A stretch of DNA of 64,000 nt from Halosimplex salinum (GCF_003730195.1 NZ_QWGG01000012.1:1-64000); one strand, 5' to 3'; counted from the stretch's first letter, positions 1 through 64,000 are shown. Numbers and translations: made by a program. The notes: generated from the letters alone by a model not told the origin.

Positions 1-127
1 TCGTTTCTCGACGACATTCCGACGACACGCACGGCGGTCGTCATTGGTCGCCTCCGAACTCCACGTCGTTTCTCGACGACATTCCGACGACACGCACGGC
101 GGTCGTCATTGGTCGCCTCCGAACTCC
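1..127. repeat. Tandem duplication of the dcd 3' end (65-bp period)
   Basis: Bases 1-62 and 66-127 are identical, separated by three bases, so the period is 65. The copy at 66-127 contains the last codons and the stop of dcd (stop complement at 106-108). The copy at 1-62 therefore carries an orphan duplicate of the same coding end, with its stop at 41-43. Because the first copy begins at base 1, more copies could lie outside the window. Perfect identity suggests a recent slippage or recombination event, or an assembly artefact at a contig edge. Confidence 0.9.
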
Positions 128-693
128 CGATCCCCCTGAATCTTCGACGCCTGCGGCCCCGACTGGTCCTGGTACTTCGACCCGCGCTCCTTCCCGTAGG
201 GGCGGTCGGCTGGCGTCTTCAGCTCGGTGAACGTCAACTGCGAGATCCGCATGCCGGGCGTGAGCGCGACGGGCGCGGTGCCGAGATTCGACAGTTCGAG
301 GGTTATATGGCCCTGAAAACCGGGATCACACAATCCTGCAGTCGCGTGCACCACGATGGCGAGACGGCCGAGCGAGGAGCGCCCCTCGACGTGGGCGATG
401 AGGTCGTCGGGGATGGCGACGCGTTCGTGGGTCGTGCCGAGGACGAAGTCGCCGGGGTGGAGGATGAACTCGTCGTCGGCGTCGACGACGGTCTCCTCGA
501 CGTACTCGTCGACCTCGTTCTCGCTGTTGGGGTGGATGCAGGGGATGTTCGCGTGCTGGAACTCCAGGAACTCCCGGCCGAGTCGGAGGTCGACGCTGGC
601 CGGCTGGATCTGGATGTCCGGGTCGTCCAGGGGGTCGATCACCAGATCCCCCTCCTCCAGGCGCCGCAGGATGTCCGCGTCCGACAGTATCAT
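106..693 (-). CDS. dcd: dCTP deaminase
   Basis: This cytosolic enzyme of pyrimidine deoxynucleotide synthesis deaminates dCTP to dUTP; some archaeal homologues also hydrolyse dUTP, which cannot be judged here. The 195-residue protein starts MILSDADIL and has the family signatures [10 protein letters not shown] near residue 32, [11 protein letters not shown] in the middle, and ITLELSN, whose Glu matches the catalytic glutamate of the family. A longer open frame runs upstream to 1254, but it is arginine-rich shadow of the next gene, and the family length of about 195 supports the ATG at 691-693. The 3' end lies in a 65-bp tandem duplication. Confidence 0.95.
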
Positions 694-758
694 ACAGGTG
701 TCTCTCCGCGCGGCCGGTAAAACATCACGGTTGGCTGTGACCCCCGTCCGGCGACCGG

Positions 759-1307
759 TCAGGCGGTGGTCGCGAGTCGGATTCCGCGCCGGCCGGCGAG
801 GGCGAGGTGGAGCACGACGGCGAGGACCAGCAGACCGAGGTTCCACCAGATCGACGAGTAGTAGATCACGTCGAACGAGATGGGCTGGTTGACGAAGGGC
901 CACAGGGGTTCGATCGGGTCTGCGATGTCGGGCGCGGAGAGCATGTCCGCGAAGACGTGACTCAGCCCGCCGAGGAGGAGCCCGCCTGTGACGAACTCCG
1001 TGAGCGTCCGTCGGGTGACGCGGACCCCGTCGCTGGTCTGCCACACCTGTTCGACCCGGGGAGCGAGCAGAACGCCGGCCAGCGAGCCGACGACCAGCGC
1101 GACGCCGGCGACGAAGACGACCGTGTGCGTGACGCCGTGGTGTTCGACCGCGGGGAAGAGAACTTCGAGGACCAGATCCACGTCGGGGAGCATGACCGTC
1201 GTGAGGACGAACCCGGCGAACGCGACGGGGAGGCGGCCGTCCCAGCGGAACCACGCCGGGAGCGCGAACAGGAGCCCCATCGCGACGTGGCCCATCAGCT
1301 TGACCAT
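759..1307 (-). CDS. DUF457/YdjM-type membrane protein
   Basis: A 182-residue integral membrane protein that resembles the family annotated as membrane-bound metal-dependent hydrolase (DUF457, YdjM-like). Visible family features are the N-terminal [15 protein letters not shown] around residue 40, [10 protein letters not shown], and LSHVFADML. These His/Asp pairs would form the metal site. Several hydrophobic segments span the length. The start chosen is MVKLMGHVA (complement of 1305-1307); the frame extends 60 bases further but only with low-complexity basic residues. It lies 65 bp upstream of dcd on the same strand. The true function of the family is not established. Confidence 0.8.
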
Positions 1308-1388
1308 GCCGCGGGGTGGGCCGGGGCTCCGAAAAGCGACGACCCGGCGTCTGCAGGGGGACCTCACGACGCGACCGCCCCGTCGATG

Positions 1389-2918
1389 CTATCGCGTGTC
1401 CGACGTAGGTTCGTAGACGAACCGCTCGACCCGAGCGGGGTTCGTGACCGGGTTCGCACCGTCTCCGCGGCCGGACGTCCGCCCGCCGGCGCCCGTCGCG
1501 TAGGGGCCGACGACCACGCCGGTAAATCCGCCGGCGACCTCCGTCGACAGGTACTTCGGCCGCGCGTCGGCCAGGACCTCGCCGTCGACGACGAACTCGT
1601 AGGCTTCGGTCTCGGCGTCGACACCGAGTGTGACGCGCTCGTCGACCGGGACGCTGGCCAGTTCGTCCGTCGCGTCGCCGACGGTCACCCTGACGACCGC
1701 GACCCGGTCACCGTCCGCCAGACCGACTCCGATCTCGTAGTGGTGCTCCCGGTCCATCACGAGCGCGAGACCGGCCTCCTCGCCGGGATCGGGGTCGAAG
1801 ACGAGGTCGGCGCGGACGCGGCAGTCGAAGTTCGTCTGCCGGCGACCGAGGAAGGTCACCCCCTTCTCTTCGAGCGTCTCGGGGCCGCCCCACAGAACGA
1901 GGCCGTCGTCGGTGAAATCGTAGCGCTCGCAGTCTGGCGTCCGGCGGTAGAGCCACTCGTGGTCCCGTCCGCCGGCGAAGTCGGTGTCCGTGCGTTCGAC
2001 GGGGGTCAGTTCGTCGTCCTCCGGCGACGGACCGGGCAACTCGCCGTCCAGCTCGGCCGGGATCTCCCGGTTCTCGACGACCGGCCAGCCGTCATCCCAC
2101 GAGACTGGCGCGACGAACGTCTCGCGGCCGAGGTGGTGCCAGCCGGGGAAGCCGCCGCGGGGCCGGATACCCAGACAGACCAGCCACCAGTTCCCGTCGG
2201 CGTCGGTCACCAGGTCGGCGTGGCCCGTCGCGTGGACGTCGCGATAGAAGTCGTCCCGGTGGGTGAGGACCGGGTTGTCGGGGCAAGGGTCGAACGGCCC
2301 GGTCGGTTCGTCGCTCCGCGCGACGACGGCGGAGTGGCCGGTGTGCGTCCCGCCCTCGGCGACGACGAGGTAGTACGTCCCGTCGCGTTCGTAGATGTGG
2401 GGCGCCTCCGCGTGGGGGTCCTCGTGGCCAGTCCAGACGGTCCGCCGTTCACCCAGTTCGCCGGTCTCCGGATCGATCTCGGCCTGTTCGATCCCGCGGT
2501 CGGTGTCGGTGGTGAAGTACGTGAAGTAGCAGGTGTCGCCGTCCCAGAAGAGGTCGGGGTCGATGCCGGGCGCGTCGACGTAAGTCGGCTCGGACCACTC
2601 ACCTGCGGGGTCGTCGGCGGTGACGACGAAGTGGCCGCCGCCGCTCGTGTTCGTCGAGGTCAGGTAGAACGTGCCCTCGTGGTGGCGGAGCGTCGGCGCG
2701 AATATCCCGCCGGAGTCGCGGGCCTCGCGGGTGTCCAGTTGCGACTCGCGCGTGAGCGCGTGCCCGATGGGCTCCCAGTCGACCAGGTTCTCGCTCCGGT
2801 AGAGCGGGAGGCCCGGGAAGGACTCGAAGGAACTCGTCGCGAGGTAGAACGTCTCGTCCACCCGGCAGATCGAGGGATCGGGGTGAAAGCCGGACAGGAC
2901 TGGATTCGAAGGAGTCAC
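1389..2918 (-). CDS. Glycoside hydrolase family 43 (beta-xylosidase / alpha-arabinofuranosidase type)
   Basis: About 509 residues. The N-terminal five-bladed propeller has the GH43 start [15 protein letters not shown], whose Asp is the general base, then [16 protein letters not shown], whose Glu is the likely acid, and [12 protein letters not shown]. The C-terminal third (from about residue 310) is a concanavalin-like beta-sandwich typical of beta-xylosidase C-terminal domains. No signal peptide is seen, so it probably acts on imported oligosaccharides in the cytoplasm. I chose the GTG at 2918 because it places the family motif at the N-terminus; a TTG at 2948 would add ten residues. It lies 60 bp behind a sugar phosphate isomerase, suggesting a small sugar-use operon. 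Substrate cannot be decided from sequence. Confidence 0.88.
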
Positions 2919-2978
2919 GAGCGACCTGTCGACCGGATGGCTCGTCAATCCCGGGGAAAGCCCGCGGCCGGCGCGCCC

Positions 2979-3719
2979 TCAGCAGTAGTGGTCGGTGTGT
3001 TCGTCGAGCAGGAGGGAGGCGTGGGCCAGTTCGGCGACGGGGTCGACCGGTTCGTCGTTCTCGACGAGCAGCCACTCCACGTCGTTGCGTCGGGCGGCGG
3101 CGACCGTCTCGCCCACGTCGAGGTCGCCCTCGCCGAACGTGACGAACTCGCCCGCCGCGAAGTCCATATCCTTGACGTGGACGAGCGAGACGCGGTCGCC
3201 GACGTCGTCGAGCAGGTCGGCCGGATCGGTACCGCCGACGCCGGCCCAGCCCGCGTCCACCTCGAAGCGGACGTCGTCGGTCGCCGCCACGAGCGCCTCG
3301 TAGCCCGTCGTGTCGCCCAGGTCCGTGAACTCGTGGGCGTGGTTGTGGTAGTGGAGCCGCAGGCCGCGGTCCGCGAGCCTGTCGGCCCACGAGTCGAGTC
3401 GGTCGGCGGTCGCTTCGACCGCCTCGCGGCTCTCGAACGCCTCGGGGCCGATCCACATGACCACCACGTCGTCGGTGTCGAAGGACTCGCACGCGGCGAC
3501 GTGGGACGCGAGGTCCTCGTCCTCCTCCAGCCCGTCGAGGCCGGTGCCGATACTGGACACCGAGAGGCCGTGGGCGTCGAGCCGGTCGTGGACCGCCTCG
3601 CGGTCGGCGTCGGGACCGAGTTCGACGCCGTCGTAGCCGGCGCGGGCGAAGCGGTCGAGTTTCTCGGGGAGCGACTCGTCGAGAGCGCTGACGGTGAAGG
3701 GCTGGATTCCGACGTGCAT
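2979..3719 (-). CDS. Sugar phosphate isomerase/epimerase (xylose isomerase-like TIM barrel)
   Basis: 246 residues of the AP-endonuclease-2/IolE-like TIM-barrel family. Typical elements in order are MHVGIQPFTV at the start, GYDGVELGPDA on the second strand, GLRLHYHNHAHEF with metal-binding His and Glu, FEVDAGWAGVGG, and LVHVKDMDF near the metal site. Members isomerise or epimerise sugars or inositol derivatives using a divalent metal. The start at 3719 gives the usual N-terminus; a longer frame adds nine residues. It sits directly upstream of the GH43 gene on the same strand, so it probably processes a sugar released by that enzyme (inference). Confidence 0.85.
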   Translation of the reverse strand: MHVGIQPFTVSALDESLPEKLDRFARAGYDGVELGPDADREAVHDRLDAHGLSVSSIGTGLDGLEEDEDLASHVAACESFDTDDVVVMWIGPEAFESREAVEATADRLDSWADRLADRGLRLHYHNHAHEFTDLGDTTGYEALVAATDDVRFEVDAGWAGVGGTDPADLLDDVGDRVSLVHVKDMDFAAGEFVTFGEGDLDVGETVAAARRNDVEWLLVENDEPVDPVAELAHASLLLDEHTDHYC

Positions 3720-3807
3720 CGTCTCGACTGCCGCCGCGAGCGGCAAGGTCGTTTCGGCCGTCGAGGATCCGTCCGGTTCCTGCCCGCCCGTCCGCAGGCG
3801 CCAGCGC

Positions 3808-4557
3808 TCACAGAAGCACCCCCAGGGCCAGCAGCGCGCCGACGCTCCCGGCGGCGGCGCCCGCCGCTCGCGCCGGCAGGTCGTGCGCGTGGACCAGCCC
3901 GTAGGTCCAGACGTACACCTGCCAGACGACGCCGACGAGCTGGACCCCCGTCAGCGCGAGGCCCGAAACGCCGACGGTGAGCTGCCGGAACTGGGCCGCG
4001 AGCCGTTCGGTGTCCCCGGTCCCGAGGTCGGCGTTCGCGGCGAACCAGACCAGCAGTCCGGCGCCGGCGACTGCGGTCAGGAGGGACGGCACCGTCCCGT
4101 AGGCCGTGACGGCCAGCGTCTCGCTGAACGAGCCGCGACCGTTCGCTAGCTTGGCGGCGACGTAGAGCGCGATTCCGACCCCGAACCAGACGATACCGAC
4201 GCCCACGAACAGCAGGGGTAACTGGCCGCTCGCGGCCTGCCAGAACAGTTCGCCGACGTCGCGGTCGACCTCCGCCGGCAGGTCACAGCGGTCGGTCGCG
4301 TCGGGACCGCTCCCGTTCGTCGACGGCATCGCCCCCCCATCCTCGCAGAACACCTCGGGCGGTCGGTCGGGGTTGTCGATGGTCGTCGTACCAGTCATCT
4401 GCTCCGAGAGGCCGAACAGCGCGGCGCCGACGACCACGGTCAGGAGGACGGCGACGACCGCGGCGACGACGAATCCGCGGACCCCGTCCAGTGCGCTTGC
4501 GCGGCGCTCGAAGTACGAGTCCGGGTCGAACAGGAGGGCTCGGAGGGCGGCGAACAT
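3808..4557 (-). CDS. Yip1-like multi-spanning membrane protein
   Basis: 249 residues with four to five hydrophobic segments, starting [19 protein letters not shown], which resembles the cytoplasmic N-terminus of the Yip1 domain family in haloarchaea. A loop of about 70 residues after the first membrane segment carries two Cys (CEDGG and DRCDL) and probably faces outward. The function of prokaryotic Yip1 proteins is unknown. It is transcribed toward the sugar isomerase gene with an 88-bp gap. Confidence 0.7.
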
Positions 4558-4651
4558 GGGACGCTCCGTGTCTCGTCACCCGGGCGACAAGTACTTCGTG
4601 GTCGGGGCGGCGATGAAAAGGCAGATAGGCCGCGCCGCCATCGGGAGGGAC

Positions 4652-4990
4652 ATGAAGCAGGCCATCGTCGCCCGGGCGGACCTCGGGATGGGCGAAGGGA
4701 AACTCGCCGCGCAGGTCGCCCACGCCTCGCTCATGGCCGTCGAGGACGCCGACCGGCAGGCCAAAACCGAGTGGAAGGGGAGCGGCCAGAAGAAGGTCGT
4801 CCTCCAGGCCGACAGCGAGTCCGAACTGTTCGAACTCGCCGACAAGGCCGAGCGCGAAGGTCTCCCCCACGCCGTCGTCCGCGACGCCGGCCACACGCAA
4901 CTCGAACCCGGCACCGCCAGCGCCCTCGCCGTCGGCCCCGCCCGAGACGACCTCGTGGACAAGGTGACGGGGCACCTCTCGCTCTACTGA
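4652..4990 (+). CDS. pth2: Peptidyl-tRNA hydrolase, Pth2 type
   Basis: A 112-residue enzyme that frees tRNA from peptidyl-tRNA dropped by stalled ribosomes. The N-terminus [21 protein letters not shown] and the following QVAHASL match the Pth2 core, and the C-terminal part has the conserved [19 protein letters not shown]. Length agrees with archaeal Pth2 (about 112-120). A GGGAGGG stretch a few bases before the ATG may be a ribosome-binding site. The open frame upstream is antisense to the Yip1 gene and was not used. A stem-loop repeat element starts 14 bp after the stop. Confidence 0.95.
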
Positions 4991-5003
4991 AACCATCTCG
5001 TTT

Positions 5004-5085
5004 CCATCTTTTTCCCGCTCGGGTGTCCTCGGCGCGCTCCGCGCGCCTGCGGGCACCCTCGCGGCAAAAACATGGGTGAAAAAGG
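5004..5085 (+). repeat. Stem-loop intergenic repeat element, copy A
   Basis: Order: CCATCTTTTTCCCG (5004-5017), a G+C-rich stem-loop whose core GGCGCGC-TCC-GCGCGCC at 5031-5047 is a perfect hairpin, then GGCAAAAACATGGGTGAAAA (5063-5082) followed by AGG. The same two flanking words with a different hairpin between them occur on the other strand at 31163-31225. It starts 14 bp after the pth2 stop. The T-run may act as an archaeal terminator. Confidence 0.8.
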
Positions 5086-5341
5086 GCCGGACGACTCGCT
5101 CCCTCCGGTCGCTCGCGTCCGGGGAACCGCGCCTCACTGCGTTCGGCGCGGACGGTACCGTTTCGCGCCGCTCCGCTCGGCGCGGACGAGACAGCAACCG
5201 TCGCAACCCCCGGGCCGCAACCGCCAGGGCTCCGGGCCGCAACCGCAACGGCACCGCGACCGTGACCGCAACGGCACCCGCAACCGCGGCGGCCCGGAAC
5301 CGGCCGACCGCGACAGCCCGACTTCTACCCGCACAAAAGGG

Positions 5342-5348
5342 TTATATA
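5342..5348 (+). promoter_or_regulatory. psmA TATA box
   Basis: TTATATA in an A+T-rich island inside G+C-rich DNA. Transcription would start near 5372, giving a short leader of about 25 bases before the psmA ATG at 5398. Confidence 0.65.
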
Positions 5349-5397
5349 CGTAAGTCCCTAACCTAATGTTAGTCACGCAGACTCAGTGACGCACACT

Positions 5398-6138
5398 ATG
5401 CAGGATCAAAACCAGCAGGCGTACGACCGCGGGATGACGATCTTCTCCCCGGACGGACGTCTCTATCAGGTCGAGTACGCTCGTGAGGCAATCAAACGCG
5501 GAACCGCGAGCGTCGGCGTTCGGACCGCCGACGGCGTGGTGCTCGCGGCCGACCGTCAGGTGCGCTCACCGCTCGTCGAGGAACAGAGCATCGAGAAACT
5601 CCACCGCATCGACGACCACATCGCGGTCGCGAGCGCGGGCCACGTCGCCGACGCGCGACAGCTCGTCGACTTCGCCCGCGAGCAGGCGCAGGTCAACCGT
5701 CTCCGCTACGACGAGCCGATCGGCGTCGAGGCGCTCGCCAAGGAAGTCACCGACTACATCCAGCGCTACACCCAGAGCGGCGGCGTCCGCCCGTTCGGTG
5801 TCGCACTGGCCATGGGCGGCGTCGACCCCGACGGCACGCCGAAGCTCTTCGAGACCGACCCATCGGGGACGCCCTACGAGTGGAAGGCGACCGCCATCGG
5901 CGGCGAGCGCGAGACGCTCCAGGGCTTCCTCGAAGACGAGTACCGCGGCGATCTAGACCTGGACGCGGGGGTCTCCCTCGCGCTCCGGGCGCTCGCCCAG
6001 AGCAACGAGGACATCGACCCCGGAGCGGTCGAAGTGACCGTGATCGACAGCGAAACCCACAGCGTCCGCTCGCTGGACGCCGAGGAGATCGCGTCGCATC
6101 TCGACGAACTGGACACCGGAGGTGAGGCCGATGAGTAG
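5398..6138 (+). CDS. psmA: Proteasome subunit alpha
   Basis: 246 residues forming the outer heptameric rings of the archaeal 20S proteasome, which gate substrate entry and dock the PAN/Cdc48 ATPases. The family N-terminus YDRGMTIFSPDGRLYQVEYA is intact, as are GTASVGVR and the DRQVRSPL segment. I used the ATG at 5398; an in-frame GTG four codons upstream is possible. Its stop codon overlaps psmB by eight bases, so the two ring subunits are probably made from one mRNA with coupled translation. Confidence 0.96.
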   Translation: MQDQNQQAYDRGMTIFSPDGRLYQVEYAREAIKRGTASVGVRTADGVVLAADRQVRSPLVEEQSIEKLHRIDDHIAVASAGHVADARQLVDFAREQAQVNRLRYDEPIGVEALAKEVTDYIQRYTQSGGVRPFGVALAMGGVDPDGTPKLFETDPSGTPYEWKATAIGGERETLQGFLEDEYRGDLDLDAGVSLALRALAQSNEDIDPGAVEVTVIDSETHSVRSLDAEEIASHLDELDTGGEADE

Positions 6139-6862
6139 ATTCACCGACCCGCTGACCGGCGCCGACGCCGTCGGCGACCCGACCGCACCCGAACTCGCCA
6201 GCGGATTCGAGACCGACTCGAACGCCGCACAGGACCGGGACGAGGGAGCCGTCAACAAGACGGGGACGACCACGATCGGTATCGCGACCGAGGAGGGCGT
6301 CGTCGTCGCGACGGACATGCGCGCCTCGCTCGGAGGCCGTTTCGTCTCGAACAAGTCCGTCCAGAAGGTCGAACAGATCCACCCGACCGGCGTGCTCACG
6401 CTCGTCGGCTCGGTCGGCGGCGCGCAGTCGTTCATCCGCACGCTCCGCTCGGAGGCCGAACTCTACGAGGTCCGCAAGGGCGAACCGATGAGCATGCACG
6501 CGCTGGCGACGCTCGCGGGCAACTTCGCCCGCGGCGGCCCGTTCTTCGCGATCAACCCGATCCTCGGCGGGATCGACGAAGACGGCGGCCACGTCTACAG
6601 CATCGACCCGGCCGGCGGCGTCATGGAAGACGACTACACCGTCACCGGGTCGGGGATGCAGCTCGCCCACGGGACGCTCGAGGGCCAGTACGACCGCGAG
6701 ATGAGCCTCGCCGACGCTCGCGACCTGGCAGTGCGCGCCATCGAGGCCGCCACCGAGCGCGACACCGGCTCCGGGAACGGCGTCTACGTCGCAGAAGTCA
6801 CCGAGGAGGGCGTCGACATCGAAGGCTTCGACGAGACGGACGACGCGGTCGCGTCGCGGTAG
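6131..6862 (+). CDS. psmB: Proteasome subunit beta (proteolytic)
   Basis: 243 residues. It forms the inner catalytic rings of the 20S proteasome. A 45-residue propeptide precedes the autocatalytic site: the chain would be cut after Gly45 to expose Thr46 (TTTIGIATEEGVV), the N-terminal nucleophile. The later GGAQS, ARGGPFF and SGMQLAHG segments fit the family. ATG at 6131 overlaps the end of psmA. The propeptide is acidic and long compared with non-halophiles. Confidence 0.96.
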   Translation: MSRFTDPLTGADAVGDPTAPELASGFETDSNAAQDRDEGAVNKTGTTTIGIATEEGVVVATDMRASLGGRFVSNKSVQKVEQIHPTGVLTLVGSVGGAQSFIRTLRSEAELYEVRKGEPMSMHALATLAGNFARGGPFFAINPILGGIDEDGGHVYSIDPAGGVMEDDYTVTGSGMQLAHGTLEGQYDREMSLADARDLAVRAIEAATERDTGSGNGVYVAEVTEEGVDIEGFDETDDAVASR

Positions 6863-6871
6863 ACGCGACCG

Positions 6872-7144
6872 TCAGTTGTTGAGGTAGTAGACCTGTTTTC
6901 GGGCGTCGTGGAAACTGTACCGAGAGCCCACGAGTTCGGACTCTTCGAGGCGATTCAGCGCGTAGCGGACGGTCCGGTCGGGCAGCAGCGATTCCTCGGC
7001 CAGCTTGCCCTGCGAGAGCGGCGCGTCCGTCTCCAGTACCTTCGCGACGAGCTTCGCGCTCGGCGGGAGTTCGCGGAGGCGCTCGCGGAACTCGGTCTCA
7101 CCCAGTGGCTCCTCCGCCGCGACGTCGTCTATGGTCGTGCTCAT
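6872..7144 (-). CDS. Winged-helix transcriptional regulator (MarR-like)
   Basis: A 90-residue protein consisting of little more than one winged helix-turn-helix. ETDAPLSQGKLAEESLLPDR fits helix-turn-helix segments and TVRYALNRLEESELVGSR the recognition helix and wing start. Such short MarR/TrmB-like proteins are common haloarchaeal regulators. It converges on psmB with a 9-bp gap and is divergent from the PPOX gene. The A+T-rich palindrome at 7182-7213 in its upstream region is a plausible autoregulatory operator (inference). Confidence 0.8.
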   Translation of the reverse strand: MSTTIDDVAAEEPLGETEFRERLRELPPSAKLVAKVLETDAPLSQGKLAEESLLPDRTVRYALNRLEESELVGSRYSFHDARKQVYYLNN

Positions 7145-7181
7145 ATCACCCTCTCTCTGGAGACGACTGGTAAACGTTGGC

Positions 7182-7213
7182 TATATGGATGACCAAATTA
7201 TCCAAACCATATA
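7182..7213. promoter_or_regulatory. Palindromic operator/promoter upstream of the winged-helix gene
   Basis: Perfect inverted arms TATATGG (7182-7188) and CCATATA (7207-7213), with a second nested pair GGAT/ATCC inside. The arms look like TATA boxes for both directions. The site lies about 40 bp before the winged-helix gene start at 7144 and 126 bp before the PPOX start, so it could bind a dimeric repressor over the promoters. Confidence 0.55.
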
Positions 7214-7338
7214 AGGGCCCCTAGTATTTCTGCCGATAGCTGGAAGAGATCGCTACAGAGCGCCCGTTTCGGCGGTTTCTCCCCGCTCGTCCTGTCACTG
7301 TCCAGAATGTTTTCGGCGCTGGGGGGCGTAGTTCCGGT

Positions 7339-7740
7339 ATGACGTCGATCCCGGACTCGCATCACGACCTGTTCGAACAGCAGACGTTCGCCCACTTCGC
7401 GACGCTCACGCCGGAGGGGTTCCCGCACGTCACGCCGGTGTGGGTGGACTACGACCCCGAGGCCGACCGGGTGTTGATCAACACGGCACGCGGCCGTCAG
7501 AAGGAGCGCAACGTCGCTCGCAACCCGAAGGTCGGGGTGAGCATGATCGACCCGCACGACCCCTATCGGTACTGCTCGGTCGTGGGCGTGGTGACGGCGC
7601 TGACCGAGGAGGGCGCCGAGGACCACATCGACGAGCTCGCCGGGCGCTACATGGGCGTCGACGAGTACCCGAACTACGAGAGCGACCCGGGACAGCGCGT
7701 CATCGTCGAGATCCGTCCGGAGGAAGTCCACACGTCCTGA
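7339..7740 (+). CDS. PPOX-class F420-dependent oxidoreductase
   Basis: A 133-residue single-domain split-barrel flavin/deazaflavin-binding protein. The pattern AHFATLTPEGFPHVTPVWVD, then INTARGRQKERNVARNPKVG and a C-terminal IRPEEVHT, matches the pyridoxamine 5'-phosphate oxidase-like family that in haloarchaea is usually annotated as F420-dependent. It would reduce a small substrate in the cytoplasm; which one is unknown. A methyltransferase gene follows after about 100 bp on the same strand. Confidence 0.85.
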   Translation: MTSIPDSHHDLFEQQTFAHFATLTPEGFPHVTPVWVDYDPEADRVLINTARGRQKERNVARNPKVGVSMIDPHDPYRYCSVVGVVTALTEEGAEDHIDELAGRYMGVDEYPNYESDPGQRVIVEIRPEEVHTS

Positions 7741-7836
7741 CCGGTCGCTCCCGGTTCGAGCGGAGCCCGGATCTGCTGGCGGACGGAGCGGACTTTCAGT
7801 ACTCTTTTGTTCCCCGACTGGCCAAACTTCGGTATC

Positions 7837-8547
7837 GTGAAGGGTCAGGAGTGGTACCAGCAGGAGACCGTCGTCGAGTCCTACGAGGACAAACGCTTCT
7901 CCCGCGGCGGGGGCCGCCTCACCGACCGACTGGAGAAAGCCGCGGTGTTCGAGTCGCTCGCGCCGGTGGAGGACAAGAAGATCCTCGAGATCGCCTGTGG
8001 CACCGGCCGGTTCTCGGTGATGCTCGCCGAGCGCGGCGCGGATATGGTCGGCCTCGACATCTCGGCCCCGATGCTCGGCGAGGGTCGCGACAAGGCCCGA
8101 CGGACGGGCGTCGACGACCACATGGAGTTCATGCGCGGTGACGCCGCGCGGCTCCCGTTCCCGGACGACCACTTCGACTCCGTGTTCGCCATCCGCTTTT
8201 TCCACCTCGTGGACGAGCCGGAAGCGTACCTCCGCGAGATGGCTCGCGTCTCGAAGGGGCAGGTCGTCTTCGAGACGTACAACCGCTTCTCCGGCCGGTC
8301 GCTGTACAACTGGGCGCTCCCGATGGGGTCGCGTCTCTACTCGCGGTCCGAGGTCGATAGCATGATCGAGGCGGCCGACCTGCGGCTGACCGGCGAGACC
8401 CACGAGTTCGTCGTCCCGTTCGGCCTCTACCGGAAGCTCCCGGGCAGTGTCGCGCGGGCCTTCCGCACGGTCGAGGAGACGATCGACCGCACGTCGCTGG
8501 GCGACCGCCTGGCCTCTATCTCCTACTGGAACGCCACCGTCGAGTGA
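7837..8547 (+). CDS. Class I SAM-dependent methyltransferase
   Basis: About 236 residues with a Rossmann fold. ILEIACGTGRFSVMLAERG is motif I, GLDISAPML carries the acidic residue that binds the SAM ribose, GDAARLPFPDDHFDSVF and FFHLVDEP are motifs II and III of the Methyltransf_11 type. The C-terminal half is family-specific and could bind the acceptor. I chose the GTG at 7837 (VKGQEWYQQETVV); a TTG at 7807 would add ten residues without conserved character. Substrate unknown, possibly a lipid or quinone. Confidence 0.82.
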   Translation: MKGQEWYQQETVVESYEDKRFSRGGGRLTDRLEKAAVFESLAPVEDKKILEIACGTGRFSVMLAERGADMVGLDISAPMLGEGRDKARRTGVDDHMEFMRGDAARLPFPDDHFDSVFAIRFFHLVDEPEAYLREMARVSKGQVVFETYNRFSGRSLYNWALPMGSRLYSRSEVDSMIEAADLRLTGETHEFVVPFGLYRKLPGSVARAFRTVEETIDRTSLGDRLASISYWNATVE

Positions 8548-8595
8548 CCGGTTCGCCGGGTCGGTACCCCCGACAGCGCTCGCTCGTCCCACGAC

Positions 8596-8602
8596 TTTTA
8601 TA
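8596..8602 (+). promoter_or_regulatory. TATA box for the family 2 glycosyltransferase
   Basis: TTTTATA ending 25 bases before the ATG at 8627. This is the normal TATA-to-start distance, so the transcript is probably leaderless. Confidence 0.65.
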
Positions 8603-8626
8603 CGCGTCGAGTCTGCTACGGAGAGT

Positions 8627-9529
8627 ATGCAGCTCTCGGTTGTGGTTCCGACGCTCGACGGCCGGGAGCAACTCGCCCGAACGCTGGACGCGCTGGCCGA
8701 ACACGTCCCGGCGGCGGAGGTCGTGGTCGTCAACGGGCCGTCGACCGACGGGACGACCGGGATGGTCCGGGAGCGCGACGACGTGGACGTGCTCGTCGAG
8801 GTCGCCGACCGGACCGTGACGGCCGCTCGCAACGCCGGCATCGACCAGGCCACCGGCGACGTCGTCGCCATCGTCGACCAGGGCCTGTCGGTGACCGAGG
8901 AGTGGTTCGACGCGCTCGCCGCCGGCCTGGCCGAGGCCGACGTGGTCTCCGGGCCAGTCCACGAGCAACTCAGGGGCGGGATGACGACCGAAGAAGTGGA
9001 GTCCGACGCGCTCGCGGGGCGCGAGGTGACCTACTTCAACGGCGGTAACGTCGCCTTCTCGCGGCCGGCGCTGGACGCGCTCGACGGCTTCGACGAGTAT
9101 CTGGAGGTCGGGAGCGCACGCGACGGCGCCCACCGCCTCGCGACGATGGACTTCTCGGTGACGTGGGCCGCCGGCATGGGCGTCGCCCGCGAAGTCGGCG
9201 CCGACGGCGGCGGGCCCGAGACCGACCAGGGGTGGAAGTACCGCTCGCTGGCCTATCGGCTGGTGAAGAACTACGGCGTCGGACCGCGGGTGGCCGCGCG
9301 ACTGGTCGCCTACGCCGGCCGCGACGCGCTCGACTCGCTCCGCGACGTGGCGCGGGGCGACGCGACGCCCTCCGGCTGGCTCGGCACGGGCCGGGACGTG
9401 CTCTCCGGGCTCGCGGTCGGCTCGAAAGACGGCGTCTGGGCGCGACTGCTCGACCGCTCGTCCCGGCGCAACCCCTACGGCCGGTCGGCCCGCTCGGACC
9501 GGGCGGTCGCTGTCTACGACCGACGGTAG
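8627..9529 (+). CDS. Glycosyltransferase family 2
   Basis: 300 residues. The GT-A fold opens with LSVVVPTLDGREQLARTLD, followed by VVVVNGPSTDGT (nucleotide-sugar binding) and AARNAGIDQATGDVVAIVDQ, where the usual DxD position reads VDQG, so the metal site is not canonical. TYFNGGNVAFSRPALD is the acceptor-loop motif of the family. No membrane segment is seen. It probably transfers a sugar to a lipid-linked or protein-linked glycan on the cytoplasmic face. It stands alone, far from the large glycan locus. Confidence 0.82.
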   Translation: MQLSVVVPTLDGREQLARTLDALAEHVPAAEVVVVNGPSTDGTTGMVRERDDVDVLVEVADRTVTAARNAGIDQATGDVVAIVDQGLSVTEEWFDALAAGLAEADVVSGPVHEQLRGGMTTEEVESDALAGREVTYFNGGNVAFSRPALDALDGFDEYLEVGSARDGAHRLATMDFSVTWAAGMGVAREVGADGGGPETDQGWKYRSLAYRLVKNYGVGPRVAARLVAYAGRDALDSLRDVARGDATPSGWLGTGRDVLSGLAVGSKDGVWARLLDRSSRRNPYGRSARSDRAVAVYDRR

Positions 9530-9600
9530 TCGCGTGGCGGTCGCTGTCAACGACCGCAGGTGATCGGTTCTACTGCACCGACGCCGCCGACACGGAGTCC

Positions 9601-10422
9601 CTACTGGTCGCCGGTCGGCGACAGGACGTCGAAGACGCGTCCGGGGTTGTTCGAGAAGACTTTGCGCATGGCGTCCTCGGGCACGTCGAGCGTGAGGACC
9701 TCCATGACCGCGACGTTGGGGTGGGCGGCGGGCGACCCGCTCCCGAACAGGACGCGATCGGGGTGTTCCATGATCGCGCGTTCGAGCGGGTCGCGGTAGC
9801 GGACGAAGCTCGTGTCGAGGTACAGCGACGAGGCGCGGTCGAGCAGGTCGATGCTCGTCTCCATCAGGTCGCGGTCGAGCGGGTGACCGCCGAAGTGGGC
9901 CAGCACGACCGGGAAGTCGTACTGGAGGAGCGTCGCCTCGACGGCCTCCGGTTCGAACGCGCGACCGCCGTGGACGATGACCGGCAGACCGACGTCCGAG
10001 AGCTCGTCGAGCACGTCCTCGTCGGGCAGGCCGTCCTCGCCGGGGTTGAGCTTGAAACCGACGAAGCGGTCGTCGTAGGCGTACTGCTCCACGTCGGCGG
10101 GCGAGGTGTGGTGGTCCCGTCGACTCGCCGTGAGGTTGCGCAGCGTCGCGGCGGTGCTGTCGGCGGGGTCCCGCGCGCCGTTGATCCGGGCGACGGCGAC
10201 GAAGGGGCGACCGACGCTCATCCGGGCGACGGCGTTGTTCGCGGCGAGATAGTCGCCGTCGCGGCCGCTCGGGAAGACCAGCGACCGGACCACGCCCGCC
10301 TGGTGCATCTCCCGCTCCAGTCGCTCGGGGTCGCCCAGCCCCTCGCGCTGTCGCCGGTCCTCGTCCGGTTCGAGCCGCGCGTGTACGTCGACCACCCGGA
10401 ACCCGTGCTCCAACTCCAGCAT
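9601..10422 (-). CDS. Amidohydrolase-2 family-like protein with altered metal site
   Basis: 273 residues with the TIM-barrel pattern of amidohydrolase-related (ACMSD-like) proteins. VVDVHARLEP at residues 10-19 stands where DxHxH is expected, so the second His is Arg16. VIVHGG, VVLAHFGGHP and LYLDTSF keep other elements. LFGSGSPAAHP near residue 230 replaces the usual FGSD/FGTD, losing the catalytic Asp. It may therefore be a non-hydrolytic or metal-poor member. Convergent with the glycosyltransferase gene. Function unknown. Confidence 0.75.
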   Translation of the reverse strand: MLELEHGFRVVDVHARLEPDEDRRQREGLGDPERLEREMHQAGVVRSLVFPSGRDGDYLAANNAVARMSVGRPFVAVARINGARDPADSTAATLRNLTASRRDHHTSPADVEQYAYDDRFVGFKLNPGEDGLPDEDVLDELSDVGLPVIVHGGRAFEPEAVEATLLQYDFPVVLAHFGGHPLDRDLMETSIDLLDRASSLYLDTSFVRYRDPLERAIMEHPDRVLFGSGSPAAHPNVAVMEVLTLDVPEDAMRKVFSNNPGRVFDVLSPTGDQ

Positions 10423-10605
10423 TCACCCTATCATGAGTGTACCTCGTTAAAACGGTTGTCGGACGCGCCGATCACTCCCGCCGTCCGAGGCGCTACGCGC
10501 CGGTCTCTCGCCGACCGGCGTACTCCTATATAAACGCTTCCCGCCAGACCGAGCGGGGACTTCTGGTACACCGCTGGCGGGGGTTCCGTGACTGGCTTGG
10601 AAAAC

Positions 10606-10613
10606 TTTATATA
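10606..10613 (+). promoter_or_regulatory. Thermosome gene TATA box
   Basis: TTTATATA with the upstream purine-rich GGAAAAC that fits a BRE. It lies 33 bases before the thermosome ATG at 10647, giving a leader of about 10 bases. A second TATATAAA occurs at 10527-10534, about 80 bp further upstream, and could be an alternative promoter. Confidence 0.7.
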
Positions 10614-10646
10614 GAACCGCTAACGATGAATAGATGAAACTCAACC

Positions 10647-12224
10647 ATGTCATCTGGCCAGCGACGCATGGGTGGACAGCCGATGTTCATCCTCAACGAG
10701 GACAGTGATCGCACGCAGGGAAAAGACGCTCAGAGCTCCAACATCACGGCCGGGAAGGCCGTCAGTGAGGCCGTACGGACCACACTCGGTCCGCGCGGGA
10801 TGGACAAGATGCTCGTCTCGGACAGCGGCGACGTCGTCATCACGAACGACGGCGCGACCATCCTGGACGAGATGGACATCGAGCACCCGGCCGCGCAGAT
10901 GATCTCCGAGGTCGCCGAGACCCAGGAGAACGAGGTCGGCGACGGCACCACCACCGCGGCGGTGCTCTCCGGTGAACTCCTCTCGCAGGCCGAGGACCTG
11001 CTCGACGACGACGTGCACCCGACGACCATCGTCGAGGGGTACTACCAGGCGCTCTCGCTGGCTCACGAGGCCATCGACGAGGTCAAACTCGACGAGGAAC
11101 TCGACGACGACCTCCTCGAGACGGTCGCGCGCTCCAGCATGACCGGCAAGGGCACCGGCGACGTCTCCGCCGAGCGCCTCGCCGAGACCGTCGTCGACGC
11201 GGTCCGCCGCGTCACCGACGACGGCTCGGTCGCCCGCGACAACATCTCCGTCTACACGCAGACGGGCTCTTCTTCCTCCGCGACCCGCCTCGTCGATGGC
11301 GTCATCGTCGACGAGGAGCCGGTTCACGACAACATGCCGCGCCGCGTCGAGAACCCGCAGATCGCCTTCGTCGACGACGACATCGAGGTCCGCGAGGCCT
11401 CCATCGACGCCGAGTACAACGTCTCCAACGTCGACGACCTCAACACCGCCATCGAGGCCGAGGAGAACGAGCTCCGCGGCTACGCCGAGCACATCGTCGA
11501 CCTCGGCGTCGACGTCCTGTTCGTCGACGGCGACGTCGCGGACCAGGTCGCCGCCATCCTCGCCAAGAACGACGTCGTCGCCTACGAAGTCGGTGACGAC
11601 GAGGGCGAGGAGCTCGCCCACGCGACCGGCCTCTCTCGCGCCGCGGGCGTCCAGGAGCTCGAGGCCGACGACCTCGGCAGCGCCAGCGAGCTCTCCGTCG
11701 AGAAGTACGGCGACGACTACGTCACCTTCGTCGAGGACGGCGACGCCGGGCAGTCCGTGACCGTCTTCGCCCGCGGTGGCACCGAACACGTCACCGACGA
11801 ACTCGAACGCGTCCTCGGCGACGCGCTCGACGTCGTGACGGCCGCCCTCGGCGAGGGCGGCGTCGTCCCCGGCGCCGGCGCCACCGAGATCGCGGTCGCG
11901 GACTACATCCGCGCCGAGGCCGCCAGCATCGAGGGCCGCAAACAGCTCGCCGTCGAGGCGTTCGCCGACGCGGTCGACGTGCTCCCGCGCACGCTCGCAG
12001 AGAACACGGGCATGGACCCGATCGACGCGCTGGTCGACCTGCGCGCCGAACACGAGAGCGAGGGCATCGCCGGCATCATCTCCGAGGGCCAGACCGGCGT
12101 CATCGACAACCCGACCGACCTGGGCGTCCTCGACCCGGCCGCCGTCAAACACGAGGCCGTCGAGTCCGCCACCGAGGCCGCGACGATGATCGTCCGCATC
12201 GACGACGTCATCTCCGCGAGCTAA
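10647..12224 (+). CDS. Thermosome subunit (group II chaperonin)
   Basis: A 525-residue ATP-dependent chaperonin subunit that forms double-ring cages for protein folding. N-terminal [12 protein letters not shown] and [13 protein letters not shown], then [11 protein letters not shown] near residue 97 for ATP hydrolysis, and the equatorial C-terminal [16 protein letters not shown] are all present. The protein ends IDDVISAS and lacks the glycine-methionine-rich tail found on some haloarchaeal paralogues, which usually occur as two or three subunits per genome. Strong TATA box upstream; heat-shock control is likely but not shown. Confidence 0.95.
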
Positions 12225-12647
12225 CCGCCTGACGACGCCCAACCGTTCGCGATTTCGGCGGAGTCCGACCGATCTTCCGCTTTTCCGGCGCTCACGAGCG
12301 CGCGAGCGACTGCTCCGTTTGCACTCAGCGACGCCACCCGACGTGCCAGTGAGGTCCCAAAACTATCCGATACGCCGCGCGCCCGACGAGCGAGACGACG
12401 ACTTCCGCCCCGACACGGCGAAGCGGCCGGTGGCCTACTTCGAACGCGACGGCAGGGACGCGGCGACGGAGACGCTCCGGTGGTCCTCGACAGCGATCCA
12501 CGTTTCGACGACGACGACCCCTCTGGCTCCCCTGATCGGTCACTCCCGCACTCTCGTTCTACGACCAGGAGCGCATCGAGGAGGGGGTCGAGTCGGTCGA
12601 CCCCGACTTCGTCTGACGTGACTGGGCTTCGTCGGGCCGCCCCGGTG
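12225..12647 (+). pseudogene. Gene-free 423 bp with possible remnant of a small gene
   Basis: No intact gene. Between about 12400 and 12613 the plus strand shows haloarchaeal-looking acidic peptide in three different frames: RPVAYFERDGRDAATETL, then DSDPRFDDDDPSGSPDRS, then SFYDQERIEEGVESVDPDFV followed by a stop at 12614-12616. The frame changes suggest a decayed or frameshifted small gene. I do not recognise the family, and chance readthrough in G+C-rich DNA is the alternative. Confidence 0.3.
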
Positions 12648-13187
12648 TCACTCGTCCTCTTCGGCTTCCCACCGCTGGGAGACGTCGTCCTTGGCGACGG
12701 TCTGGAGTCGCTGGACGCCGCTGAACTCGTCGATCACGTCCGCGACCACGTCGGGCACGCGGTCGTTCCACGTGTCGTCGTCGAGCATCCGGTCTCTGAT
12801 GTCGCTGCCCTCCAGCCGTTCCCGGTCGAACATCGGCGACTGGCGGACCTCGATGCCGCGTTCCTCGAACAGCTGGACGACGAGGGGGTTGTTCGAGTAC
12901 GCCACGTCGAACGAGGGCGACATGCTCATGATGTGGCTGACCCAGACGGCGTTGCGGTCGATGTCCTCGATGGGGACGACGTAGGTCGGCACGTCCACGT
13001 CCTCGACGGCCTTGGTCACCATCATCACGCGTTCGCCCGCGGTGAAGGGGTTGCGGACGGTGTGCGAGACGTCCGCGCTCCCGATGCCGAGGACGAGTTC
13101 GTCCACTTCCTCGACGATGTGCTCCACCATCGCCCGGTGGCCGTTGTGAAACGGCTGGAAACGCCCGATGTAGAACCCGCGTGTCAT
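12648..13187 (-). CDS. nadM: Nicotinamide-nucleotide adenylyltransferase, archaeal NadM type
   Basis: 179 residues. It joins NMN and ATP to NAD in the last step of NAD synthesis and salvage. The nucleotidyltransferase signature GFYIGRFQPFHNGHRAM at the N-terminus holds the HxGH motif. NPFTAGERVMM and GSDIRDRML (the ISSTxxR-like motif) complete the active site. The chosen start MTRGFYIGRF is the family N-terminus; the frame runs 75 bases further without similarity. Confidence 0.93.
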   Translation of the reverse strand: MTRGFYIGRFQPFHNGHRAMVEHIVEEVDELVLGIGSADVSHTVRNPFTAGERVMMVTKAVEDVDVPTYVVPIEDIDRNAVWVSHIMSMSPSFDVAYSNNPLVVQLFEERGIEVRQSPMFDRERLEGSDIRDRMLDDDTWNDRVPDVVADVIDEFSGVQRLQTVAKDDVSQRWEAEEDE

Positions 13188-13525
13188 ACCCCATCGTGTG
13201 CGGAGCGAGCACATTAACCCCGGTGACTCAGCTCCGAACCCCGGAGAGTCGACCCCGGACACCAGCGACTGGCCCCCGAACCGCGGCGATTCGATTTCGG
13301 ACCCGTCGAAACCCCGCCGGTCACCGGGTCCTACCCCGCCGCTTACGGGGGGTAGACACGTCCCCTAGACGGTCCCTGTTTTTTGAGTCCTGAGCGGTAG
13401 GTGGCGTGTACTCAGAGCGGCCGGATCCGGCTCACGTCCTGCGGTTCGGGCGTATTATCGGCCCGCTCGGGGGGAGAAAGTATATCAATAAACAGCCCTT
13501 GGCTTCTGATGTTAGAACCGTTTAT
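13188..13525 (+). promoter_or_regulatory. Gap upstream of lonB with promoter near 13481
   Basis: A 338-bp non-coding region between divergent nadM and lonB. AAGTATATCAAT at 13478-13489 is the likely lonB TATA box, with a start near 13508 and a short leader. A second TTTATAT immediately precedes the ATG and is too close to be its promoter. I see nothing else in the first 250 bases. Confidence 0.5.
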
Positions 13526-15673
13526 ATGAGTGAGAATATCGATACCGACGATCCGTCCGCCGAGGAGGCGGACGAGACCGAGGAGGTCGGCGCGACCGAC
13601 GCCGAGTCTCCGGACTCGGAGCCAGCCGACGGGGCGTCCGAGCCAGAGGCGCCGGTCGACGCCGAGGGCGAGTCCACCGCCGGTGACGCCGGTGACGACG
13701 GCGCTGTCGAGGTCGACCCCGACGAGAGTCTCGGCAGTACGGTCGAGATTGACGCGGACGACGCCGTCGTCGAGAACGCCGACGAGGCGCTGCTCGGCGG
13801 TCTCGACATCGAGACCACCAGCGACATCGAGGTCCCCGACCGGCTGGTGGACCAGGTCATCGGACAGGACCACGCCCGGGACGTAGTGAAAAAAGCGGCC
13901 AAACAGCGCCGCCACGTGATGATGATCGGCTCGCCCGGGACCGGCAAGTCGATGCTCGCGAAGGCGATGAGCCAGTTGCTCCCCAAGGAGGAACTCCAGG
14001 ACGTTCTCGTCTACCACAACCCCGACGACGGCAACGAGCCGAAGATCCGGACCGTTCCGGCGGGGAAAGGCGAACAGATCGTCGACGCCCACAAGGAGGA
14101 AGCACGCAAGCGCAACCAGATGCGCTCGTTCCTGATGTGGATCATCATCGCGATCATCATCGGGTACGCGCTGCTCATCCAGGGCTCCGTGCTGCTGGGT
14201 ATCCTCGCGGCGGGGGTCGTCTATCTGGCCTTCCGCTACGGGTCGCGCGGCAACGACGCGATGATCCCGAACCTGCTGGTCAGCAACGCCAACCAGCAGA
14301 CCGCGCCGTTCGAGGACGCGACGGGCGCCCACGCCGGTGCGATGCTGGGCGACGTCCGCCACGACCCGTTCCAGTCCGGCGGCATGGAGACGCCCAGCCA
14401 CGACCGCGTCGAGGCCGGCGCCATCCACAAGGCCAACAAGGGCGTGCTGTTCATCGACGAGATCAACACGCTCGATATCCGCAGCCAGCAGAAGCTGATG
14501 ACGGCTATCCAGGAGGGCGAGTTCTCCATCACGGGCCAGTCCGAGCGCTCCTCGGGCGCGATGGTCCAGACCGAACCCGTCCCGACGGACTTCATCATGG
14601 TCGCGGCCGGGAACCTCGACGCCATGGAGAACATGCACCCCGCCCTGCGCTCGCGTATCAAGGGCTACGGGTACGAGGTGTACATGGACGACACCATCGA
14701 GGACGACGCCGAGATGCGCCGCAAGTACGCCCGGTTCGTCGCCCAGGAGGTCGAGAAGGACGGTCGGCTCCCGCACTTCACCGAGACCGCAGTCGAGGAA
14801 GTCATCCTCGAAGCCCGCCGGCGCTCGGGCCGGAAGGGCCACCTCTCGCTGAAACTGCGCGACCTCGGTGGGCTGGTCCGCGTCGCGGGCGACATCGCTC
14901 GCGCCGAGGACAAGGAGTTCACCGAGCGCGAGGACGTGCTCCAGGCCAAGCGCCGCTCCCGTTCGATCGAGCAACAGCTCGCGGACAACTACATCGAGCG
15001 CCGCAAGGACTACGAACTGACCGTCAACGAGGGCGACGTGGTCGGCCGCGTCAACGGCCTCGCGGTCATGGGCGAGGACAGCGGGATCGTCCTCCCCGTC
15101 ATGGCCGAGGTCACGCCCTCGCAGGGGCCCGGGCAGGTCATCGCGACCGGCCAGCTCCAGGAGATGGCGGAGGAGGCAGTCCAGAACGTCTCGGCCATCA
15201 TCAAGAAGTTCAGCGACGAGGACATCTCCGAGAAGGACGTCCACATCCAGTTCGTCCAGGCCGGTGAGGGCGGCGTCGACGGCGACTCCGCCTCCATCAC
15301 CGTGGCGACCGCGGTCATCTCCGCGCTGGAGAACGTCCCGGTCGAGCAGAACCTCGCGATGACCGGGTCGCTGTCGGTCCGGGGCGACGTGCTCCCGGTC
15401 GGCGGCGTCACGCACAAGATCGAGGCCGCCGCGAAGTCCGGTCTCGACACGGTCATCATCCCGAAGGCCAACGAGCAGGACGTGATGATCGAGGACGAGT
15501 ACAAGGACGAGATCGAGATCATCCCCGTCCACCACATCTCGGAAGTGCTGGAGGTCGCCCTCGCGGGCGAACCCGAGAAGGACGGCCTCGTCGACCGCCT
15601 CAAGTCCATCACCGGCAAGGCGCTCGAACAGCGCGAAGTCGGTCAGACCGGCGGCAGCCCGAGCCCGCAGTAA
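13526..15673 (+). CDS. lonB: Membrane-anchored ATP-dependent protease LonB
   Basis: 715 residues, essential in studied haloarchaea, degrading membrane and regulatory proteins. A long acidic N-terminus of about 90 residues precedes the AAA+ domain (Walker A GSPGTGKS at about 135; Walker B GVLFIDEIN). As in archaeal LonB, two membrane segments are inserted in the ATPase domain at about 203-235. The C-terminal S16 protease domain has Ser588 (in GDSAS) and Lys631 (in GVTHKIEAA), 43 residues apart as in Lon. The ATG at 13526 was preferred over an upstream extension. Confidence 0.96.
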   Translation: MSENIDTDDPSAEEADETEEVGATDAESPDSEPADGASEPEAPVDAEGESTAGDAGDDGAVEVDPDESLGSTVEIDADDAVVENADEALLGGLDIETTSDIEVPDRLVDQVIGQDHARDVVKKAAKQRRHVMMIGSPGTGKSMLAKAMSQLLPKEELQDVLVYHNPDDGNEPKIRTVPAGKGEQIVDAHKEEARKRNQMRSFLMWIIIAIIIGYALLIQGSVLLGILAAGVVYLAFRYGSRGNDAMIPNLLVSNANQQTAPFEDATGAHAGAMLGDVRHDPFQSGGMETPSHDRVEAGAIHKANKGVLFIDEINTLDIRSQQKLMTAIQEGEFSITGQSERSSGAMVQTEPVPTDFIMVAAGNLDAMENMHPALRSRIKGYGYEVYMDDTIEDDAEMRRKYARFVAQEVEKDGRLPHFTETAVEEVILEARRRSGRKGHLSLKLRDLGGLVRVAGDIARAEDKEFTEREDVLQAKRRSRSIEQQLADNYIERRKDYELTVNEGDVVGRVNGLAVMGEDSGIVLPVMAEVTPSQGPGQVIATGQLQEMAEEAVQNVSAIIKKFSDEDISEKDVHIQFVQAGEGGVDGDSASITVATAVISALENVPVEQNLAMTGSLSVRGDVLPVGGVTHKIEAAAKSGLDTVIIPKANEQDVMIEDEYKDEIEIIPVHHISEVLEVALAGEPEKDGLVDRLKSITGKALEQREVGQTGGSPSPQ

Positions 15674-15751
15674 CTCGGCACCACCGCTGCCCTCCGTTTT
15701 CCCGCTCGCCGCTCCGTAACGACTTTCGACCGCCCAGTCCCAACTCGTACT

Positions 15752-16762
15752 GTGACTGGCTGGCCTCCGACACCGACCGCCCCTCTCGTGACCGTGGGCT
15801 CGCCCGAGACCGACCTGGTGAGCTTCGTGTGGCTCCTCGGGTTCGTCCTCTCCGGATTCCTGATCCTCGCGCGACTCTCCCAGGGCGTCGTCGACGACGA
15901 GTCCGACGAGGACGACGACGGAGCGGAGGCCGACCACGGATTGGAAGGCGACCACGGAGCGCGAGGTGACCACGGAGCGCGAGGTGACGACGAACCCGAC
16001 CCGGACGAGTCGTCCCCGGGCGCGCATCCGCTGGCGCCCGACGGAGCGGTCGGCGGGCGGACCTTCGAGGACGGCCAGCCGGCAGCGCGACGCGTCGACC
16101 CAAACCCGGACCGCGACGACGGCCCGGTCGCCCTCCCGCGTGCGGCGGAGCCACCGACGCTGACCCCGGGACTGCTGTTGCTCAACGTTGCGCTCACGCA
16201 GGGGTTGTTCGGGGCGATCCTCGCGGGCGGCGCGTGGTACTTCGGCGTCCCGCTCGACGTGCTCGGGGTCAGTGGCGCTCCGCTCTCGACGGGACTCCCC
16301 GCGGTGGCGGTGGGCCTCGGTTTCGGCGTCGTCCTCTGGGTCGGCAACGAACTCGCCTCCGGGCTGGCGGCGGAATCGGGGGCGGACTACGACGAGGGGC
16401 TGCGCGAACTGCTCGCGCCGGACGGGCCCCGCGCGTGGGCGCTTCTGCTCGGCGCGACGCTGCCCGTGATCGCCGTCGTCGAGGAGTTCATCTTCCGGGC
16501 GGCCGTCGTCGGGGCGACGACGGCGGCGTTCGATACGTCGCCGTGGGCGCTGGCGGTCCTCTCCTCGGTCGCGTTCGCGCTCGGCCACGGCGCGCAGGGC
16601 CGGGTCGGCGTCGCCGTGACGGGCGCGCTCGGGTTCGCGCTCGCCGCCGGGTTCGTCCTGACGAACAGCCTGCTCGTCGTCGTGGTCGCGCACTACCTCG
16701 TCAACGCGCTGGAGTTCCTCGTCCACGAGGGACTGGGACTACCCGACCCGGTGTGGGGGTGA
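15752..16762 (+). CDS. CPBP-family intramembrane metalloprotease
   Basis: 336 residues beginning with GTG. One N-terminal membrane segment (WLLGFVLSGFLILARL), then a long acidic linker (residues about 48-130) with three HGxxGD repeats, then a CPBP/Abi domain of about six membrane segments. The protease motifs are VVEEFIFRA (EExxxR), FALGHGAQG and VVAHYLVNALEF. Family members include Rce1-like prenyl-protein proteases and site-2-like proteases; the substrate here is unknown. It follows lonB by 78 bp on the same strand. Confidence 0.85.
   Translation: MTGWPPTPTAPLVTVGSPETDLVSFVWLLGFVLSGFLILARLSQGVVDDESDEDDDGAEADHGLEGDHGARGDHGARGDDEPDPDESSPGAHPLAPDGAVGGRTFEDGQPAARRVDPNPDRDDGPVALPRAAEPPTLTPGLLLLNVALTQGLFGAILAGGAWYFGVPLDVLGVSGAPLSTGLPAVAVGLGFGVVLWVGNELASGLAAESGADYDEGLRELLAPDGPRAWALLLGATLPVIAVVEEFIFRAAVVGATTAAFDTSPWALAVLSSVAFALGHGAQGRVGVAVTGALGFALAAGFVLTNSLLVVVVAHYLVNALEFLVHEGLGLPDPVWG
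15932..15985 (+). repeat. Three 18-bp in-frame repeats in the CPBP linker
   Basis: Three units beginning GACCACGGA. The second (15950-15967) and third (15968-15985) are identical (GACCACGGAGCGCGAGGT), encoding HGARGD twice; the first encodes HGLEGD. The linker is probably disordered and tolerant of slippage. Confidence 0.85.
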
Positions 16763-16783
16763 GCGGGTGAGTCGGCCGGGCCG

Positions 16784-17245
16784 CTACAGCCCCTCGACCG
16801 AGCGGAGGCGCTGTTCGACCTCCGCGGGCGCGGCGCTGGGGCCGTCGCGGACGCGGTGGTCGGGGATGAGCAGCGGCGCGGGGTTGTCGGCGAGCGCGCT
16901 CCGGGCGGTCCGCACGTCCTCGTCGTCCTCCGGGTCCATGTCGGGGGTCATACGGAGGAGTTGCGCGACGCCGACCTGCTCGCCGTACGGGATCTCACGG
17001 ACGGCCTCCAGGACGCCGCGCCGGTCGGTCGGGACCGTCAGCGCGACGGTCACGTCGGCGAAGTCGTCCTCGGCGCCGGTGAGATACGCCTCGATCCGGT
17101 CCAGCAACTCGTGGTCCGTCTTCGCGCCCTCGTCGGGCGCGTTGGGGAACGTGACCGAGATCACTCGCCCCTGGGCCTCCCCGAACTGGACGTGCCGGTC
17201 GAGATACGCCGACTCGCGCGCGTAGATCCCCGCCTCTTCGTTCAT
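16784..17245 (-). CDS. MGMT-like alkyltransferase-family protein lacking the acceptor cysteine
   Basis: 153 residues similar to the DNA-binding domain of O6-alkylguanine-DNA alkyltransferases: VREIPYGEQVGVAQLLRM is the helix-turn-helix and NPAPLLIPDHRV corresponds to the active-site loop. In repair enzymes this loop reads PCHR with the alkyl-accepting Cys; here it is PDHR, with Asp at about residue 129. Alkyltransferase-like (ATL) proteins replace the same Cys by Trp and act as damage sensors, so a non-catalytic lesion-binding role is possible (inference). The start MNEEAGIYARE was preferred to a 33-codon extension. Confidence 0.78.
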   Translation of the reverse strand: MNEEAGIYARESAYLDRHVQFGEAQGRVISVTFPNAPDEGAKTDHELLDRIEAYLTGAEDDFADVTVALTVPTDRRGVLEAVREIPYGEQVGVAQLLRMTPDMDPEDDEDVRTARSALADNPAPLLIPDHRVRDGPSAAPAEVEQRLRSVEGL

Positions 17246-17409
17246 ACGCGTACTCCGGCCGGTCGGAACTTGAAGATTTGTCTCGCGGGCGTCGAACCGG
17301 GTCTGGCTCCGTTCCGCTGTTTCCGGGACCGGAGAAGTTGGCATCTACCGGTAAAAAACATCATAAATATCAGTAGACTTTATTACTCAGTGGCGTATCG
17401 GGGTGTGGT

Positions 17410-19578
17410 ATGCGGGGGCATGACAGCAACCGTGACGAGGAGCTATCGAGACGACAGTACGCGCAGATCCTGGCGGGGGTGGGCGTCGCCGGGGTCGCGG
17501 GCTGTCCGAGCGACAGTTCGAACGAGGCCGGTGGTGAGACGACCCCGACCCCGACGCCGACCCCGGAAGGGGACGGGAGCGACGAGGACGACGGCGACAC
17601 AGACGCCGACTCGGACACCGACGAGGAGACGGAGGCGGACACGGCGACCGACCGACAGGCGGTCACCGACACGATCAACTACGCGATCAACAACTCGCCG
17701 GACGTGTTCAACTGGAACCCGTGGACGCCCCAGGACAACACAGTCGGCGACCTGTGGATGTCGGACCTCCACGGACTCCGCAACGTCCACACGACGAACA
17801 ACTCCTACAGCGGGACGACCGTCCCGACGCCTCACAAGCCGGACCACGAGGAGGTCGAGATCATGACGTGGATCACGGGGATCGAAGTGTCTCCGCCGTA
17901 CGACTGGCGGGACCACCACGACGAGCGCGCGAAATACTGGAACGGCGACCCGTTCGACGCGGTCGCCCGTGAGAAACACAACCACGTCAACTGGTTCCAG
18001 GACGGCAACAAGTTCGCCGAGGGCGCGACGTTCAACCAGAACGCCGAGAGTCAGTGGACGCTCCACCAGTGGATGGACAAGGGCGAAGTGCCCGACCAGG
18101 ACCCCGACCCGTCCGGGCGAGCGGTCCTCGAATCGAACGCCGGTCCGGTGGACGGCGACCCGCCGATCCACCCCGACTTCACCGAGCCGTACCTCGAGCG
18201 CTACCGCGACGCCAGCAACGAAGACCAGGCCGGCACGGTCACCGACGACCTGACGAGCGACCGGATCAGTCTCGACCGGATGGCGATGGAGGGCGGCACG
18301 GACGAGATGCTCGCCGGGTCCGGCCCCTACCGGCTCGAATCGATGGACGACGTGGGCTCGGAGAAAGTCGTCCTCACCCTCAACCCGGACCACCCGAACG
18401 CCGAGTACACGAACGTGAATAAACTCGCGCTCTACTGGGCCGAGGGCGACCGACGGCAGACGCTCCAGAGCAACGGAGAACTGGACCTCGACTACGGCGC
18501 AATCACGCCGGGCTCGACGCCGAACCGGGACAGCCTCCCGGATCACATGCAGGAGATCACCCGGTGGCTGCGCGCGACCGGCGGGGACATGTGGAAGCTC
18601 AACTGGAACAACCCCCACCTCGAACGGCTGTGGGTTCGCCGCGCCCTGGTCGAAGCGATCGACTGGAACGCGGTCAGCGCCAACGGCTGGGGCGAAGGAG
18701 CGTCGCAAGTTCTCGAGCACGACACGTTCATGCTCGACGCCCAGTCCGAGAGCGTCTTCTCGGACGAGTTCCTCGACAGTCTCCACAACTACTCGCGCGC
18801 GTCGAACAAGGAACTCGCGAACCGGTACATGCAGCGCGCGGGCTATTCGAGGCAGGGCGGCCAGTGGGTCGACCCCAACGGCAACCCGGCCGCGATAGAC
18901 CTCATCGCGACGTCCGATATTCAGGACCACGTGCAGGCCTGCCAGACGATCCGGGCGAACCTCACGAACTGGGGCTTCGGCGTGAACTTCAGCACGCAGG
19001 GGTGGTCCACCTGGTCGAACAACCTCGACCCGAACGGCGGCCTCAACTACGATTCGACCATCTTCTGGCACGGCGACCCGTACATCTTCCAGTACTACCA
19101 CGACCGCGGCGCGTGGTGGGACGAGGCGCTCGTCGCCGGCAGTCCGACCGCCGCGAGCCCGTTCGACGCCGACCCGGAGGACGAGGTGGACACCCAGAAC
19201 AAACCGATCGTCCAGCAGGTGCCCGACGAGGCCGGTGCCTTCGAAGCGCCCGACGAAGCGGGCGCGGCGCCGGACCTCGAGAACGCGACCGAGGTCAACC
19301 TCGTCGAGACGGTCGACGCCATCCGTCAGCCGGGTAACAGCGAGGAGGAACTCCAGGAGCTCTACCGGACCTGCGCGCGCTACTACAACTTCTACGTCCC
19401 GCACTTCACGTTCCACCAGTATCTCAGCGGCGCCTGGGGCAACGTGCGCGACTTCGACTGGCCGGACCCCGACGCGCGAGCGCTCGACTACGAGCGGTCG
19501 TTCGCTATCGAGGACGTGCTCGTGCTCGGCGGCATCACTCAGGCCAGCACCGACGAGGACTTCGAGCCGCCGGAGTGA
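17410..19578 (+). CDS. Tat-exported lipoprotein, peptide/nickel ABC substrate-binding family
   Basis: 722 residues. A twin-arginine signal (LSRRQYAQIL, Arg14-Arg15) ends in the lipobox VAGC with Cys32, so it is exported folded and lipid-anchored. A Thr/Pro/Asp/Glu-rich linker of about 40 residues follows. The rest resembles SBP_bac_5 binding proteins for oligopeptides, though weakly conserved: INYAINNSPDVFNWNPW at the start and VRRALVEAIDWNAV near residue 412. No permease or ATPase genes adjoin it, so it is an orphan or works with a distant transporter. An A+T-rich TAAATAT at about 17370 may be its promoter. Confidence 0.8.
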   Translation: MRGHDSNRDEELSRRQYAQILAGVGVAGVAGCPSDSSNEAGGETTPTPTPTPEGDGSDEDDGDTDADSDTDEETEADTATDRQAVTDTINYAINNSPDVFNWNPWTPQDNTVGDLWMSDLHGLRNVHTTNNSYSGTTVPTPHKPDHEEVEIMTWITGIEVSPPYDWRDHHDERAKYWNGDPFDAVAREKHNHVNWFQDGNKFAEGATFNQNAESQWTLHQWMDKGEVPDQDPDPSGRAVLESNAGPVDGDPPIHPDFTEPYLERYRDASNEDQAGTVTDDLTSDRISLDRMAMEGGTDEMLAGSGPYRLESMDDVGSEKVVLTLNPDHPNAEYTNVNKLALYWAEGDRRQTLQSNGELDLDYGAITPGSTPNRDSLPDHMQEITRWLRATGGDMWKLNWNNPHLERLWVRRALVEAIDWNAVSANGWGEGASQVLEHDTFMLDAQSESVFSDEFLDSLHNYSRASNKELANRYMQRAGYSRQGGQWVDPNGNPAAIDLIATSDIQDHVQACQTIRANLTNWGFGVNFSTQGWSTWSNNLDPNGGLNYDSTIFWHGDPYIFQYYHDRGAWWDEALVAGSPTAASPFDADPEDEVDTQNKPIVQQVPDEAGAFEAPDEAGAAPDLENATEVNLVETVDAIRQPGNSEEELQELYRTCARYYNFYVPHFTFHQYLSGAWGNVRDFDWPDPDARALDYERSFAIEDVLVLGGITQASTDEDFEPPE

Positions 19579-19725
19579 GAGCGCAGGCGTCCGTCTTCTG
19601 ACGCACTCGCCCGGTCGGGGGCACCGACGTTTTCCGGCGGCCCCCGGGTGACGCCGGTCACCCGGCGGCCCCGTTTTCTCGTGGACGCGAGTGGCGACGC
19701 TGGCACTAACTCGACCTGACCGGGC

Positions 19726-20364
19726 CTATCCGGGCAGGTCCGCGTCGGCGTCGACGGTGTGGTCGGGTTCCGGCGGGAGTTCCCAGTCGGTGGTCAGCTC
19801 GAGGAGCTGGACGAGCATGTTCGCGGTGGCGCCCCAGACGGTGAAGCCGTCGACGTGGAAGAAGTGCAGGCGGATCTCGCCGTAGTGTGGGTGGTCGCGA
19901 CGCTCGCTCTCGTAGTTGCCGAGGTCGGTGAGTCCGACGACGGGGAGGACGGCGATCTCGGCGACCTCCGCGTCGGTCGGACGGTACGATCGGTCGGCCA
20001 CGCGGGCGACGAACGGGCGGACGACGTAGTCGGTGATCGTTCGGATGTCGTCGAGGCGACCGGCGACGTCGACCTCGTCGGCACGGAGTCCGACCTCCTC
20101 GTTGGCCTCGCGGAGCGCGGTCGCCAGGAGGTCGTCGTCGACCGGTTCGCGGCCGCCGCCGGGAAAGCTCATCTGCCCGGGGTGGTCCGTCAGGTGGTCG
20201 GCGCGCTTCGTGAACAGCACGTGGTCGTCGCCGTCACTGGTGACGACCGGGGCCAGGACCGCGGCCTCGCGCTCGTCACCGGTGAGACGCTCGTTCCGTT
20301 CGGGTGGCGAGTCCGACGGGGCCAGCCCGACGGGGTCGCGTTCGCGCACCCGCGACAGGTCCAT
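19726..20364 (-). CDS. Nudix hydrolase, CoA pyrophosphatase-like
   Basis: 212 residues. The Nudix box LREANEEVGL follows PGQMSFPGGGREPVDDDLLA; the PGQMSFPGG word before it is typical of CoA diphosphatases (NudL/NUDT7), which split CoA or acyl-CoA. The Glu at the front of the box is Asp here. HVDGFTVWGATANMLVQLLE near the C-terminus also matches that subfamily. Start MDLSRVRERDP at 20364; longer frames are antisense shadow. It is followed 52 bp upstream by a haloarchaeal DUF gene on the same strand. Confidence 0.85.
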   Translation of the reverse strand: MDLSRVRERDPVGLAPSDSPPERNERLTGDEREAAVLAPVVTSDGDDHVLFTKRADHLTDHPGQMSFPGGGREPVDDDLLATALREANEEVGLRADEVDVAGRLDDIRTITDYVVRPFVARVADRSYRPTDAEVAEIAVLPVVGLTDLGNYESERRDHPHYGEIRLHFFHVDGFTVWGATANMLVQLLELTTDWELPPEPDHTVDADADLPG

Positions 20365-20416
20365 ACGCCCACGAACGGGACGGGTGGTCTTAATTTGCGG
20401 GTTACCCTCGAAGGCA

Positions 20417-20881
20417 CTACACCTCGTCGAGTCGCGCGCGGAGATCGGCGGTGTCGACGGCGGCCCACGTCTCGAGGTCGTAGCAGACTTCGACGAGCGT
20501 GGCCGCCCGCTCCGCGTTCCCGGCGTCGGCGGCGGCACCGGCGTCGGCCTTGAGGTGCTCGTGCGCGGCGGCCGCGGCCGTCTCGCGGTCGACGGTGCGC
20601 TCCTCGACGTCCATGATGTGCGGGAGGTCCTCCGCGTGGTCGGGTAGCGTCGGGAAGGCGACGGGACCGGCGACAAGCAGGGGGTCGCCATCGCCGTCGC
20701 GCTCGACGGGGATCAGGTGATAGCTCTCGACGGCGTCCTCGACGGCCGCGGCGACGGCCTCGGAGTCGGGCTCCTCGCCGCGCTTGAACGCTAGCTCCTC
20801 GAGCGCACGGTGAAGCTCCGACCGGGTCAGCCCGCCGAACAGATCGACGACCCCGGAGAGTTCGTCTCCCAGCAGACTCAT
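20417..20881 (-). CDS. Haloarchaeal conserved protein (DUF7109-like)
   Basis: 154 residues, alpha-helical and acidic. MSLLGDELSGVVDLFGGLTRSEL and LEELAFKRGEEPD resemble a haloarchaea-restricted family that I believe is DUF7109. No catalytic motif, membrane segment or signal is visible. Same strand as the Nudix gene, possibly cotranscribed. Function unknown. Confidence 0.65.
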   Translation of the reverse strand: MSLLGDELSGVVDLFGGLTRSELHRALEELAFKRGEEPDSEAVAAAVEDAVESYHLIPVERDGDGDPLLVAGPVAFPTLPDHAEDLPHIMDVEERTVDRETAAAAAHEHLKADAGAAADAGNAERAATLVEVCYDLETWAAVDTADLRARLDEV

Positions 20882-21007
20882 ACCCGGGGCCACGACGCCG
20901 GCCCATTTCAGGCTTCTGTCGAACGATTCGGGCGTGACGTGCCCGCCTGGGACCTGCGCCGCACAGGGCGGGTGTGTAGTCCAGCGGTGAAAGGCCTCGC
21001 CGGCGGT

Positions 21008-21988
21008 CTACCTCGACAGCAACCGTTCGGTCAGGTACGCCTCGAAGGCGTCGCGGTCGGCCCACGCGAGCGCGACCCGCGCGTCGAACTCCCCGTCCGG
21101 AGCGGGCTCGGTGAACCCGTCGTCGGTCACGTCGAACCGCACCGACTCGGTCTCGACGAGCGACTCGTCGTGGGCCAAGTAGACGGCGACGGAGTCGAAC
21201 AGCGTCGAGGACCGGCGGGTGAAGTCGTCGTAGGGCATCCACTCCACGCGCGCGGCGAAGACGCAGTTGTTCTCGACGACGCCGCGGACGAGGGGGTCGT
21301 CCGTCGCAGTCCAGACGCGGTGGTACCGCCCGCCGTCGAGGGTCACGCGCCCGCAGGTGTCCAGCGGCGTCAGGAGCACGTCGCGCCACGGGGCGGCGAG
21401 AACGGTCCGGAACGCGGCAGGGTCGACGCGGACGTTCGTCTCGGCGTCGGGCTCGCCGCCGTCGTACCCCTCCTCGAAACTGCCGTGCATCCCGACGAAC
21501 CGGCACTCCCGCGCGAGATCGGGGTCGGCGTCGACGGCCGCCGCGAGGGTGGGTGTCGGACCGATGGAGACGACGGTGACGGGTTCGTCGGCCTCCGTCA
21601 CCACCTCGGCGAACGCCTCGACGCCGTCGTCGCGGACGGTCCCCGGATAATCGTTCAGGTCGTACTCGTCGACCCAGGGCGTCTGGTTTCGCTCGCCCTC
21701 GTCCATCTCGCGTGCCTCGGGCGCCAGACCGATCGGCACGTCGATCCGGTCGGCGCGCTCCAGCAGTTTCGCGGCGACGCTCGCTCGATAGGTCGGGTCG
21801 CCGGCCTCGGTCAGCACGAGCCGGCAGTCGAGCTGGGGCGTCCGCAGGAGCTGTGCGAGCGCCCACGTGTCGTCCACGTCGGTGCCGATGTCCGTCGCGA
21901 GCACGACCGGCGCGGGATCGTCGGCGGTCGGCCGGCCCTCGGCCGTGGATCGGTCCTCGTCGGCAAGATGGCTGTCGGGGTCAGTCAC
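21008..21988 (-). CDS. Inosine-uridine-type nucleoside hydrolase
   Basis: 326 residues. The N-terminal calcium-site motif DxDxxxDD appears as TDIGTDVDDTWAL after a 30-residue acidic extension, and VTVVSIGPTPTLAAAV matches the second family signature (the usual GPLTN region). Members cleave the N-glycosidic bond of nucleosides in salvage. The later MHGSFEEGYDG and NVRVDPAAF also fit the fold. It is divergent from trpC. Confidence 0.83.
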   Translation of the reverse strand: MTDPDSHLADEDRSTAEGRPTADDPAPVVLATDIGTDVDDTWALAQLLRTPQLDCRLVLTEAGDPTYRASVAAKLLERADRIDVPIGLAPEAREMDEGERNQTPWVDEYDLNDYPGTVRDDGVEAFAEVVTEADEPVTVVSIGPTPTLAAAVDADPDLARECRFVGMHGSFEEGYDGGEPDAETNVRVDPAAFRTVLAAPWRDVLLTPLDTCGRVTLDGGRYHRVWTATDDPLVRGVVENNCVFAARVEWMPYDDFTRRSSTLFDSVAVYLAHDESLVETESVRFDVTDDGFTEPAPDGEFDARVALAWADRDAFEAYLTERLLSR

Positions 21989-22097
21989 GGATACCGTCTC
22001 CCGAGTCGTCCCCGGACGCGGAGAACGTTCCGGTCACGGAAGCCAGGGACACACGCCGTCGCCCGGTCGCCGCTCGCCGCCACCGTGACGCAACGCT

Positions 22098-22125
22098 TAT
22101 GTACAACTCTGTCCGTTAGTGGACA
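22098..22125 (+). promoter_or_regulatory. trpC promoter with palindromic operator
   Basis: TTATGTA at 22098-22104 sits 25-31 bases before the trpC ATG, as a TATA box for a leaderless mRNA. Immediately after it, TGTCC-GTTAGT-GGACA (22110-22125) is a perfect 5-bp inverted repeat covering the predicted transcription start. A repressor bound there would block initiation, which fits tryptophan-dependent control (inference). Confidence 0.55.
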
Positions 22126-22128
22126 GTA

Positions 22129-22995
22129 ATGAGTACTGGTGACGAGATCGCACCGAAGGTGCGGTCGATACTCGACGCGGCCCGCGAGCGGACGGGCGGC
22201 GGCGAGCGTGTCGAGGTGGACCCGCGGGACCTCCCGGCCGCGATAGAGCGAGCCGAGGCCGACGGTCGCGTCCCGGTGATCGCCGAAGTGAAACCGACGA
22301 GTCCGACGACCGACGGCGAGCGCGACGACGACCCCGTCGAACTGGCGGAGTCGATGGTCGCTGGCGGTGCGACGGCGCTCTCGGTGTTGACCGAGCCCGA
22401 GCACTTCGGCGGGTCGACCGACGCGCTGGAACGCATCCGCACGGCGGTGGACGTGCCGGTCCTGCGGAAGGACTTCGTCGTCCGCGAGGGCCAGCTCGAC
22501 GCCGTCGAGTCGGACGTGGTCCTGCTGATCGTCCGCTTCCTCGACGAAGCGGGGACCGACGACCTCGACGACCTCCTGGCGGCCGCGCGCGACCGTGGGT
22601 TCCAGGTGCTCGTCGAGACCCACACGAGCGAGGAGGTCGAGCGCGCGCTGGACGCGGGCGCAGAGATTATCGGCGTGAACAACCGCGACCTCGCGGAACT
22701 GGAGGTCGACCTGGGGACGTTCGAGCGGGTGGCGCCGAAAGCGCGGCGGCTCGTCCGCCGCGGACAGTCGAGCGGTGAAACCGCGAGACAGGTGCCGGAG
22801 AACGTCACCCTCATTGCGGAGAGCGGCATAGCGACGACGAACGACGCGACCCGGATGCGGGAGGCGGGCGCAGACGCGCTGCTGGTCGGGTCCGCGATCA
22901 TGGCGGGCGACGTGACCGAGAACACCGAACGCCTCGTGGCGGCGGAATCGGACGCCGGGGCGGACGCGGACGCGGCGGCAGGGAGCGAGGAGTGA
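22129..22995 (+). CDS. trpC: Indole-3-glycerol phosphate synthase
   Basis: 288 residues, converting CdRP to indole-3-glycerol phosphate in tryptophan synthesis. TIM-barrel motifs in order: [12 protein letters not shown] (catalytic Lys), [18 protein letters not shown] (catalytic Lys), [16 protein letters not shown] and [13 protein letters not shown] low-complexity Asp/Ala tail of about 20 residues ends the protein. First gene of trpCBA; trpB starts 13 bp later. The stretch after the NNRDL motif contains an unusually basic insertion ([15 protein letters not shown]). Confidence 0.95.
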
Positions 22996-23008
22996 CGGAG
23001 ACACACCA

Positions 23009-24265
23009 ATGAGCACAGACAAGATGTTCGGCGAGTACGGTGGACAGTTCGTGCCGGAGTCGTTGATGCCGGCGATCGAGGAGCTCACGGACGCCTACGA
23101 GCGGTACGTCCTGGACAACGAGGACGGATTTATGGACGAGTTCCGGCGGCGACTGGCGGACTTCGGCGGGCGGCCGCTCCCGCTCCAGCACGCCGAGTCG
23201 CTGTCGGAGCGCTACGACACCGCGGTGTACCTCAAGCGCGAGGACCTGCTCCACGGCGGCGCGCACAAACTCAACAACGCGCTCGGGCAGGTCCTGCTCG
23301 CGAAGTACATGGGCAAAGAGCGGATCATCGCCGAGACCGGCGCCGGACAGCACGGCACGGCCACGGCGATGGCTGCGGCCCACCTCGACATGCCCTGCGA
23401 GATCTACATGGGCGAGACCGACATCCGCCGCCAGCGGCCCAACGTCTTCCGCATGAAGATCAACGGCGCGGAGGTCAACCCGGTCACGACTGGCCGCGGC
23501 ACGCTCAAGGAGGCCATCTCCGAGACGATGCGCGACTGGGCGACGACCGTCGAGAACACCCACTACGTGATCGGCAGTGTGGTGGGACCGGCACCGTTCC
23601 CGCGGATGGTCCGGGACTTCCAGGCCGTGATATCCGAGGAGGCCCGCGAGCAGGTCCAGGAGAAAGCGGGTCGCTTCCCCGACGCGGTGCTGGCGTGTGC
23701 CGGCGGCGGGTCGAACACGATGGGCACGTTCCACCACTTCGTCGACGACGAGGGCGTCGGTCTCTACGCGGTCGAGGCCGGCGGCTCCTCGCTCCAGGTC
23801 GACGAGGTCGAGGGCGTCGCGCCCAACTCGGCGTCGCTGTCGACCGGCGAGGAGGGGGTCCTCCACGGCGCGCGCACGAAGCTCCTGCAGGACTCCGACG
23901 GGCAGATCATGGAGTCCCACTCCGTGTCGGCGGGGCTGGACTACGCCGGCGTCGGGCCGGAACTTGCCCACCTCGTCGACGAGGAGCGAGTCGAGGCCGT
24001 GAACGTCGACGACGATTCGGCACTCGAAGCGTTCCACCGACTCTCGCAGGACGAGGGGATCATCCCCGCGCTGGAGTCGGCTCACGCGTTCGGCTACCTC
24101 GAGGAGCACCACGACGAACTCGGCGACGTCGTCGTCGTGAACGTCTCCGGGCGCGGCGACAAGGACCTGGAGACCGTGCTCGAAGAGACGGAGAAACGCG
24201 ACCTCGACGTGGCGCCGGACATGTCGGTCCTGCGCGACGCCGCCGGGAGCGGAGGTGACCTCTGA
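23009..24265 (+). CDS. trpB: Tryptophan synthase beta chain
   Basis: 418 residues. It condenses indole with serine using [17 protein letters not shown] at the N-terminus, the PLP lysine in [13 protein letters not shown] at about residue 90, [10 protein letters not shown], and the phosphate-binding [11 protein letters not shown] are all intact. This is the TrpB1 type that pairs with TrpA. The stop overlaps the trpA start by one base (TGATG), indicating coupled translation. Confidence 0.97.
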
Positions 24266-25110
24266 TGGGATTAGAGCGCGTGTTCGCCGACGGACCCGCC
24301 TTCGTCCCGTACGTCGCGGCGGGCGACCCGAGCTACGAGGAGTCCCTCGAATACGTGGAGGCGCTGGAGCGAGGGGGCGCCGACGTGATCGAACTCGGCC
24401 TGCCGTTCTCCGAACCGATCGCCGAGGGGTCGACCATCCAGGAGGCGGTCGTCCGGTCGCTCGAGGCGGGCATGACGCCCGACCGCTACTTCGAGTTCGT
24501 CGAGGATCTGGACGTGGACGTGCCGTTGGTCTGCATGACCTACTACAACCTCGTCGCGCAGTACACGAACGACGAGACGGGCGAGCGCGGACCGCGCGCG
24601 TTCGCCGAGCGGGCCGCGGAGGTCGGTATCGAGGGCTTCGTCGTCGTCGACCTGCCCGCCGAGGAGGCGGGACCGCTGCGGGAGGCCTGCGACGAGTTCG
24701 GCCTCGATCTGGTGTTCATCATCGCGCCGACGACGAAGGGCGACCGGCTCGAACAGATGCGCGAGCACGTCTCAGGGTACGTCTACGTGCAGGCGCGACT
24801 CGGCGTGACCGGCGCGCGCGAGGACGTGTCCGACCAGACCGAGGAGTCGCTGGCCCGCGTCGCAGACTGGGACGTGCCCAAGGCCGTCGGGTTCGGGATC
24901 AAGACCGGCGAGCACGCCGAGCGCATCGTCGCCGCGGGCGCCGACGGGATCATCGTCGGCTCCGCGCTGGTCGACATCATCGCGGCCGGTGCCGACGGCG
25001 AGTACCCCTTCACCGAGACCGCCCAGCGCCTCGAATCGAAGGCACGCGAACTCAAGGAAGGCGCGCTGGCCGGTGCCGAGAAGCGCGCCGCGACCGAGCA
25101 GTCCGACTGA
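24265..25110 (+). CDS. trpA: Tryptophan synthase alpha chain
   Basis: 281 residues. It splits indole-3-glycerol phosphate and passes indole to TrpB. The catalytic segment reads [15 protein letters not shown]: the Glu equivalent to Salmonella Glu49 is present, but the second catalytic residue, Asp60 there, is Glu here, as is the Asp four before it. [15 protein letters not shown] and [11 protein letters not shown] complete the phosphate site. Last gene of the trp operon. Confidence 0.95.
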
Positions 25111-25132
25111 GTCTCCCCCTCTCCGGCCCGTT

Positions 25133-26743
25133 TCAGGGCGTCTCTGCGCCGTCGACGAGCCCGCCGAGATCCGGCTCCCGACGCTGTACCCACTGGAGCA
25201 GCCCGTACAGCGGGAGCGCCGCGACGACGCTGAACCCCGTCGCGACCGAGAAGAAGGCGACCCCCTCGCCGCGGACGGCCGAGAGGAGGCCGGCGGTGGC
25301 GGTCGGCGAAGCCGCCGTGTCACCGCCGCCGAGGCTCGCGAGGAGACCGGCGGCCAGCGGGCGGGCGTCGGGACCGTACTGGTCGGCGACGGGGGCCGAC
25401 CCGTTCACGTGCCGGTCGAGCCAGGCGTCGTCGCGCTCGCCGGTGACCTCCGCGACGGCCTGTTCGAAGACGGCGTAGGTGACGACGCCGTCGTGGCGGT
25501 TGAGTCGGCGGAACACGTCCTCCAGGGAGCGGTGTCCGTAGGTCCGGTCGCGGATGCGCCGGTCGAGCACGGCGAGGGCGCGCCCGCCCTTGCGCTGGGG
25601 CACGTTCGGACTCGTCCAGCTCTGGGGGTCTGTGAGCGTCGCGTCCGACGGTGCGCCGTCGAGGTGACCCGCCATCGCCGCGCGGTCGATCCGGCCCTGC
25701 TCGCGACTCAGTCGGGCGGCGTAGTACTCGGCGCTCGCCTCGCGGAACCACGCCATCTCGGGGTCGAGGACGAACGACTGTCTGGTGTGGACGTACTCGT
25801 GGAGCCAGACCGCCTCCGCGCTGTCGAGGCGCGCTCGCGAGTTCACCCAGAACTCGTCGCGGGCGGGGACAGACTCGCCGCCCCAGCGAACGGAGCCGGG
25901 GGCCGCGAACGCGAGCACCCTCTCGTCGGCGTCGCCGACGTCGAGGTCACGGGCCGCTCGCGCCAGCGCGTCGGCGACCCGGCCGGCTTTCCCTTCCGAG
26001 ATCGCGCCCGCTGGGACGATCAGATCGATCCGGCCACCCGGAGTCGACCGCGTCACCGTCTCGTACTCGCCGACGACCGCGTACCGGTCGCCGAACGCGC
26101 CCGACTCGGCCGGAAGCACGTCGCGCCGTTCGGCCAGCGGTCGGACGCGGTGCACCCGCTCGCCGTCCCGCCACTGGAACTCGACGTACGGGACGCGGGC
26201 GAACGTCCAGTCTCTGCTTGTGGCAGTCTCGGACGCGTCGCCGCTCGCGTTCACCGGCACGACGAGCGCGGCGCGGGCCGACGCCCCGTCCGTCCAGCGC
26301 AGTCGGGTCACGTTCCCGGTCGCGACCCGCTCGAACCCGTCGGTGTCGACGACGCGCGCGCTCCCGCGAACGACCAGCCACGCTCGGTCGGCGCCCGCGG
26401 GCCGGTCGAACCGGAGGTCGTACCGGACCACCCCGTCTCGCTCGCGCGTGACCGTCGCCGCGATGCTGGGTGTTCCGGCGCTCACGTTCGGTTCGACCGC
26501 CTGCCCGTCCGCGACGACCGACCCGTTCACACTGGCCGCCCCGTCCGTTTCGGTCTTCCCGTCGACCACGCCCACGTCGACTACACCCCCGTCGGCCACG
26601 CCTCCGTCGACCACGCCCCCGTCGACCACACCCAGCGCACCGCTCGCCGTCACCGTACCGACGAATAGAATCGAAGCTAATACTATGAAGAGAATTCCGA
26701 GTGTCGATGCGACGGGACGGCGTCTCACTGGTCGTAGTTGCAT
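25133..26743 (-). CDS. Membrane-anchored HExxH protein, probable extracytoplasmic zinc metallopeptidase
   Basis: 536 residues. A hydrophobic segment at about 13-34 serves as signal or anchor, followed by five VVDGG-type repeats (residues 39-62). The central part is all-beta. A gluzincin-like core follows: HEYVH at 315-319 with Glu335 or Glu339 in REASAEYYA as third ligand. A C-terminal membrane segment at about 495-520 is followed by a short cytoplasmic tail. So the active domain probably faces outside, held by one or two anchors. The substrate is unknown. Convergent with trpA and divergent from the aromatic aldolase gene. Confidence 0.75.
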   Translation of the reverse strand: MQLRPVRRRPVASTLGILFIVLASILFVGTVTASGALGVVDGGVVDGGVADGGVVDVGVVDGKTETDGAASVNGSVVADGQAVEPNVSAGTPSIAATVTRERDGVVRYDLRFDRPAGADRAWLVVRGSARVVDTDGFERVATGNVTRLRWTDGASARAALVVPVNASGDASETATSRDWTFARVPYVEFQWRDGERVHRVRPLAERRDVLPAESGAFGDRYAVVGEYETVTRSTPGGRIDLIVPAGAISEGKAGRVADALARAARDLDVGDADERVLAFAAPGSVRWGGESVPARDEFWVNSRARLDSAEAVWLHEYVHTRQSFVLDPEMAWFREASAEYYAARLSREQGRIDRAAMAGHLDGAPSDATLTDPQSWTSPNVPQRKGGRALAVLDRRIRDRTYGHRSLEDVFRRLNRHDGVVTYAVFEQAVAEVTGERDDAWLDRHVNGSAPVADQYGPDARPLAAGLLASLGGGDTAASPTATAGLLSAVRGEGVAFFSVATGFSVVAALPLYGLLQWVQRREPDLGGLVDGAETP

Positions 26744-26937
26744 TCTCTATCCTATACGGCTACCCTCCGAAATATCGAATTTGAGAATATACGCGTTTCG
26801 AGCGGGCAGCGGCCGAAGTGAGAGGGTGCCGCGACGAGTCGGAACGGTCGTGAGTCGGTGCAGGGAGGCGGTCGGGGGTCGCAGTATCGGCCGAGACCGG
26901 AAGGCAAATAACCGTACTTGCCACACCCTCACACAAC

Positions 26938-27744
26938 ATGACCGCAGGGAAAGACGCGCGCCTCGCCCGCATCGGGACAGGGGGGCGACACCTGATCGTT
27001 CCGATGGACCACGGGCTCACACTGGGGGCCGTGAAAGGCCTCGTCGACATCGAATCGACGGTCGACGCCGTCACGCGCGGCGGCGCCGACGCCGTGCTCA
27101 CCCAGCGCGGGGTCGCCGACCGCGTCCACCCGAACAAGAACGACGCCGGCTACATCGTTCACCTCAACGGCTCGACCGATATCGGTCCCGACGAGATGGA
27201 CAAGCGCATGACCGGCACCGTCGAGGACGCCATCCGTGCCGGCGCCGACGCCGTCTCCTTCCACATCAACGTCGGGAGCGAGTACGAGCCCGACCAGATC
27301 ACCCAGCTCCACGAGGTCACGAGCGAGGCCGCCCGCTACGGCGTGCCGACGCTCGCGATGGCCTACGCCCGCGGCCACGACATCCGCGACGACGACCCCG
27401 AGGCGTTCTCCGAGGACCTCGGTCACGCCGTCCGCCTCGCAGAGGAACTGGGCGCCGACGTGGTCAAGACCGCCTACAGCGGCACCGCCGACACCTTCGG
27501 CCGCGTCGTCGAGTCGACCTCCCTCCCGGTCGTCATCGCCGGCGGGTCGAAGGGCACCGACCGCGAGACGCTCTCGATGGTCCGCGGCGCGGTCGACGCG
27601 GGCGCCGACGGCGTCTCGATGGGGCGCTCCATCTTCCAGCACGACGACCCCGAAGCGATCACCAGCGCCATCGCCGCCGTCCTCCACGACGACGCCTCGG
27701 CCGACGAGGCCGCCGAAGCCGCCGGCCTCCCCGTCGAAGCCTGA
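26938..27744 (+). CDS. 2-amino-3,7-dideoxy-D-threo-hept-6-ulosonate synthase (archaeal aromatic pathway)
   Basis: 268 residues of the class I aldolase FbaB/DhnA family. IVPMDHGLTLGAVKGL, VSFHINVGSEYE, ADVVKTAYSG (Schiff-base Lys), VVIAGGSKG and GADGVSMGRSIFQ all match. In archaea without DAHP synthase this enzyme starts the alternative route to dehydroquinate, with dehydroquinate synthase II as partner. Its position beside trpCBA supports that role over fructose-bisphosphate aldolase. The partner synthase gene is not in the window. Confidence 0.88.
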   Translation: MTAGKDARLARIGTGGRHLIVPMDHGLTLGAVKGLVDIESTVDAVTRGGADAVLTQRGVADRVHPNKNDAGYIVHLNGSTDIGPDEMDKRMTGTVEDAIRAGADAVSFHINVGSEYEPDQITQLHEVTSEAARYGVPTLAMAYARGHDIRDDDPEAFSEDLGHAVRLAEELGADVVKTAYSGTADTFGRVVESTSLPVVIAGGSKGTDRETLSMVRGAVDAGADGVSMGRSIFQHDDPEAITSAIAAVLHDDASADEAAEAAGLPVEA

Positions 27745-27807
27745 GACGCCGTCGCTGCCTGTTCTTTCGTGCGGGTGCCGAATACCAGTCTGGCGAGTGC
27801 AATCGTC

Positions 27808-28497
27808 TCAGAGCACGTCCGGCAGCGCTGCCATCGAATCCAGTCGGTGCGTCGGCGCGGGGTCGGGGTCGTCGGGGAACTCCTGATGAGAGCGGTCCGG
27901 CGGGACCCACACCGACTGCAGACCGGCCCTGTGCGCGCCGACCACGTCGGCGGTGTGCTGGTCGCCGACGTAGAGGGTGCGCTCCGGCGTCGCGTCGAGG
28001 GCGGCCAGCACCGCCTCGAACGGCGCCGGGTCGGGCTTCGGTTCGACGCCCGCGGCCGGGTCACAGAAGACGGTCGCGTCGAAGGCGTCGGCGATCCCCA
28101 GCCGTTCGAGTTTCGCCGACTGGGTGGCCTCGCCGCCGTTCGTGACGAGTCCCACGTCGTAGTGCTCGCGAGCGTGTTCCAGCGCCTCGCGAGCGCCGTC
28201 GCGGAAGGTGACGGCCGTCTGGTCGACGATATTGACGGTGGCCTCGGCCAGGGCCGGGACGTGTTCGGGGTCTTCGTCCACGTTTTCGCACACCGCGCGG
28301 TAGAGGTGTTCGTAGAACTCCCGGTCGGAGTGGGCGGTCGGCAGGTCGGCGGAGTCGACGGCGCGCACGTCCGCGATCGAGAAGAACGGGTCGACGTCGC
28401 ACCGCTCGAAGACGGCGGCGTGGACGTCGGCGTCGGACTGTTCGGAGACGGCGAGCGTGCTGTCGAGGTCGAAACACACCGCGTCGATCCCGGTCAT
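27808..28497 (-). CDS. HAD-superfamily hydrolase
   Basis: 229 residues. Motif I CFDLDSTLAV has the nucleophile and acid aspartates, motif II is VGLVTNGGE, motif III has the Lys in EPKPDPAPF, and motif IV is LYVGDQHTADV. The alpha-helical cap between motifs I and II marks subfamily IA, phosphatases of small phosphorylated metabolites such as phosphoglycolate or nucleotides. Substrate not predictable. Convergent with the aldolase gene. Confidence 0.87.
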   Translation of the reverse strand: MTGIDAVCFDLDSTLAVSEQSDADVHAAVFERCDVDPFFSIADVRAVDSADLPTAHSDREFYEHLYRAVCENVDEDPEHVPALAEATVNIVDQTAVTFRDGAREALEHAREHYDVGLVTNGGEATQSAKLERLGIADAFDATVFCDPAAGVEPKPDPAPFEAVLAALDATPERTLYVGDQHTADVVGAHRAGLQSVWVPPDRSHQEFPDDPDPAPTHRLDSMAALPDVL

Positions 28498-28574
28498 ACC
28501 GTCGAGGGTCTGCCGATACGTTCTTAAGCGTTCTCACAGCGTGTGGGTCGCTCGCACGGTGCGTCGTCGAGCGC

Positions 28575-28760
28575 CTAGCTCGCGTGGAACTCCTCTATGA
28601 TCTCGAAATCGCGAGTCGTCTTCGCGAACTCGGAGAGGGGTCGCGTCCCGTCGCAGTGCTTACAGGTGAAATCGCGGTCGGGTTCGTGGAGGTCTGCGGG
28701 GTTGGCCTCCCACTGTTCGCCACAGTCCGGACACTGGAGTTGGATCCAGGCCTCCTGCAT
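28575..28760 (-). CDS. Small zinc-ribbon protein
   Basis: 61 residues. CPDCGEQWEANPADL and FTCKHCDG give two CxxC knuckles of a zinc ribbon, followed by an acidic amphipathic tail (FEIIEEFHAS). Haloarchaea carry a conserved family of this size and layout with unknown role. It lies 77 bp upstream of the HAD gene on the same strand. Confidence 0.8.
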   Translation of the reverse strand: MQEAWIQLQCPDCGEQWEANPADLHEPDRDFTCKHCDGTRPLSEFAKTTRDFEIIEEFHAS

Positions 28761-28891
28761 ACTCGTCCGTGCGACCGCGTCCCGAAAGAAGTTTGCGGCG
28801 ATTCTCGCGCGCCGGCGGCCCGGGTCCCGTCTGTCCGTCAGTCGTCGCTGGCGCCGGTGCAGTTTTGCCGCTCTCGGTCGACAGATCGAGC

Positions 28892-29689
28892 ATGGGAACC
28901 GCTGACTTCGACTTCACCGACGACGTCGTGATCGTCACCGGCGGGAGTTCCGGGATCGGCCGCGCGGCCGCCTTCGAGTTCGCCGACGCCGGCGCGGTCG
29001 TCGTCGTCGCCGACGTGCGCTCCCACCCGAAGGATCTGGACGCCGAGACGCCAACACACGAACGTATCAGGGATTCGTGGGGCGAGGCCCACTACGTCGA
29101 GACCGACGTGTCGGACCCGGAGGAGGTCGAGAGCGTCGTCGAAGCGGCTCGCGAGTACGGCGGTGTCGACGTGATGGTCAACAACGCCGGCCTCTTCCGC
29201 GGCGGCGCTATCACGGACCTCGACACCGGCGACCTCGACGCGATGCTCGGCGTGAACGTCCGCGGCGTCTTCGCCGGTACACAGGCCGCCGCCCGCGACA
29301 TGCTCGACCGCGACGAGCCGGGCGCTATCGTCAACACCGCCTCGATCAGCTCCTCGCTCGCCCAGTACGGCCAGGTGGGCTACGACGCGACGAAGGGCGC
29401 GGTACGGATGGTGACTCGCGGCGCCGCGCTGGACCTGGCGGAGAGCGGGATCCGCGTCAACGCGGTCGCGCCCGGCCAGATCGCCACCGAGTTCCTGGAG
29501 GGGTGGACCGAGGAAGCCAAACGGGCGGCCGCCGGCGCGGACGACGAGGGCTTCCTCAAGGACATCCCGATGGGTCGCGCGGGCGTGCCCGAGGACGTCG
29601 CGCCGGCGATCTGCTATCTCGCCAGCGACGCCGCGGGCTACACGACCGGCGAGTTGCTCCACGTCGACGGCGGCTGGCAGACCTGCTGA
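28892..29689 (+). CDS. Short-chain dehydrogenase/reductase
   Basis: 265 residues, classical SDR: cofactor loop VTGGSSGIGRAAA, NNAGLF, catalytic Ser in NTASISSSL and Tyr/Lys in YDATKGAVRM. The segment after the second strand (VADVRSHPKD) has Asp, favouring NAD over NADP. The C-terminal YTTGELLHVDGGWQTC is typical. Substrate unknown. The ATG at 28892 is preferred over an upstream extension that overlaps the promoter of the divergent zinc-ribbon gene. Confidence 0.88.
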   Translation: MGTADFDFTDDVVIVTGGSSGIGRAAAFEFADAGAVVVVADVRSHPKDLDAETPTHERIRDSWGEAHYVETDVSDPEEVESVVEAAREYGGVDVMVNNAGLFRGGAITDLDTGDLDAMLGVNVRGVFAGTQAAARDMLDRDEPGAIVNTASISSSLAQYGQVGYDATKGAVRMVTRGAALDLAESGIRVNAVAPGQIATEFLEGWTEEAKRAAAGADDEGFLKDIPMGRAGVPEDVAPAICYLASDAAGYTTGELLHVDGGWQTC

Positions 29690-29865
29690 GGGTCCGCCGT
29701 GCGTATTCAGGCACCGTCGTCAAGCCCGTCCTCCCCGTCCCGAGAGATATAGACCATGACCCGACACCTGACTGCCGACGCGCCTGCGAGGAACCGACCC
29801 GAGACTCGACTGCCCGTCCGCTCACTGCCCGTCCGCCCGCGGCCCGTCTCGACCGGAGGGTCGCC

Positions 29866-30963
29866 GTGACGCCGGACCTGAAGCCGCTCGAGGAGCAGGT
29901 GATGGTCATCACCGGTGCGAGTTCGGGCAACGGGCTGGCGACCGCGCGGATGGCCGCCGACCGCGGGGCGTCGCTCGTCCTCGCCGCCCGGAGCGAGGAG
30001 GCGCTCGACGAGTTGACCCACGAGATCGCCGATAACGACGGCGACGCCGTCTACGTCGTCGCCGACGTGAGCGAGCGGAGCGACGTCGAACAGATCGCCG
30101 CGGTGGCCGAGGAGACCTACGGCGGGTTCGACACCTGGGTCAACAACGCCGGGCGGTTCGTCTTCGGGCGGCTCGACGAGACGCCGATCGAGGACATGCG
30201 CAACCTCTTCGAGGTCAACGTCTGGGGCGCGCTCTACGGGTCGCTCGTCGCCGCCGAACACCTCCGCGACCGCGGCGGCGCGATACTCAACGTCGGCAGC
30301 ATCGTCTCCGACCGCGCGATGATCGTTCAGGGGGCCTACTCGGCCTCGAAACACGCGCTCAAGGGGTTCACCGACACGCTCAGGATGGAACTCGAAGAGG
30401 AGGGCGCCCCGGTGTCCGTGACGCTCGTCAAGCCCGCGGCCATCGACACGCCGTACCCGGAACACGCGAAGAACAACACCGACAGTCAGGTGACGCTCCC
30501 GCCGCCGGTGTATGCCCCCGAGACCGTCGCGCGGGCGATCTGCCACGCCGCGGAGACGCCCGAGCGAGACCTGTACGTCGGCGGCGCCGCGAAGAACATG
30601 GCTCAGATGGAGTACTACGCGCCGGGACTGCTGGACACGATCATGGAGAAGTTCTTCGTGGGGCTGCAGCAGCGCGACCGCCCGCCGCGCCCGCCCGAGG
30701 AGAACGCGTTCGACAAGCCCAGCGGTGAACTCCGCGAGCGCGGCGACCACGAAGGCTACGTCATGAAACGGAGCCTCTACACCCGCGCCGCGACGAGCGG
30801 GCTCACGGGGAAGGCGCTCGGCGTTCTCGGGATCGCAGCAGCAGTCGGGTACGGGCTCTACCGGTCGAGACGCGGTCGCAAAGACGGCGGGTCCGCCCAC
30901 AGGATCGAAATCGAAGGCGGCGAAGAGCGAGGCAAACGCGGCTCGATCGGACGGCAGCGGTAG
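29866..30963 (+). CDS. SDR-family oxidoreductase with C-terminal membrane anchor
   Basis: 365 residues, larger than a classical SDR. The core has ITGASSGNGLATA (Asn where Ile is usual), NNAGRF, Ser in NVGSIVSD and YSASKHALKGF. After about residue 240 there is an extension with a hydrophobic segment (GKALGVLGIAAAVGYGLY) and a very basic C-terminus, which would tether the enzyme to the inner membrane face and suggests a lipid substrate (inference). GTG start at 29866. Confidence 0.85.
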   Translation: MTPDLKPLEEQVMVITGASSGNGLATARMAADRGASLVLAARSEEALDELTHEIADNDGDAVYVVADVSERSDVEQIAAVAEETYGGFDTWVNNAGRFVFGRLDETPIEDMRNLFEVNVWGALYGSLVAAEHLRDRGGAILNVGSIVSDRAMIVQGAYSASKHALKGFTDTLRMELEEEGAPVSVTLVKPAAIDTPYPEHAKNNTDSQVTLPPPVYAPETVARAICHAAETPERDLYVGGAAKNMAQMEYYAPGLLDTIMEKFFVGLQQRDRPPRPPEENAFDKPSGELRERGDHEGYVMKRSLYTRAATSGLTGKALGVLGIAAAVGYGLYRSRRGRKDGGSAHRIEIEGGEERGKRGSIGRQR

Positions 30964-31162
30964 ACCGAGCGGAGTGCGGGGCGGTCGGCAGACCATCCGC
31001 CGAGCGCCGGCGGCGCGAGGCGGTTCACGTCAGTGATGCACTCGCACCACAGCATCCGGCGCCGGAGGCGCGCGGTTCGCCGTCAGACCAAGCTCTGACG
31101 AGCCCGCACCCGTTCGCGGTGCTCACTCCTGCGGACACCGAACTCGCGCGGAGCGCGAGTTC

Positions 31163-31225
31163 GGCCTTTTTCACCCATGTTTTTGCCGGAGGGGTCGCTC
31201 CGCGACCCCTCCGGGAAAAAGATGG
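31163..31225 (-). repeat. Stem-loop intergenic repeat element, copy B
   Basis: Read on the minus strand: CCATCTTTTTCCCG, a hairpin (CGGAGGGGTCGC / GCGACCCCTCCG, perfect 12-bp arms), then GGCAAAAACATGGGTGAAAA and AGGCC. The outer words are identical to copy A at 5004-5085 while the hairpins differ in sequence. It begins immediately after the proS stop. A second hairpin, CTCGCG-CGGAG-CGCGAG, follows at 31144-31160. Confidence 0.8.
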
Positions 31226-31226
31226 C

Positions 31227-32681
31227 TTAGTAAGTCTTCGCCCAGTAGGCGGTCTCTTCGGCGTCCTCTCCGCAGATGGCGCAGTCGTCGTGGATGGGTT
31301 CCTCGTCGCGGTCGAGGGGGACCATCACGATCTCGGCGGCGAGGGCGTCCTTGATGGGCTCCTCGCAGTCCTCGTCGCCGCACCAGCCGGTCTTGACGTA
31401 GCCGCTGTGCTGGCCGATGGTGCCGAGGATCTCCTCGCGCGACTCGGCCTCGCGGATCTCGCCTTCGAGCGTCTCCTCGGCGCTGGCGTAGAGCTTGGCG
31501 AAGACGGTGTCGAGGTGGTCCTCGACGGTGTCTGCCACGTCGTCGCGGTCCTCGACTTCGGTCTCGCCGTCGGGGCGGTGGACGAGGGTGATCTCGTCGT
31601 CGTCGACCTCGTTGGGACCGACCTCGATGCGGAGCGGGACGCCCTTGAGCTCCCACTCGTTGTACTTGAAGCCGGGGTTGCGGTTGTCGCGGTCGTCGAG
31701 TTCGACGCGGACGCCGGCCTCGTCGAGGTCGGCGGCGACCTCGGCGGCGTACTCGACGACCTCCTCTTTGTTGTCCTCCTGCCAGATCGGGACGATGACG
31801 ACCTGTTCGGGGGCGAGCGCGGGCGGGAGCACGAGCCCCTGCTCGTCGGAGTGGGTCATGACGAGCGCGCCGATGGAGCGCCACGAGAGTCCCCAGGAGG
31901 TCGTGTGGGCGGTCTGCTCTTCCTCGTCCTCGTCGGAGTAGGTGATGTCGAACGCCTCGGCGAAGGAGGTACCCAGATAGTGGGAGGTGCCGCCCTGCAC
32001 GGACTTGCCGTCGGGCATGAGCGCCTCGACGGTCGTGGTGGTGTGGGCGCCGGGGAACTTGTCGTGGGGCGGCTTGCGGCCCTTGAGGACCGGCATCGCG
32101 AGCACGTCCTCGTAGAGCTTCTCGTACTGGTCGAGGCGGGTCATCGTCTCGTTCCAGGCCCCGTCCTCGTCGCGGTGGGCGGTGTGGCCCTCCTGCCAGA
32201 GGAACTCCTTGGTGCGGAAGAACGGTTTGGTCTCCGTGGCCTCCCAGCGGACGACCGAGCACCACTGGTTGAGCCGCATCGGGAGGTCGCGGTGCGAGCG
32301 GACCCAGTCGGCGATGAAGGGAGTGATGATGGACTCGCTGGTCGGGCGGACCGCGAGCCGTTCCTCGAGTTCGTCGTAGCCGCCGTGGGTCACCCACGCC
32401 ACTTCGGGGTCGAACCCCTCGACGATGTCCTTCTCCCGTTCGAGGTAGCTCTCCGGGATGAACAGCGGGAAGTAGGCGTTCTGGGCGCCCGTCTCCTTGA
32501 ACCAGCCGTCGAGGTGGTCCTTGATGCCTTCCCAGATCGCGTACCCGCGGGGGCGGGTGACGATGAACCCGCCCATGGGGGCGTAGTCGGCCAGCTGTGC
32601 CTTCTGCACGACCTCGGCGTACCAGTCGCCCGTCGAATGCTCCTTGCTCTCGGTGATCCCGAGCTCTTGTTCGCCACTCAT
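31227..32681 (-). CDS. proS: Prolyl-tRNA synthetase, archaeal type
   Basis: 484 residues, class II synthetase of the archaeal/eukaryotic ProS type without the bacterial editing insert. Motif 2 region FRTKEFLWQEGHTAH, then MPDGKSVQGGTSHYLG and the motif 3 region are seen; the anticodon domain holds VVIVPIW, and the C-terminal zinc-like domain has CGDEDCEEP and CAICGED before the terminal Tyr. Start MSGEQELGITESKEHS at 32681; the frame continues 48 codons further without similarity. Confidence 0.96.
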   Translation of the reverse strand: MSGEQELGITESKEHSTGDWYAEVVQKAQLADYAPMGGFIVTRPRGYAIWEGIKDHLDGWFKETGAQNAYFPLFIPESYLEREKDIVEGFDPEVAWVTHGGYDELEERLAVRPTSESIITPFIADWVRSHRDLPMRLNQWCSVVRWEATETKPFFRTKEFLWQEGHTAHRDEDGAWNETMTRLDQYEKLYEDVLAMPVLKGRKPPHDKFPGAHTTTTVEALMPDGKSVQGGTSHYLGTSFAEAFDITYSDEDEEEQTAHTTSWGLSWRSIGALVMTHSDEQGLVLPPALAPEQVVIVPIWQEDNKEEVVEYAAEVAADLDEAGVRVELDDRDNRNPGFKYNEWELKGVPLRIEVGPNEVDDDEITLVHRPDGETEVEDRDDVADTVEDHLDTVFAKLYASAEETLEGEIREAESREEILGTIGQHSGYVKTGWCGDEDCEEPIKDALAAEIVMVPLDRDEEPIHDDCAICGEDAEETAYWAKTY

Positions 32682-32832
32682 TGATCGAAACTCACACCGC
32701 GGCCCGTTAAACCGACTGCGTTCTGCCCGCCGCCGCGGAGCGCTCCGACCTCGAACGCACCCCACCGTTCCACGGCGACTGGCCCGAAAAGACGGACGTT
32801 CGTGGGGTGTGGTGCGGTATCCCACACAATTA

Positions 32833-32843
32833 TTAAGTATAAA
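32833..32843 (+). promoter_or_regulatory. TATA-box region between proS and the E1-alpha gene
   Basis: TTAAGTATAAA in an A+T-rich patch. In the plus direction it lies 19-29 bases before the ATG of a 40-codon frame at 32862. In the minus direction the complement TTTATACTTAA could serve proS with a leader of about 130 bases. Confidence 0.5.
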
Positions 32844-32861
32844 TGGACCCTCGGTTCACGT

Positions 32862-32984
32862 ATGTCCTCCGCCAGCCCGGCGCGGACGGCGTCCGACTCG
32901 CTCTGTGACCGTCGCGACACCGACGACCCACGTTTCTGGACACCGCTGGCGGAGTCTCTCGACGTCTGGCACTCGACAGCGTAA
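32862..32984 (+). CDS. Possible leaderless small ORF (40 aa)
   Basis: A 40-residue frame, MSSASPARTASDSL to SLDVWHSTA, starting at the expected TATA-to-start distance for a leaderless haloarchaeal mRNA and ending 141 bp before the E1-alpha gene. It contains one Cys and no recognisable motif. It could be a real small protein, an upstream ORF in the E1-alpha leader, or chance. Confidence 0.35.
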   Translation: MSSASPARTASDSLCDRRDTDDPRFWTPLAESLDVWHSTA

Positions 32985-33125
32985 CCGCGACCGAACCGGC
33001 GACACGGCCCGACTGCGTGTCGCCTCGACACCCGACGGTACGACACTCGACAGACCGCGCTGTGGACGCGTCCACGTGTTCACGCGCACCAACGCGGACT
33101 CGCCGACGAACGCGCAACCCCCACC

Positions 33126-34262
33126 ATGAGCACGATACGAGACACCGATCTGGTACGGACGAACGACTACGCGGACGACTCCAGCGAGGTCCGCGTCCTC
33201 GACCCCGACGGGCGACTGCTGCCCGACGCGACCGAACCCGACCTCTCGGACGAGGCGCTGGTGACGATGTACGAGACGATGCTGACGGCCCGGCACTTCG
33301 ACGAGCGGGCCGTCAGCTGGCAGCGGCAGGGCCGACTCGCGACCTACGCGCCGATGAGCGGGCAGGAGGCCGGACAGGTCGCGAGCACGCTCGCGCTGGC
33401 CGACGACGACTGGGTGTTCCCCACCTACCGTGAGCACGCGGTCCGCCTCGTCGCCGGCTTCGACCTGCCCGACATCCTCCGCGGGCTGATGGGCGCGACG
33501 CTCCCCAGCGGTTCGGCGGGCGGCCCGACGGTCGCCCCGGAGTGCATCCCAATCGCGACGCAACTCCCGCACGCCACCGGTGCGGCGATGGCCGCCCGCC
33601 ACCGTGACGACGACTCCATCGCCGTCGCGCACTTCGGCGACGGCGCTACGTCGGAGGGGGACTTCCACGAGGCGCTGAACTTCGCCGGCGTATTCGACGC
33701 GCCCGCGGTCTTCCTGTGTCACAACAACCAGTGGGCGATCTCCGTCCCGCGGCGGCGCCAGACCGCGAGCGCGACCCTCGCCCAGAAGGCCGACGCCTAC
33801 GGGTTCGAGGGCGTCCGCGTCGACGGCATGGACCCGCTCGCCGTCTACTCGGCCGTCCGCTACGCACGCGAGAAGGCGCTCGACCCCGACGCGGACGACC
33901 TTCGGCCGACCCTGATCGAGTCGGTCGAGTACCGCTACGGCGCCCACACCACCGCCGACGACCCCGAGGAGTACCGCGACGACCGCGAGGTCGACTACTG
34001 GCGCGACCGCGACCCGATCGACCGCCTGGAAACGTTCCTCCTCGACACCGGTCGACTGGACGCGGCGAGCGTCGACGCTATCGAATCCCGCGTCGAAGAG
34101 TCCGTCGCCGACGCCATCGCGGCGGCGGAGTCGCGACCGGCGCCCGACGCCGACGACCTCTTCGCGGACGTGTACGAGGAGGTCCCCGACCACCTCGCGA
34201 GCCAGCGCGAGCAGTTGCGCCACCTGCGGGAACGGCACGGCGACGCGCTCCTGCGGGACTGA
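33126..34262 (+). CDS. Thiamine-diphosphate dehydrogenase E1 component, alpha subunit
   Basis: 378 residues similar to E1-alpha of pyruvate or branched-chain 2-oxoacid dehydrogenase. The ThDP motif runs GDGATSEGDFHEALNF ... HNNQWAIS (GDGx25-30NN). YAPMSGQEAGQVAS and YRYGAHTTADDP (phosphorylation-loop region) also fit. No E1-beta, E2 or E3 gene is adjacent, so it either pairs with a distant beta subunit or has another role. Haloarchaea carry several E1 pairs of uncertain substrate. Confidence 0.87.
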   Translation: MSTIRDTDLVRTNDYADDSSEVRVLDPDGRLLPDATEPDLSDEALVTMYETMLTARHFDERAVSWQRQGRLATYAPMSGQEAGQVASTLALADDDWVFPTYREHAVRLVAGFDLPDILRGLMGATLPSGSAGGPTVAPECIPIATQLPHATGAAMAARHRDDDSIAVAHFGDGATSEGDFHEALNFAGVFDAPAVFLCHNNQWAISVPRRRQTASATLAQKADAYGFEGVRVDGMDPLAVYSAVRYAREKALDPDADDLRPTLIESVEYRYGAHTTADDPEEYRDDREVDYWRDRDPIDRLETFLLDTGRLDAASVDAIESRVEESVADAIAAAESRPAPDADDLFADVYEEVPDHLASQREQLRHLRERHGDALLRD

Positions 34263-34332
34263 ACTGCCGGCGAGCGGACGGAGACCCGTTCGAGGGCAAG
34301 ACTATTGTTGGACGGTGGACCATTCGGTTCGT

Positions 34333-35790
34333 ATGTCGCCCCGTCGCAGACACGTCGCCGCGCTGCTGCTCGTGGTCGGTCTCGCGCTGCTGGCAGGGTG
34401 TGGGGGGCCGGTCCCCAAACAGGAAGTCGTCTGTCACGGCTGTGTCGACGCCGTCGAGAACGTCACCGGCGGGTCCGGCACGGCCGCCGTCGAGGAGAGC
34501 GTCACGCACGTCCACCTGCAGCCACGCGGCGACGCGCGGTTCGTCGCCCGAATGACGGTCGGAGGGAGTGGCGCAACGAACGCCACGACCGCCGAGCGGG
34601 TCGTCGACCGCCTCGAAGCGATCGAACGGAGCAGCCACGACCCCAGACCGGCGTTCGAGCGGCGCGACCTCGACGCGCGCGTCTCGGGCGACGAGGTGGT
34701 CGTGACCTACCGCGTCGCGGCGATGACGGAGCCCCGCTTCGGCGCCACGGTCTCCGACCGGTTCTACCGCGAAGACGGCGAGGGGCGGTCGGACGAGGTC
34801 GACTACGGGCCGTTCCGGATCGGAACCGACCGCCTCGTCGTCCACGGCCCCGACGGGACGACGCCGCTCGTCGACGTCCCCGGCGCGACGGTCCGGGGGG
34901 ACCGCGTCGTCTGGACCGGCGACGAGATATCGACGCGCTCCTATCTGGTGTTCGGCGACGGCGGCGGTGCAGTCCGGGGTCGAGCGGCCGTCGCTGCGAA
35001 CGTTCTGGAGTGGGCCGGACCGGAGGCCGCCGCCGCGTCGGGTATCCAGGTCGTCCTGCTGGCGGCACTGGCCACCGTGTTCGCCTCCACGTACCCGCGA
35101 CGGGTCGCCGACGGCTGGCGTCCCGGCGACGACGATCTGTTCAAGGCGCTCGTGCTGGGGCTCGTCGTCGTGCCGGTGGGTGTCGTCGCCCTGGGGCTGT
35201 CACCGATCCCGAGCTTCCTCGTCGCAGTCCTGTTGCCGCTCGGCGTCGGTGGCTGGTTAGTGGTCCGCCTCGGACGGTGGTGGACCGGAGACGAGGACGC
35301 CGACGGCGGTGGTCGCGACGGAGACCGGTCGGCTGATTCGAGCGCACAGTTCCAGACGCCGACCGTCAGGAAGCCGATCGGCAAGCGGATCGCGGACGGC
35401 GAGGTCGTCGACCGCGGGGTCGTCCTCTCGGTACTCGCGTCGGTGGCGGTCGTCGCCGCGGTCACGGTCCTCGTCGCGGCGGACTTCGAGCGGGTGTACG
35501 TGGGGACCGTCGTGCTCGCGGCCGCGGCGCTCCCGCTGGTCGCGTTCCCCGTCCTCGGCTATCTGGTCACGGACCGTGATCGGACCGCTCACAGAGTGGT
35601 CGCAGTCGTCGCGGTGGCGGCCGGGCCGTGGCTACTCGCGTTCGCGTCGACGATCGACGAGGGCGATTCCCTCGACGCGCTGTTCACGCTGGTACTGCTA
35701 CCGCTCGGACAGTTCGCGTCCGGCATCCTGCTGTTCTACGCCGCTCTCTGGGTCGCGACGCCGCGTCGGGGGAGCGGAACTGCGGAGTGA
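34333..35790 (+). CDS. Lipoprotein with C-terminal multi-spanning membrane domain
   Basis: 485 residues. A Sec-type signal ends at the lipobox LAGC with Cys23. Residues about 25-230 form an extracytoplasmic domain with an early CHGC pair at about 35-38. The second half has six or seven hydrophobic segments broken by an acidic cytoplasmic loop at about 310-345. I do not recognise the family. The combination of lipid anchor, outer domain and polytopic membrane part suggests a sensor or envelope role (inference). Confidence 0.7.
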   Translation: MSPRRRHVAALLLVVGLALLAGCGGPVPKQEVVCHGCVDAVENVTGGSGTAAVEESVTHVHLQPRGDARFVARMTVGGSGATNATTAERVVDRLEAIERSSHDPRPAFERRDLDARVSGDEVVVTYRVAAMTEPRFGATVSDRFYREDGEGRSDEVDYGPFRIGTDRLVVHGPDGTTPLVDVPGATVRGDRVVWTGDEISTRSYLVFGDGGGAVRGRAAVAANVLEWAGPEAAAASGIQVVLLAALATVFASTYPRRVADGWRPGDDDLFKALVLGLVVVPVGVVALGLSPIPSFLVAVLLPLGVGGWLVVRLGRWWTGDEDADGGGRDGDRSADSSAQFQTPTVRKPIGKRIADGEVVDRGVVLSVLASVAVVAAVTVLVAADFERVYVGTVVLAAAALPLVAFPVLGYLVTDRDRTAHRVVAVVAVAAGPWLLAFASTIDEGDSLDALFTLVLLPLGQFASGILLFYAALWVATPRRGSGTAE

Positions 35791-35808
35791 CAGACCGGGC
35801 GCTGTCGC

Positions 35809-36291
35809 TCACTCGACTCCGAACGGGCTCGCCGACTCGGTCCAGGCCCACCCCGGGAGTCGCGTCTGGAAGCCCGCCGCCAGCGCGGCGTCGAGGTCGT
35901 CGAGCCCCGCCGGGTCGTCGGCGTCGGCCTCGGTCAGCACGTCCGCGTAGTGGAACGTCGCTTCGCCCAGCAGTCGCAGCGGCTGGGTTCCGGCGACCAT
36001 CCCGGCGAGTTCCCGGCCGAGGAGTTCGTCGACGACGAATCCGGGGTAGTCGTCCTCGACGTCGAGTTCGCGCAGGAGGCGGACGAGCGCGGCGACGTTG
36101 ACCGCCAGGTCGCCGTCCGCGAACACCTCGTCGACGGCGTCGCGGTACTGGTCCGGGCTCACCTCGGCGACGTCCGCGTCGAACCGCTCGGCCAGTTCGG
36201 CGCGGGTCTCGTTGAGCAGTGCGACGACGACCGGTGCCCGCTCGCGGACCCACTCGCGCTCCGCGGCGACGACGGCGGGTGTCAGGTGCAT
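35809..36291 (-). CDS. Haloarchaeal hypothetical protein
   Basis: 160 residues, acidic, mainly helical: MHLTPAVVAAEREWVRERAP at the start, VNVAALVRLLRELDVEDDYP in the middle, LPGWAWTESASPFGVE at the end. No catalytic motif, signal or membrane segment is visible. The start at 36291 was chosen over a 30-codon basic extension. An A+T-rich TTATAAAAG (complement of 36332-36340) lies about 45 bp upstream as a possible promoter. Confidence 0.65.
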   Translation of the reverse strand: MHLTPAVVAAEREWVRERAPVVVALLNETRAELAERFDADVAEVSPDQYRDAVDEVFADGDLAVNVAALVRLLRELDVEDDYPGFVVDELLGRELAGMVAGTQPLRLLGEATFHYADVLTEADADDPAGLDDLDAALAAGFQTRLPGWAWTESASPFGVE

Positions 36292-36332
36292 ACCGGTCCG
36301 TCTCGTCGGAACGCCTACTGTTTTGCGAAGGC

Positions 36333-36340
36333 TTTTATAA
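36333..36340. promoter_or_regulatory. Shared TATA region upstream of aCPSF1
   Basis: TTTTATAA readable as a TATA box in both directions. Toward the minus-strand hypothetical gene it gives a short leader; toward aCPSF1 it would give a leader of about 175 bases, long for a haloarchaeon. Confidence 0.4.
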
Positions 36341-36537
36341 CGCCGCGGGTTTACACCGATGTAAGCCGGTTTTCCGGACACTTCCGTTTAGGGTCCGGAG
36401 TGGACTACGCCAGTAGGAAAACCGCCTATGAATATTGCTTCCAGATCCCGGCAGGCGAGCCTCGACGTGCGGGGCGGCGAGCGTGCGGACGTTCACCGCC
36501 CCCGGCAACCGGCCGGTCCGACCCTGTTTTCGCAGCT

Positions 36538-38457
36538 ATGAGTCAAGTAGACAAGCAACTCGACGATATCAGAGCAGAGATCGAACAGGAAGTTCCGAAC
36601 GAAATCTCCATCACGGAGGTCTCCTACGAGGGGCCGGAACTGGTCGTGTACACCCGCGACCCGAAGACCTTCGCGAGCAACGGCGACCTCATCCGAAAGC
36701 TCGCCTCGAAGCTCCGCAAGCGGATCACCGTCAGGCCCGACCCGTCGGAGCTCTCCGAACCGGACGACGCCCGGTCGGTCATCGAGGGGATCATCCCCGA
36801 GGACGCTGGCGTCACGGACCTCGACTTCCACCACGACACCGGCGAGGTCGTCGTCGAAGCCCAGAAACCCGGCATGGTGATCGGGCGCCACGGATCGACG
36901 CTCAGGGAGATCACGCAGGAAGTGGGGTGGACGCCGGAAGTGGTCCGCACGCCGCCCATCGAGTCCTCGACGGTCAAGAACGTCCGTAACTTCCTCAAGC
37001 AGGAACGCGACGAGCGTCGCGACATCCTCGAACGGATCGGTCGCCAGATCCACCGCGAGGAGATGTCCGACGACGAGTGGGTCCGCATCACGACGCTGGG
37101 TTGCTGTCGCGAGGTCGGCCGCGCGGCCTTCATCCTCTCGACGCCCGAGACGCGCGTGCTGATCGACTGCGGCGACAAGCCGGGCGCGGAAGACGAGGTG
37201 CCGTACCTCCAGGTGCCCGAAGCGCTCGGCTCAGGACCGAGTTCGCTCGACGCGGTCGTGCTCACGCACGCCCACCTCGACCACTCGGCGCTCGTCCCGC
37301 TCCTGTTCAAGTACGGCTACGACGGTCCCATCTACTGCACGGAGCCCACCCGCGACCTGATGGGTCTCCTGACGCTGGACTACCTCGACGTGGCCGCCAA
37401 GGAGGGGCGCACGCCGCCCTACGAGTCCGAGATGGTCCGCGAGGCGATCAAACACACCATCCCGCTGGAGTACGGGGACGTGACCGACATCGCGCCGGAC
37501 ATCAAGCTCACGCTCCACAACTCCGGGCACATCCTCGGGTCGGCCATCTCCCACTTCCACATCGGGGACGGCCTCTACAACGTCGCTTTCTCCGGCGACA
37601 TCCACTACGACGACACCCGCCTGTTCAACGGCGCCGTCAACGAGTTCCCCCGCGTGGAGACGCTCGTCCTCGAGTCGACCTACGGCGGTCGGAACGACTA
37701 CCAGACCGACCAGGCCGACTCCGAGCGCAAACTCAAGGAGGTCATCAGCGAGACGGTCGAGAACGACGGGAAGGTGCTCATCCCCGCCTTCGCGGTCGGG
37801 CGCTCCCAGGAGATCATGCTCGTGCTCGAAGAGGCGATGCGGAAGGGAGATATCCCCGAGGTGCCCGTCCACCTCGACGGGATGATCTGGGAGGCGACGG
37901 CGATCCACACCACCTACCCCGAGTACCTCCGCGACGACCTCCGTGACCGGATCTTCCACGAGGACGAGAACCCGTTCCTCGCCGACCAGTTCAACCACAT
38001 CGACGGCGGCCAGGAGGAGCGCCAGGAGATCGCCGACGGCGGCCCCTGTATCATCCTCTCGACCTCCGGGATGGTCGAAGGCGGCCCCATCATGTCCTGG
38101 CTCCGCCACGTCGGCGGCGAGTCGGACGGGAAGATGGTGTTCGTCGGCTACCAGGCCCAGGGGACGCTCGGCCGTCGCATCCAGAACGGCTGGGACGAGA
38201 TCCCGATCAACGACGGCGGCGGACGCGCCGACACCCTCTCGCTGAACATGGACGTCGAGACCGTCGACGGCTTCTCCGGCCACGCCGACCGCCAGGGCCT
38301 GGAGAACTTCGTCCGCACGATGAACCCCCGGCCCGAGAAGGTCCTCTGTGTCCACGGCGACGAGTCCTCGACCCAGGACCTCTCCTCGGCGCTGTACCAC
38401 GAGTTCAACATGCGCACGTTCGCTCCGAAGAACCTCGAGACGTTCCGGTTCGTCTGA
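36538..38457 (+). CDS. Beta-CASP ribonuclease aCPSF1 (FttA), transcription termination factor
   Basis: 639 residues. Archaeal CPSF73-like endonuclease that cleaves nascent RNA and terminates transcription genome-wide. Two N-terminal KH domains (residues about 1-140; GMVIGRHGSTLREI is the KH GxxG loop) precede the metallo-beta-lactamase core with THAHLDHSALVP at 243-253, SGHILGSA, FSGDIHYD and the beta-CASP part (STSGMVEGGP, GFSGHADRQGL). The C-terminus ending FRFV is the dimerisation region. All metal ligands are intact. Start MSQVDKQLDDIRAEI at 36538. Confidence 0.96.
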   Translation: MSQVDKQLDDIRAEIEQEVPNEISITEVSYEGPELVVYTRDPKTFASNGDLIRKLASKLRKRITVRPDPSELSEPDDARSVIEGIIPEDAGVTDLDFHHDTGEVVVEAQKPGMVIGRHGSTLREITQEVGWTPEVVRTPPIESSTVKNVRNFLKQERDERRDILERIGRQIHREEMSDDEWVRITTLGCCREVGRAAFILSTPETRVLIDCGDKPGAEDEVPYLQVPEALGSGPSSLDAVVLTHAHLDHSALVPLLFKYGYDGPIYCTEPTRDLMGLLTLDYLDVAAKEGRTPPYESEMVREAIKHTIPLEYGDVTDIAPDIKLTLHNSGHILGSAISHFHIGDGLYNVAFSGDIHYDDTRLFNGAVNEFPRVETLVLESTYGGRNDYQTDQADSERKLKEVISETVENDGKVLIPAFAVGRSQEIMLVLEEAMRKGDIPEVPVHLDGMIWEATAIHTTYPEYLRDDLRDRIFHEDENPFLADQFNHIDGGQEERQEIADGGPCIILSTSGMVEGGPIMSWLRHVGGESDGKMVFVGYQAQGTLGRRIQNGWDEIPINDGGGRADTLSLNMDVETVDGFSGHADRQGLENFVRTMNPRPEKVLCVHGDESSTQDLSSALYHEFNMRTFAPKNLETFRFV

Positions 38458-38523
38458 GCGAGTCGAGACGTCCCGGTCCGCCCGAGTGACCGCCCGCTGG
38501 GGTCCGTGACCACACCCAGACGC

Positions 38524-38784
38524 TCAGTCGCCCTTCGCGAGCGTCGCCGCGGCGTCGTCGAGTTTCGGCCCCGCGCGGTAGAGTCGTCGTCCGTCTTCGG
38601 CCGCAGTCTCCTTCAGCAGCCAGTTCTCCGCCGCCATCGTCGTCAGAACGTCCCGGACGGTCCGTTCCGCGGGGTCGTCGACGTCGACCTCGAGGTAGAC
38701 GTCCGACACCGCGAACTCGTCCATCCGGCACGCCAACTGCAGCGCCGCGTTCCAGATCCGGTCTCGTTTCGTGTGCGTTGCCAT
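38524..38784 (-). CDS. Small winged-helix-like haloarchaeal protein
   Basis: 86 residues. TKRDRIWNAALQLACRMDEF, then DVYLEVDVDDPAERTVRDVL and a wing-like LLKETAAEDGRRLYRAG give a helix-turn-helix pattern resembling small haloarchaeal DNA-binding proteins. Codon third positions are G+C-rich as in neighbouring genes. Convergent with aCPSF1. Target unknown. Confidence 0.72.
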   Translation of the reverse strand: MATHTKRDRIWNAALQLACRMDEFAVSDVYLEVDVDDPAERTVRDVLTTMAAENWLLKETAAEDGRRLYRAGPKLDDAAATLAKGD

Positions 38785-39436
38785 TGGCTCTCAACTCCGT
38801 CTGCGGAGTCGTACCCGGTCCCCGCCGACAGCAGTGCGGTTCGACAGTTTGGGAGCATATAGTTTCTCGCATGTACCATATTACGTATGCATTAATCGGC
38901 CGATACTCCGGCCGCCCTCGCGAGTGTGGCACCCATGCGGGTCTCGAAACGGACGGGAGAACCCCTCGAAGAACGCCGCTAGCCGACGCGAGATCGCATC
39001 CACCGGAAACGGTGGTCGATTCCCGTCGTATCGAGGCGCTCCGTCGGGATCCAGTGTTGATATCCCGTCCGAAAATGAGCGTAATTTGTCACTGTCGGAT
39101 TTCGTATCTCTGTCCGTCGGCACGTCGTCGGTCACGGTCGATACTGTACGAGCGTGCGGACTCTCGACAAATTTCACAGTATTGAAGAAAAAATCAACGG
39201 TCACGGGACCGAAATCGAAGGCGCCGATGGGGCGACTGACGCGGTTCTCGGGGGGAAAACCGGTAGAGGGTTCATATGCGTGCCTATCTGAGGACTGAGG
39301 GTATTCTATCGTATCGAGTGACAGTGACCGATCGAGAAGTATATGTTGGATTATACTTCGATCATTTTCAGTCCGCTCGTCACGTATTAGGCACTGGTGG
39401 CGAGATACGAACGCCCGTGGTCATACGGAGGACATA
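38785..39436. other. 652-bp A+T-richer gene-free stretch
   Basis: Base composition is visibly lower in G+C than its surroundings, especially 38860-38900 and 39040-39380. Open frames here (for example complement of 38881-39204) have mixed third-position bases unlike local genes and no motif, so I do not call them. It may be a decayed insertion or a long regulatory region. GGAGG at 39427-39431, five bases before the next ATG, is a clear Shine-Dalgarno sequence, less common in haloarchaea. Confidence 0.6.
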
Positions 39437-39784
39437 ATGAACTGCATCCGCTGTGGTCGTCAGGCTGGGTACAATCGAGTCGTCGTCGATACGGTGTCGG
39501 GTCGGGAGCTTGGCGGCTTCTGTCGTAACTGCGAGTTCGAGGAGTTCGGGCGGGCGCTCGAGCGGTTCAGCCAGGCCGAGCGGACCTGTGTCATGTGCGA
39601 CCGCGACGGACACGTCGGGTTCGCGGCCTGGACCCCAGTTCTCAAGGGCGACGGCGAACGGGTCGTCTCGGAGGTCGAGTACGACGTCACGGACCGAACG
39701 CCCTTCCTCTGTGACGAACACCTGCACGCGGTCACGGGCGACGAGGAGAACGCCGACGAGCGTCCGGGGAGAATCCAGCGATGA
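39437..39784 (+). CDS. Small multi-CxxC zinc-finger protein
   Basis: 115 residues with CxxC pairs at Cys3/Cys6 (CIRC), Cys29/Cys32 (CRNC) and CVMC near residue 51, plus a fourth half-site FLCDEHLH. This suggests two treble-clef or ribbon zinc sites. I do not recognise a named family. A good Shine-Dalgarno precedes it. Its stop overlaps the next small gene by four bases (ATGA), so these are cotranscribed. Confidence 0.75.
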   Translation: MNCIRCGRQAGYNRVVVDTVSGRELGGFCRNCEFEEFGRALERFSQAERTCVMCDRDGHVGFAAWTPVLKGDGERVVSEVEYDVTDRTPFLCDEHLHAVTGDEENADERPGRIQR

Positions 39785-39942
39785 GCTTCGCCGAACGGGC
39801 GCTCGGGATCCAGGAACACCAGCTCGTCCCCGCGGAGATGGACGGTTCGTCGGTGACGCTGTGGCGGTGTCTGGACTGCGACCGCGAGTACCGGTGTGCG
39901 AGCGAGTTCCTGGACGAAGCCTGTGGTCCCGTCAGGGAGTGA
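39781..39942 (+). CDS. Small zinc-ribbon-like protein (53 aa)
   Basis: Too short for usual gene calls but supported by an ATGA overlap with the preceding gene and by content: MSFAERALGIQEHQLVPAEM then WRCLDCDREYRCASEF, a CxxC followed by another Cys, ending VRE. G+C-rich third positions match local genes. Role unknown; probably acts with the adjacent zinc-finger protein. Confidence 0.7.
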   Translation: MSFAERALGIQEHQLVPAEMDGSSVTLWRCLDCDREYRCASEFLDEACGPVRE

Positions 39943-39946
39943 CACC

Positions 39947-40192
39947 ATGGCATCAGGTGAAACGGACCGGATCACGAACTGCTCTGTCTACCCCTACGAC
40001 GGCGAACTCGTCGTCGAACTCACCGGTGTCGACGAGGACGGGATCATCGTCGTCGTCAGCTACGAGTTCGATGCCCCCGGAGACGCCTCGGTCGTCGAAC
40101 CGAAAGGGACCGTCGACCCCGACCACGTCCCCCACGTCCGGGACGGACTGGCGGACGAGGGGTACGAGTGGCAGGGTCGCACGAAGTCGTAA
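39947..40192 (+). CDS. Haloarchaeal hypothetical protein (81 aa)
   Basis: 81 residues, acidic, predicted beta-rich: ITNCSVYPYDGELVVELTGV and IIVVVSYEFDAPGDASVVEP. It follows the 53-residue gene by four bases, so it belongs to the same transcript. No motif recognised. Confidence 0.65.
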   Translation: MASGETDRITNCSVYPYDGELVVELTGVDEDGIIVVVSYEFDAPGDASVVEPKGTVDPDHVPHVRDGLADEGYEWQGRTKS

Positions 40193-40242
40193 CGAGGCGC
40201 CGACACGCAAGACATTTGCTCCCCGCCCGCGACCCGACGGCC

Positions 40243-40662
40243 GTGTCTCGACGCGTCACCGACCGCTTCGGACCCCGGCCCCGCCTCGCGTTCGGCGGCC
40301 TCGTCGCCGCCGTCGCGACCGCGGGGAGCCTCTACTTCTCGCTGGGCCTCGGCCTCGTTCCCTGCGAACTGTGCTGGTACCAGCGGATCCTGATGTACCC
40401 GCTCGTGGTCGTCTTCGGCGTCGCGCTCGCCGAGGACCGCCCCGGCGTCTACCGGACGGTGCTACCCCTGTCCGCGGTCGGGGTCGCGCTCGCCGCGTAC
40501 CACTCCTGGCTCCAGGTGAGCGGCGGCGGACAGTGTTCGCCCGGCGGTGGCTGTTCGGTCGTGCAGTTGCGGGTGGTCGGGCTCTCGATCCCGAACCTCT
40601 CGCTGATCGCCTTCCTCCTGATTACGGCGACGGCCGCAACGCTCTGGCTGCACGAGCAGTGA
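40243..40662 (+). CDS. DsbB-like disulfide bond formation protein
   Basis: 139 residues, four membrane segments. The first outer loop carries VPCELCWYQR with Cys41 and Cys44; the second carries GGGQCSPGGGC with Cys98 and Cys104, the two redox pairs that pass electrons from DsbA-type oxidases to quinone. GTG start at 40243 gives the normal length; an upstream frame overlaps the previous gene. It closes a run of three small genes, two of them Cys-rich. No DsbA gene is seen nearby. Confidence 0.9.
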   Translation: MSRRVTDRFGPRPRLAFGGLVAAVATAGSLYFSLGLGLVPCELCWYQRILMYPLVVVFGVALAEDRPGVYRTVLPLSAVGVALAAYHSWLQVSGGGQCSPGGGCSVVQLRVVGLSIPNLSLIAFLLITATAATLWLHEQ

Positions 40663-40696
40663 CGCCCAAGCGGCGTCACCCGCCCCGCAGCGAGTC

Positions 40697-41290
40697 TCAG
40701 ACCCGGTCCTCGTAGCCGAGCTGATCGTCGAACTCGGCCTCGAGTTCGTCGAGTTCCGACTCGAGTTCCGCGATGCGGTTCTGGAGGCGCCGGAACTCGA
40801 CGCTGTCCTCGAGCGCCGAGGGGTGTTTCTCGACTTCGAGCACGTTGCGCTTGACCCGGAGGGTGCTGAGCTCCCGCTGTGTCTCGTCGTACTCCTCGAG
40901 CAGTTCCAGTCGTTCGACGGTCTCGACGAGGTCGTCGCGGTCGACGGGCTTGACGAGGTAGTCGTCGCAGTCGATCGTGACGATGTCGAAGTCGGGGTCG
41001 ACTGCCGTGACGAGCGCGACCTGACAGTCGACGTTGCGCGCCCGGATCTCCGCGAGCACCTCGTCGCCCGAGCGGTCCGGCATCCGCCGGTCCAGCAGGA
41101 CGACGTCCACGTCGTCGTCCACCGCCGCGAGCGCGGCCTCACCGCTCTCGACCGTCCTGACCGCGTACCCGAGCGGTTCGAGGTACAGCGCGAACGACTC
41201 GCGGACCACCTCCTCGTCGTCGACGACGAGCACCGTCGTCACCTCGTCCACCGTCGGACCCTGCGTTTCGGTCTCCCCACCGTTCGGCAT
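40697..41290 (-). CDS. HalX-domain response regulator
   Basis: 197 residues. The receiver domain has the acidic pair in VLVVDDEE, the phospho-acceptor Asp67 in LLDRRMPDRSG and the Lys in DYLVKPVDRD. The C-terminal HalX domain (from about 125) is a long coiled coil, LQNRIAELESELDELEAEFD. There is no DNA-binding domain, so output is probably by protein contact. No histidine kinase gene adjoins. Convergent with dsbB. Confidence 0.9.
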   Translation of the reverse strand: MPNGGETETQGPTVDEVTTVLVVDDEEVVRESFALYLEPLGYAVRTVESGEAALAAVDDDVDVVLLDRRMPDRSGDEVLAEIRARNVDCQVALVTAVDPDFDIVTIDCDDYLVKPVDRDDLVETVERLELLEEYDETQRELSTLRVKRNVLEVEKHPSALEDSVEFRRLQNRIAELESELDELEAEFDDQLGYEDRV

Positions 41291-41450
41291 TGGAAATCAG
41301 TATGACACTCCGAGTGAAAAATGTGTGCGTCTCGGAACCGACCGGGCCGGTGTCGCGGACGCCTCCGATTCCGCCGGTGACGACCGTCGAAGACCGGAAG
41401 GCGCTTCCGCGACCCAACCGGTTAACACCCGCCGGTCACACTCGTACGGT

Positions 41451-42428
41451 ATGGAGTACGTTCGACTCGGCTCGACGGGACTGCAAGTATCGCCCATCTG
41501 TCTCGGCACGTGGCGCTTCGGCCTCGAACACGAGGACAGCGGCGTCATGGAGACCGACCGCGAGGAGGCTCACGAACTCCTCGACGCGCTGGAGGAACGC
41601 GGCGGCAACTTCATCGACACCGCGAACGGCTACGGCGAGGGCCGCAGCGAGAAGTGGATCGGCGAGTGGCTCGCCGAGCGCGACCGCGAGGACTACGTGA
41701 TCGCCTCGAAGTGCTTCTGGTCGGACGTCTCGCGCTTCCAGGAGAACCTCTCGAAGAAGAACGTCAAGGCGGAAGTCGAGGGCTCGCTGGAGAAGCTGCA
41801 GACGGACTACCTCGACATCCTCTACCTGCACCGCTTCGACGACGAGACGCCCATCGAGCACACCCTGCGCGCGCTCGACGACCTGATCTCCGAGGGCAAG
41901 GTCCACTACGTGGGCATCTCCTCGTGTGACGCCTGGAAGCTCACCAAGGGGCTCTGGCAGGCGGACGTGAACAACTACGAGGCGTTCACGGTCACCCAGC
42001 CCCAGTACTCGGCGACCTACCGGGACCCCGTCTCGGAGTACCTGGACGTCTGCGCCGACCAGGACCTCGCGGTGTGTCCGTACTCCCCGCTCCACGGCGG
42101 CTTTCTCACCGGGAAGTACGAGCGCGTCGGCGACGGCGAGGTGAAGACGCCGGACGGGTCGCGCGGCGACCTCGACGAGCACTTCACGGACTGGTATCTC
42201 GACGACCAGGCGTGGGACGTGCTGGACGAGATCCGCGCGGTCGCGGACGAGGTCGACGCGACGCCCGCGCAGGTGTCCCTGCGCTGGCTCATGGACCACG
42301 AGCGGTTCACCTGCGTCCCGATCATCGGCGCCCGAACCGTCGACCAGCTGGACGAGAACCTCGACGCCGTCGAGGTCGAACTCTCGGACGACCAGTGGGA
42401 GCGCATCGACGCCGCGACCGACGCCTGA
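41451..42428 (+). CDS. Aldo/keto reductase
   Basis: 325 residues, TIM-barrel NAD(P)H-dependent reductase of the YajO/Kv-beta-like group. MEYVRLGSTGLQVSPICLGTW is the family start; the tetrad is Asp in FIDTANGYGEG, Tyr in the same word, Lys in VIASKCFW and His in LYLHRFD. VPIIGARTVDQLDENL is the cofactor phosphate-binding segment. Substrate unknown. Divergent from the HalX gene. Confidence 0.9.
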   Translation: MEYVRLGSTGLQVSPICLGTWRFGLEHEDSGVMETDREEAHELLDALEERGGNFIDTANGYGEGRSEKWIGEWLAERDREDYVIASKCFWSDVSRFQENLSKKNVKAEVEGSLEKLQTDYLDILYLHRFDDETPIEHTLRALDDLISEGKVHYVGISSCDAWKLTKGLWQADVNNYEAFTVTQPQYSATYRDPVSEYLDVCADQDLAVCPYSPLHGGFLTGKYERVGDGEVKTPDGSRGDLDEHFTDWYLDDQAWDVLDEIRAVADEVDATPAQVSLRWLMDHERFTCVPIIGARTVDQLDENLDAVEVELSDDQWERIDAATDA

Positions 42429-42748
42429 CACGCTCCGCAGTCAGACTTCTCCCGTTCGGTGGCACCACCGCCGGTGCCGGCCGGATGTCTCGCTGTGACC
42501 GGGTTCCGGGCGGCGATACCACCTCCGCCGGACGCCGTCGATAACACGTCGTATAACCGGCGGTATCGGGCGGTTATCGGATACGAACGGTCCCTGTATC
42601 GGGCGGTTACCGGGTACGAGCGGGCCCTGTCTCGGAACGCCGAGCCGATCGCGTCACTGCGGTCGGACGGCCCGGAATGCGATCGCTACGCCTGGAACGG
42701 TGAACATACACACTCAATTACAATCTAGGGGTACTGCCAACGAGAGGT
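42429..42748. other. 320-bp gap with a 33-bp direct repeat
   Basis: Two adjacent 33-bp units at 42564-42596 and 42597-42629 begin TATCGGGCGGTTA and end CCCTG, differing at a few positions. In one frame they encode YRAVxGYERxL twice, but I see no gene. The A+T-rich last 40 bases (AATTACAATCTAGG near 42716) probably hold the promoter for the next gene, the first of the glycan locus. Confidence 0.65.
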
Positions 42749-44374
42749 ATGGTCACGAATTCAGGTGGGATGGACTGCCTCGTCGTCGGGCTGGACGCGG
42801 CGTGTCGGCGAGTCCTCGACCCACTGTTCGACCGGGGTGTCACACCCACGCTCGAATCGGTGTTCGAGCGCGGGACCAGTGGGCCACTCACCTCACAGAT
42901 ACCGCCGTGGACGCCGAGCGCGTGGCCCTCCCTGTTCACCGGTACCAACCCCGGGCGCCACGGCCTGTTCGACTTCCTCGCGTTCGACGGGTACGACTGG
43001 GACGTGGTCGACGGCACTCACCTCCGCGAGCGAGCGATATGGGAGTACCTCTCGGCCGCGGACCGCGAGAGCGTCGTCGTCAATGTGCCGGTGACCCACC
43101 CGCCACGGCCGTTCGATGGCGCGCTGATCCCGGGGTACACGGCCCCCGAGGACCCGCCCTGTCACCCCGATGGCCTCCTCGACGACGTGCGCGAGGCCAT
43201 CGGCGGGTATCGGGTCTACCCCGACGCCGACGGCGACGGGGCGGCGACCGACTACGCCGCCCACCGGGAAGTCGTCGAGATGCGCGGCGACGCGTTCCGA
43301 TACCTCGCTGACCGCTTCGAGCCGTCTCTCGGCTTCCTCCAGTTTCAGGTGACCGACACCGTGTTCCACCGCTACCCCGGCGAGTGGGACGCCGTCGAAG
43401 CGGTCTACGGGGCGGTCGACGCCGAACTCGACCGCATTCTCGAGGAGCTAGAGCCCGAGAACGTCCTGGTCGTCAGCGACCACGGCATGGGTGAGTACGA
43501 CGACTACGAGTTCCGCGTGAACGAGTTCCTCCGCGAGGAGGGGTACGTCGCGGCCAAGCGCGGCGGCGAGGGCATGCCGACGTGGGCGACGGTGCGAGAC
43601 AGCCGTCTGAAAGACGGCGAGACGGGCGGCCCGGATCGGGGTGCGCTCGACGACCTCGTGACCGGACTGGCCCGCGTCGGCATCACGACCCAGCGGGTCG
43701 TGCGCGCTCTCGACGCGCTGAACCTGACCGACGCGGTCGGCCGGGTCGTCCCCTCGTCGGTGGCAGAGTCGGGCGCCGAACAGGTCGACTTCCCCGCCTC
43801 GACGGCCTTCTGCCGCTCCCGGAGCGAACTCGGCATCCGGATCAACCTCGAGGGCAGGGAGCCGAACGGCCAGGTCTCCCCCGAAGCGTACGAGCACGTC
43901 CGCTCGGACCTCATCGACCTGCTCTCGGGCGTTCGGACGCCCGACGGCGATCCGGTGTTCGAGGAGGTCGCCCGGCGCGAGGCGTACTTCGAGGGGCCGG
44001 CGGCCGAGGACGCCGTCGACATCGTCCTCGTCCCGGACGGCTTCGAGCAGTTCCTCTCGGCTCGGCTCGGCGACGGGGTGTTCGGTGACCCGTCCGAACC
44101 GTGGAACCACAAGCGCGAGGGGGTCGTGGCGGCCGCGGGCCCCGGATTCGATACGGACGCCTCGCTGACGGAGGCGCACCTCTACGACGTGGCGCCGACG
44201 ATTCTGGCGCTGTTCGACCTGCCGCGGGCCGACCGGATGGACGGCGGCGTCCTCCCGATCGCGGACGCCGCCGGCGTCCGCGAGTACGACGACGTGGAAC
44301 CGGTCGACGCCACCGCGCGGGACGGGGCGGTCGAAGCACGACTCGCAGATCTGGGCTACATCGAACACACATGA
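42749..44374 (+). CDS. Alkaline-phosphatase-superfamily phosphodiesterase/transferase
   Basis: 541 residues, type I phosphodiesterase/nucleotide pyrophosphatase-like. Asp in VVGLDAACR, nucleophile region PPWTPSAWPSLFTGTNPGRHG, metal ligands in FQVTDTVFHRYP and VVSDHGMGEYDD, and a late PWNHKREG. No signal or membrane segment, so it acts in the cytoplasm. Such genes recur in haloarchaeal polysaccharide loci, where they may cleave or transfer phosphate-linked groups on nucleotide sugars or glycolipids (inference). Stop overlaps the next gene (ATGA). Confidence 0.82.
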   Translation: MVTNSGGMDCLVVGLDAACRRVLDPLFDRGVTPTLESVFERGTSGPLTSQIPPWTPSAWPSLFTGTNPGRHGLFDFLAFDGYDWDVVDGTHLRERAIWEYLSAADRESVVVNVPVTHPPRPFDGALIPGYTAPEDPPCHPDGLLDDVREAIGGYRVYPDADGDGAATDYAAHREVVEMRGDAFRYLADRFEPSLGFLQFQVTDTVFHRYPGEWDAVEAVYGAVDAELDRILEELEPENVLVVSDHGMGEYDDYEFRVNEFLREEGYVAAKRGGEGMPTWATVRDSRLKDGETGGPDRGALDDLVTGLARVGITTQRVVRALDALNLTDAVGRVVPSSVAESGAEQVDFPASTAFCRSRSELGIRINLEGREPNGQVSPEAYEHVRSDLIDLLSGVRTPDGDPVFEEVARREAYFEGPAAEDAVDIVLVPDGFEQFLSARLGDGVFGDPSEPWNHKREGVVAAAGPGFDTDASLTEAHLYDVAPTILALFDLPRADRMDGGVLPIADAAGVREYDDVEPVDATARDGAVEARLADLGYIEHT

Positions 44375-45465
44375 GCATCGAGATATCGCGACTCACGAGC
44401 GAGGCGTACGACGAGTGGGACCGGGCGGTCGAGCGGTCGCCGGAAACGACGATCTTCCACCGGTCGGAGGTGCTGGAACAGCTGGCGGAGTACACCGACG
44501 CCGAGCTTCACCTGCTCGTCGGCTACAAGGGGCAGGAGCCGGTCGGGGTCCTCCCGCTGTTCGAACTCGAGAAGGGGCCGATACGGGCGGCGTTCTCCCC
44601 TCCGCCGGCAGCGTCCGTCGAGTACCTCGGGCCGGCGCGACTCAACATGGCGAAGCTCTCCCGGCGGAAGGCCGAGCGACGCCACCAGCGGTTCCTCGAC
44701 GCCTGCTTCGAGTACGTCGACGAGACGATCAACCCCGCCATCACGCGCATCGACACCGGTCCCGACTACGACGACGTCCGACCGTTCCAGTGGGAGGGGT
44801 ACTCGGTCGTCCCCGAGTACACGTACGTCGTCGAGCTGACCGACGAAGACGACTTGCTCTCCCGGTTCAGCAGCGACGCCCGGGGGAACATCCGGGACAG
44901 TTACGACGCCGACTTCGTCATCGAGCAGGGTCGCAAGCACGCGCTGGGACTGATCGTCGACCAGGTCCAGCGCCGGTACCGCGATCAGGACCACCCGGTG
45001 ACACTCCCGTCTCCGTTCATCGAGCGGCTCTTCGAGGCGCTCTCCGCGGACGAGTTCCGTCCGTACGTCTGTCGAGTCGACGGGGAGTTCGTCGGCGGCA
45101 TCCTCGTGGTCGCGGACGGCGACACGGTGTATCGCTGGATCGGCGGCGTCCGCCCGGAGCGCGACGTCGACTTCCCGGTCAACGACCTGCTCGACTGGCG
45201 GGTCATGACCGACGCGATCGCCGACGGGCGCGAGCGGTACGACCTCGTCGGGGCGGGCGCCGAACGAGTCAACGAGTACAAGGCGAAGTTCGACCCGGAC
45301 CTGATGACGAGCTACCGAATCCACAGTAACCCGCTCCTGTTCGACGCCGTCAGCTGGGCCTACGAGCACGTCGAGCGCCGACGTATCGACCTCGTCGGCG
45401 ACGCCGGGTCGGGGCCGACCGGGCTGATCCGCAGCACCGCCGCCAACCTCCTCGACCAGAAGTGA
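44371..45465 (+). CDS. FemAB/GNAT-like acyltransferase
   Basis: 364 residues with the double GNAT layout of FemAB-related proteins: an N-terminal acyl domain (EWDRAVERSPETTIFHRSEV, GYKGQEPVGVLPLFE) and a C-terminal one (EFVGGILVVADGDTVYRWIGG, YDLVGAGAERVNEYKAKF). FemAB enzymes transfer amino acids from tRNA to cell-wall peptides; archaeal relatives sit in glycan clusters and are thought to acylate sugar amines. Translationally coupled to the preceding phosphatase-like gene. Confidence 0.82.
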   Translation: MSIEISRLTSEAYDEWDRAVERSPETTIFHRSEVLEQLAEYTDAELHLLVGYKGQEPVGVLPLFELEKGPIRAAFSPPPAASVEYLGPARLNMAKLSRRKAERRHQRFLDACFEYVDETINPAITRIDTGPDYDDVRPFQWEGYSVVPEYTYVVELTDEDDLLSRFSSDARGNIRDSYDADFVIEQGRKHALGLIVDQVQRRYRDQDHPVTLPSPFIERLFEALSADEFRPYVCRVDGEFVGGILVVADGDTVYRWIGGVRPERDVDFPVNDLLDWRVMTDAIADGRERYDLVGAGAERVNEYKAKFDPDLMTSYRIHSNPLLFDAVSWAYEHVERRRIDLVGDAGSGPTGLIRSTAANLLDQK

Positions 45466-45604
45466 TTGCCTCGCTGCTTCCACACCGGCCGAGGGCCCCG
45501 GCGGGGCTCCGAGCTGTTCCCGGCATCCGAGAGCGAGCAGTAGGTGACTGTTTCTCCCCGTCGGTGGTTCATACTAACGGGGCGGTGCGTCCATTTGATA
45601 GCAG

Positions 45605-46795
45605 ATGAGCATCGATCCAGTCGACGGGTCGTCGGCGGTCGTCGTCCCGGCCATCGACGCGCCGAGTAGTGTCGCCTGCGCCCGCTCGCTCGGGAAACGA
45701 GGGATACACACGGTCGTGGTCTCGGAGGACGAGGGCGCCGCCGCTTTCAGTTCCCGATACGCCGGCGAGGCCGTCGTCGTCCCGGACCCTCACGAGGACC
45801 TGGTCGCCTACAAGGACGCGCTCCGCTCGCTGGCGATGCGCCCGGACGTGCTGACGATACTCCCGGTCCGCGAGGAGGACGTGTACGTCCTCGCGCGCTA
45901 CCGCGAGGAGTTCGAACCCCACGTCGAGACGCTGTGGCCCACGCTCGACGGACTCCGCCAGGTTCAGGACCGCGTCGAACTGTTCGACGCCGCGGAGCGA
46001 GCGGGAGTCGCGGTCCCCGAGACCCGCGTCCTCGACGACGTCGACGACTGGGACCGCGAGTGGATCGTCAAGGGCCGCTACACGCTGCTGGCCGACGCCT
46101 ACCTCGACGACTACCCGCCCGAGAAGTCACGCGACCCGCCGTCGACCCAGTACCTCAACGGCGACCGGCCCGACGTCGAGACGATCCGCCGCGCGAACGG
46201 ACACACGCCGATCGTCCAGGAGTTCCTTCCCACGACCGACGAGTACGGCTTCTTCGCCCTGTACGACGAGGGCACCCCCGTCTCGACCTTCCAGCACCGG
46301 CAGATCCGGGCGTACAACTACGCGGGCGGACCGAGCGCCTACCGCGAATCGGTGTCGATCCCCGAACTCGGCGCGGCCGGTCGCGCCCTCCTCGACGAGC
46401 TCGACTGGCACGGTCTCGCGATGGTCGAGTTCCTCCGCAACGACGACACCGGCGAGTTCGAGCTGATGGAGATAAACCCGCGTCTCTGGTCCTCGCTCCC
46501 CTTCTCGGTCCGTGCTGGCGCGGACTTCCCGTACCACTACTGGCAGCTGGCCAGCGGCGAGCGCGACTCGGTCGACGACGACTACGAGGTCGGCATCGCC
46601 GGGCACCTCCTCCGCGGGGAACTCTCCTATCTGCACAGCGTACTCCTCGACGAGGAGCAACTCGTCGAGCGCCCCGACCGCCGAGAGGCGTTCACCGACG
46701 TCGTCCGCTCGTTGCGCGACCACCCCCGGTTCGATTACCTCCGGCTGGACGATCCGAAGCCGTTCGTCCGCGACGCTCTCAACACACTCACTTGA
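45605..46795 (+). CDS. ATP-grasp ligase (carboxylate-amine type)
   Basis: 396 residues. The N-terminal Rossmann-like part (VVVPAIDAPSSVACARSLGK, YAGEAVVVPDPHED) is followed by the ATP-grasp domain with WIVKGRY (ATP Lys), IVQEFLPTTDEYGFFALYD and the Mg-binding ELMEINPRLWSSLP. Such proteins join a carboxylate to an amine through an acyl-phosphate. Found often in archaeal and bacterial surface polysaccharide loci; here it may attach an amino acid or similar group to a sugar (inference). 139 bp after the FemAB-like gene. Confidence 0.83.
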   Translation: MSIDPVDGSSAVVVPAIDAPSSVACARSLGKRGIHTVVVSEDEGAAAFSSRYAGEAVVVPDPHEDLVAYKDALRSLAMRPDVLTILPVREEDVYVLARYREEFEPHVETLWPTLDGLRQVQDRVELFDAAERAGVAVPETRVLDDVDDWDREWIVKGRYTLLADAYLDDYPPEKSRDPPSTQYLNGDRPDVETIRRANGHTPIVQEFLPTTDEYGFFALYDEGTPVSTFQHRQIRAYNYAGGPSAYRESVSIPELGAAGRALLDELDWHGLAMVEFLRNDDTGEFELMEINPRLWSSLPFSVRAGADFPYHYWQLASGERDSVDDDYEVGIAGHLLRGELSYLHSVLLDEEQLVERPDRREAFTDVVRSLRDHPRFDYLRLDDPKPFVRDALNTLT

Positions 46796-46916
46796 GGTCC
46801 TCCACGCGCTCGCTTCTGTACGTTCCGCGATCCGGCGTCTCGAAAAACAGTTTTATCGGTCGGTTCCGCTCCGTTTCGGGGGCTCTCTCGTCACTCGGTG
46901 AGGTCCGCTCGCGGGG

Positions 46917-48323
46917 TCACTTTCCGCCGACGTAGTTCTGTACCGAGTCGTACACCGGGTAGAGCCGATTGTAGACGGGATACGGTGTCGAGCGGGCGAC
47001 CGCCCGGAGCGCTCGCTGGTGGACCGGCGGCGACGACCGTTCGGCGTACGACTCGACGTCGGCGGTGCGGAACCACTCGGCGAACGCCTGGGCGCCCTCG
47101 GTCGAGAGGTCGACGTCCCCGTCGATATGGTCCTGGAGGTCCAGCCAGTACGCCTCGTGGTGGTAGTCGAGGAGCCAGTTGCCCGCCTCGATATCGGCGC
47201 GGGCCCGCTCGAACGACGACCGGTCGACGTCGAATCCGTGGTCGTTCGGGTCGACCCCGGCCAGCGCGAGCCCGAACGCCGTCCGCAGGCACTTCTCGCA
47301 GTGGTTGCAGTTACTCCCGGTCTCGGAGGCCTCGCAGGCCCGGACGGGGAGATCCGGGTCGTACTCGCGGGCGTAGTCCGCGACCACCTGCAGGCGGTCC
47401 TGCCGAGTGAGCGCGAAGGCGTCGTGGTGGGCCTGTGTCGACCCCCAGGCGACTTCGTCGTCGATGGTCGGGTCCGACCCCCACGGGATGGAGGGGCCGT
47501 CCCAGTAGTCGTACTCGTCGGGAATCGGGAACTCCTCCCAGTGGGTCGCAGTGATGTAGAGCGTCCCGTACCCCTCCGCGGCCGCCAGCGGCGCGCAGAG
47601 ACCGAGCAGGCCGAGCCCGCACCCCACCGCGCTGTACCAGCACCCGTCGTGGTAGCGCTTGTACGACGCTTCCAGCATCGCCGTGTCCAGGAACTCCAGC
47701 ATGTTCGACCGAACGAACTGCGTCTCGGCGCCGAACCGGTCGGCGTACCCGTCGATCCGGGACTTCGTGTGGGCCCATCGCTCGTCGTCGTCGATGCCGA
47801 CGAGCCACCCCTGGATGTTGATCAGTGTGGGGTCCTCGTCGCGATGGCGGACGTACGCCGACAGGGAGTCGACACCGCCGGTGAACAGCAGCCCGGTCCC
47901 CTCGGCGTCGGACTCGTCGCCGTCCCACTCGGCCGCCTCTTCGACGACCACGCGACCGCCCTGCATGAACGGGTACATCTCGTGGAGCGCGCTCCCGACC
48001 GCCTCCAGCGACTCGAGGAAGCGACGGTCGACGACCGGGGCGTAGACGTCCGCGCCAGCCGCCCAGGCGACGGGACACACCTGTGCGAGGACCGGAATCG
48101 TCAGGATCGACTCGGGGACGTCGGACACGTCCACGTCGTACTCGACGTAGAAGGGCGACTCGTCGAAGAAGGGACTGAGATCCTTGCTGTAATCGATCGT
48201 GCACTCGACGGTAGTCCCGGTCGCCCTGACGTCGGTCACTTCGACTGTCCCGGCCGAACGCGAGTCGGTGTCGGCCACGTCCTCGCCGCTCGTCGCTCGG
48301 AGCCGTCCAACAGAGGAGTTCAT
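46917..48323 (-). CDS. QueC-like PP-loop protein, paralogue 1
   Basis: 468 residues. An N-terminal beta-rich domain (about 25-125) precedes a PP-loop ATPase domain: LLFTGGVDSLSAYVRH with TGGVDS at 148-153 (SGGxDS class). At the C-terminal side Cys330, Cys339, Cys342 and Cys345 (C-x8-C-x2-C-x2-C) followed by LRTAFGLALAGVDP match the zinc site and following helix of QueC. QueC adenylates a carboxyl group and converts it to amide and nitrile. No queD, queE or tgtA lies nearby, so the substrate is probably a glycan-locus metabolite (inference). Its closest relative is the gene at 50085-51530. Confidence 0.8.
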   Translation of the reverse strand: MNSSVGRLRATSGEDVADTDSRSAGTVEVTDVRATGTTVECTIDYSKDLSPFFDESPFYVEYDVDVSDVPESILTIPVLAQVCPVAWAAGADVYAPVVDRRFLESLEAVGSALHEMYPFMQGGRVVVEEAAEWDGDESDAEGTGLLFTGGVDSLSAYVRHRDEDPTLINIQGWLVGIDDDERWAHTKSRIDGYADRFGAETQFVRSNMLEFLDTAMLEASYKRYHDGCWYSAVGCGLGLLGLCAPLAAAEGYGTLYITATHWEEFPIPDEYDYWDGPSIPWGSDPTIDDEVAWGSTQAHHDAFALTRQDRLQVVADYAREYDPDLPVRACEASETGSNCNHCEKCLRTAFGLALAGVDPNDHGFDVDRSSFERARADIEAGNWLLDYHHEAYWLDLQDHIDGDVDLSTEGAQAFAEWFRTADVESYAERSSPPVHQRALRAVARSTPYPVYNRLYPVYDSVQNYVGGK

Positions 48324-48712
48324 GTGCGTTGATCCCGCCGAGCCGTCTAAACTATAGACAGGCTATGGATCCGCGGAGTGACCTAATCTGTCGGTTCGAT
48401 AGACGGGAGCGTTCGCGGTCGGACCCGCTCGGCTCGGCGTGACGTGTCTGTCGGACACGTCGAGTGGTTTCGCCCGCTCGCTCTCGCAGTCGGACCGTTC
48501 CAGTCCCCCCGTGTCCGTTCCGACTCATCGCCGTCCGCCAGTCGGGGCCGTCGGCGGGCGTGGCCGGGGCGTCGGCGACGGCGAGGGCGACGCGACCGAA
48601 GTCGGGGCACCGACCGTCCGCGACGCTCGGTCGCGGTAGGACTCGATTTCTCTCGCGGCCGTCGAACGGTATACACCGAGTTACAGAGAGGGCACGGGCG
48701 GTATCGCCGCCG
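48324..48712. promoter_or_regulatory. Divergent promoter region; otherwise empty 389 bp
   Basis: On the minus strand CTATAGTTTAGACGGC begins 34 bases before the paralogue 1 start. The paralogue 2 gene has CCATAACTTAGCCGGG at 35 bases before its start, so the two promoters share sequence and spacing. The rest of the interval, up to the aminotransferase-like gene, has no gene or motif that I can support. Confidence 0.5.
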
Positions 48713-49816
48713 ATGATACCGGAGCGTCCGTCGCCGATCCGGTGGCTACTCCCCTCCGGGTCGGTCGGCGTCGAATCCCTCTTCGACCGGCACGCGGCGT
48801 ATCGGTTCTACGGCTACGGCAAGGGCGCGCTCGGAGACGCGCTCGCCCCGTTCGTCGGGCGTGGCGAGACGGCGCTGCTCCCGGCGTATCTGCCGGACGC
48901 GGTCGCGGAACCGTTCGCCGACGTCGGTTTCGACGCCGAGTACTACGCGGTTACGGACCGGCTCCGACCGGACTTCGACGACCTCGCCGACCGGTGCGAC
49001 GAGGGGACGGGCGTGATCGTCGCGGTCAACTACTTCGGATTTCCGACCGGGGACCACTCCCGGGTCGGTCGGCTGGCCGAGCGACACGACTGTCTCCACG
49101 TCGACAACAGCTCGCACTCGGCCTTCTCGGTCGTCGACGGCGAACTGCTGGGGAGTCGCGGCGACGTGGGGTTCGCGAGTCTCCGAAAGTTCCTGCCGAT
49201 TCCCGACGGCGCGGTGCTGTTCTTCGACGACGCGCTGGCCGACGCGGTCGTCCCGTCGGGCCACGCCGGGCGCCGTGAGGGATTCACCGGCGACGACGTG
49301 CAGTATCTCGTATCGTCGGCGGTGAGAGACGCGCTGCACCGACGCGAGGGGCTTCGGCGACCGGTCGAGCGCGCGGTCTCGGCCGGGTCCGGGAGCGTCG
49401 CGAGCCCCCGGGAGCGCTACGAGGCGTCGAAGGTCCCGATGTCTCGGCTGTCGAGTGCCGTCGTCGCGCGGACGGACCCGACGGCGGTGCGGGCCCAGCG
49501 GCGAGAGAACTACCTCGCGTGGGACCGCGGTCTCGCCGATCGTCCCGGGCTGGAACCGGTGTTCGACGAACTGCCGCCGGGTGTCTGCCCGCAGGTCTAC
49601 CCCGTGCGCGCGACCGTGCCCCGGCGGTTCCTCGGGGCGCTGCGGGACGCCGGTGTCGTCGGCGCGGACACCTGGCCCCGTCTCCCGACGTCGGTCAGCG
49701 CCGCGCCCGAGTACGCCAGTGCGCGCCGCCTCGCGGACGAGTTGATCACCCTCCCCGTCCACCAGCAGGTCGGGCCCGCGGACGTCGAGGACGTCTGCCG
49801 CCGACTCGACCGGTGA
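48713..49816 (+). CDS. DegT/DnrJ/EryC1-type PLP-dependent aminotransferase-like protein
   Basis: 367 residues, type I PLP fold. HVDNSSHSAF holds the Asp that pairs with the pyridine nitrogen (about 131), and FASLRKFLPIPDGAVLFF holds the PLP lysine at about 159. FLPIPDG after the lysine is typical of a divergent DegT branch found in capsule and lipid-glycan clusters. It would transaminate a keto-sugar or a related substrate, though the branch is not well characterised. The start at 48713 was chosen because the upstream extension is arginine/proline-rich. Confidence 0.8.
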   Translation: MIPERPSPIRWLLPSGSVGVESLFDRHAAYRFYGYGKGALGDALAPFVGRGETALLPAYLPDAVAEPFADVGFDAEYYAVTDRLRPDFDDLADRCDEGTGVIVAVNYFGFPTGDHSRVGRLAERHDCLHVDNSSHSAFSVVDGELLGSRGDVGFASLRKFLPIPDGAVLFFDDALADAVVPSGHAGRREGFTGDDVQYLVSSAVRDALHRREGLRRPVERAVSAGSGSVASPRERYEASKVPMSRLSSAVVARTDPTAVRAQRRENYLAWDRGLADRPGLEPVFDELPPGVCPQVYPVRATVPRRFLGALRDAGVVGADTWPRLPTSVSAAPEYASARRLADELITLPVHQQVGPADVEDVCRRLDR

Positions 49817-49912
49817 GCGGTAGTGGCCGGTCGGTAGCGGGGTTCGAATCGACTGCATACCGCGTCGAAAACGGCTCATTACCATGTCCGATTCCCTCCT
49901 CCGTGGAACTGT

Positions 49913-49997
49913 GCCGAGGTAGTCTAGCCAGGCCAAGACGGTTGCTTCGAACGCAACTGTCCGAGAGGACTCGGACGTTCAAATCGTCCCCTCGGCG
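49913..49997 (+). tRNA. tRNA-Ser (anticodon CGA)
   Basis: 85 nt. Acceptor GCCGAGG (49913-49919) pairs with CCTCGGC (49990-49996), discriminator G at 49997. Anticodon stem GTTGC/GCAAC with loop TTCGAAC gives anticodon CGA (49948-49950), reading UCG. The long variable arm has a GTCC-GAGA-GGAC hairpin, typical of serine tRNA. T arm GGACG-TTCAAAT-CGTCC. CCA is not encoded. It lies between the aminotransferase-like gene and the second PP-loop gene. Confidence 0.95.
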
Positions 49998-50084
49998 TTT
50001 CTCACCCCGGCGGTTCGACCGCCGCACCGACCCGAACCCCCCAGTCCCGACCGTCGGCCGACGTAACGACCGGCTCGGTTTCTG

Positions 50085-51530
50085 TCACTTCCCGCCCAGC
50101 GCGTCGAGCGAACGGGAGAGGACCGCGTACGCGGGCAGCGGCACGGCGCGGGCGACCGTCCGAACCGCGCGGTCCCGGACCGGCGAACCCGCTACGGCAT
50201 CGAGGTCGGCCGCCCGCAGCCACTGACGGAACGGCTCACTCCCCTCGACGGGGAGGTCGGTGTCCGCGTCGAGTCGGTCGCGTAGCTCTCGCCAGTACTC
50301 CGCGTGGTGGCGGTCGGGCAGCCACTCGCCCGTCTCGAAGCGTTCGCGGGCGAACTCGAACGCCGCGGGGTCCAGCGGCAGTTCGTGGCGGGCCGGGTCG
50401 CGGCCGGCGAGAGCGAGTCCGAGAGCGGTCCGGAAGCAGTTCTCACAGCGGTTGCAGTTGCGTCGCCTCTCCGACTCCTCGCAGGCCCACACCGGCAGGT
50501 CGGGGTGTTCGTCGGCGAGGAACTCCGCGACGAGTTCGACTCGTTCCTGGCGCGTGAGCTCGAACCCGTCGTGGCAGACGGTCGTGCCCCCCCAGCGAAC
50601 CGCCTCGTCGATGTCGGGGTGTGACCCCCACGGCATCCCGCGTCCCTCCCAGTGGTCCAGCCCTGCGGGCGTCGGGAACCCCTCCCAGTGGCGCGCGCCG
50701 ATGTACAGCGTCCCGATGTCCTCGGCGACCGTCAGCGGAGCCACCAGCCCGAGGAAGCCGAGTCCGTCGCCGACGGCGCTGTACCAGCCGCCGTCGTGCT
50801 CGTCGGTGAAGCGGATACTCAGCAGTCTGGAGTCGACGACCTCGAGGAGATTCGTCTCGACGAACTGGGCGTCGACGCCGAATCGCTCGGCGTACTCCCG
50901 GACGTTCCCGCGCCACTGCGCCCAGCGGCGGTCCTCCCCGGGACCGACGTGCCAGGCCCGCGTCGCGATCAGCGTCGGCCGTTCCTCGCGGTGGCGCACG
51001 TACGGCGACAGCGAGTTGATCCCGCCCGTGAACAGCAGCCCCGCTCCGTCGGCGACGCCGGGCCGCTGGTCGCCCGCGGCCGTCGGGTCGTCGTCGGCGC
51101 CCTCGGATGTGACCGCGCTCCCGTCGCGTGGTTCCGGTGCCGACTCGGCCACCACGCGGCCGCCCTGCATGAACGGGTACATCTCACAGAGCGTGCGGCC
51201 CACGCGCTCCAGTGAGTCGAGGAACCGTCTGTCGACTTCCGGGACGTGGACGTCCGCGCCGACCGCCCACGCGACGGGACACATCTGCGCGAGCACGGGG
51301 ATGGACAGGATCGACCTCGGAAGCTCGGACACGTCGACGTCGTACTCGGCGTAGAACGACGACGCGTCGAAGAACGGGGCGAGGTCGTCGCTGCACTCGA
51401 CGGTCGACTCTATCCGGGTGCCGTCGGCGGTGACGTCGGTGATCTCGACTGTCTTTCGGTCCTGGTCGGTATCGTCGCTCCTCGTCGGGGAGCCGACGGT
51501 CGCGGCGTCGTGGAGACGAACTGGTGCCAT
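50085..51530 (-). CDS. QueC-like PP-loop protein, paralogue 2, altered PP-loop
   Basis: 481 residues, clearly homologous along its whole length to the protein at 46917-48323 (shared YAEYDVDVS, IPVLAQ-CPVAWA-GADV, EMYPFMQGGRVV, GWYSAVG-GLG-LGL-APL). The PP-loop reads LLFTGGINSLSPYVRH, with Asn172 where paralogue 1 has Asp152, a residue conserved in SGGxDS motifs. The four cysteines of the QueC-like zinc site remain (ACEESERRRNCNRCENC). It may be catalytically weak, or a partner subunit of paralogue 1 (inference). An acidic insert of about 20 residues precedes the loop. Confidence 0.8.
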   Translation of the reverse strand: MAPVRLHDAATVGSPTRSDDTDQDRKTVEITDVTADGTRIESTVECSDDLAPFFDASSFYAEYDVDVSELPRSILSIPVLAQMCPVAWAVGADVHVPEVDRRFLDSLERVGRTLCEMYPFMQGGRVVAESAPEPRDGSAVTSEGADDDPTAAGDQRPGVADGAGLLFTGGINSLSPYVRHREERPTLIATRAWHVGPGEDRRWAQWRGNVREYAERFGVDAQFVETNLLEVVDSRLLSIRFTDEHDGGWYSAVGDGLGFLGLVAPLTVAEDIGTLYIGARHWEGFPTPAGLDHWEGRGMPWGSHPDIDEAVRWGGTTVCHDGFELTRQERVELVAEFLADEHPDLPVWACEESERRRNCNRCENCFRTALGLALAGRDPARHELPLDPAAFEFARERFETGEWLPDRHHAEYWRELRDRLDADTDLPVEGSEPFRQWLRAADLDAVAGSPVRDRAVRTVARAVPLPAYAVLSRSLDALGGK

Positions 51531-51565
51531 ACGCCCCCGAAGCGACCGGCCCGGCTAAGTTATGG
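51531..51565 (-). promoter_or_regulatory. Promoter of PP-loop paralogue 2, shared with paralogue 1
   Basis: Minus-strand CCATAACTTAGCCGGG starts 35 bases before the ATG. The aligned site of paralogue 1 is CTATAGTTTAGACGGC at 34 bases. Spacing suits a TATA box for a nearly leaderless mRNA. Confidence 0.5.
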
Positions 51566-51770
51566 ACCGGTTTCCGGCGGGTGAGCGCGCGCACGACGCG
51601 GTTCCGGTCGCCGTCGGGCGGACGGTCAGCGTCTCGCGGTCGACGGTCGGAAGCCAGCCGGCCGGCGGAGCGACGCCGTCGACCGGGGAGGGCGCTCCCG
51701 GGTCACCGCTCTCGCGGGACGGTGCAGGAGGCGTGTCGGTTCGGTGTCCGCGCGAGCTGTATCGGGACGG

Positions 51771-52997
51771 CTACGCGGACACCGGCGCCGCTCGTGGCTG
51801 TCGAACTCGCTGGTCGAACAGCACCCGCTCGTGTTCGGCCACGACGGCGTCCCAGTCGTAGGCGCCGGCGGTGTCCCGGGCCGCGCGTCTGAGCGCCCGG
51901 GTGTCGACGTCGCCCTCGGCGCAGGCGTCGAACACGTCGAGCAGGCCGTCGACGCTCCCGTCGTAGAGGAGGCCGTTCCGCCCGTCGTCGACGAGTCGGC
52001 GGTGGGCCGGGATGTCGGTGGCGACGACGAGCGACCCGGCGGCCATGTACTCGAGGATCTTCGCCGGGAAGCTGATCCGGTAGGACTCGATGTCGTGGAG
52101 CGGGGAGATGGCCAGGTCCGAGCGCGCGATCACCGACGGGACCGCCTCGTGGGAGACGATCCCGAGCCACTCGACCCGGTCCTCGATACCGAGTTCGCGG
52201 GTCAGCTCCCGGAGTTCGGCCATGTAGCGGTCCCTGCCGCCGCCGGCGACGTGGAACTCGACGTCGCGGTCGGTCTCGGCGACCGCTTCGAGGACGTGTT
52301 CGAGTCCGCGGGGCTCCCCGATGGACCCGACGTAGGTCACCACCCAGGTGTCGTCCGGGCCGGTGGCGCGGTCTCGGTCGGTGTCGACGGCGAACCGGTC
52401 GACGTCGACGCCCATCCCGATGACGCGGGCGTCCGAGAGGTCGATCCCGTACTCCTGTTCGGTCACGTCGCGGATGCCCTCGGTCAGGCAGATAACCTCC
52501 GCGCGCCAGTCGAGCAGGTGGCCGACGACCCACGCGTACGTCGACTTCAGTTCGACCAGGATCCGCTTGCGGACGCTCATTCGCTCGTGGGCGGCGCCGG
52601 CGAGGTCGCGCTTCTGTCTCACCGGGACCGACTGCAGGCCGACGACGAACCGAGCGAGCGCGGCGGAGGCGGCGACCCGTCCCTGGACGATCGTCCGCTG
52701 GAAGGCGTAGACGGCGTCGTAGCGGTACACCGCGCCGAGGACGCCCGCGTACAGCGTCGAGAGGACGAGAAACAGGAGGCCGGAGAGGACCGGGATCTGT
52801 CCGGTGGCGACGGCGTGACGCTCGACGCTCTCGGGGAACTGGTTCTCGTCGTCGTCGCCGAGTCGGGCCCGACAGACGACGTGGACGGTGTGTGACTCCG
52901 AGAGCTCTCTGGCCAGGTAGTGCGGGACCGTCGCGCTGAACGGCGAGGAGATGTCGCGGTGGTGAACCAGCAGTACCGAGCGGCTGTCACCACTCAT
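51771..52997 (-). CDS. Glycosyltransferase family 4
   Basis: 408 residues, GT-B fold. The N-terminal acceptor domain includes a hydrophobic segment (VLSGLLFLVLSTLYAGVLGAV) that may touch the membrane. The C-terminal donor domain has VVTYVGSIGEPRGLEHVLEA, FHVAGGGRDRYMAEL, ISPLHDIESYRISFPAKILEYMA (EX7E-like region with Glu in ILEYMAAG) and VATDIPAHRRLVDDGRNGLL. Probably adds a sugar to a lipid-linked glycan. First of three minus-strand genes upstream of PP-loop paralogue 2 in the direction of transcription. Confidence 0.87.
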   Translation of the reverse strand: MSGDSRSVLLVHHRDISSPFSATVPHYLARELSESHTVHVVCRARLGDDDENQFPESVERHAVATGQIPVLSGLLFLVLSTLYAGVLGAVYRYDAVYAFQRTIVQGRVAASAALARFVVGLQSVPVRQKRDLAGAAHERMSVRKRILVELKSTYAWVVGHLLDWRAEVICLTEGIRDVTEQEYGIDLSDARVIGMGVDVDRFAVDTDRDRATGPDDTWVVTYVGSIGEPRGLEHVLEAVAETDRDVEFHVAGGGRDRYMAELRELTRELGIEDRVEWLGIVSHEAVPSVIARSDLAISPLHDIESYRISFPAKILEYMAAGSLVVATDIPAHRRLVDDGRNGLLYDGSVDGLLDVFDACAEGDVDTRALRRAARDTAGAYDWDAVVAEHERVLFDQRVRQPRAAPVSA

Positions 52998-53217
52998 CGT
53001 CGGACGGGCGGGCGTCTCCCGACGAGTTCGGCTGTCCGCGCGACACGCGTTCGGGTCGCTGGCGGTGGCTCACCGTCGGTCGACCGCGATCCGTCGTCTC
53101 CGTCGTGAGTGGCGTGCATCGCCAGATGGAAGCGGCCAGACGGGCATAAGTAAGCGCCCGTTTATCGGGTCTCCGCGTCGGATCCAACCACACGAGGTCG
53201 GTGAGACCCTCCGCGGG

Positions 53218-54477
53218 TCAGTCGTCGGTGGGGTGGCTCCGGTCCGCGCGCTCGACGTGCTCGCGCGTCGGAGCGAGGTCTTCGACCTCGTCGTCCTCGT
53301 ACACCGCGAGGAGTTTCTCGCGCTGAGCGGCCCAGTTGTACCGCTCGAGCGCGGCGCGGTGGCCGTTCCGGCCGAGTTCGGCTCGCCGGTCCGGGTCGTC
53401 GATCAGGTCGACGATCGTGTCGGTGACGGCTGCGGGGTCCTCGGGTTCGACCGGGACGCCACAGCCCTCGGCCGTGACCAGTTTCCCCCAGTTGCCGATG
53501 TCGGAGACGACCACCGGGAGGCCGGCGGACATGTACTGAAATATCTTGTTCGAGCGGTGGACCGCGTCGGTCTTGTTCGGCGCGGGGTGGAAACACATCG
53601 CCCCGAGGTCGGCGTCCCTGAAGTGCTCGATCATCCCTTCGAGCGAGGGGAACCACTCGACGAACTCGGCGCGCTCGACGGCCTCGATCCGCGGTTCGAT
53701 CCGCTCGCGGGCCGCGTCGGAGTCGTACTTGCCGCCGATGGAGAGCTCCACGTCGTAGTCGTCGGGTATCTGTTCGACCGCGTCGAGCAGCGTGAGGATC
53801 CCCCGGTCTTCGGAGAGCAGCCCTCGATAGACGATCCGCGTGGGGCCGTCGCCGGGCGTGATGTGTTCGTCCGGGTTCGTCCCTTCGGCCCAGCGCCGCC
53901 GCGGGTAGTTCGTGACGACGGTCGGGTCGGCCACGTCCTCGAATCGCTCGGCCACGTCCGGCGAGGCCGCGACGACCTCGTCGACGAACCGCGTGAGCGT
54001 CCGCTCGACGACGGAGGCGGCGGTGGCGACGAGCGGCCGGAGCGGCGCCGGGAAGATCGGTTTGTGCCTGAGCGTCGCCTCCACGTTCTCGTGGACGTCG
54101 TAGACGACGGTGCCGTCGGTGCGGGCTCCGAGCAGTACGCCCGCGGGGAGCGCTTCGACGTCGTGGAAGTGGTAGACGTCGTAGTCCGTGTTCCAGAGGG
54201 CGGCGGTGACGCGCGCTGCCTCGGCGATTCGAGTCCCGATCGACGGGATCGCTCCCTCTTCGGCGTCGTCGTAGGAGACGACGCCCACGGGGCCGTCACC
54301 CTCGAAGGGCGTGTAGTAGGTCACGTCGTGGCCGGCGTCGTCGAGCGAGGCGACCTCCCGCTCGACGACGCGCGAGTCGGTCGTGTCGTGCGCTGTCGTG
54401 AACACGCAGACCCGCTTTCCGTCGGACTCCTCGGGCTGGTGCGTCTGCACAACCCCTGTCTCGTGCGTCTGTGCCAT
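53218..54477 (-). CDS. Glycosyltransferase family 4
   Basis: 419 residues, GT-B fold: N-terminal VCVFTTAHDTTDSRVVERE and YDVYHFHDVEALPAGVLLGA (acceptor side), then RIVYRGLLSEDRGILTLLDA, ELSIGGKYDSDA, and the donor-site SNKIFQYMSAGLPVVVSDIG. This is the branch often paired with nucleotide-sugar dehydrogenase genes in exopolysaccharide loci. No membrane anchor. Separated by about 117 bp from the dehydrogenase gene and 220 bp from the next glycosyltransferase, same strand. Confidence 0.88.
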   Translation of the reverse strand: MAQTHETGVVQTHQPEESDGKRVCVFTTAHDTTDSRVVEREVASLDDAGHDVTYYTPFEGDGPVGVVSYDDAEEGAIPSIGTRIAEAARVTAALWNTDYDVYHFHDVEALPAGVLLGARTDGTVVYDVHENVEATLRHKPIFPAPLRPLVATAASVVERTLTRFVDEVVAASPDVAERFEDVADPTVVTNYPRRRWAEGTNPDEHITPGDGPTRIVYRGLLSEDRGILTLLDAVEQIPDDYDVELSIGGKYDSDAARERIEPRIEAVERAEFVEWFPSLEGMIEHFRDADLGAMCFHPAPNKTDAVHRSNKIFQYMSAGLPVVVSDIGNWGKLVTAEGCGVPVEPEDPAAVTDTIVDLIDDPDRRAELGRNGHRAALERYNWAAQREKLLAVYEDDEVEDLAPTREHVERADRSHPTDD

Positions 54478-54594
54478 CGACCGACGTTCGGATGCCCGAC
54501 CATTGAGTAAACACAGCGTATTCGTCCGAGCGACGGAGTACGGACGCTATACGGTCCACAGAGGTGAGACGCAGTGAGCGTATACCGCGCGTGG

Positions 54595-55890
54595 TTACCA
54601 GCTGACCGAGTGGTACTCGGGCACCTCGTCTTCGAGTTCGCGGACGGTCCCGATCGGGTCGCAGACGGGGGTGTCGTCGAGGCGCGCGACGAGCTCCGGT
54701 CGCTCGCAGTCGTTCGTGAACACGATCACGTCGACGCCGTCGACGAACGCGTCGGGGTCGTCCTCGAGCTGGGCCGCGAGGTCGTCCGTCGTCCGGTCGA
54801 GGTACTCGCGGTTCGCACCGACCGCGTCGGAGGGGTCGATGTCGTCGGCGTAGAAGCGGACCTCCGTGTCGAGCGCCCGGGCGAGGCGGAGACCGGGGCT
54901 GTTGCGCGTGTCGGCCGTGTCGGACTTGAACGCGATGCCGACGACGCCGACCGTCGTGGGGTCGAGCGACTCGATGCGCTCGCGCACCCGGTCGATGTGG
55001 TGCTCGTTGCTCTCGGGGATGCTCGACAGCAGCGGCGCCGACACGCCGCTGTCCTCGGCGATGGTCGCGATGGCCCGCGAGTCCTTCGGCAGACACGACC
55101 CGCCGAAGGCGAAGCCGGGGTCGAGGTACTGCGCGGAGACGTTGAGCTTCTCGTCGGCCTGGACGAGGTCCATGAGTCCCCGCCCGTCGACGCCCGCGGC
55201 CGAGGCGATGCTCCCCACCTCGTTGGCGAAACAGATCTTCATCGCGTGGAAGGCGTTGTTGACCATCTTCAGGGCCTCGGCCTGCTCGGGCGCGACGACC
55301 CGGACGTCCGCGTCGACCTCGAGCGTCCGGTAGAGGTCGAGGACCGTCCCCGCGTCGTCGTCCTCGAAGCTCCCGACGACGACGTACGGCGGGTCGAAGA
55401 AGTCCGACATGGCCGTCCCCTCGCGCAGGAACTCCGGGTTCACCGCGAAGTCGACCGTCGTGTCCGCGGCGGTCTTCTCCGCGAGGTAGTCACGCAGGTT
55501 CCGGGTCGTCCCCGGCGGGACCGTGCTTCGCACGACGATGGTGTGGCTCCCCTTCTCGTCGATCGGGTCCGCGACCGAGTCGAGCACGTTGTACAGGTTC
55601 GTCGTGCTCAACTGACCGGTGTCGTCGAGCGGCGTCCCGACGGTCAGGAAGGAGATCTCCGTCTCCGCGACCGCCTCCGCCGCGTCAGTCGTCGCGGAGA
55701 CGCGCCCCGAGTCCGCGCCCGCCTCGATGGCCGACCCGACGCCCGTCTCCTCCACTGGCGACTCGCCGCGGTTCACCGTCTTGACCTTCTCCGGGTTCAC
55801 GTCGACGCCGACGACCTCGTGGTCGTGGCGTGCCAGACAGGCAGTCATCACACAGCCCACGTAGCCGAGACCGAACACTGAGACCTTCAT
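54595..55890 (-). CDS. Nucleotide-sugar dehydrogenase, GDP-mannose 6-dehydrogenase (AlgD)-like
   Basis: 431 residues. It oxidises the C6 of a nucleotide sugar to a uronic acid with two NAD. Motifs: VFGLGYVGCVMTACLA (NAD), STVPPGTT, NPEFLREGTA, the substrate-site NNAFHAMKICFANE, and catalytic Cys266 in FAFGGSCLPKD. The FANE and GGSCLPKD words and the C-terminal Trp resemble GDP-mannose dehydrogenase of alginate synthesis more than UDP-glucose dehydrogenase (AglM type), but both are possible. It defines the locus as uronate-using. Confidence 0.85.
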   Translation of the reverse strand: MKVSVFGLGYVGCVMTACLARHDHEVVGVDVNPEKVKTVNRGESPVEETGVGSAIEAGADSGRVSATTDAAEAVAETEISFLTVGTPLDDTGQLSTTNLYNVLDSVADPIDEKGSHTIVVRSTVPPGTTRNLRDYLAEKTAADTTVDFAVNPEFLREGTAMSDFFDPPYVVVGSFEDDDAGTVLDLYRTLEVDADVRVVAPEQAEALKMVNNAFHAMKICFANEVGSIASAAGVDGRGLMDLVQADEKLNVSAQYLDPGFAFGGSCLPKDSRAIATIAEDSGVSAPLLSSIPESNEHHIDRVRERIESLDPTTVGVVGIAFKSDTADTRNSPGLRLARALDTEVRFYADDIDPSDAVGANREYLDRTTDDLAAQLEDDPDAFVDGVDVIVFTNDCERPELVARLDDTPVCDPIGTVRELEDEVPEYHSVSW

Positions 55891-56164
55891 GTCACTCGAC
55901 CCAGCGGACTCCCGGGACGGGTATTGTTATCGGCTCGTTATGGGCCGTTCGCCGGGTCGACGACCGACTCCTGCCCGAACGGGGGGCGTTCGAGGCCGTC
56001 TCCGCCGTTCGAATCAGGTGCCTATATCGGCGTCTCGTGGTGATTTCGGTGACGCAGGGCGCCCCGTCTCGGTCGGAGCGTCGTCGGCGCGCCCGCTTTC
56101 AGGAAGCCGTTACGGGTCGGTAACAGTGACATTACAAACTGGGAGTCTACCTATGATCCGATGA

Positions 56165-57682
56165 ATGCCTTCCGACGAGCAGTCACGACGAAAATTCCTC
56201 AGGGGAACGGCCCTCACAGCGCTAGGGGCCGGTGTCGCTGGGTGTCAGTCGGACGACGTCGAAGAGACGACACGGCCGCCGACTGAAACGTCGGAACCGA
56301 CCGATACCGCGACGCCCACGTCCGCGCCGAGCGCGACGCCGACGTCCACGGCGACCGCGACGCCGGTCCCGGAGATCGTCGAACGGTACGGGGACCGGTT
56401 CGGGTCGATCGTCGACCTCGCCGACGAGGGGGCCGACCTCGACGGAGCGGAACCGATCGACGACCTGGTCACCGACGCGATAGCCGACGACACCCTGCTC
56501 TACTTCCCGACCGGTCGGTACTCGATGGGGTCTCTCGACCTCGAGGGATACTCGAACTTCGGGTTCGTCTCGCTGCCGGAGGACGACACCGTGATCACCC
56601 CGGCAATACCCGGCAAGGAGATGGACCACCTCGTCCGTTTCAGAGATGCGTCGGATCTGCTCCTCGAAGGGCTGGACCTCGACTACACGGAACGGGGGTA
56701 CGGCGCGGTGATCCGGCTGCTGGCCCACGGCGACTTCGTCGCCAGGGACCTCCGGATCCACGGGAAGCTCCCGGACTGGAACAGAGAGAACAAACACGTC
56801 GGCTTTCGGTTCGACGTGCGCGACGAGTCCAGCGAGGGGCTCGTAGAGCGGGTGATCGCCCGCGACGGCGGGCACGAAGGCGGGAACGGTGTCGGCATCT
56901 TCGTCGGCAAGGAACACGCCGGCACGCTGACGTTTCGCGACTGCGAGATAGCGAACTTCCCGAACAACGGACTGTACGCCTCCTCGCCGGGTCGCGACAC
57001 GGTCGGCTACCGTGGTTCCAACGGGGTCGTCCACGTCCGTGGCGGGGAGTTCGTGAACAACAATATCGCGAACGTCCGCATCGGTTCGACCGGCTCGACG
57101 GTCAAGAACGTGACCGTCCGCGTCGACAAGGTGCCCCCGAGCCCCACGGAGCGCACCCTGAACGTCCGGGGGATCCGACTGCGCGCACGGGGCAACCAGC
57201 TGGTCGAGAACTGCACGATCGAGATCGGCGAGAACGCCGGTATGGGGTTCGGCGCGATCTCCTATCACCCGGAGCACGGCTCGTCGACGATCCGCGACAC
57301 GGAGATCAGCGTCGACTGCGACGGGTTCGACGCGATCGACGCGACCGACTCGAGCAACGGCGGGACGGAGGAGCCGCTCCTGTTCGACAACGTGACGATC
57401 ACCGGGAAGGCCACGGGCGGCGCGGCCGCCGACATCGCCGACCGTCACGGGACGAAGTTCCGGAACTGTCGGATCGAACAGTCCGGGTCCGACAGAGAGG
57501 GGATCGTCTTCACCGACTCGGAGGACTGCCTGGTCGCCGACTCGACGATCCGGGTGACCGGTCAGGCGATCAGGACGCACAACGCCAGCGTCGATCGGGT
57601 CAACCTCACCATCGAGAACCCTTTCGACGCCGAGGACGCGAGGTCCCCCGCCCCGCCGGACCGATACGACCCCCCAGACTGA
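56165..57682 (+). CDS. Tat-exported lipoprotein with right-handed beta-helix
   Basis: 505 residues. Twin-arginine signal QSRRKFLRG (Arg8-Arg9) and lipobox VAGC with Cys27; a Thr/Pro linker to about residue 65. The rest is a right-handed parallel beta-helix: repeated coils such as LEGLDLDYTERGYGAVI, FRDCEIANFPNNGLY, VENCTIEIGENAGMGF, FRNCRIEQSGSDREGIVF. Similar folds occur in polysaccharide lyases and uronate epimerases; I see no assignable active site. It would sit on the outer cell surface. Divergent from the dehydrogenase gene. Confidence 0.85.
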   Translation: MPSDEQSRRKFLRGTALTALGAGVAGCQSDDVEETTRPPTETSEPTDTATPTSAPSATPTSTATATPVPEIVERYGDRFGSIVDLADEGADLDGAEPIDDLVTDAIADDTLLYFPTGRYSMGSLDLEGYSNFGFVSLPEDDTVITPAIPGKEMDHLVRFRDASDLLLEGLDLDYTERGYGAVIRLLAHGDFVARDLRIHGKLPDWNRENKHVGFRFDVRDESSEGLVERVIARDGGHEGGNGVGIFVGKEHAGTLTFRDCEIANFPNNGLYASSPGRDTVGYRGSNGVVHVRGGEFVNNNIANVRIGSTGSTVKNVTVRVDKVPPSPTERTLNVRGIRLRARGNQLVENCTIEIGENAGMGFGAISYHPEHGSSTIRDTEISVDCDGFDAIDATDSSNGGTEEPLLFDNVTITGKATGGAAADIADRHGTKFRNCRIEQSGSDREGIVFTDSEDCLVADSTIRVTGQAIRTHNASVDRVNLTIENPFDAEDARSPAPPDRYDPPD

Positions 57683-57940
57683 GTCGCCGCCGATCCGGCC
57701 CGAAACCGGTCGTAAGGTACGCTTACTCGCGGTAGTCGACGAGAAACGAGCCATTACTGGCGGACGTTCAGCGGTTCCACGACGGCGTGCGTTCGGCGTG
57801 CAGGTGGCGCGCGCCTCCGGTACAGCAGGCGGCAACTGACGAGTAAGCGTGGCCGACCTCGCAGTACGACGCAACTAACCGGGGAGCATCCACAGCAAAT
57901 CCCGCACAAACCGCCGTAATCGGGTATCTCACCTGCAAGT

Positions 57941-57974
57941 AGCCTTATAGCGGTAGATATGGCTTAACCGGGAT
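57941..57974 (+). promoter_or_regulatory. Promoter shared by the two paralogous beta-helix genes
   Basis: AGCCTTA starts 34 bases and TGGCTTA 15 bases before the ATG at 57975. The paralogue at 60341 has the same two words at exactly the same distances (60307 and 60326). The first fits a TATA-box position for a leaderless mRNA; the second could be a regulator site. Confidence 0.6.
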
Positions 57975-59999
57975 ATGGTGAACGGTAACCAGAACGAACC
58001 GGACAGTAAGAACGAACCTACTCGCCGTAACGGGCGACTACCGGCGGGCCGACGCAGCTTCGGTCGCCGTTCGTTCCTCAAGATGACGGGCGCCGCCGCG
58101 GCGATACCGGTGCTCGCAAAGAGCGCCGCCGCCGCCCCGTCGACACGCCACCTCGAGATCGTCTCGACGGAGTCGACCAGCGAGGTCGGGACCCTCAGCG
58201 TGACCTACGAGTTCACGGCCACCGGCGAGATCACGCCGGACGCGGACAACGGCAGGAACTCCTCGGAAGGGAACGACGGCGTCACGCAGAACGACGACGG
58301 CACGTGGACCGCGACGGGGAAGACGGGCAACGGGTTCGGCGACGCCTACACGGTCGAGGGCCGCATCGTCGAGTTCACCGGCCAGGGCTCGTTCGACCTC
58401 TTCCTCGACGGCGAGGCGGTCACCGTCGACGAACTCGTCCAGGACTCGCGTCATCACATCGAGGTGCTGACGACGCAGGACCCCTCCGAGCTGGACTACG
58501 AGTTCACGACTACCGGCGAGATCACGAAAGACACCGACAACGGTCGGAACTCCGCGAGCGGCAACGACAGCGTCACGCAGAACGACGACGGCACGTGGAC
58601 CGCCGACGGCTACACCGGCAACGGCTACGGCGACGCCTACTACTTCGAAGGAGACATCCTGAGCTTCGGTCCCGTCGAGGACTTCGTCGAGATCCGGATC
58701 GACGGCGAAGTGGTCGACCTTGGCCAGTTCGAGCCCGAACCCCGGCACATCGAGGTGCTGACGACGCAGGACCCCTCCGAGCTGGACTACGAGTTCACGA
58801 CTACCGGCGAGATCACGAAAGACACCGACAACGGTCGGAACTCCGCGAGCGGCAACGACAGCGTCACGCAGAACGACGACGGCACGTGGACCGCCGACGG
58901 CTACACCGGCAACGGCTACGGCGACGCCTACTACTTCGTGGGCGACCTCGTCTCGTTCGGTCCCGTCGAGGACTTCGTCGAGCTCCGTATCGACGGCGAA
59001 GCGGTCGACCTCAGCCAGTACGAAGGGACGGTCCAGACCCAGAGCACGGAGTCGGACCACGTGCTCGGCGGCGGCGAGGGGTACGAGAACACGGTCCCGC
59101 GTTCGGACGCCGACGTCGTGGTGTCTTCGCTCAGCGAACTGCTGAGCGCGCTGGGATCCGCGTCGAGCGGCGACGTCGTGTACGTCGCGGGCGACGCGAC
59201 CATCGACGCCTCCTCGGTGACGGGGAGCAGTCGACTGACGGTCCCCGCGGGCGTGACGCTCGCCTCCGACCGGGGCATCGACGGCGCCCCCGGCGGTGAG
59301 ATCAAGACCGACGTGATCGACTACTCGCACATGATGGCCGCGAACAGGAACGCGCGCGTGACCGGCCTGCGGATCACCGGCCCGCTCACCAGCTACGTCG
59401 ACTACAGCAAGCCGGTCTCCAGCGGACTGACGGTCAACGGTTCGGGCGTCGAGATCGACAACGTGGAGGCCTCCGGGTTCAACCACGCCGCGCTCAAGCT
59501 CAACGCGTCGGCCCACATCCACCACTCCCACGTCCACTCGAACTCGATGGACGGCCTGGGCTACGGGATCATGTGTTACGGCGGGCAGAACACCCTCATC
59601 GAGTACAACCGCTTCAACTTCAACCGCCACTCGGTCGCCAACGAGGGGACCGCCGGCTACGAGGTCCGCTACAACATGTTCGAGGGGAAGGCGATCGCCT
59701 ACCAGGTCGGCACCCACCGGCCCGGCGCGACGACGCTGAAGATCCACCACAACACGTTCGTCCCCACGAAACACCTCAACTCGGGCGAGGACCCCGAGTC
59801 CCACATCAGCATCCGCGGGGTCCCGGACGACGTGGCCGACATCTACAACAACTGGTTCTACAACCCGAAGCGCCCGTCGCCCGGCCGTGGGACCGAGTCG
59901 GTCATCCAGCCCCACGTGGACGAGTTCACGAACCTCGAGCATCGGAACAACCACTACGGCTCCGACGAGCCCTCGTCTTCGGACATCGGCTGTCCCTGA
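57975..59999 (+). CDS. Tat-exported protein: three repeated beta modules plus right-handed beta-helix
   Basis: 674 residues. Twin-arginine signal GRRSFLKM (Arg31-Arg32) followed by an Ala-rich stretch and no lipobox, so it is secreted. Three modules of about 95 residues follow (about 59-155, 161-256, 258-352), each with NDDGTWTA-G-TGNG-GDAY, probably sugar- or ion-binding beta-sandwiches. From about 360 a beta-helix domain carries IHHSHVHSNSMDGLGYGIMC and LKIHHNTF, His-rich coils that could form a catalytic or metal groove. Modules 2 and 3 are almost identical at DNA level. It may act on the polymer made by this locus, as lyase or epimerase (inference). Confidence 0.85.
   Translation: MVNGNQNEPDSKNEPTRRNGRLPAGRRSFGRRSFLKMTGAAAAIPVLAKSAAAAPSTRHLEIVSTESTSEVGTLSVTYEFTATGEITPDADNGRNSSEGNDGVTQNDDGTWTATGKTGNGFGDAYTVEGRIVEFTGQGSFDLFLDGEAVTVDELVQDSRHHIEVLTTQDPSELDYEFTTTGEITKDTDNGRNSASGNDSVTQNDDGTWTADGYTGNGYGDAYYFEGDILSFGPVEDFVEIRIDGEVVDLGQFEPEPRHIEVLTTQDPSELDYEFTTTGEITKDTDNGRNSASGNDSVTQNDDGTWTADGYTGNGYGDAYYFVGDLVSFGPVEDFVELRIDGEAVDLSQYEGTVQTQSTESDHVLGGGEGYENTVPRSDADVVVSSLSELLSALGSASSGDVVYVAGDATIDASSVTGSSRLTVPAGVTLASDRGIDGAPGGEIKTDVIDYSHMMAANRNARVTGLRITGPLTSYVDYSKPVSSGLTVNGSGVEIDNVEASGFNHAALKLNASAHIHHSHVHSNSMDGLGYGIMCYGGQNTLIEYNRFNFNRHSVANEGTAGYEVRYNMFEGKAIAYQVGTHRPGATTLKIHHNTFVPTKHLNSGEDPESHISIRGVPDDVADIYNNWFYNPKRPSPGRGTESVIQPHVDEFTNLEHRNNHYGSDEPSSSDIGCP
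58455..58937 (+). repeat. Near-identical 291-bp tandem modules inside the beta-helix gene
   Basis: Bases 58455-58646 and 58746-58937 are identical over 192 bp with a period of 291 bp (97 codons). Third positions match too, so the duplication or conversion is recent. Module 1, upstream, is diverged in DNA but similar in protein. Confidence 0.9.
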
Positions 60000-60340
60000 C
60001 GCGAGGTCTCGCTTCCGAGACTCGTCACACTGTCTGACATGCACGCCGCGTTTCGGTTCGTGACCTTTCTTTCTCTCGCGCACGCGTAGTAAGACCGGGT
60101 TTCCGTCCCCGATCCGCGAGTTTCTCGCCCCTACTCGCCGGTCACTGTCCGCGGTTTCCACGCCGTCGACTCGGGCGCGCTCCCCGCTCCGCGGCCGCGT
60201 TGAGTAGGACCTTCCTACGGAACGACTGGACAACACGCAACCAAACGCCGGCATCCGGTTGGCAAGGCGCGAGGGAACGCCGCCACCCCGCATCGCAGCG
60301 GCAGATAGCCTTAATTCGGAAGCACTGGCTTACCGCGAGT
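60000..60340 (+). other. 341-bp gap with promoter of the second paralogue
   Basis: No gene. AGCCTTA (60307) and TGGCTTA (60326) before the ATG at 60341 repeat the upstream arrangement of the gene at 57975. An in-frame extension of the next gene to 60200 lacks similarity to its paralogue and was not used. Confidence 0.6.
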
Positions 60341-61771
60341 ATGGCATCAGGTTACCGGAGCGAAACTGCCGACGACGACACGCAAAACGACCGTAACCGC
60401 AGCTTACCGGGCCGCACAGGTGCGCTCGACCGCCGTTCGTTCCTCACCGCCGCCGCGGGGGCCGCGGCCGTCCCGTTGCTCGCGAAGGGCGTCCGGGCGC
60501 AGTCGAGCGAGGAACAGTCGAGCGCCAGTGGCGAACCGCGCCGGATCGAAGTCGTCAGCACGGGGTCGGAGCAAGTGGACTACGAGATCACCGCGACCGG
60601 ACGCCTCGACCCGGTCGTCGGTGCCACCGAAGGCAAGGACTCGGTGACCGAGAACGACGACGGCACGTGGACCGCGACGGGGATGGTCAGGGGACGCGGG
60701 CGAGACACGTACACCTACGAGGGCCAGATCGACGGCCTCTCGCCGACCGAGGGGGCGTTCGAGGTGCGAGTCGACGGGATCACGGTCGCGACGTCCGAGG
60801 TCGCGAGCGGAGGGGTCGAGGAGTCGATCCCGGTCGCGAGCGAGTTACTCGGCGGCGGAGAGGGCTATCCGAGCGTAGTACCCGAGTCCGACGCGACGGT
60901 CGTCGTCTCGTCGGTCGGCGAACTCGTCGACGCGCTGGACTCCGCGTCGAGCGGCGACGTCGTGTACGTCGCGGGCGACGCGACCATCGACATCGGGTCG
61001 CGTGAGCTGACGATCCCGTCGGGCGTGACGCTCGCCTCCGACCGGGGCATCGACGGCGCCGCCGGCGGGGAGATCCTGGCCAGCGAGATCGAGTGGGAGG
61101 GCGCGCTGACCGCTCGCGACGACGTTCGCGTCGCCGGCGTTCGCATCTCCGGGCCGACCACCGAGTACCGCGAGTACAGCAAGCCGGTCCACAGCGGGGT
61201 GATCGTCCGCGGGTCGGGCGTCGAGATCGACAACGCGGAGATCTCCGGGTTCAACCACGCGGGGGTCAAAGCCCACAGTTCGGTCCACCTGCACCACTCG
61301 AACGTCCACTCCAACCCGATGGACGGCCTCGGCTACGGGATCATGTGCTACGCGGGCGGCGGCACGCTCGTCGAGTACAACCAGTTCAACTACAACCGTC
61401 ACTCGGTCGCCAACGAGGGGACCGCGGGCTACGAGGTCCGCTACAACCACTTCGGCGAGGAGGCCGTCGCGTACCAGGTCGGCACCCACCGCCCCGGCGC
61501 GACGACGCTGAAGATCCACCACAACACCTTCCCGCCGACGACGCACGTCAACTCCGACAAGAACCCCGACTCCCACATCAGCATCCGCGGGGTTCCGGAC
61601 AACATCGCGGACATCCACAACAACTGGTTCTACAGCACGGCGCGCCCGTCGCCCGGCCGCGGGCCGGAGGCGATCATCCAGCCCCACGTGAGCGAGTTCA
61701 CGAACCTGAAACACCGGAACAACCACTACGGCGAGGACGAACCGGCGGCCGATATCGGCTGCCCGCGGTAA
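60341..61771 (+). CDS. Tat-exported right-handed beta-helix protein, paralogue
   Basis: 476 residues, paralogue of the 674-residue protein but with a single N-terminal beta module (about 65-150; NDDGTWTATGMVRGRGRDTY) instead of three. Twin-arginine signal LDRRSFLTAA (Arg31-Arg32), no lipobox. The beta-helix shares LGGGEGY, SSGDVVYVAGDATID, GVTLASDRGIDG, LGYGIMCYAGG, EYNQFNYNRHSVANEGTAGY, and LKIHHNTF. The C-terminus DIGCPR keeps the single Cys. Together the pair suggests two versions of one secreted activity. Confidence 0.86.
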   Translation: MASGYRSETADDDTQNDRNRSLPGRTGALDRRSFLTAAAGAAAVPLLAKGVRAQSSEEQSSASGEPRRIEVVSTGSEQVDYEITATGRLDPVVGATEGKDSVTENDDGTWTATGMVRGRGRDTYTYEGQIDGLSPTEGAFEVRVDGITVATSEVASGGVEESIPVASELLGGGEGYPSVVPESDATVVVSSVGELVDALDSASSGDVVYVAGDATIDIGSRELTIPSGVTLASDRGIDGAAGGEILASEIEWEGALTARDDVRVAGVRISGPTTEYREYSKPVHSGVIVRGSGVEIDNAEISGFNHAGVKAHSSVHLHHSNVHSNPMDGLGYGIMCYAGGGTLVEYNQFNYNRHSVANEGTAGYEVRYNHFGEEAVAYQVGTHRPGATTLKIHHNTFPPTTHVNSDKNPDSHISIRGVPDNIADIHNNWFYSTARPSPGRGPEAIIQPHVSEFTNLKHRNNHYGEDEPAADIGCPR

Positions 61772-61839
61772 CCGAGAACCGACGCGGTAACCGAGAACCG
61801 GCGCGGTAACCAAAATCGGAGCAGTAACCGAAATCGGCG
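61766..61839 (+). repeat. Four 18-19-bp tandem repeats after the beta-helix gene
   Basis: Units begin at 61766, 61785, 61804 and 61822: CGGTAACCGAGAACCGACG, a near copy, then two degenerate copies (consensus C-G/A-GTAACC-AA-CGGCG). The first unit contains the stop codon of the gene, so every unit carries TAA in register with its start. Lies between convergent genes and may act as terminator spacer. Confidence 0.8.
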
Positions 61840-61890
61840 CAGTAAGCACACCTTTCTCCCCGATCTTCTGCCGTTCGACGCCACTCGCGT

Positions 61891-63207
61891 TCAGAGGTAT
61901 CCGAGCTCTTCGAGGCGACTGGTCATCCGCTCTTCGGCCTCGGCGGAGATGTCGTCGCCGTCGGTCCGCCCCTCGCGAGCGACGTGCTCGTCGACCATCC
62001 CCTCCAGACGCTCGACCACGTCGGGGTGGTCGTCGATCACGTTGTGTAACTCCTCGGGGTCGGCTTCGAGGTCGAACAGCTGTCGCAGGTTCCGGTCGCG
62101 CCCCTTCACGAACTTCCAGCCGTCGTAGCGGACGCCGTCGAGCCATCGACCCCGGTCCTGTTCGGAGCCGACGCCGCGGAGGTACGCGGGACGGTGTTCG
62201 ATGGGACCGTCGAGGAGGTCCTGCCCGGACACGTCGTCGGAGGCGTCGAGACCGGCGGCAGACAGGAGGGTCGGGAAGACGTCGACCTGTCTGACCTGGT
62301 CGCCGACGCGCCGCCCCGCGGGCACGCCGGGGCCGGCGAGGACGAACGGCACTCGCGTCAGGAAGTCGTAGACGTGGTAGCTGTGGCCGACGCGGTGGAA
62401 GGCGTTCGGGAAGTCGACGGCGCTGAAGCGGCGCAGGGAGTTGTAGTAGTCCTCGAGCTCGATCCCTCTCGGTTCGAGATACCGGTCGTAAACGTCCTTT
62501 CGGACGTGCCTGGTTCGCTTGCCGGTGAGGGGGATCGGGACCTGGTTGAACCCGACCACGGACGCGCGGTGGCGGAGGGTCCCGTCGTGGATGCTCTCGC
62601 CGTGGTCGCCGGTCACCGCGACGACGGTCTCAGAGAGGTCGAGGATCTCGAGCAGTTCCTCGAGTTTCTCGGCGACGCCGCGGACGCTCGCGTCGTACTC
62701 GATCTCGTCGTCGGTCGCGTCCGGCGGGAGGTCGCGGTGGACGTGGGCCTCCCAGAGGTGGAGGTACTGGAACCACGGCTCGTCGCTGTCCGCGACGTCG
62801 CGCTTGAACTCCTCGAACCAGTCGGTGTACACGGTCTCGTCGCGCCGCCGGTAGTCGTAGCTGTCGAAGCCGGTGTCGAGGCCGGTGTCGGCGGTGATGG
62901 GGCCGGTCACGTCGGCGCGGGTCGCGTAGCCGGCGGCGTCGAACACCTCGGCGAGCGTCTCGGTCTCGCGGTCGAGCGTGAAGTCGCGCAGGGAGAGGAC
63001 GCCGTGGTCGGGCGGGTAAGTGCCGGTCATGTAGCTCGCGACGCAGGGCGTCGTCGACGAGGCCGCCGCGACCGTCGTGTCGAAGACGGTGCCCTCCCGC
63101 TCGAAGAACTCGAAGAAGGGTTTCTCGCTGCCGTACTCCCCCAGCGCGAAGTCGCTGCGCAGTGCGTCGATGCAGACGAACAGCACGTTGGGGCGGTCTG
63201 TCGCCAT
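61891..63207 (-). CDS. Sulfatase-family hydrolase/transferase
   Basis: 438 residues of the alkaline phosphatase/sulfatase fold. PNVLFVCIDALRSD has the N-terminal metal Asp and VAVTGDHGESIHDG the second metal site. The nucleophile region reads SSTTPCVASYMTG, without the C/S-x-P-x-R motif that makes formylglycine, so it is probably not a sulfatase but a phosphodiesterase or phospho-group transferase. No signal peptide, so cytoplasmic unless exported otherwise. Convergent with the beta-helix gene; common in haloarchaeal glycan loci. Confidence 0.82.
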   Translation of the reverse strand: MATDRPNVLFVCIDALRSDFALGEYGSEKPFFEFFEREGTVFDTTVAAASSTTPCVASYMTGTYPPDHGVLSLRDFTLDRETETLAEVFDAAGYATRADVTGPITADTGLDTGFDSYDYRRRDETVYTDWFEEFKRDVADSDEPWFQYLHLWEAHVHRDLPPDATDDEIEYDASVRGVAEKLEELLEILDLSETVVAVTGDHGESIHDGTLRHRASVVGFNQVPIPLTGKRTRHVRKDVYDRYLEPRGIELEDYYNSLRRFSAVDFPNAFHRVGHSYHVYDFLTRVPFVLAGPGVPAGRRVGDQVRQVDVFPTLLSAAGLDASDDVSGQDLLDGPIEHRPAYLRGVGSEQDRGRWLDGVRYDGWKFVKGRDRNLRQLFDLEADPEELHNVIDDHPDVVERLEGMVDEHVAREGRTDGDDISAEAEERMTSRLEELGYL

Positions 63208-63485
63208 ACCGGGGCGTCCGCGCTCTCGCCATTAGCTATGTCGCCCGTAACACCGGTAAGGCGACGGTTTCCAAGCGGTAACAGGTATTTAACAACAGGG
63301 CGGTGCCCGGAACTGGGAACTGATGACCGACGCACACGGGACCGTCCCGACCGGCTCGCACCGCCGAGACGGGGCCGACGGGCCGACGCCGGTCCGGCGA
63401 GCGGTCCCTCCGGGCCGGTCCGACACTCGCCGAGCACCGCTCGCCGCGCGACCGACCGAGCGGAGTCGCCCGACGTGCTGAGAGC

Positions 63486-64000
63486 ATGAATCTGAGAGAC
63501 TCGGTCCTCAAACTGTTCTCGGGGAGTATCGTTCTCGCGCTCATCGAGTTCGGTGCGATCGCCGGCTTCACGCAGGCGCTCGGCGCGGGCGCGATGGGCT
63601 CCTTTTTCGTCTTCCAGGCGGTCGTGGGGATGCTCGGCATCCCGATCGACGTGGGGATCTCCAAGGCCACCGAGAAACAGCTCTCCGCGGACGAACCGCA
63701 CGGGGAGGTGATGACCACCGCCGCCCTCGTCAAGGTGGTACTCTTGCTCCCGTGGGTGGTCGCCCTGTTCCTTGCCGCGCCGTACGTCGAGCAGTACGTC
63801 GGCGTCGACGGTGTCGTCCCGCTCGTCGTCCTCGGACTGCTGGTCGCACAGGGGCGCGGGCTGTCGCTCCGCCTGCTCGCGGGACAGCTCCGGGTCGACC
63901 AGAACGCGCTGCTGAAAGTGATCGGCAAGGTCACCTGGGTGGTCAGCGGGGCCGTCCTGATCTCCCTCGGGTGGGGCGCGATGGCGATCATCGCGGCGTT
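63486..64000 (+). CDS. Polysaccharide flippase (Wzx/MATE-like), 5' part
   Basis: Truncated by the window end after about 171 codons. Starts MNLRDSVLKLFSGSIVLALI and shows successive membrane segments: FGAIAGFTQALGAGAMGSFF, VVLLLPWVVALFLAAPYV, VPLVVLGLLVAQGRGLSLRL, VSGAVLISLGWGAMAIIAA. The amphipathic N-terminus and glycine-rich second helix are typical of oligosaccharide flippases that move lipid-linked glycans across the membrane. It probably serves the locus to its left. Confidence 0.82.
   Translation, partial: MNLRDSVLKLFSGSIVLALIEFGAIAGFTQALGAGAMGSFFVFQAVVGMLGIPIDVGISKATEKQLSADEPHGEVMTTAALVKVVLLLPWVVALFLAAPYVEQYVGVDGVVPLVVLGLLVAQGRGLSLRLLAGQLRVDQNALLKVIGKVTWVVSGAVLISLGWGAMAIIAA

Follow-up and report, generated by a model that had tools for sequence, protein, structure and literature searches.

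What QueC-like proteins do among genes for surface sugars is the question raised by a polysaccharide locus of Halosimplex salinum. The QueC fold serves nucleobase synthesis, in tRNA modification, and protein deazaguanylation, in virus defence. Two genes of the locus, here called QCL1 and QCL2, encode QueC-like PP-loop proteins; they lie in a stretch of 64,000 nucleotides, the whole of which was analysed (the window; Table 1), and their host is a Halosimplex-like haloarchaeon. The answer that we hold tentatively, as somewhat short of an even chance, is that the two proteins belong to an undescribed QueC/QatC-like branch engaged in making surface glycans, where they would activate a carboxylate of the glycan or a precursor with ATP and convert it to an amide.

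Table 1. Features around QCL1 and QCL2 in the window (nucleotide positions; residue numbers for the protein layout).
Feature	Position	Strand	Remarks
Phosphodiesterase/alkaline-phosphatase superfamily protein (PF01663)	42749..44374	+	
FemAB/GNAT-like acyl or aminoacyl transferase	~44371..45465	+	Recognised by eye; start estimated
ATP-grasp (PylC/carbamoyl-phosphate-synthase-like) ligase	45605..46795	+	HMM; convergent with QCL1
QCL1	46917..48323	-	468 aa; open frame intact
QCL1 layout	residues ~26-135; 148-153; 330/339/342/345		N-terminal alpha/beta domain; QueC-like PP-loop core with TGGVDS; four Cys; helical C-terminal extension
DegT/DnrJ-type aminotransferase-like ORF	48464..49816	+	Between the QCL genes; actual start likely around 48730
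tRNA-Ser(CGA)	49912..49998	+	Between the aminotransferase-like gene and QCL2
QCL2	50085..51530	-	481 aa; intact paralogue of QCL1; TGGINS; CENC where QCL1 has CEKC
GT4 glycosyltransferase	51771..52997	-	Beside QCL2, same strand; synteny kept in Halosimplex relatives
GT4 glycosyltransferase	53218..54477	-	
Nucleotide-sugar (UDP-glucose/GDP-mannose type) dehydrogenase	54595..55890	-	HMM
Sulfatase-family protein	61891..63207	-	Same polysaccharide locus
Polysaccharide flippase (start)	63486..63998	+	Continues beyond the window as L076:487-1911

Codon usage of both open reading frames is coding-like, and their products are 54% identical over ~470 aa. As the initial annotation had reported, each carries a TGGxxS PP-loop and a C-x8-C-x2-C-x2-C set; the third motif that it ascribed to both, LRTAxGLALAG, is found in QCL1, where CEASETGSNCNHCEKC is followed by LRTAFGLALAG, and is altered in QCL2, where CEESERRRNCNRCENC is followed by FRTALGLALAG. 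The PP-loop glycines and all four cysteines are invariant across 21 aligned relatives, down to 28% identity, and in alignments spanning haloarchaea to Bacillota; on a longer list, the Cys4 set can be read in almost all full-length homologues, the most divergent included. Because they are conserved across homologues, the motifs are not a product of chance.

Among full-length members with a readable loop, the PP-loop aspartate is replaced by asparagine only in QCL2, a change private to the H. salinum genome. The two paralogues are therefore not equivalent, and QCL2, judged by its loop, is probably a weakened or accessory paralogue and may be a helper subunit. In a tree whose long branches leave the deeper placements unsure, the QCL genes of the Halosimplex locus form one clade, a duplication within the genus, and the QCL pair of Priestia is a separate duplication. 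That tandem pairs arose at least twice hints that their members form hetero-oligomers.

Assignment to a family depended on profiles and predicted structure. Neither protein matched any Pfam model at E 0.1, PF06508 (QueC) included, and other family members matched PF06508 only below its gathering cut-off. No NCBIfam model (WbpG-type included) and nothing in PADLOC matched QCL1 or QCL2; the PADLOC QatC model, which recognises the same genome's own QatC at E 7e-30, missed both and three other family members, and the PADLOC QueC model missed QCL1. The best PHROGs match reached only E 0.17 (phrog_1550, QueC-like), and sequence searches of the PDB gave sub-threshold matches only. A QCL profile built from 24 diverse members aligned with QueC at 96.8% probability (E 2e-10) and with QatC at 94% (E 1e-7), the known pair QatC and QueC serving as a yardstick at 99%. 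The AlphaFold model of QCL1 (pLDDT 83.9, pTM 0.84) found QatC first in Foldseek (9y01/9y02; 430 columns; E 5e-5 and 1e-4), together with QueC (3bl5; probability 1.0, TM 0.60 by target) and, lower down, Cap9 (9nto; probability 0.77). These relations rest on 12-14% sequence identity and the full-length superposition of QCL1 on QatC is loose (TM 0.36), so homology is claimed with confidence for the PP-loop core and not for the N-terminal domain.

That domain, about 130 residues of confidently modelled alpha/beta structure, is lacking in canonical QueC, as had been claimed from the sequence. Modelled alone (pLDDT 85.7), it gave no significant PDB match and no QatC match in Foldseek, and hhalign found no profile match between it and QatC; an N-terminal extension common to QCL and QatC, suggested by the full-length Foldseek result, was thus not confirmed. 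What QCL has in common with the QueC/QatC-like PP-loop superfamily is the PP-loop core and a putative Cys4 zinc site in QueC order, from which QCL2 deviates by its TGGINS loop; the cysteines are assigned to the putative site by their pairing with the QueC zinc motif in the alignment and by the fold match. The homology to QueC first proposed is upheld in that QatC and QueC are the nearest relatives found, and profile-profile comparison and the predicted fold (AlphaFold/Foldseek) make QCL1 and QCL2 a separate, undescribed branch of the superfamily.

A joint alignment of QueC, QatC, and QCL was used to compare the active sites. The Cys4 site pairs across all three, as does a conserved lysine (K in QueC, TK in QatC, TRxEK in QCL), for which QCL1 itself has arginine (TRQDR). 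In the substrate loop, YPDCRP of QueC corresponds to TRTxHP in QatC and to xWGSxP, i.e., xWGS(H/D/R)P, in QCL; at the positions of the QueC motifs YxQxHxxE and VPxRN, QCL has GWxV and GLGLLG. QueC and Cap9 recognise the 7-deazaguanine base through a tyrosine and an aspartate, with threonine in their place in QatC (PMC13279940); QCL has neither, and to judge by its residues it is unlikely to have 7-deazaguanine as its substrate. The VPxRN arginine, whose place QCL fills with a glycine-rich (H/C)GLGLxG stretch, is essential in QueC, where R99A is inactive (PMC13329287). QatC keeps an arginine at this place, and a QatC arginine, R233, contacts adenine (PMC13279940). QCL does not conserve the arginine, so it must bind ATP in a rearranged way, and adenylation cannot be taken for granted. 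On the residues of the joint alignment, the PP-loop and the putative metal site look kept and the substrate pocket rebuilt.

The initial annotation had linked the pair to a uronate-forming dehydrogenase, an ATP-grasp gene, and a FemAB-like gene. In the window, the first two were confirmed by HMM, and the FemAB/GNAT-like frame was recognised by eye only. Within the genus the gene order is broadly conserved (nucleotide-sugar dehydrogenase, GT4, a second GT4 in some, QCL, a second QCL in some, ATP-grasp), and ATP-grasp orthologues, 83-86% identical, adjoin QCL in three Halosimplex species; in the sister species the aminotransferase-like frame does not lie between the QCL paralogues. As a family-wide signature the trio is weakened, being conserved inside Halosimplex and rare elsewhere. 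This emerged from a survey of 39 haloarchaeal regions within 9 kb of QCL genes and 19 controls, taken from a subset of the same genomes at a distance of 300 kb or more: ATP-grasp genes occur in 7/39 regions versus 0/19 controls (p about 0.05) and UDP-glucose-dehydrogenase-type genes (UGDH) in 6/39 versus 0/19 (p about 0.08). The families most often near haloarchaeal QCL genes are polysaccharide deacetylases (19/39 versus 0/19, p 7e-5) and PF01663 phosphatase-like proteins (19/39 versus 1/19, p 8e-4); all these p-values are optimistic because the regions share ancestry. Gfo/Idh proteins and a DUF6541-like membrane protein (16/39 each) and a 313-aa protein of no named family (15/39) are all absent from the 19 controls; the counts are not independent, since the Natrialbaceae examples for the most part represent a single locus passed on by descent.

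Elsewhere, the surface-polysaccharide setting itself recurs across archaea and bacteria. Most QCL relatives occupy such loci, and the annotated plasmids that show it come from haloarchaea, Priestia, Pseudobutyrivibrio, Gloeothece, Nostoc, and Gemmobacter. In bacteria the partner that stands out most is a polysaccharide pyruvyl transferase (PF04230, PS_pyruv_trans), which adjoins QCL or is separated from it by one gene in 10 of ~20 non-haloarchaeal loci. It directly adjoins QCL in Priestia, Azospirillum, Gloeothece, an uncultured Bacilli genome, the genomes G701, G1009, and G983, and one IMG/VR locus (L113); it is fused to a GT2 domain in the Bacilli genome and in G1009, and in G701 and G1009 the QCL-adjacent copy is the only one found in the genome. 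In Gemmobacter and Pseudobutyrivibrio it lies one gene from QCL; in Nostoc and several IMG/VR loci it does not adjoin QCL, and it is absent from the haloarchaeal regions surveyed. The Azospirillum two-gene pair stands outside any glycan cluster.

QCL genes were found in 103 of 391 sampled Halobacteria genomes (about a quarter), most of them in one family, which is probably the Natrialbaceae of the plasmid matches. The bacterial spread is patchy and covers several phyla: tandem QCL genes on Priestia plasmids, QCL in Pseudobutyrivibrio, in the uncultured Bacilli genome and five others (of 392 sampled in that phylum), and on plasmids of Azospirillum, Gloeothece, Nostoc, and Gemmobacter. Some IMG/VR contigs also carry QCL; phage records gave no match. 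Plasmid copies are annotated as hypothetical protein.

Because relatives in many archaea and bacteria adjoin surface-sugar genes, the QueC fold has probably been put to use in glycan modification as well. Beyond the QueC-like fold, the rebuilt pocket, and the glycan context, all that follows is what we infer. By analogy with QueC, QCL would spend ATP to adenylate a carboxylate, releasing AMP and PPi, and a nitrogen nucleophile would then attack the adenylated group to give an amide; a hypothetical further step would lead on to a nitrile. The carboxylate would be borne by a glycan or its precursor: in the Halosimplex locus it could be that of a uronic acid, given the UDP-sugar dehydrogenase, and in bacteria possibly that of a pyruvate ketal, where a pyruvyl-transferase-family gene adjoins QCL. 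About half of the non-haloarchaeal loci have no adjacent pyruvyl transferase, which speaks against the proposal, and no source of the carboxylate is common to all loci, since the haloarchaeal regions lack the pyruvyl transferase and only 6 of the 39 have a uronate dehydrogenase near QCL. Nor does a glycan context prove that a glycan is the substrate. A broader form of the proposal is rather doubtful: that in QCL the QueC fold has been domesticated a third time, beside nucleobase synthesis and protein deazaguanylation, as a family of enzymes that activate glycan carboxylates, associated with pyruvyl-transferase-family genes in bacteria and with nucleotide-sugar and deacetylation genes in haloarchaea. 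If true, it would bring to archaeal surface glycans sugars with amide links or even nitriles, of a kind so far not seen there.

A deazaguanine enzyme or an anti-phage (Qat-type) protein lodged in a polysaccharide locus by accident would also have a QueC-family fold and QatC as its closest full-length structure. This explanation is disfavoured and very improbable. The early remark that no other deazaguanine genes lie nearby holds beyond the window: no true counterpart turned up when 68 QCL-bearing loci were searched by tblastn with QueC, QueE, and QatC, the single QueE match being a generic radical-SAM gene. The homologues do not keep company with queD, queE, or tgtA, no que or tgt gene being annotated beside them, queD being absent from the annotated loci, and queries revealing no queC or queE association; likewise, no qatA, qatB, or qatD gene is annotated in the listed loci. 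In the H. salinum genome an ordinary QueC, with QueE next to it, and a separate QatC are both encoded on contigs other than that of the QCL locus. An archaeosine role was rejected because of the genome's own queE-queC pair and the missing YPDC and VPxRN motifs, and a Qat or CBASS defence role because of HMM, motif, and neighbourhood evidence, including the silence of the PADLOC models and the absence of the TRT and YPDC recognition motifs.

The main rival to amide formation on a glycan is that QCL acts as a ligase on an amino compound or on the N-terminus of a protein, as Cap9 does in joining a carboxylate to an N-terminal glycine (PMC13279940). The closest full-length fold, QatC, is consistent with such a role, as are the polysaccharide deacetylases (which yield free amines), ATP-grasp, and GNAT/FemAB-like genes near several QCL genes; however, no QatB-like partner gene is conserved across the loci and, taken by itself, the N-terminal domain cannot be recognised as the extension seen in QatC, and we regard this ligase as unlikely. 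Other PP-loop glycan chemistry, such as amidine formation on an N-acetyl sugar or sulfur insertion, is brought to mind by WbpG, a PP-loop enzyme of O-antigen synthesis that has been placed in the QueC superfamily (PMC13329287). Such chemistry is improbable: no WbpG-type or other NCBIfam model matches, the annotation of the listed QCL loci shows no ammonia donor of the HisF/HisH type, and the cysteine spacing is that of the QueC zinc site rather than CxxC(x)6CxC (PMC13329287). A mainly structural or regulatory pseudo-enzyme of a glycan assembly complex would account for the lost aspartate of QCL2, the family-wide loss of the VPxRN arginine, and the independent tandem pairs of Halosimplex and Priestia, yet the aspartate is kept by every other full-length member whose PP-loop can be read, and the Cys4 site by nearly all members, so that we give it slightly less weight still.

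The tentatively preferred branch of carboxylate-activating QCL proteins can be set against several known systems. QatC (qatABCD defence; PDB 9Y01/9Y02, 9VLK/9VLL) is of similar length and organisation (N-terminal extension, QueC core, C-terminal helices), with the PP-loop, the Cys4 site, and an aligned HP after the substrate loop and conserved lysine (TK/TRxEK). Unlike it, QCL has no PADLOC QatC match and no qatABD genes, has xWG in place of TRT and a C-x8-C spacing where that of QatC is longer and variable, and bears an N-terminal domain whose homology to that of QatC is not demonstrable. In QueC (PF06508 cluster 1) one finds the same PP-loop core fold with SGGxDS and the same C-x8-C-x2-C-x2-C set; QCL, in contrast, falls below the PF06508 cut-off, does not retain YxQxHxxE, VPxRN, or YPDC, is longer by ~130 residues at its N-terminus and by a helical extension at its C-terminus, and lies among glycan rather than que genes. 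Cap9 (type IV CBASS) has the QueC-family core in minimal form (~185 aa), keeps the nucleobase motif, and is found beside a CD-NTase. DUF6395 (PF19932) resembles QCL in its SGGVDS loop and C-terminal cysteine cluster and gives a weak profile match (91%, E 9e-7), but is a separate Pfam family of no known function with a different N-terminal half; at its gathering score of 25 bits QCL1 and QCL2 do not match, and distant QCLs remain sub-threshold (22.7 bits for one, best E 1e-4). A DUF6395 gene also occurs on the Priestia QCL plasmid.

A July 2026 survey of PF06508 mapped QueC, QatC, LarE, WbpG, GMP synthase, and Cap9, with WbpG as the sole glycan branch described (PMC13329287). Being below the Pfam model's cut-off, QCL probably lies outside that network as far as the article itself shows it, the small archaeal clusters 7, 8, and 10 aside, and the open-access literature yielded nothing relevant on QCL, DUF6395, or a QueC-like protein beside a pyruvyl transferase. 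A chemical precedent is the AsnB-type WbpS (PGN_1234) of P. gingivalis, a PP-loop ATPase shown to convert a uronic-acid sugar to the uronamide (PMC7468200). QCL may work similarly, although WbpS is of the asparagine-synthase family and not QueC-like; neither QCL1 nor QCL2 matches Asn_synthase (PF00733) in Pfam or has the AsnB-type layout with an N-terminal glutaminase. The QCL branch offers a clear genomic context and testable chemistry: if the proposal is correct, it would put a name to an enzyme that modifies archaeal surface glycans in the amide manner, and would pose one simple question for the whole family, namely which ligand the xWGSxP pocket holds.

The two QueC-like PP-loop (QCL) paralogues in the polysaccharide locus of the window, which lie in tandem in the sister species, are separated here by a tRNA gene and an aminotransferase-like gene. 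Weak TAT-signal matches occur in two of the three beta-helix proteins of the window (see table).

Features in and beyond the window
Feature	Location	Strand	Remark
tRNA-Ser(CGA)	window 49912-49998		within polysaccharide locus, QCL1 and QCL2 on either side
Right-handed beta-helix proteins, three in a row	window 56165-61771	+	adjoin glycan genes
DUF6395 (PF19932) protein	L072:20555-21871		Priestia plasmid
QatC-type protein	L059:601-2064		own genome, contig C23; PADLOC QatC, E 7e-30

In Natrialbaceae (loci L070, L098, L100, L190 and similar loci), QCL is adjoined by a conserved block encoding a deacetylase, a Gfo/Idh oxidoreductase, a DUF362 protein and an epimerase, together with an unknown 313-aa protein and a DUF6541-like membrane protein. 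A divergent QCL copy (L095; genome G071, contig C2), which contains an in-frame stop and in which neither the PP-loop nor the Cys motif is readable, is probably a decayed gene.

On the plasmids of Priestia megaterium S1 (records L102/L103), the 2633-bp record of pS3 is made up of QCL sequence, and pS2 carries a truncated QCL at the record edge; this arrangement possibly reflects a recombination circle between tandem QCL copies, or an assembly artefact. A Priestia plasmid with a QCL pair also carries the DUF6395 protein, which itself has both a PP-loop and a cluster of Cys residues; DUF6395 and QCL are remote relatives.

Apart from QCL, the Halosimplex salinum genome encodes a QatC-type protein, the QatC model being matched in only 3 of the 295 sampled genomes of the phylum, and a canonical queE-queC pair lies on a contig other than that of QCL (C26, L058).
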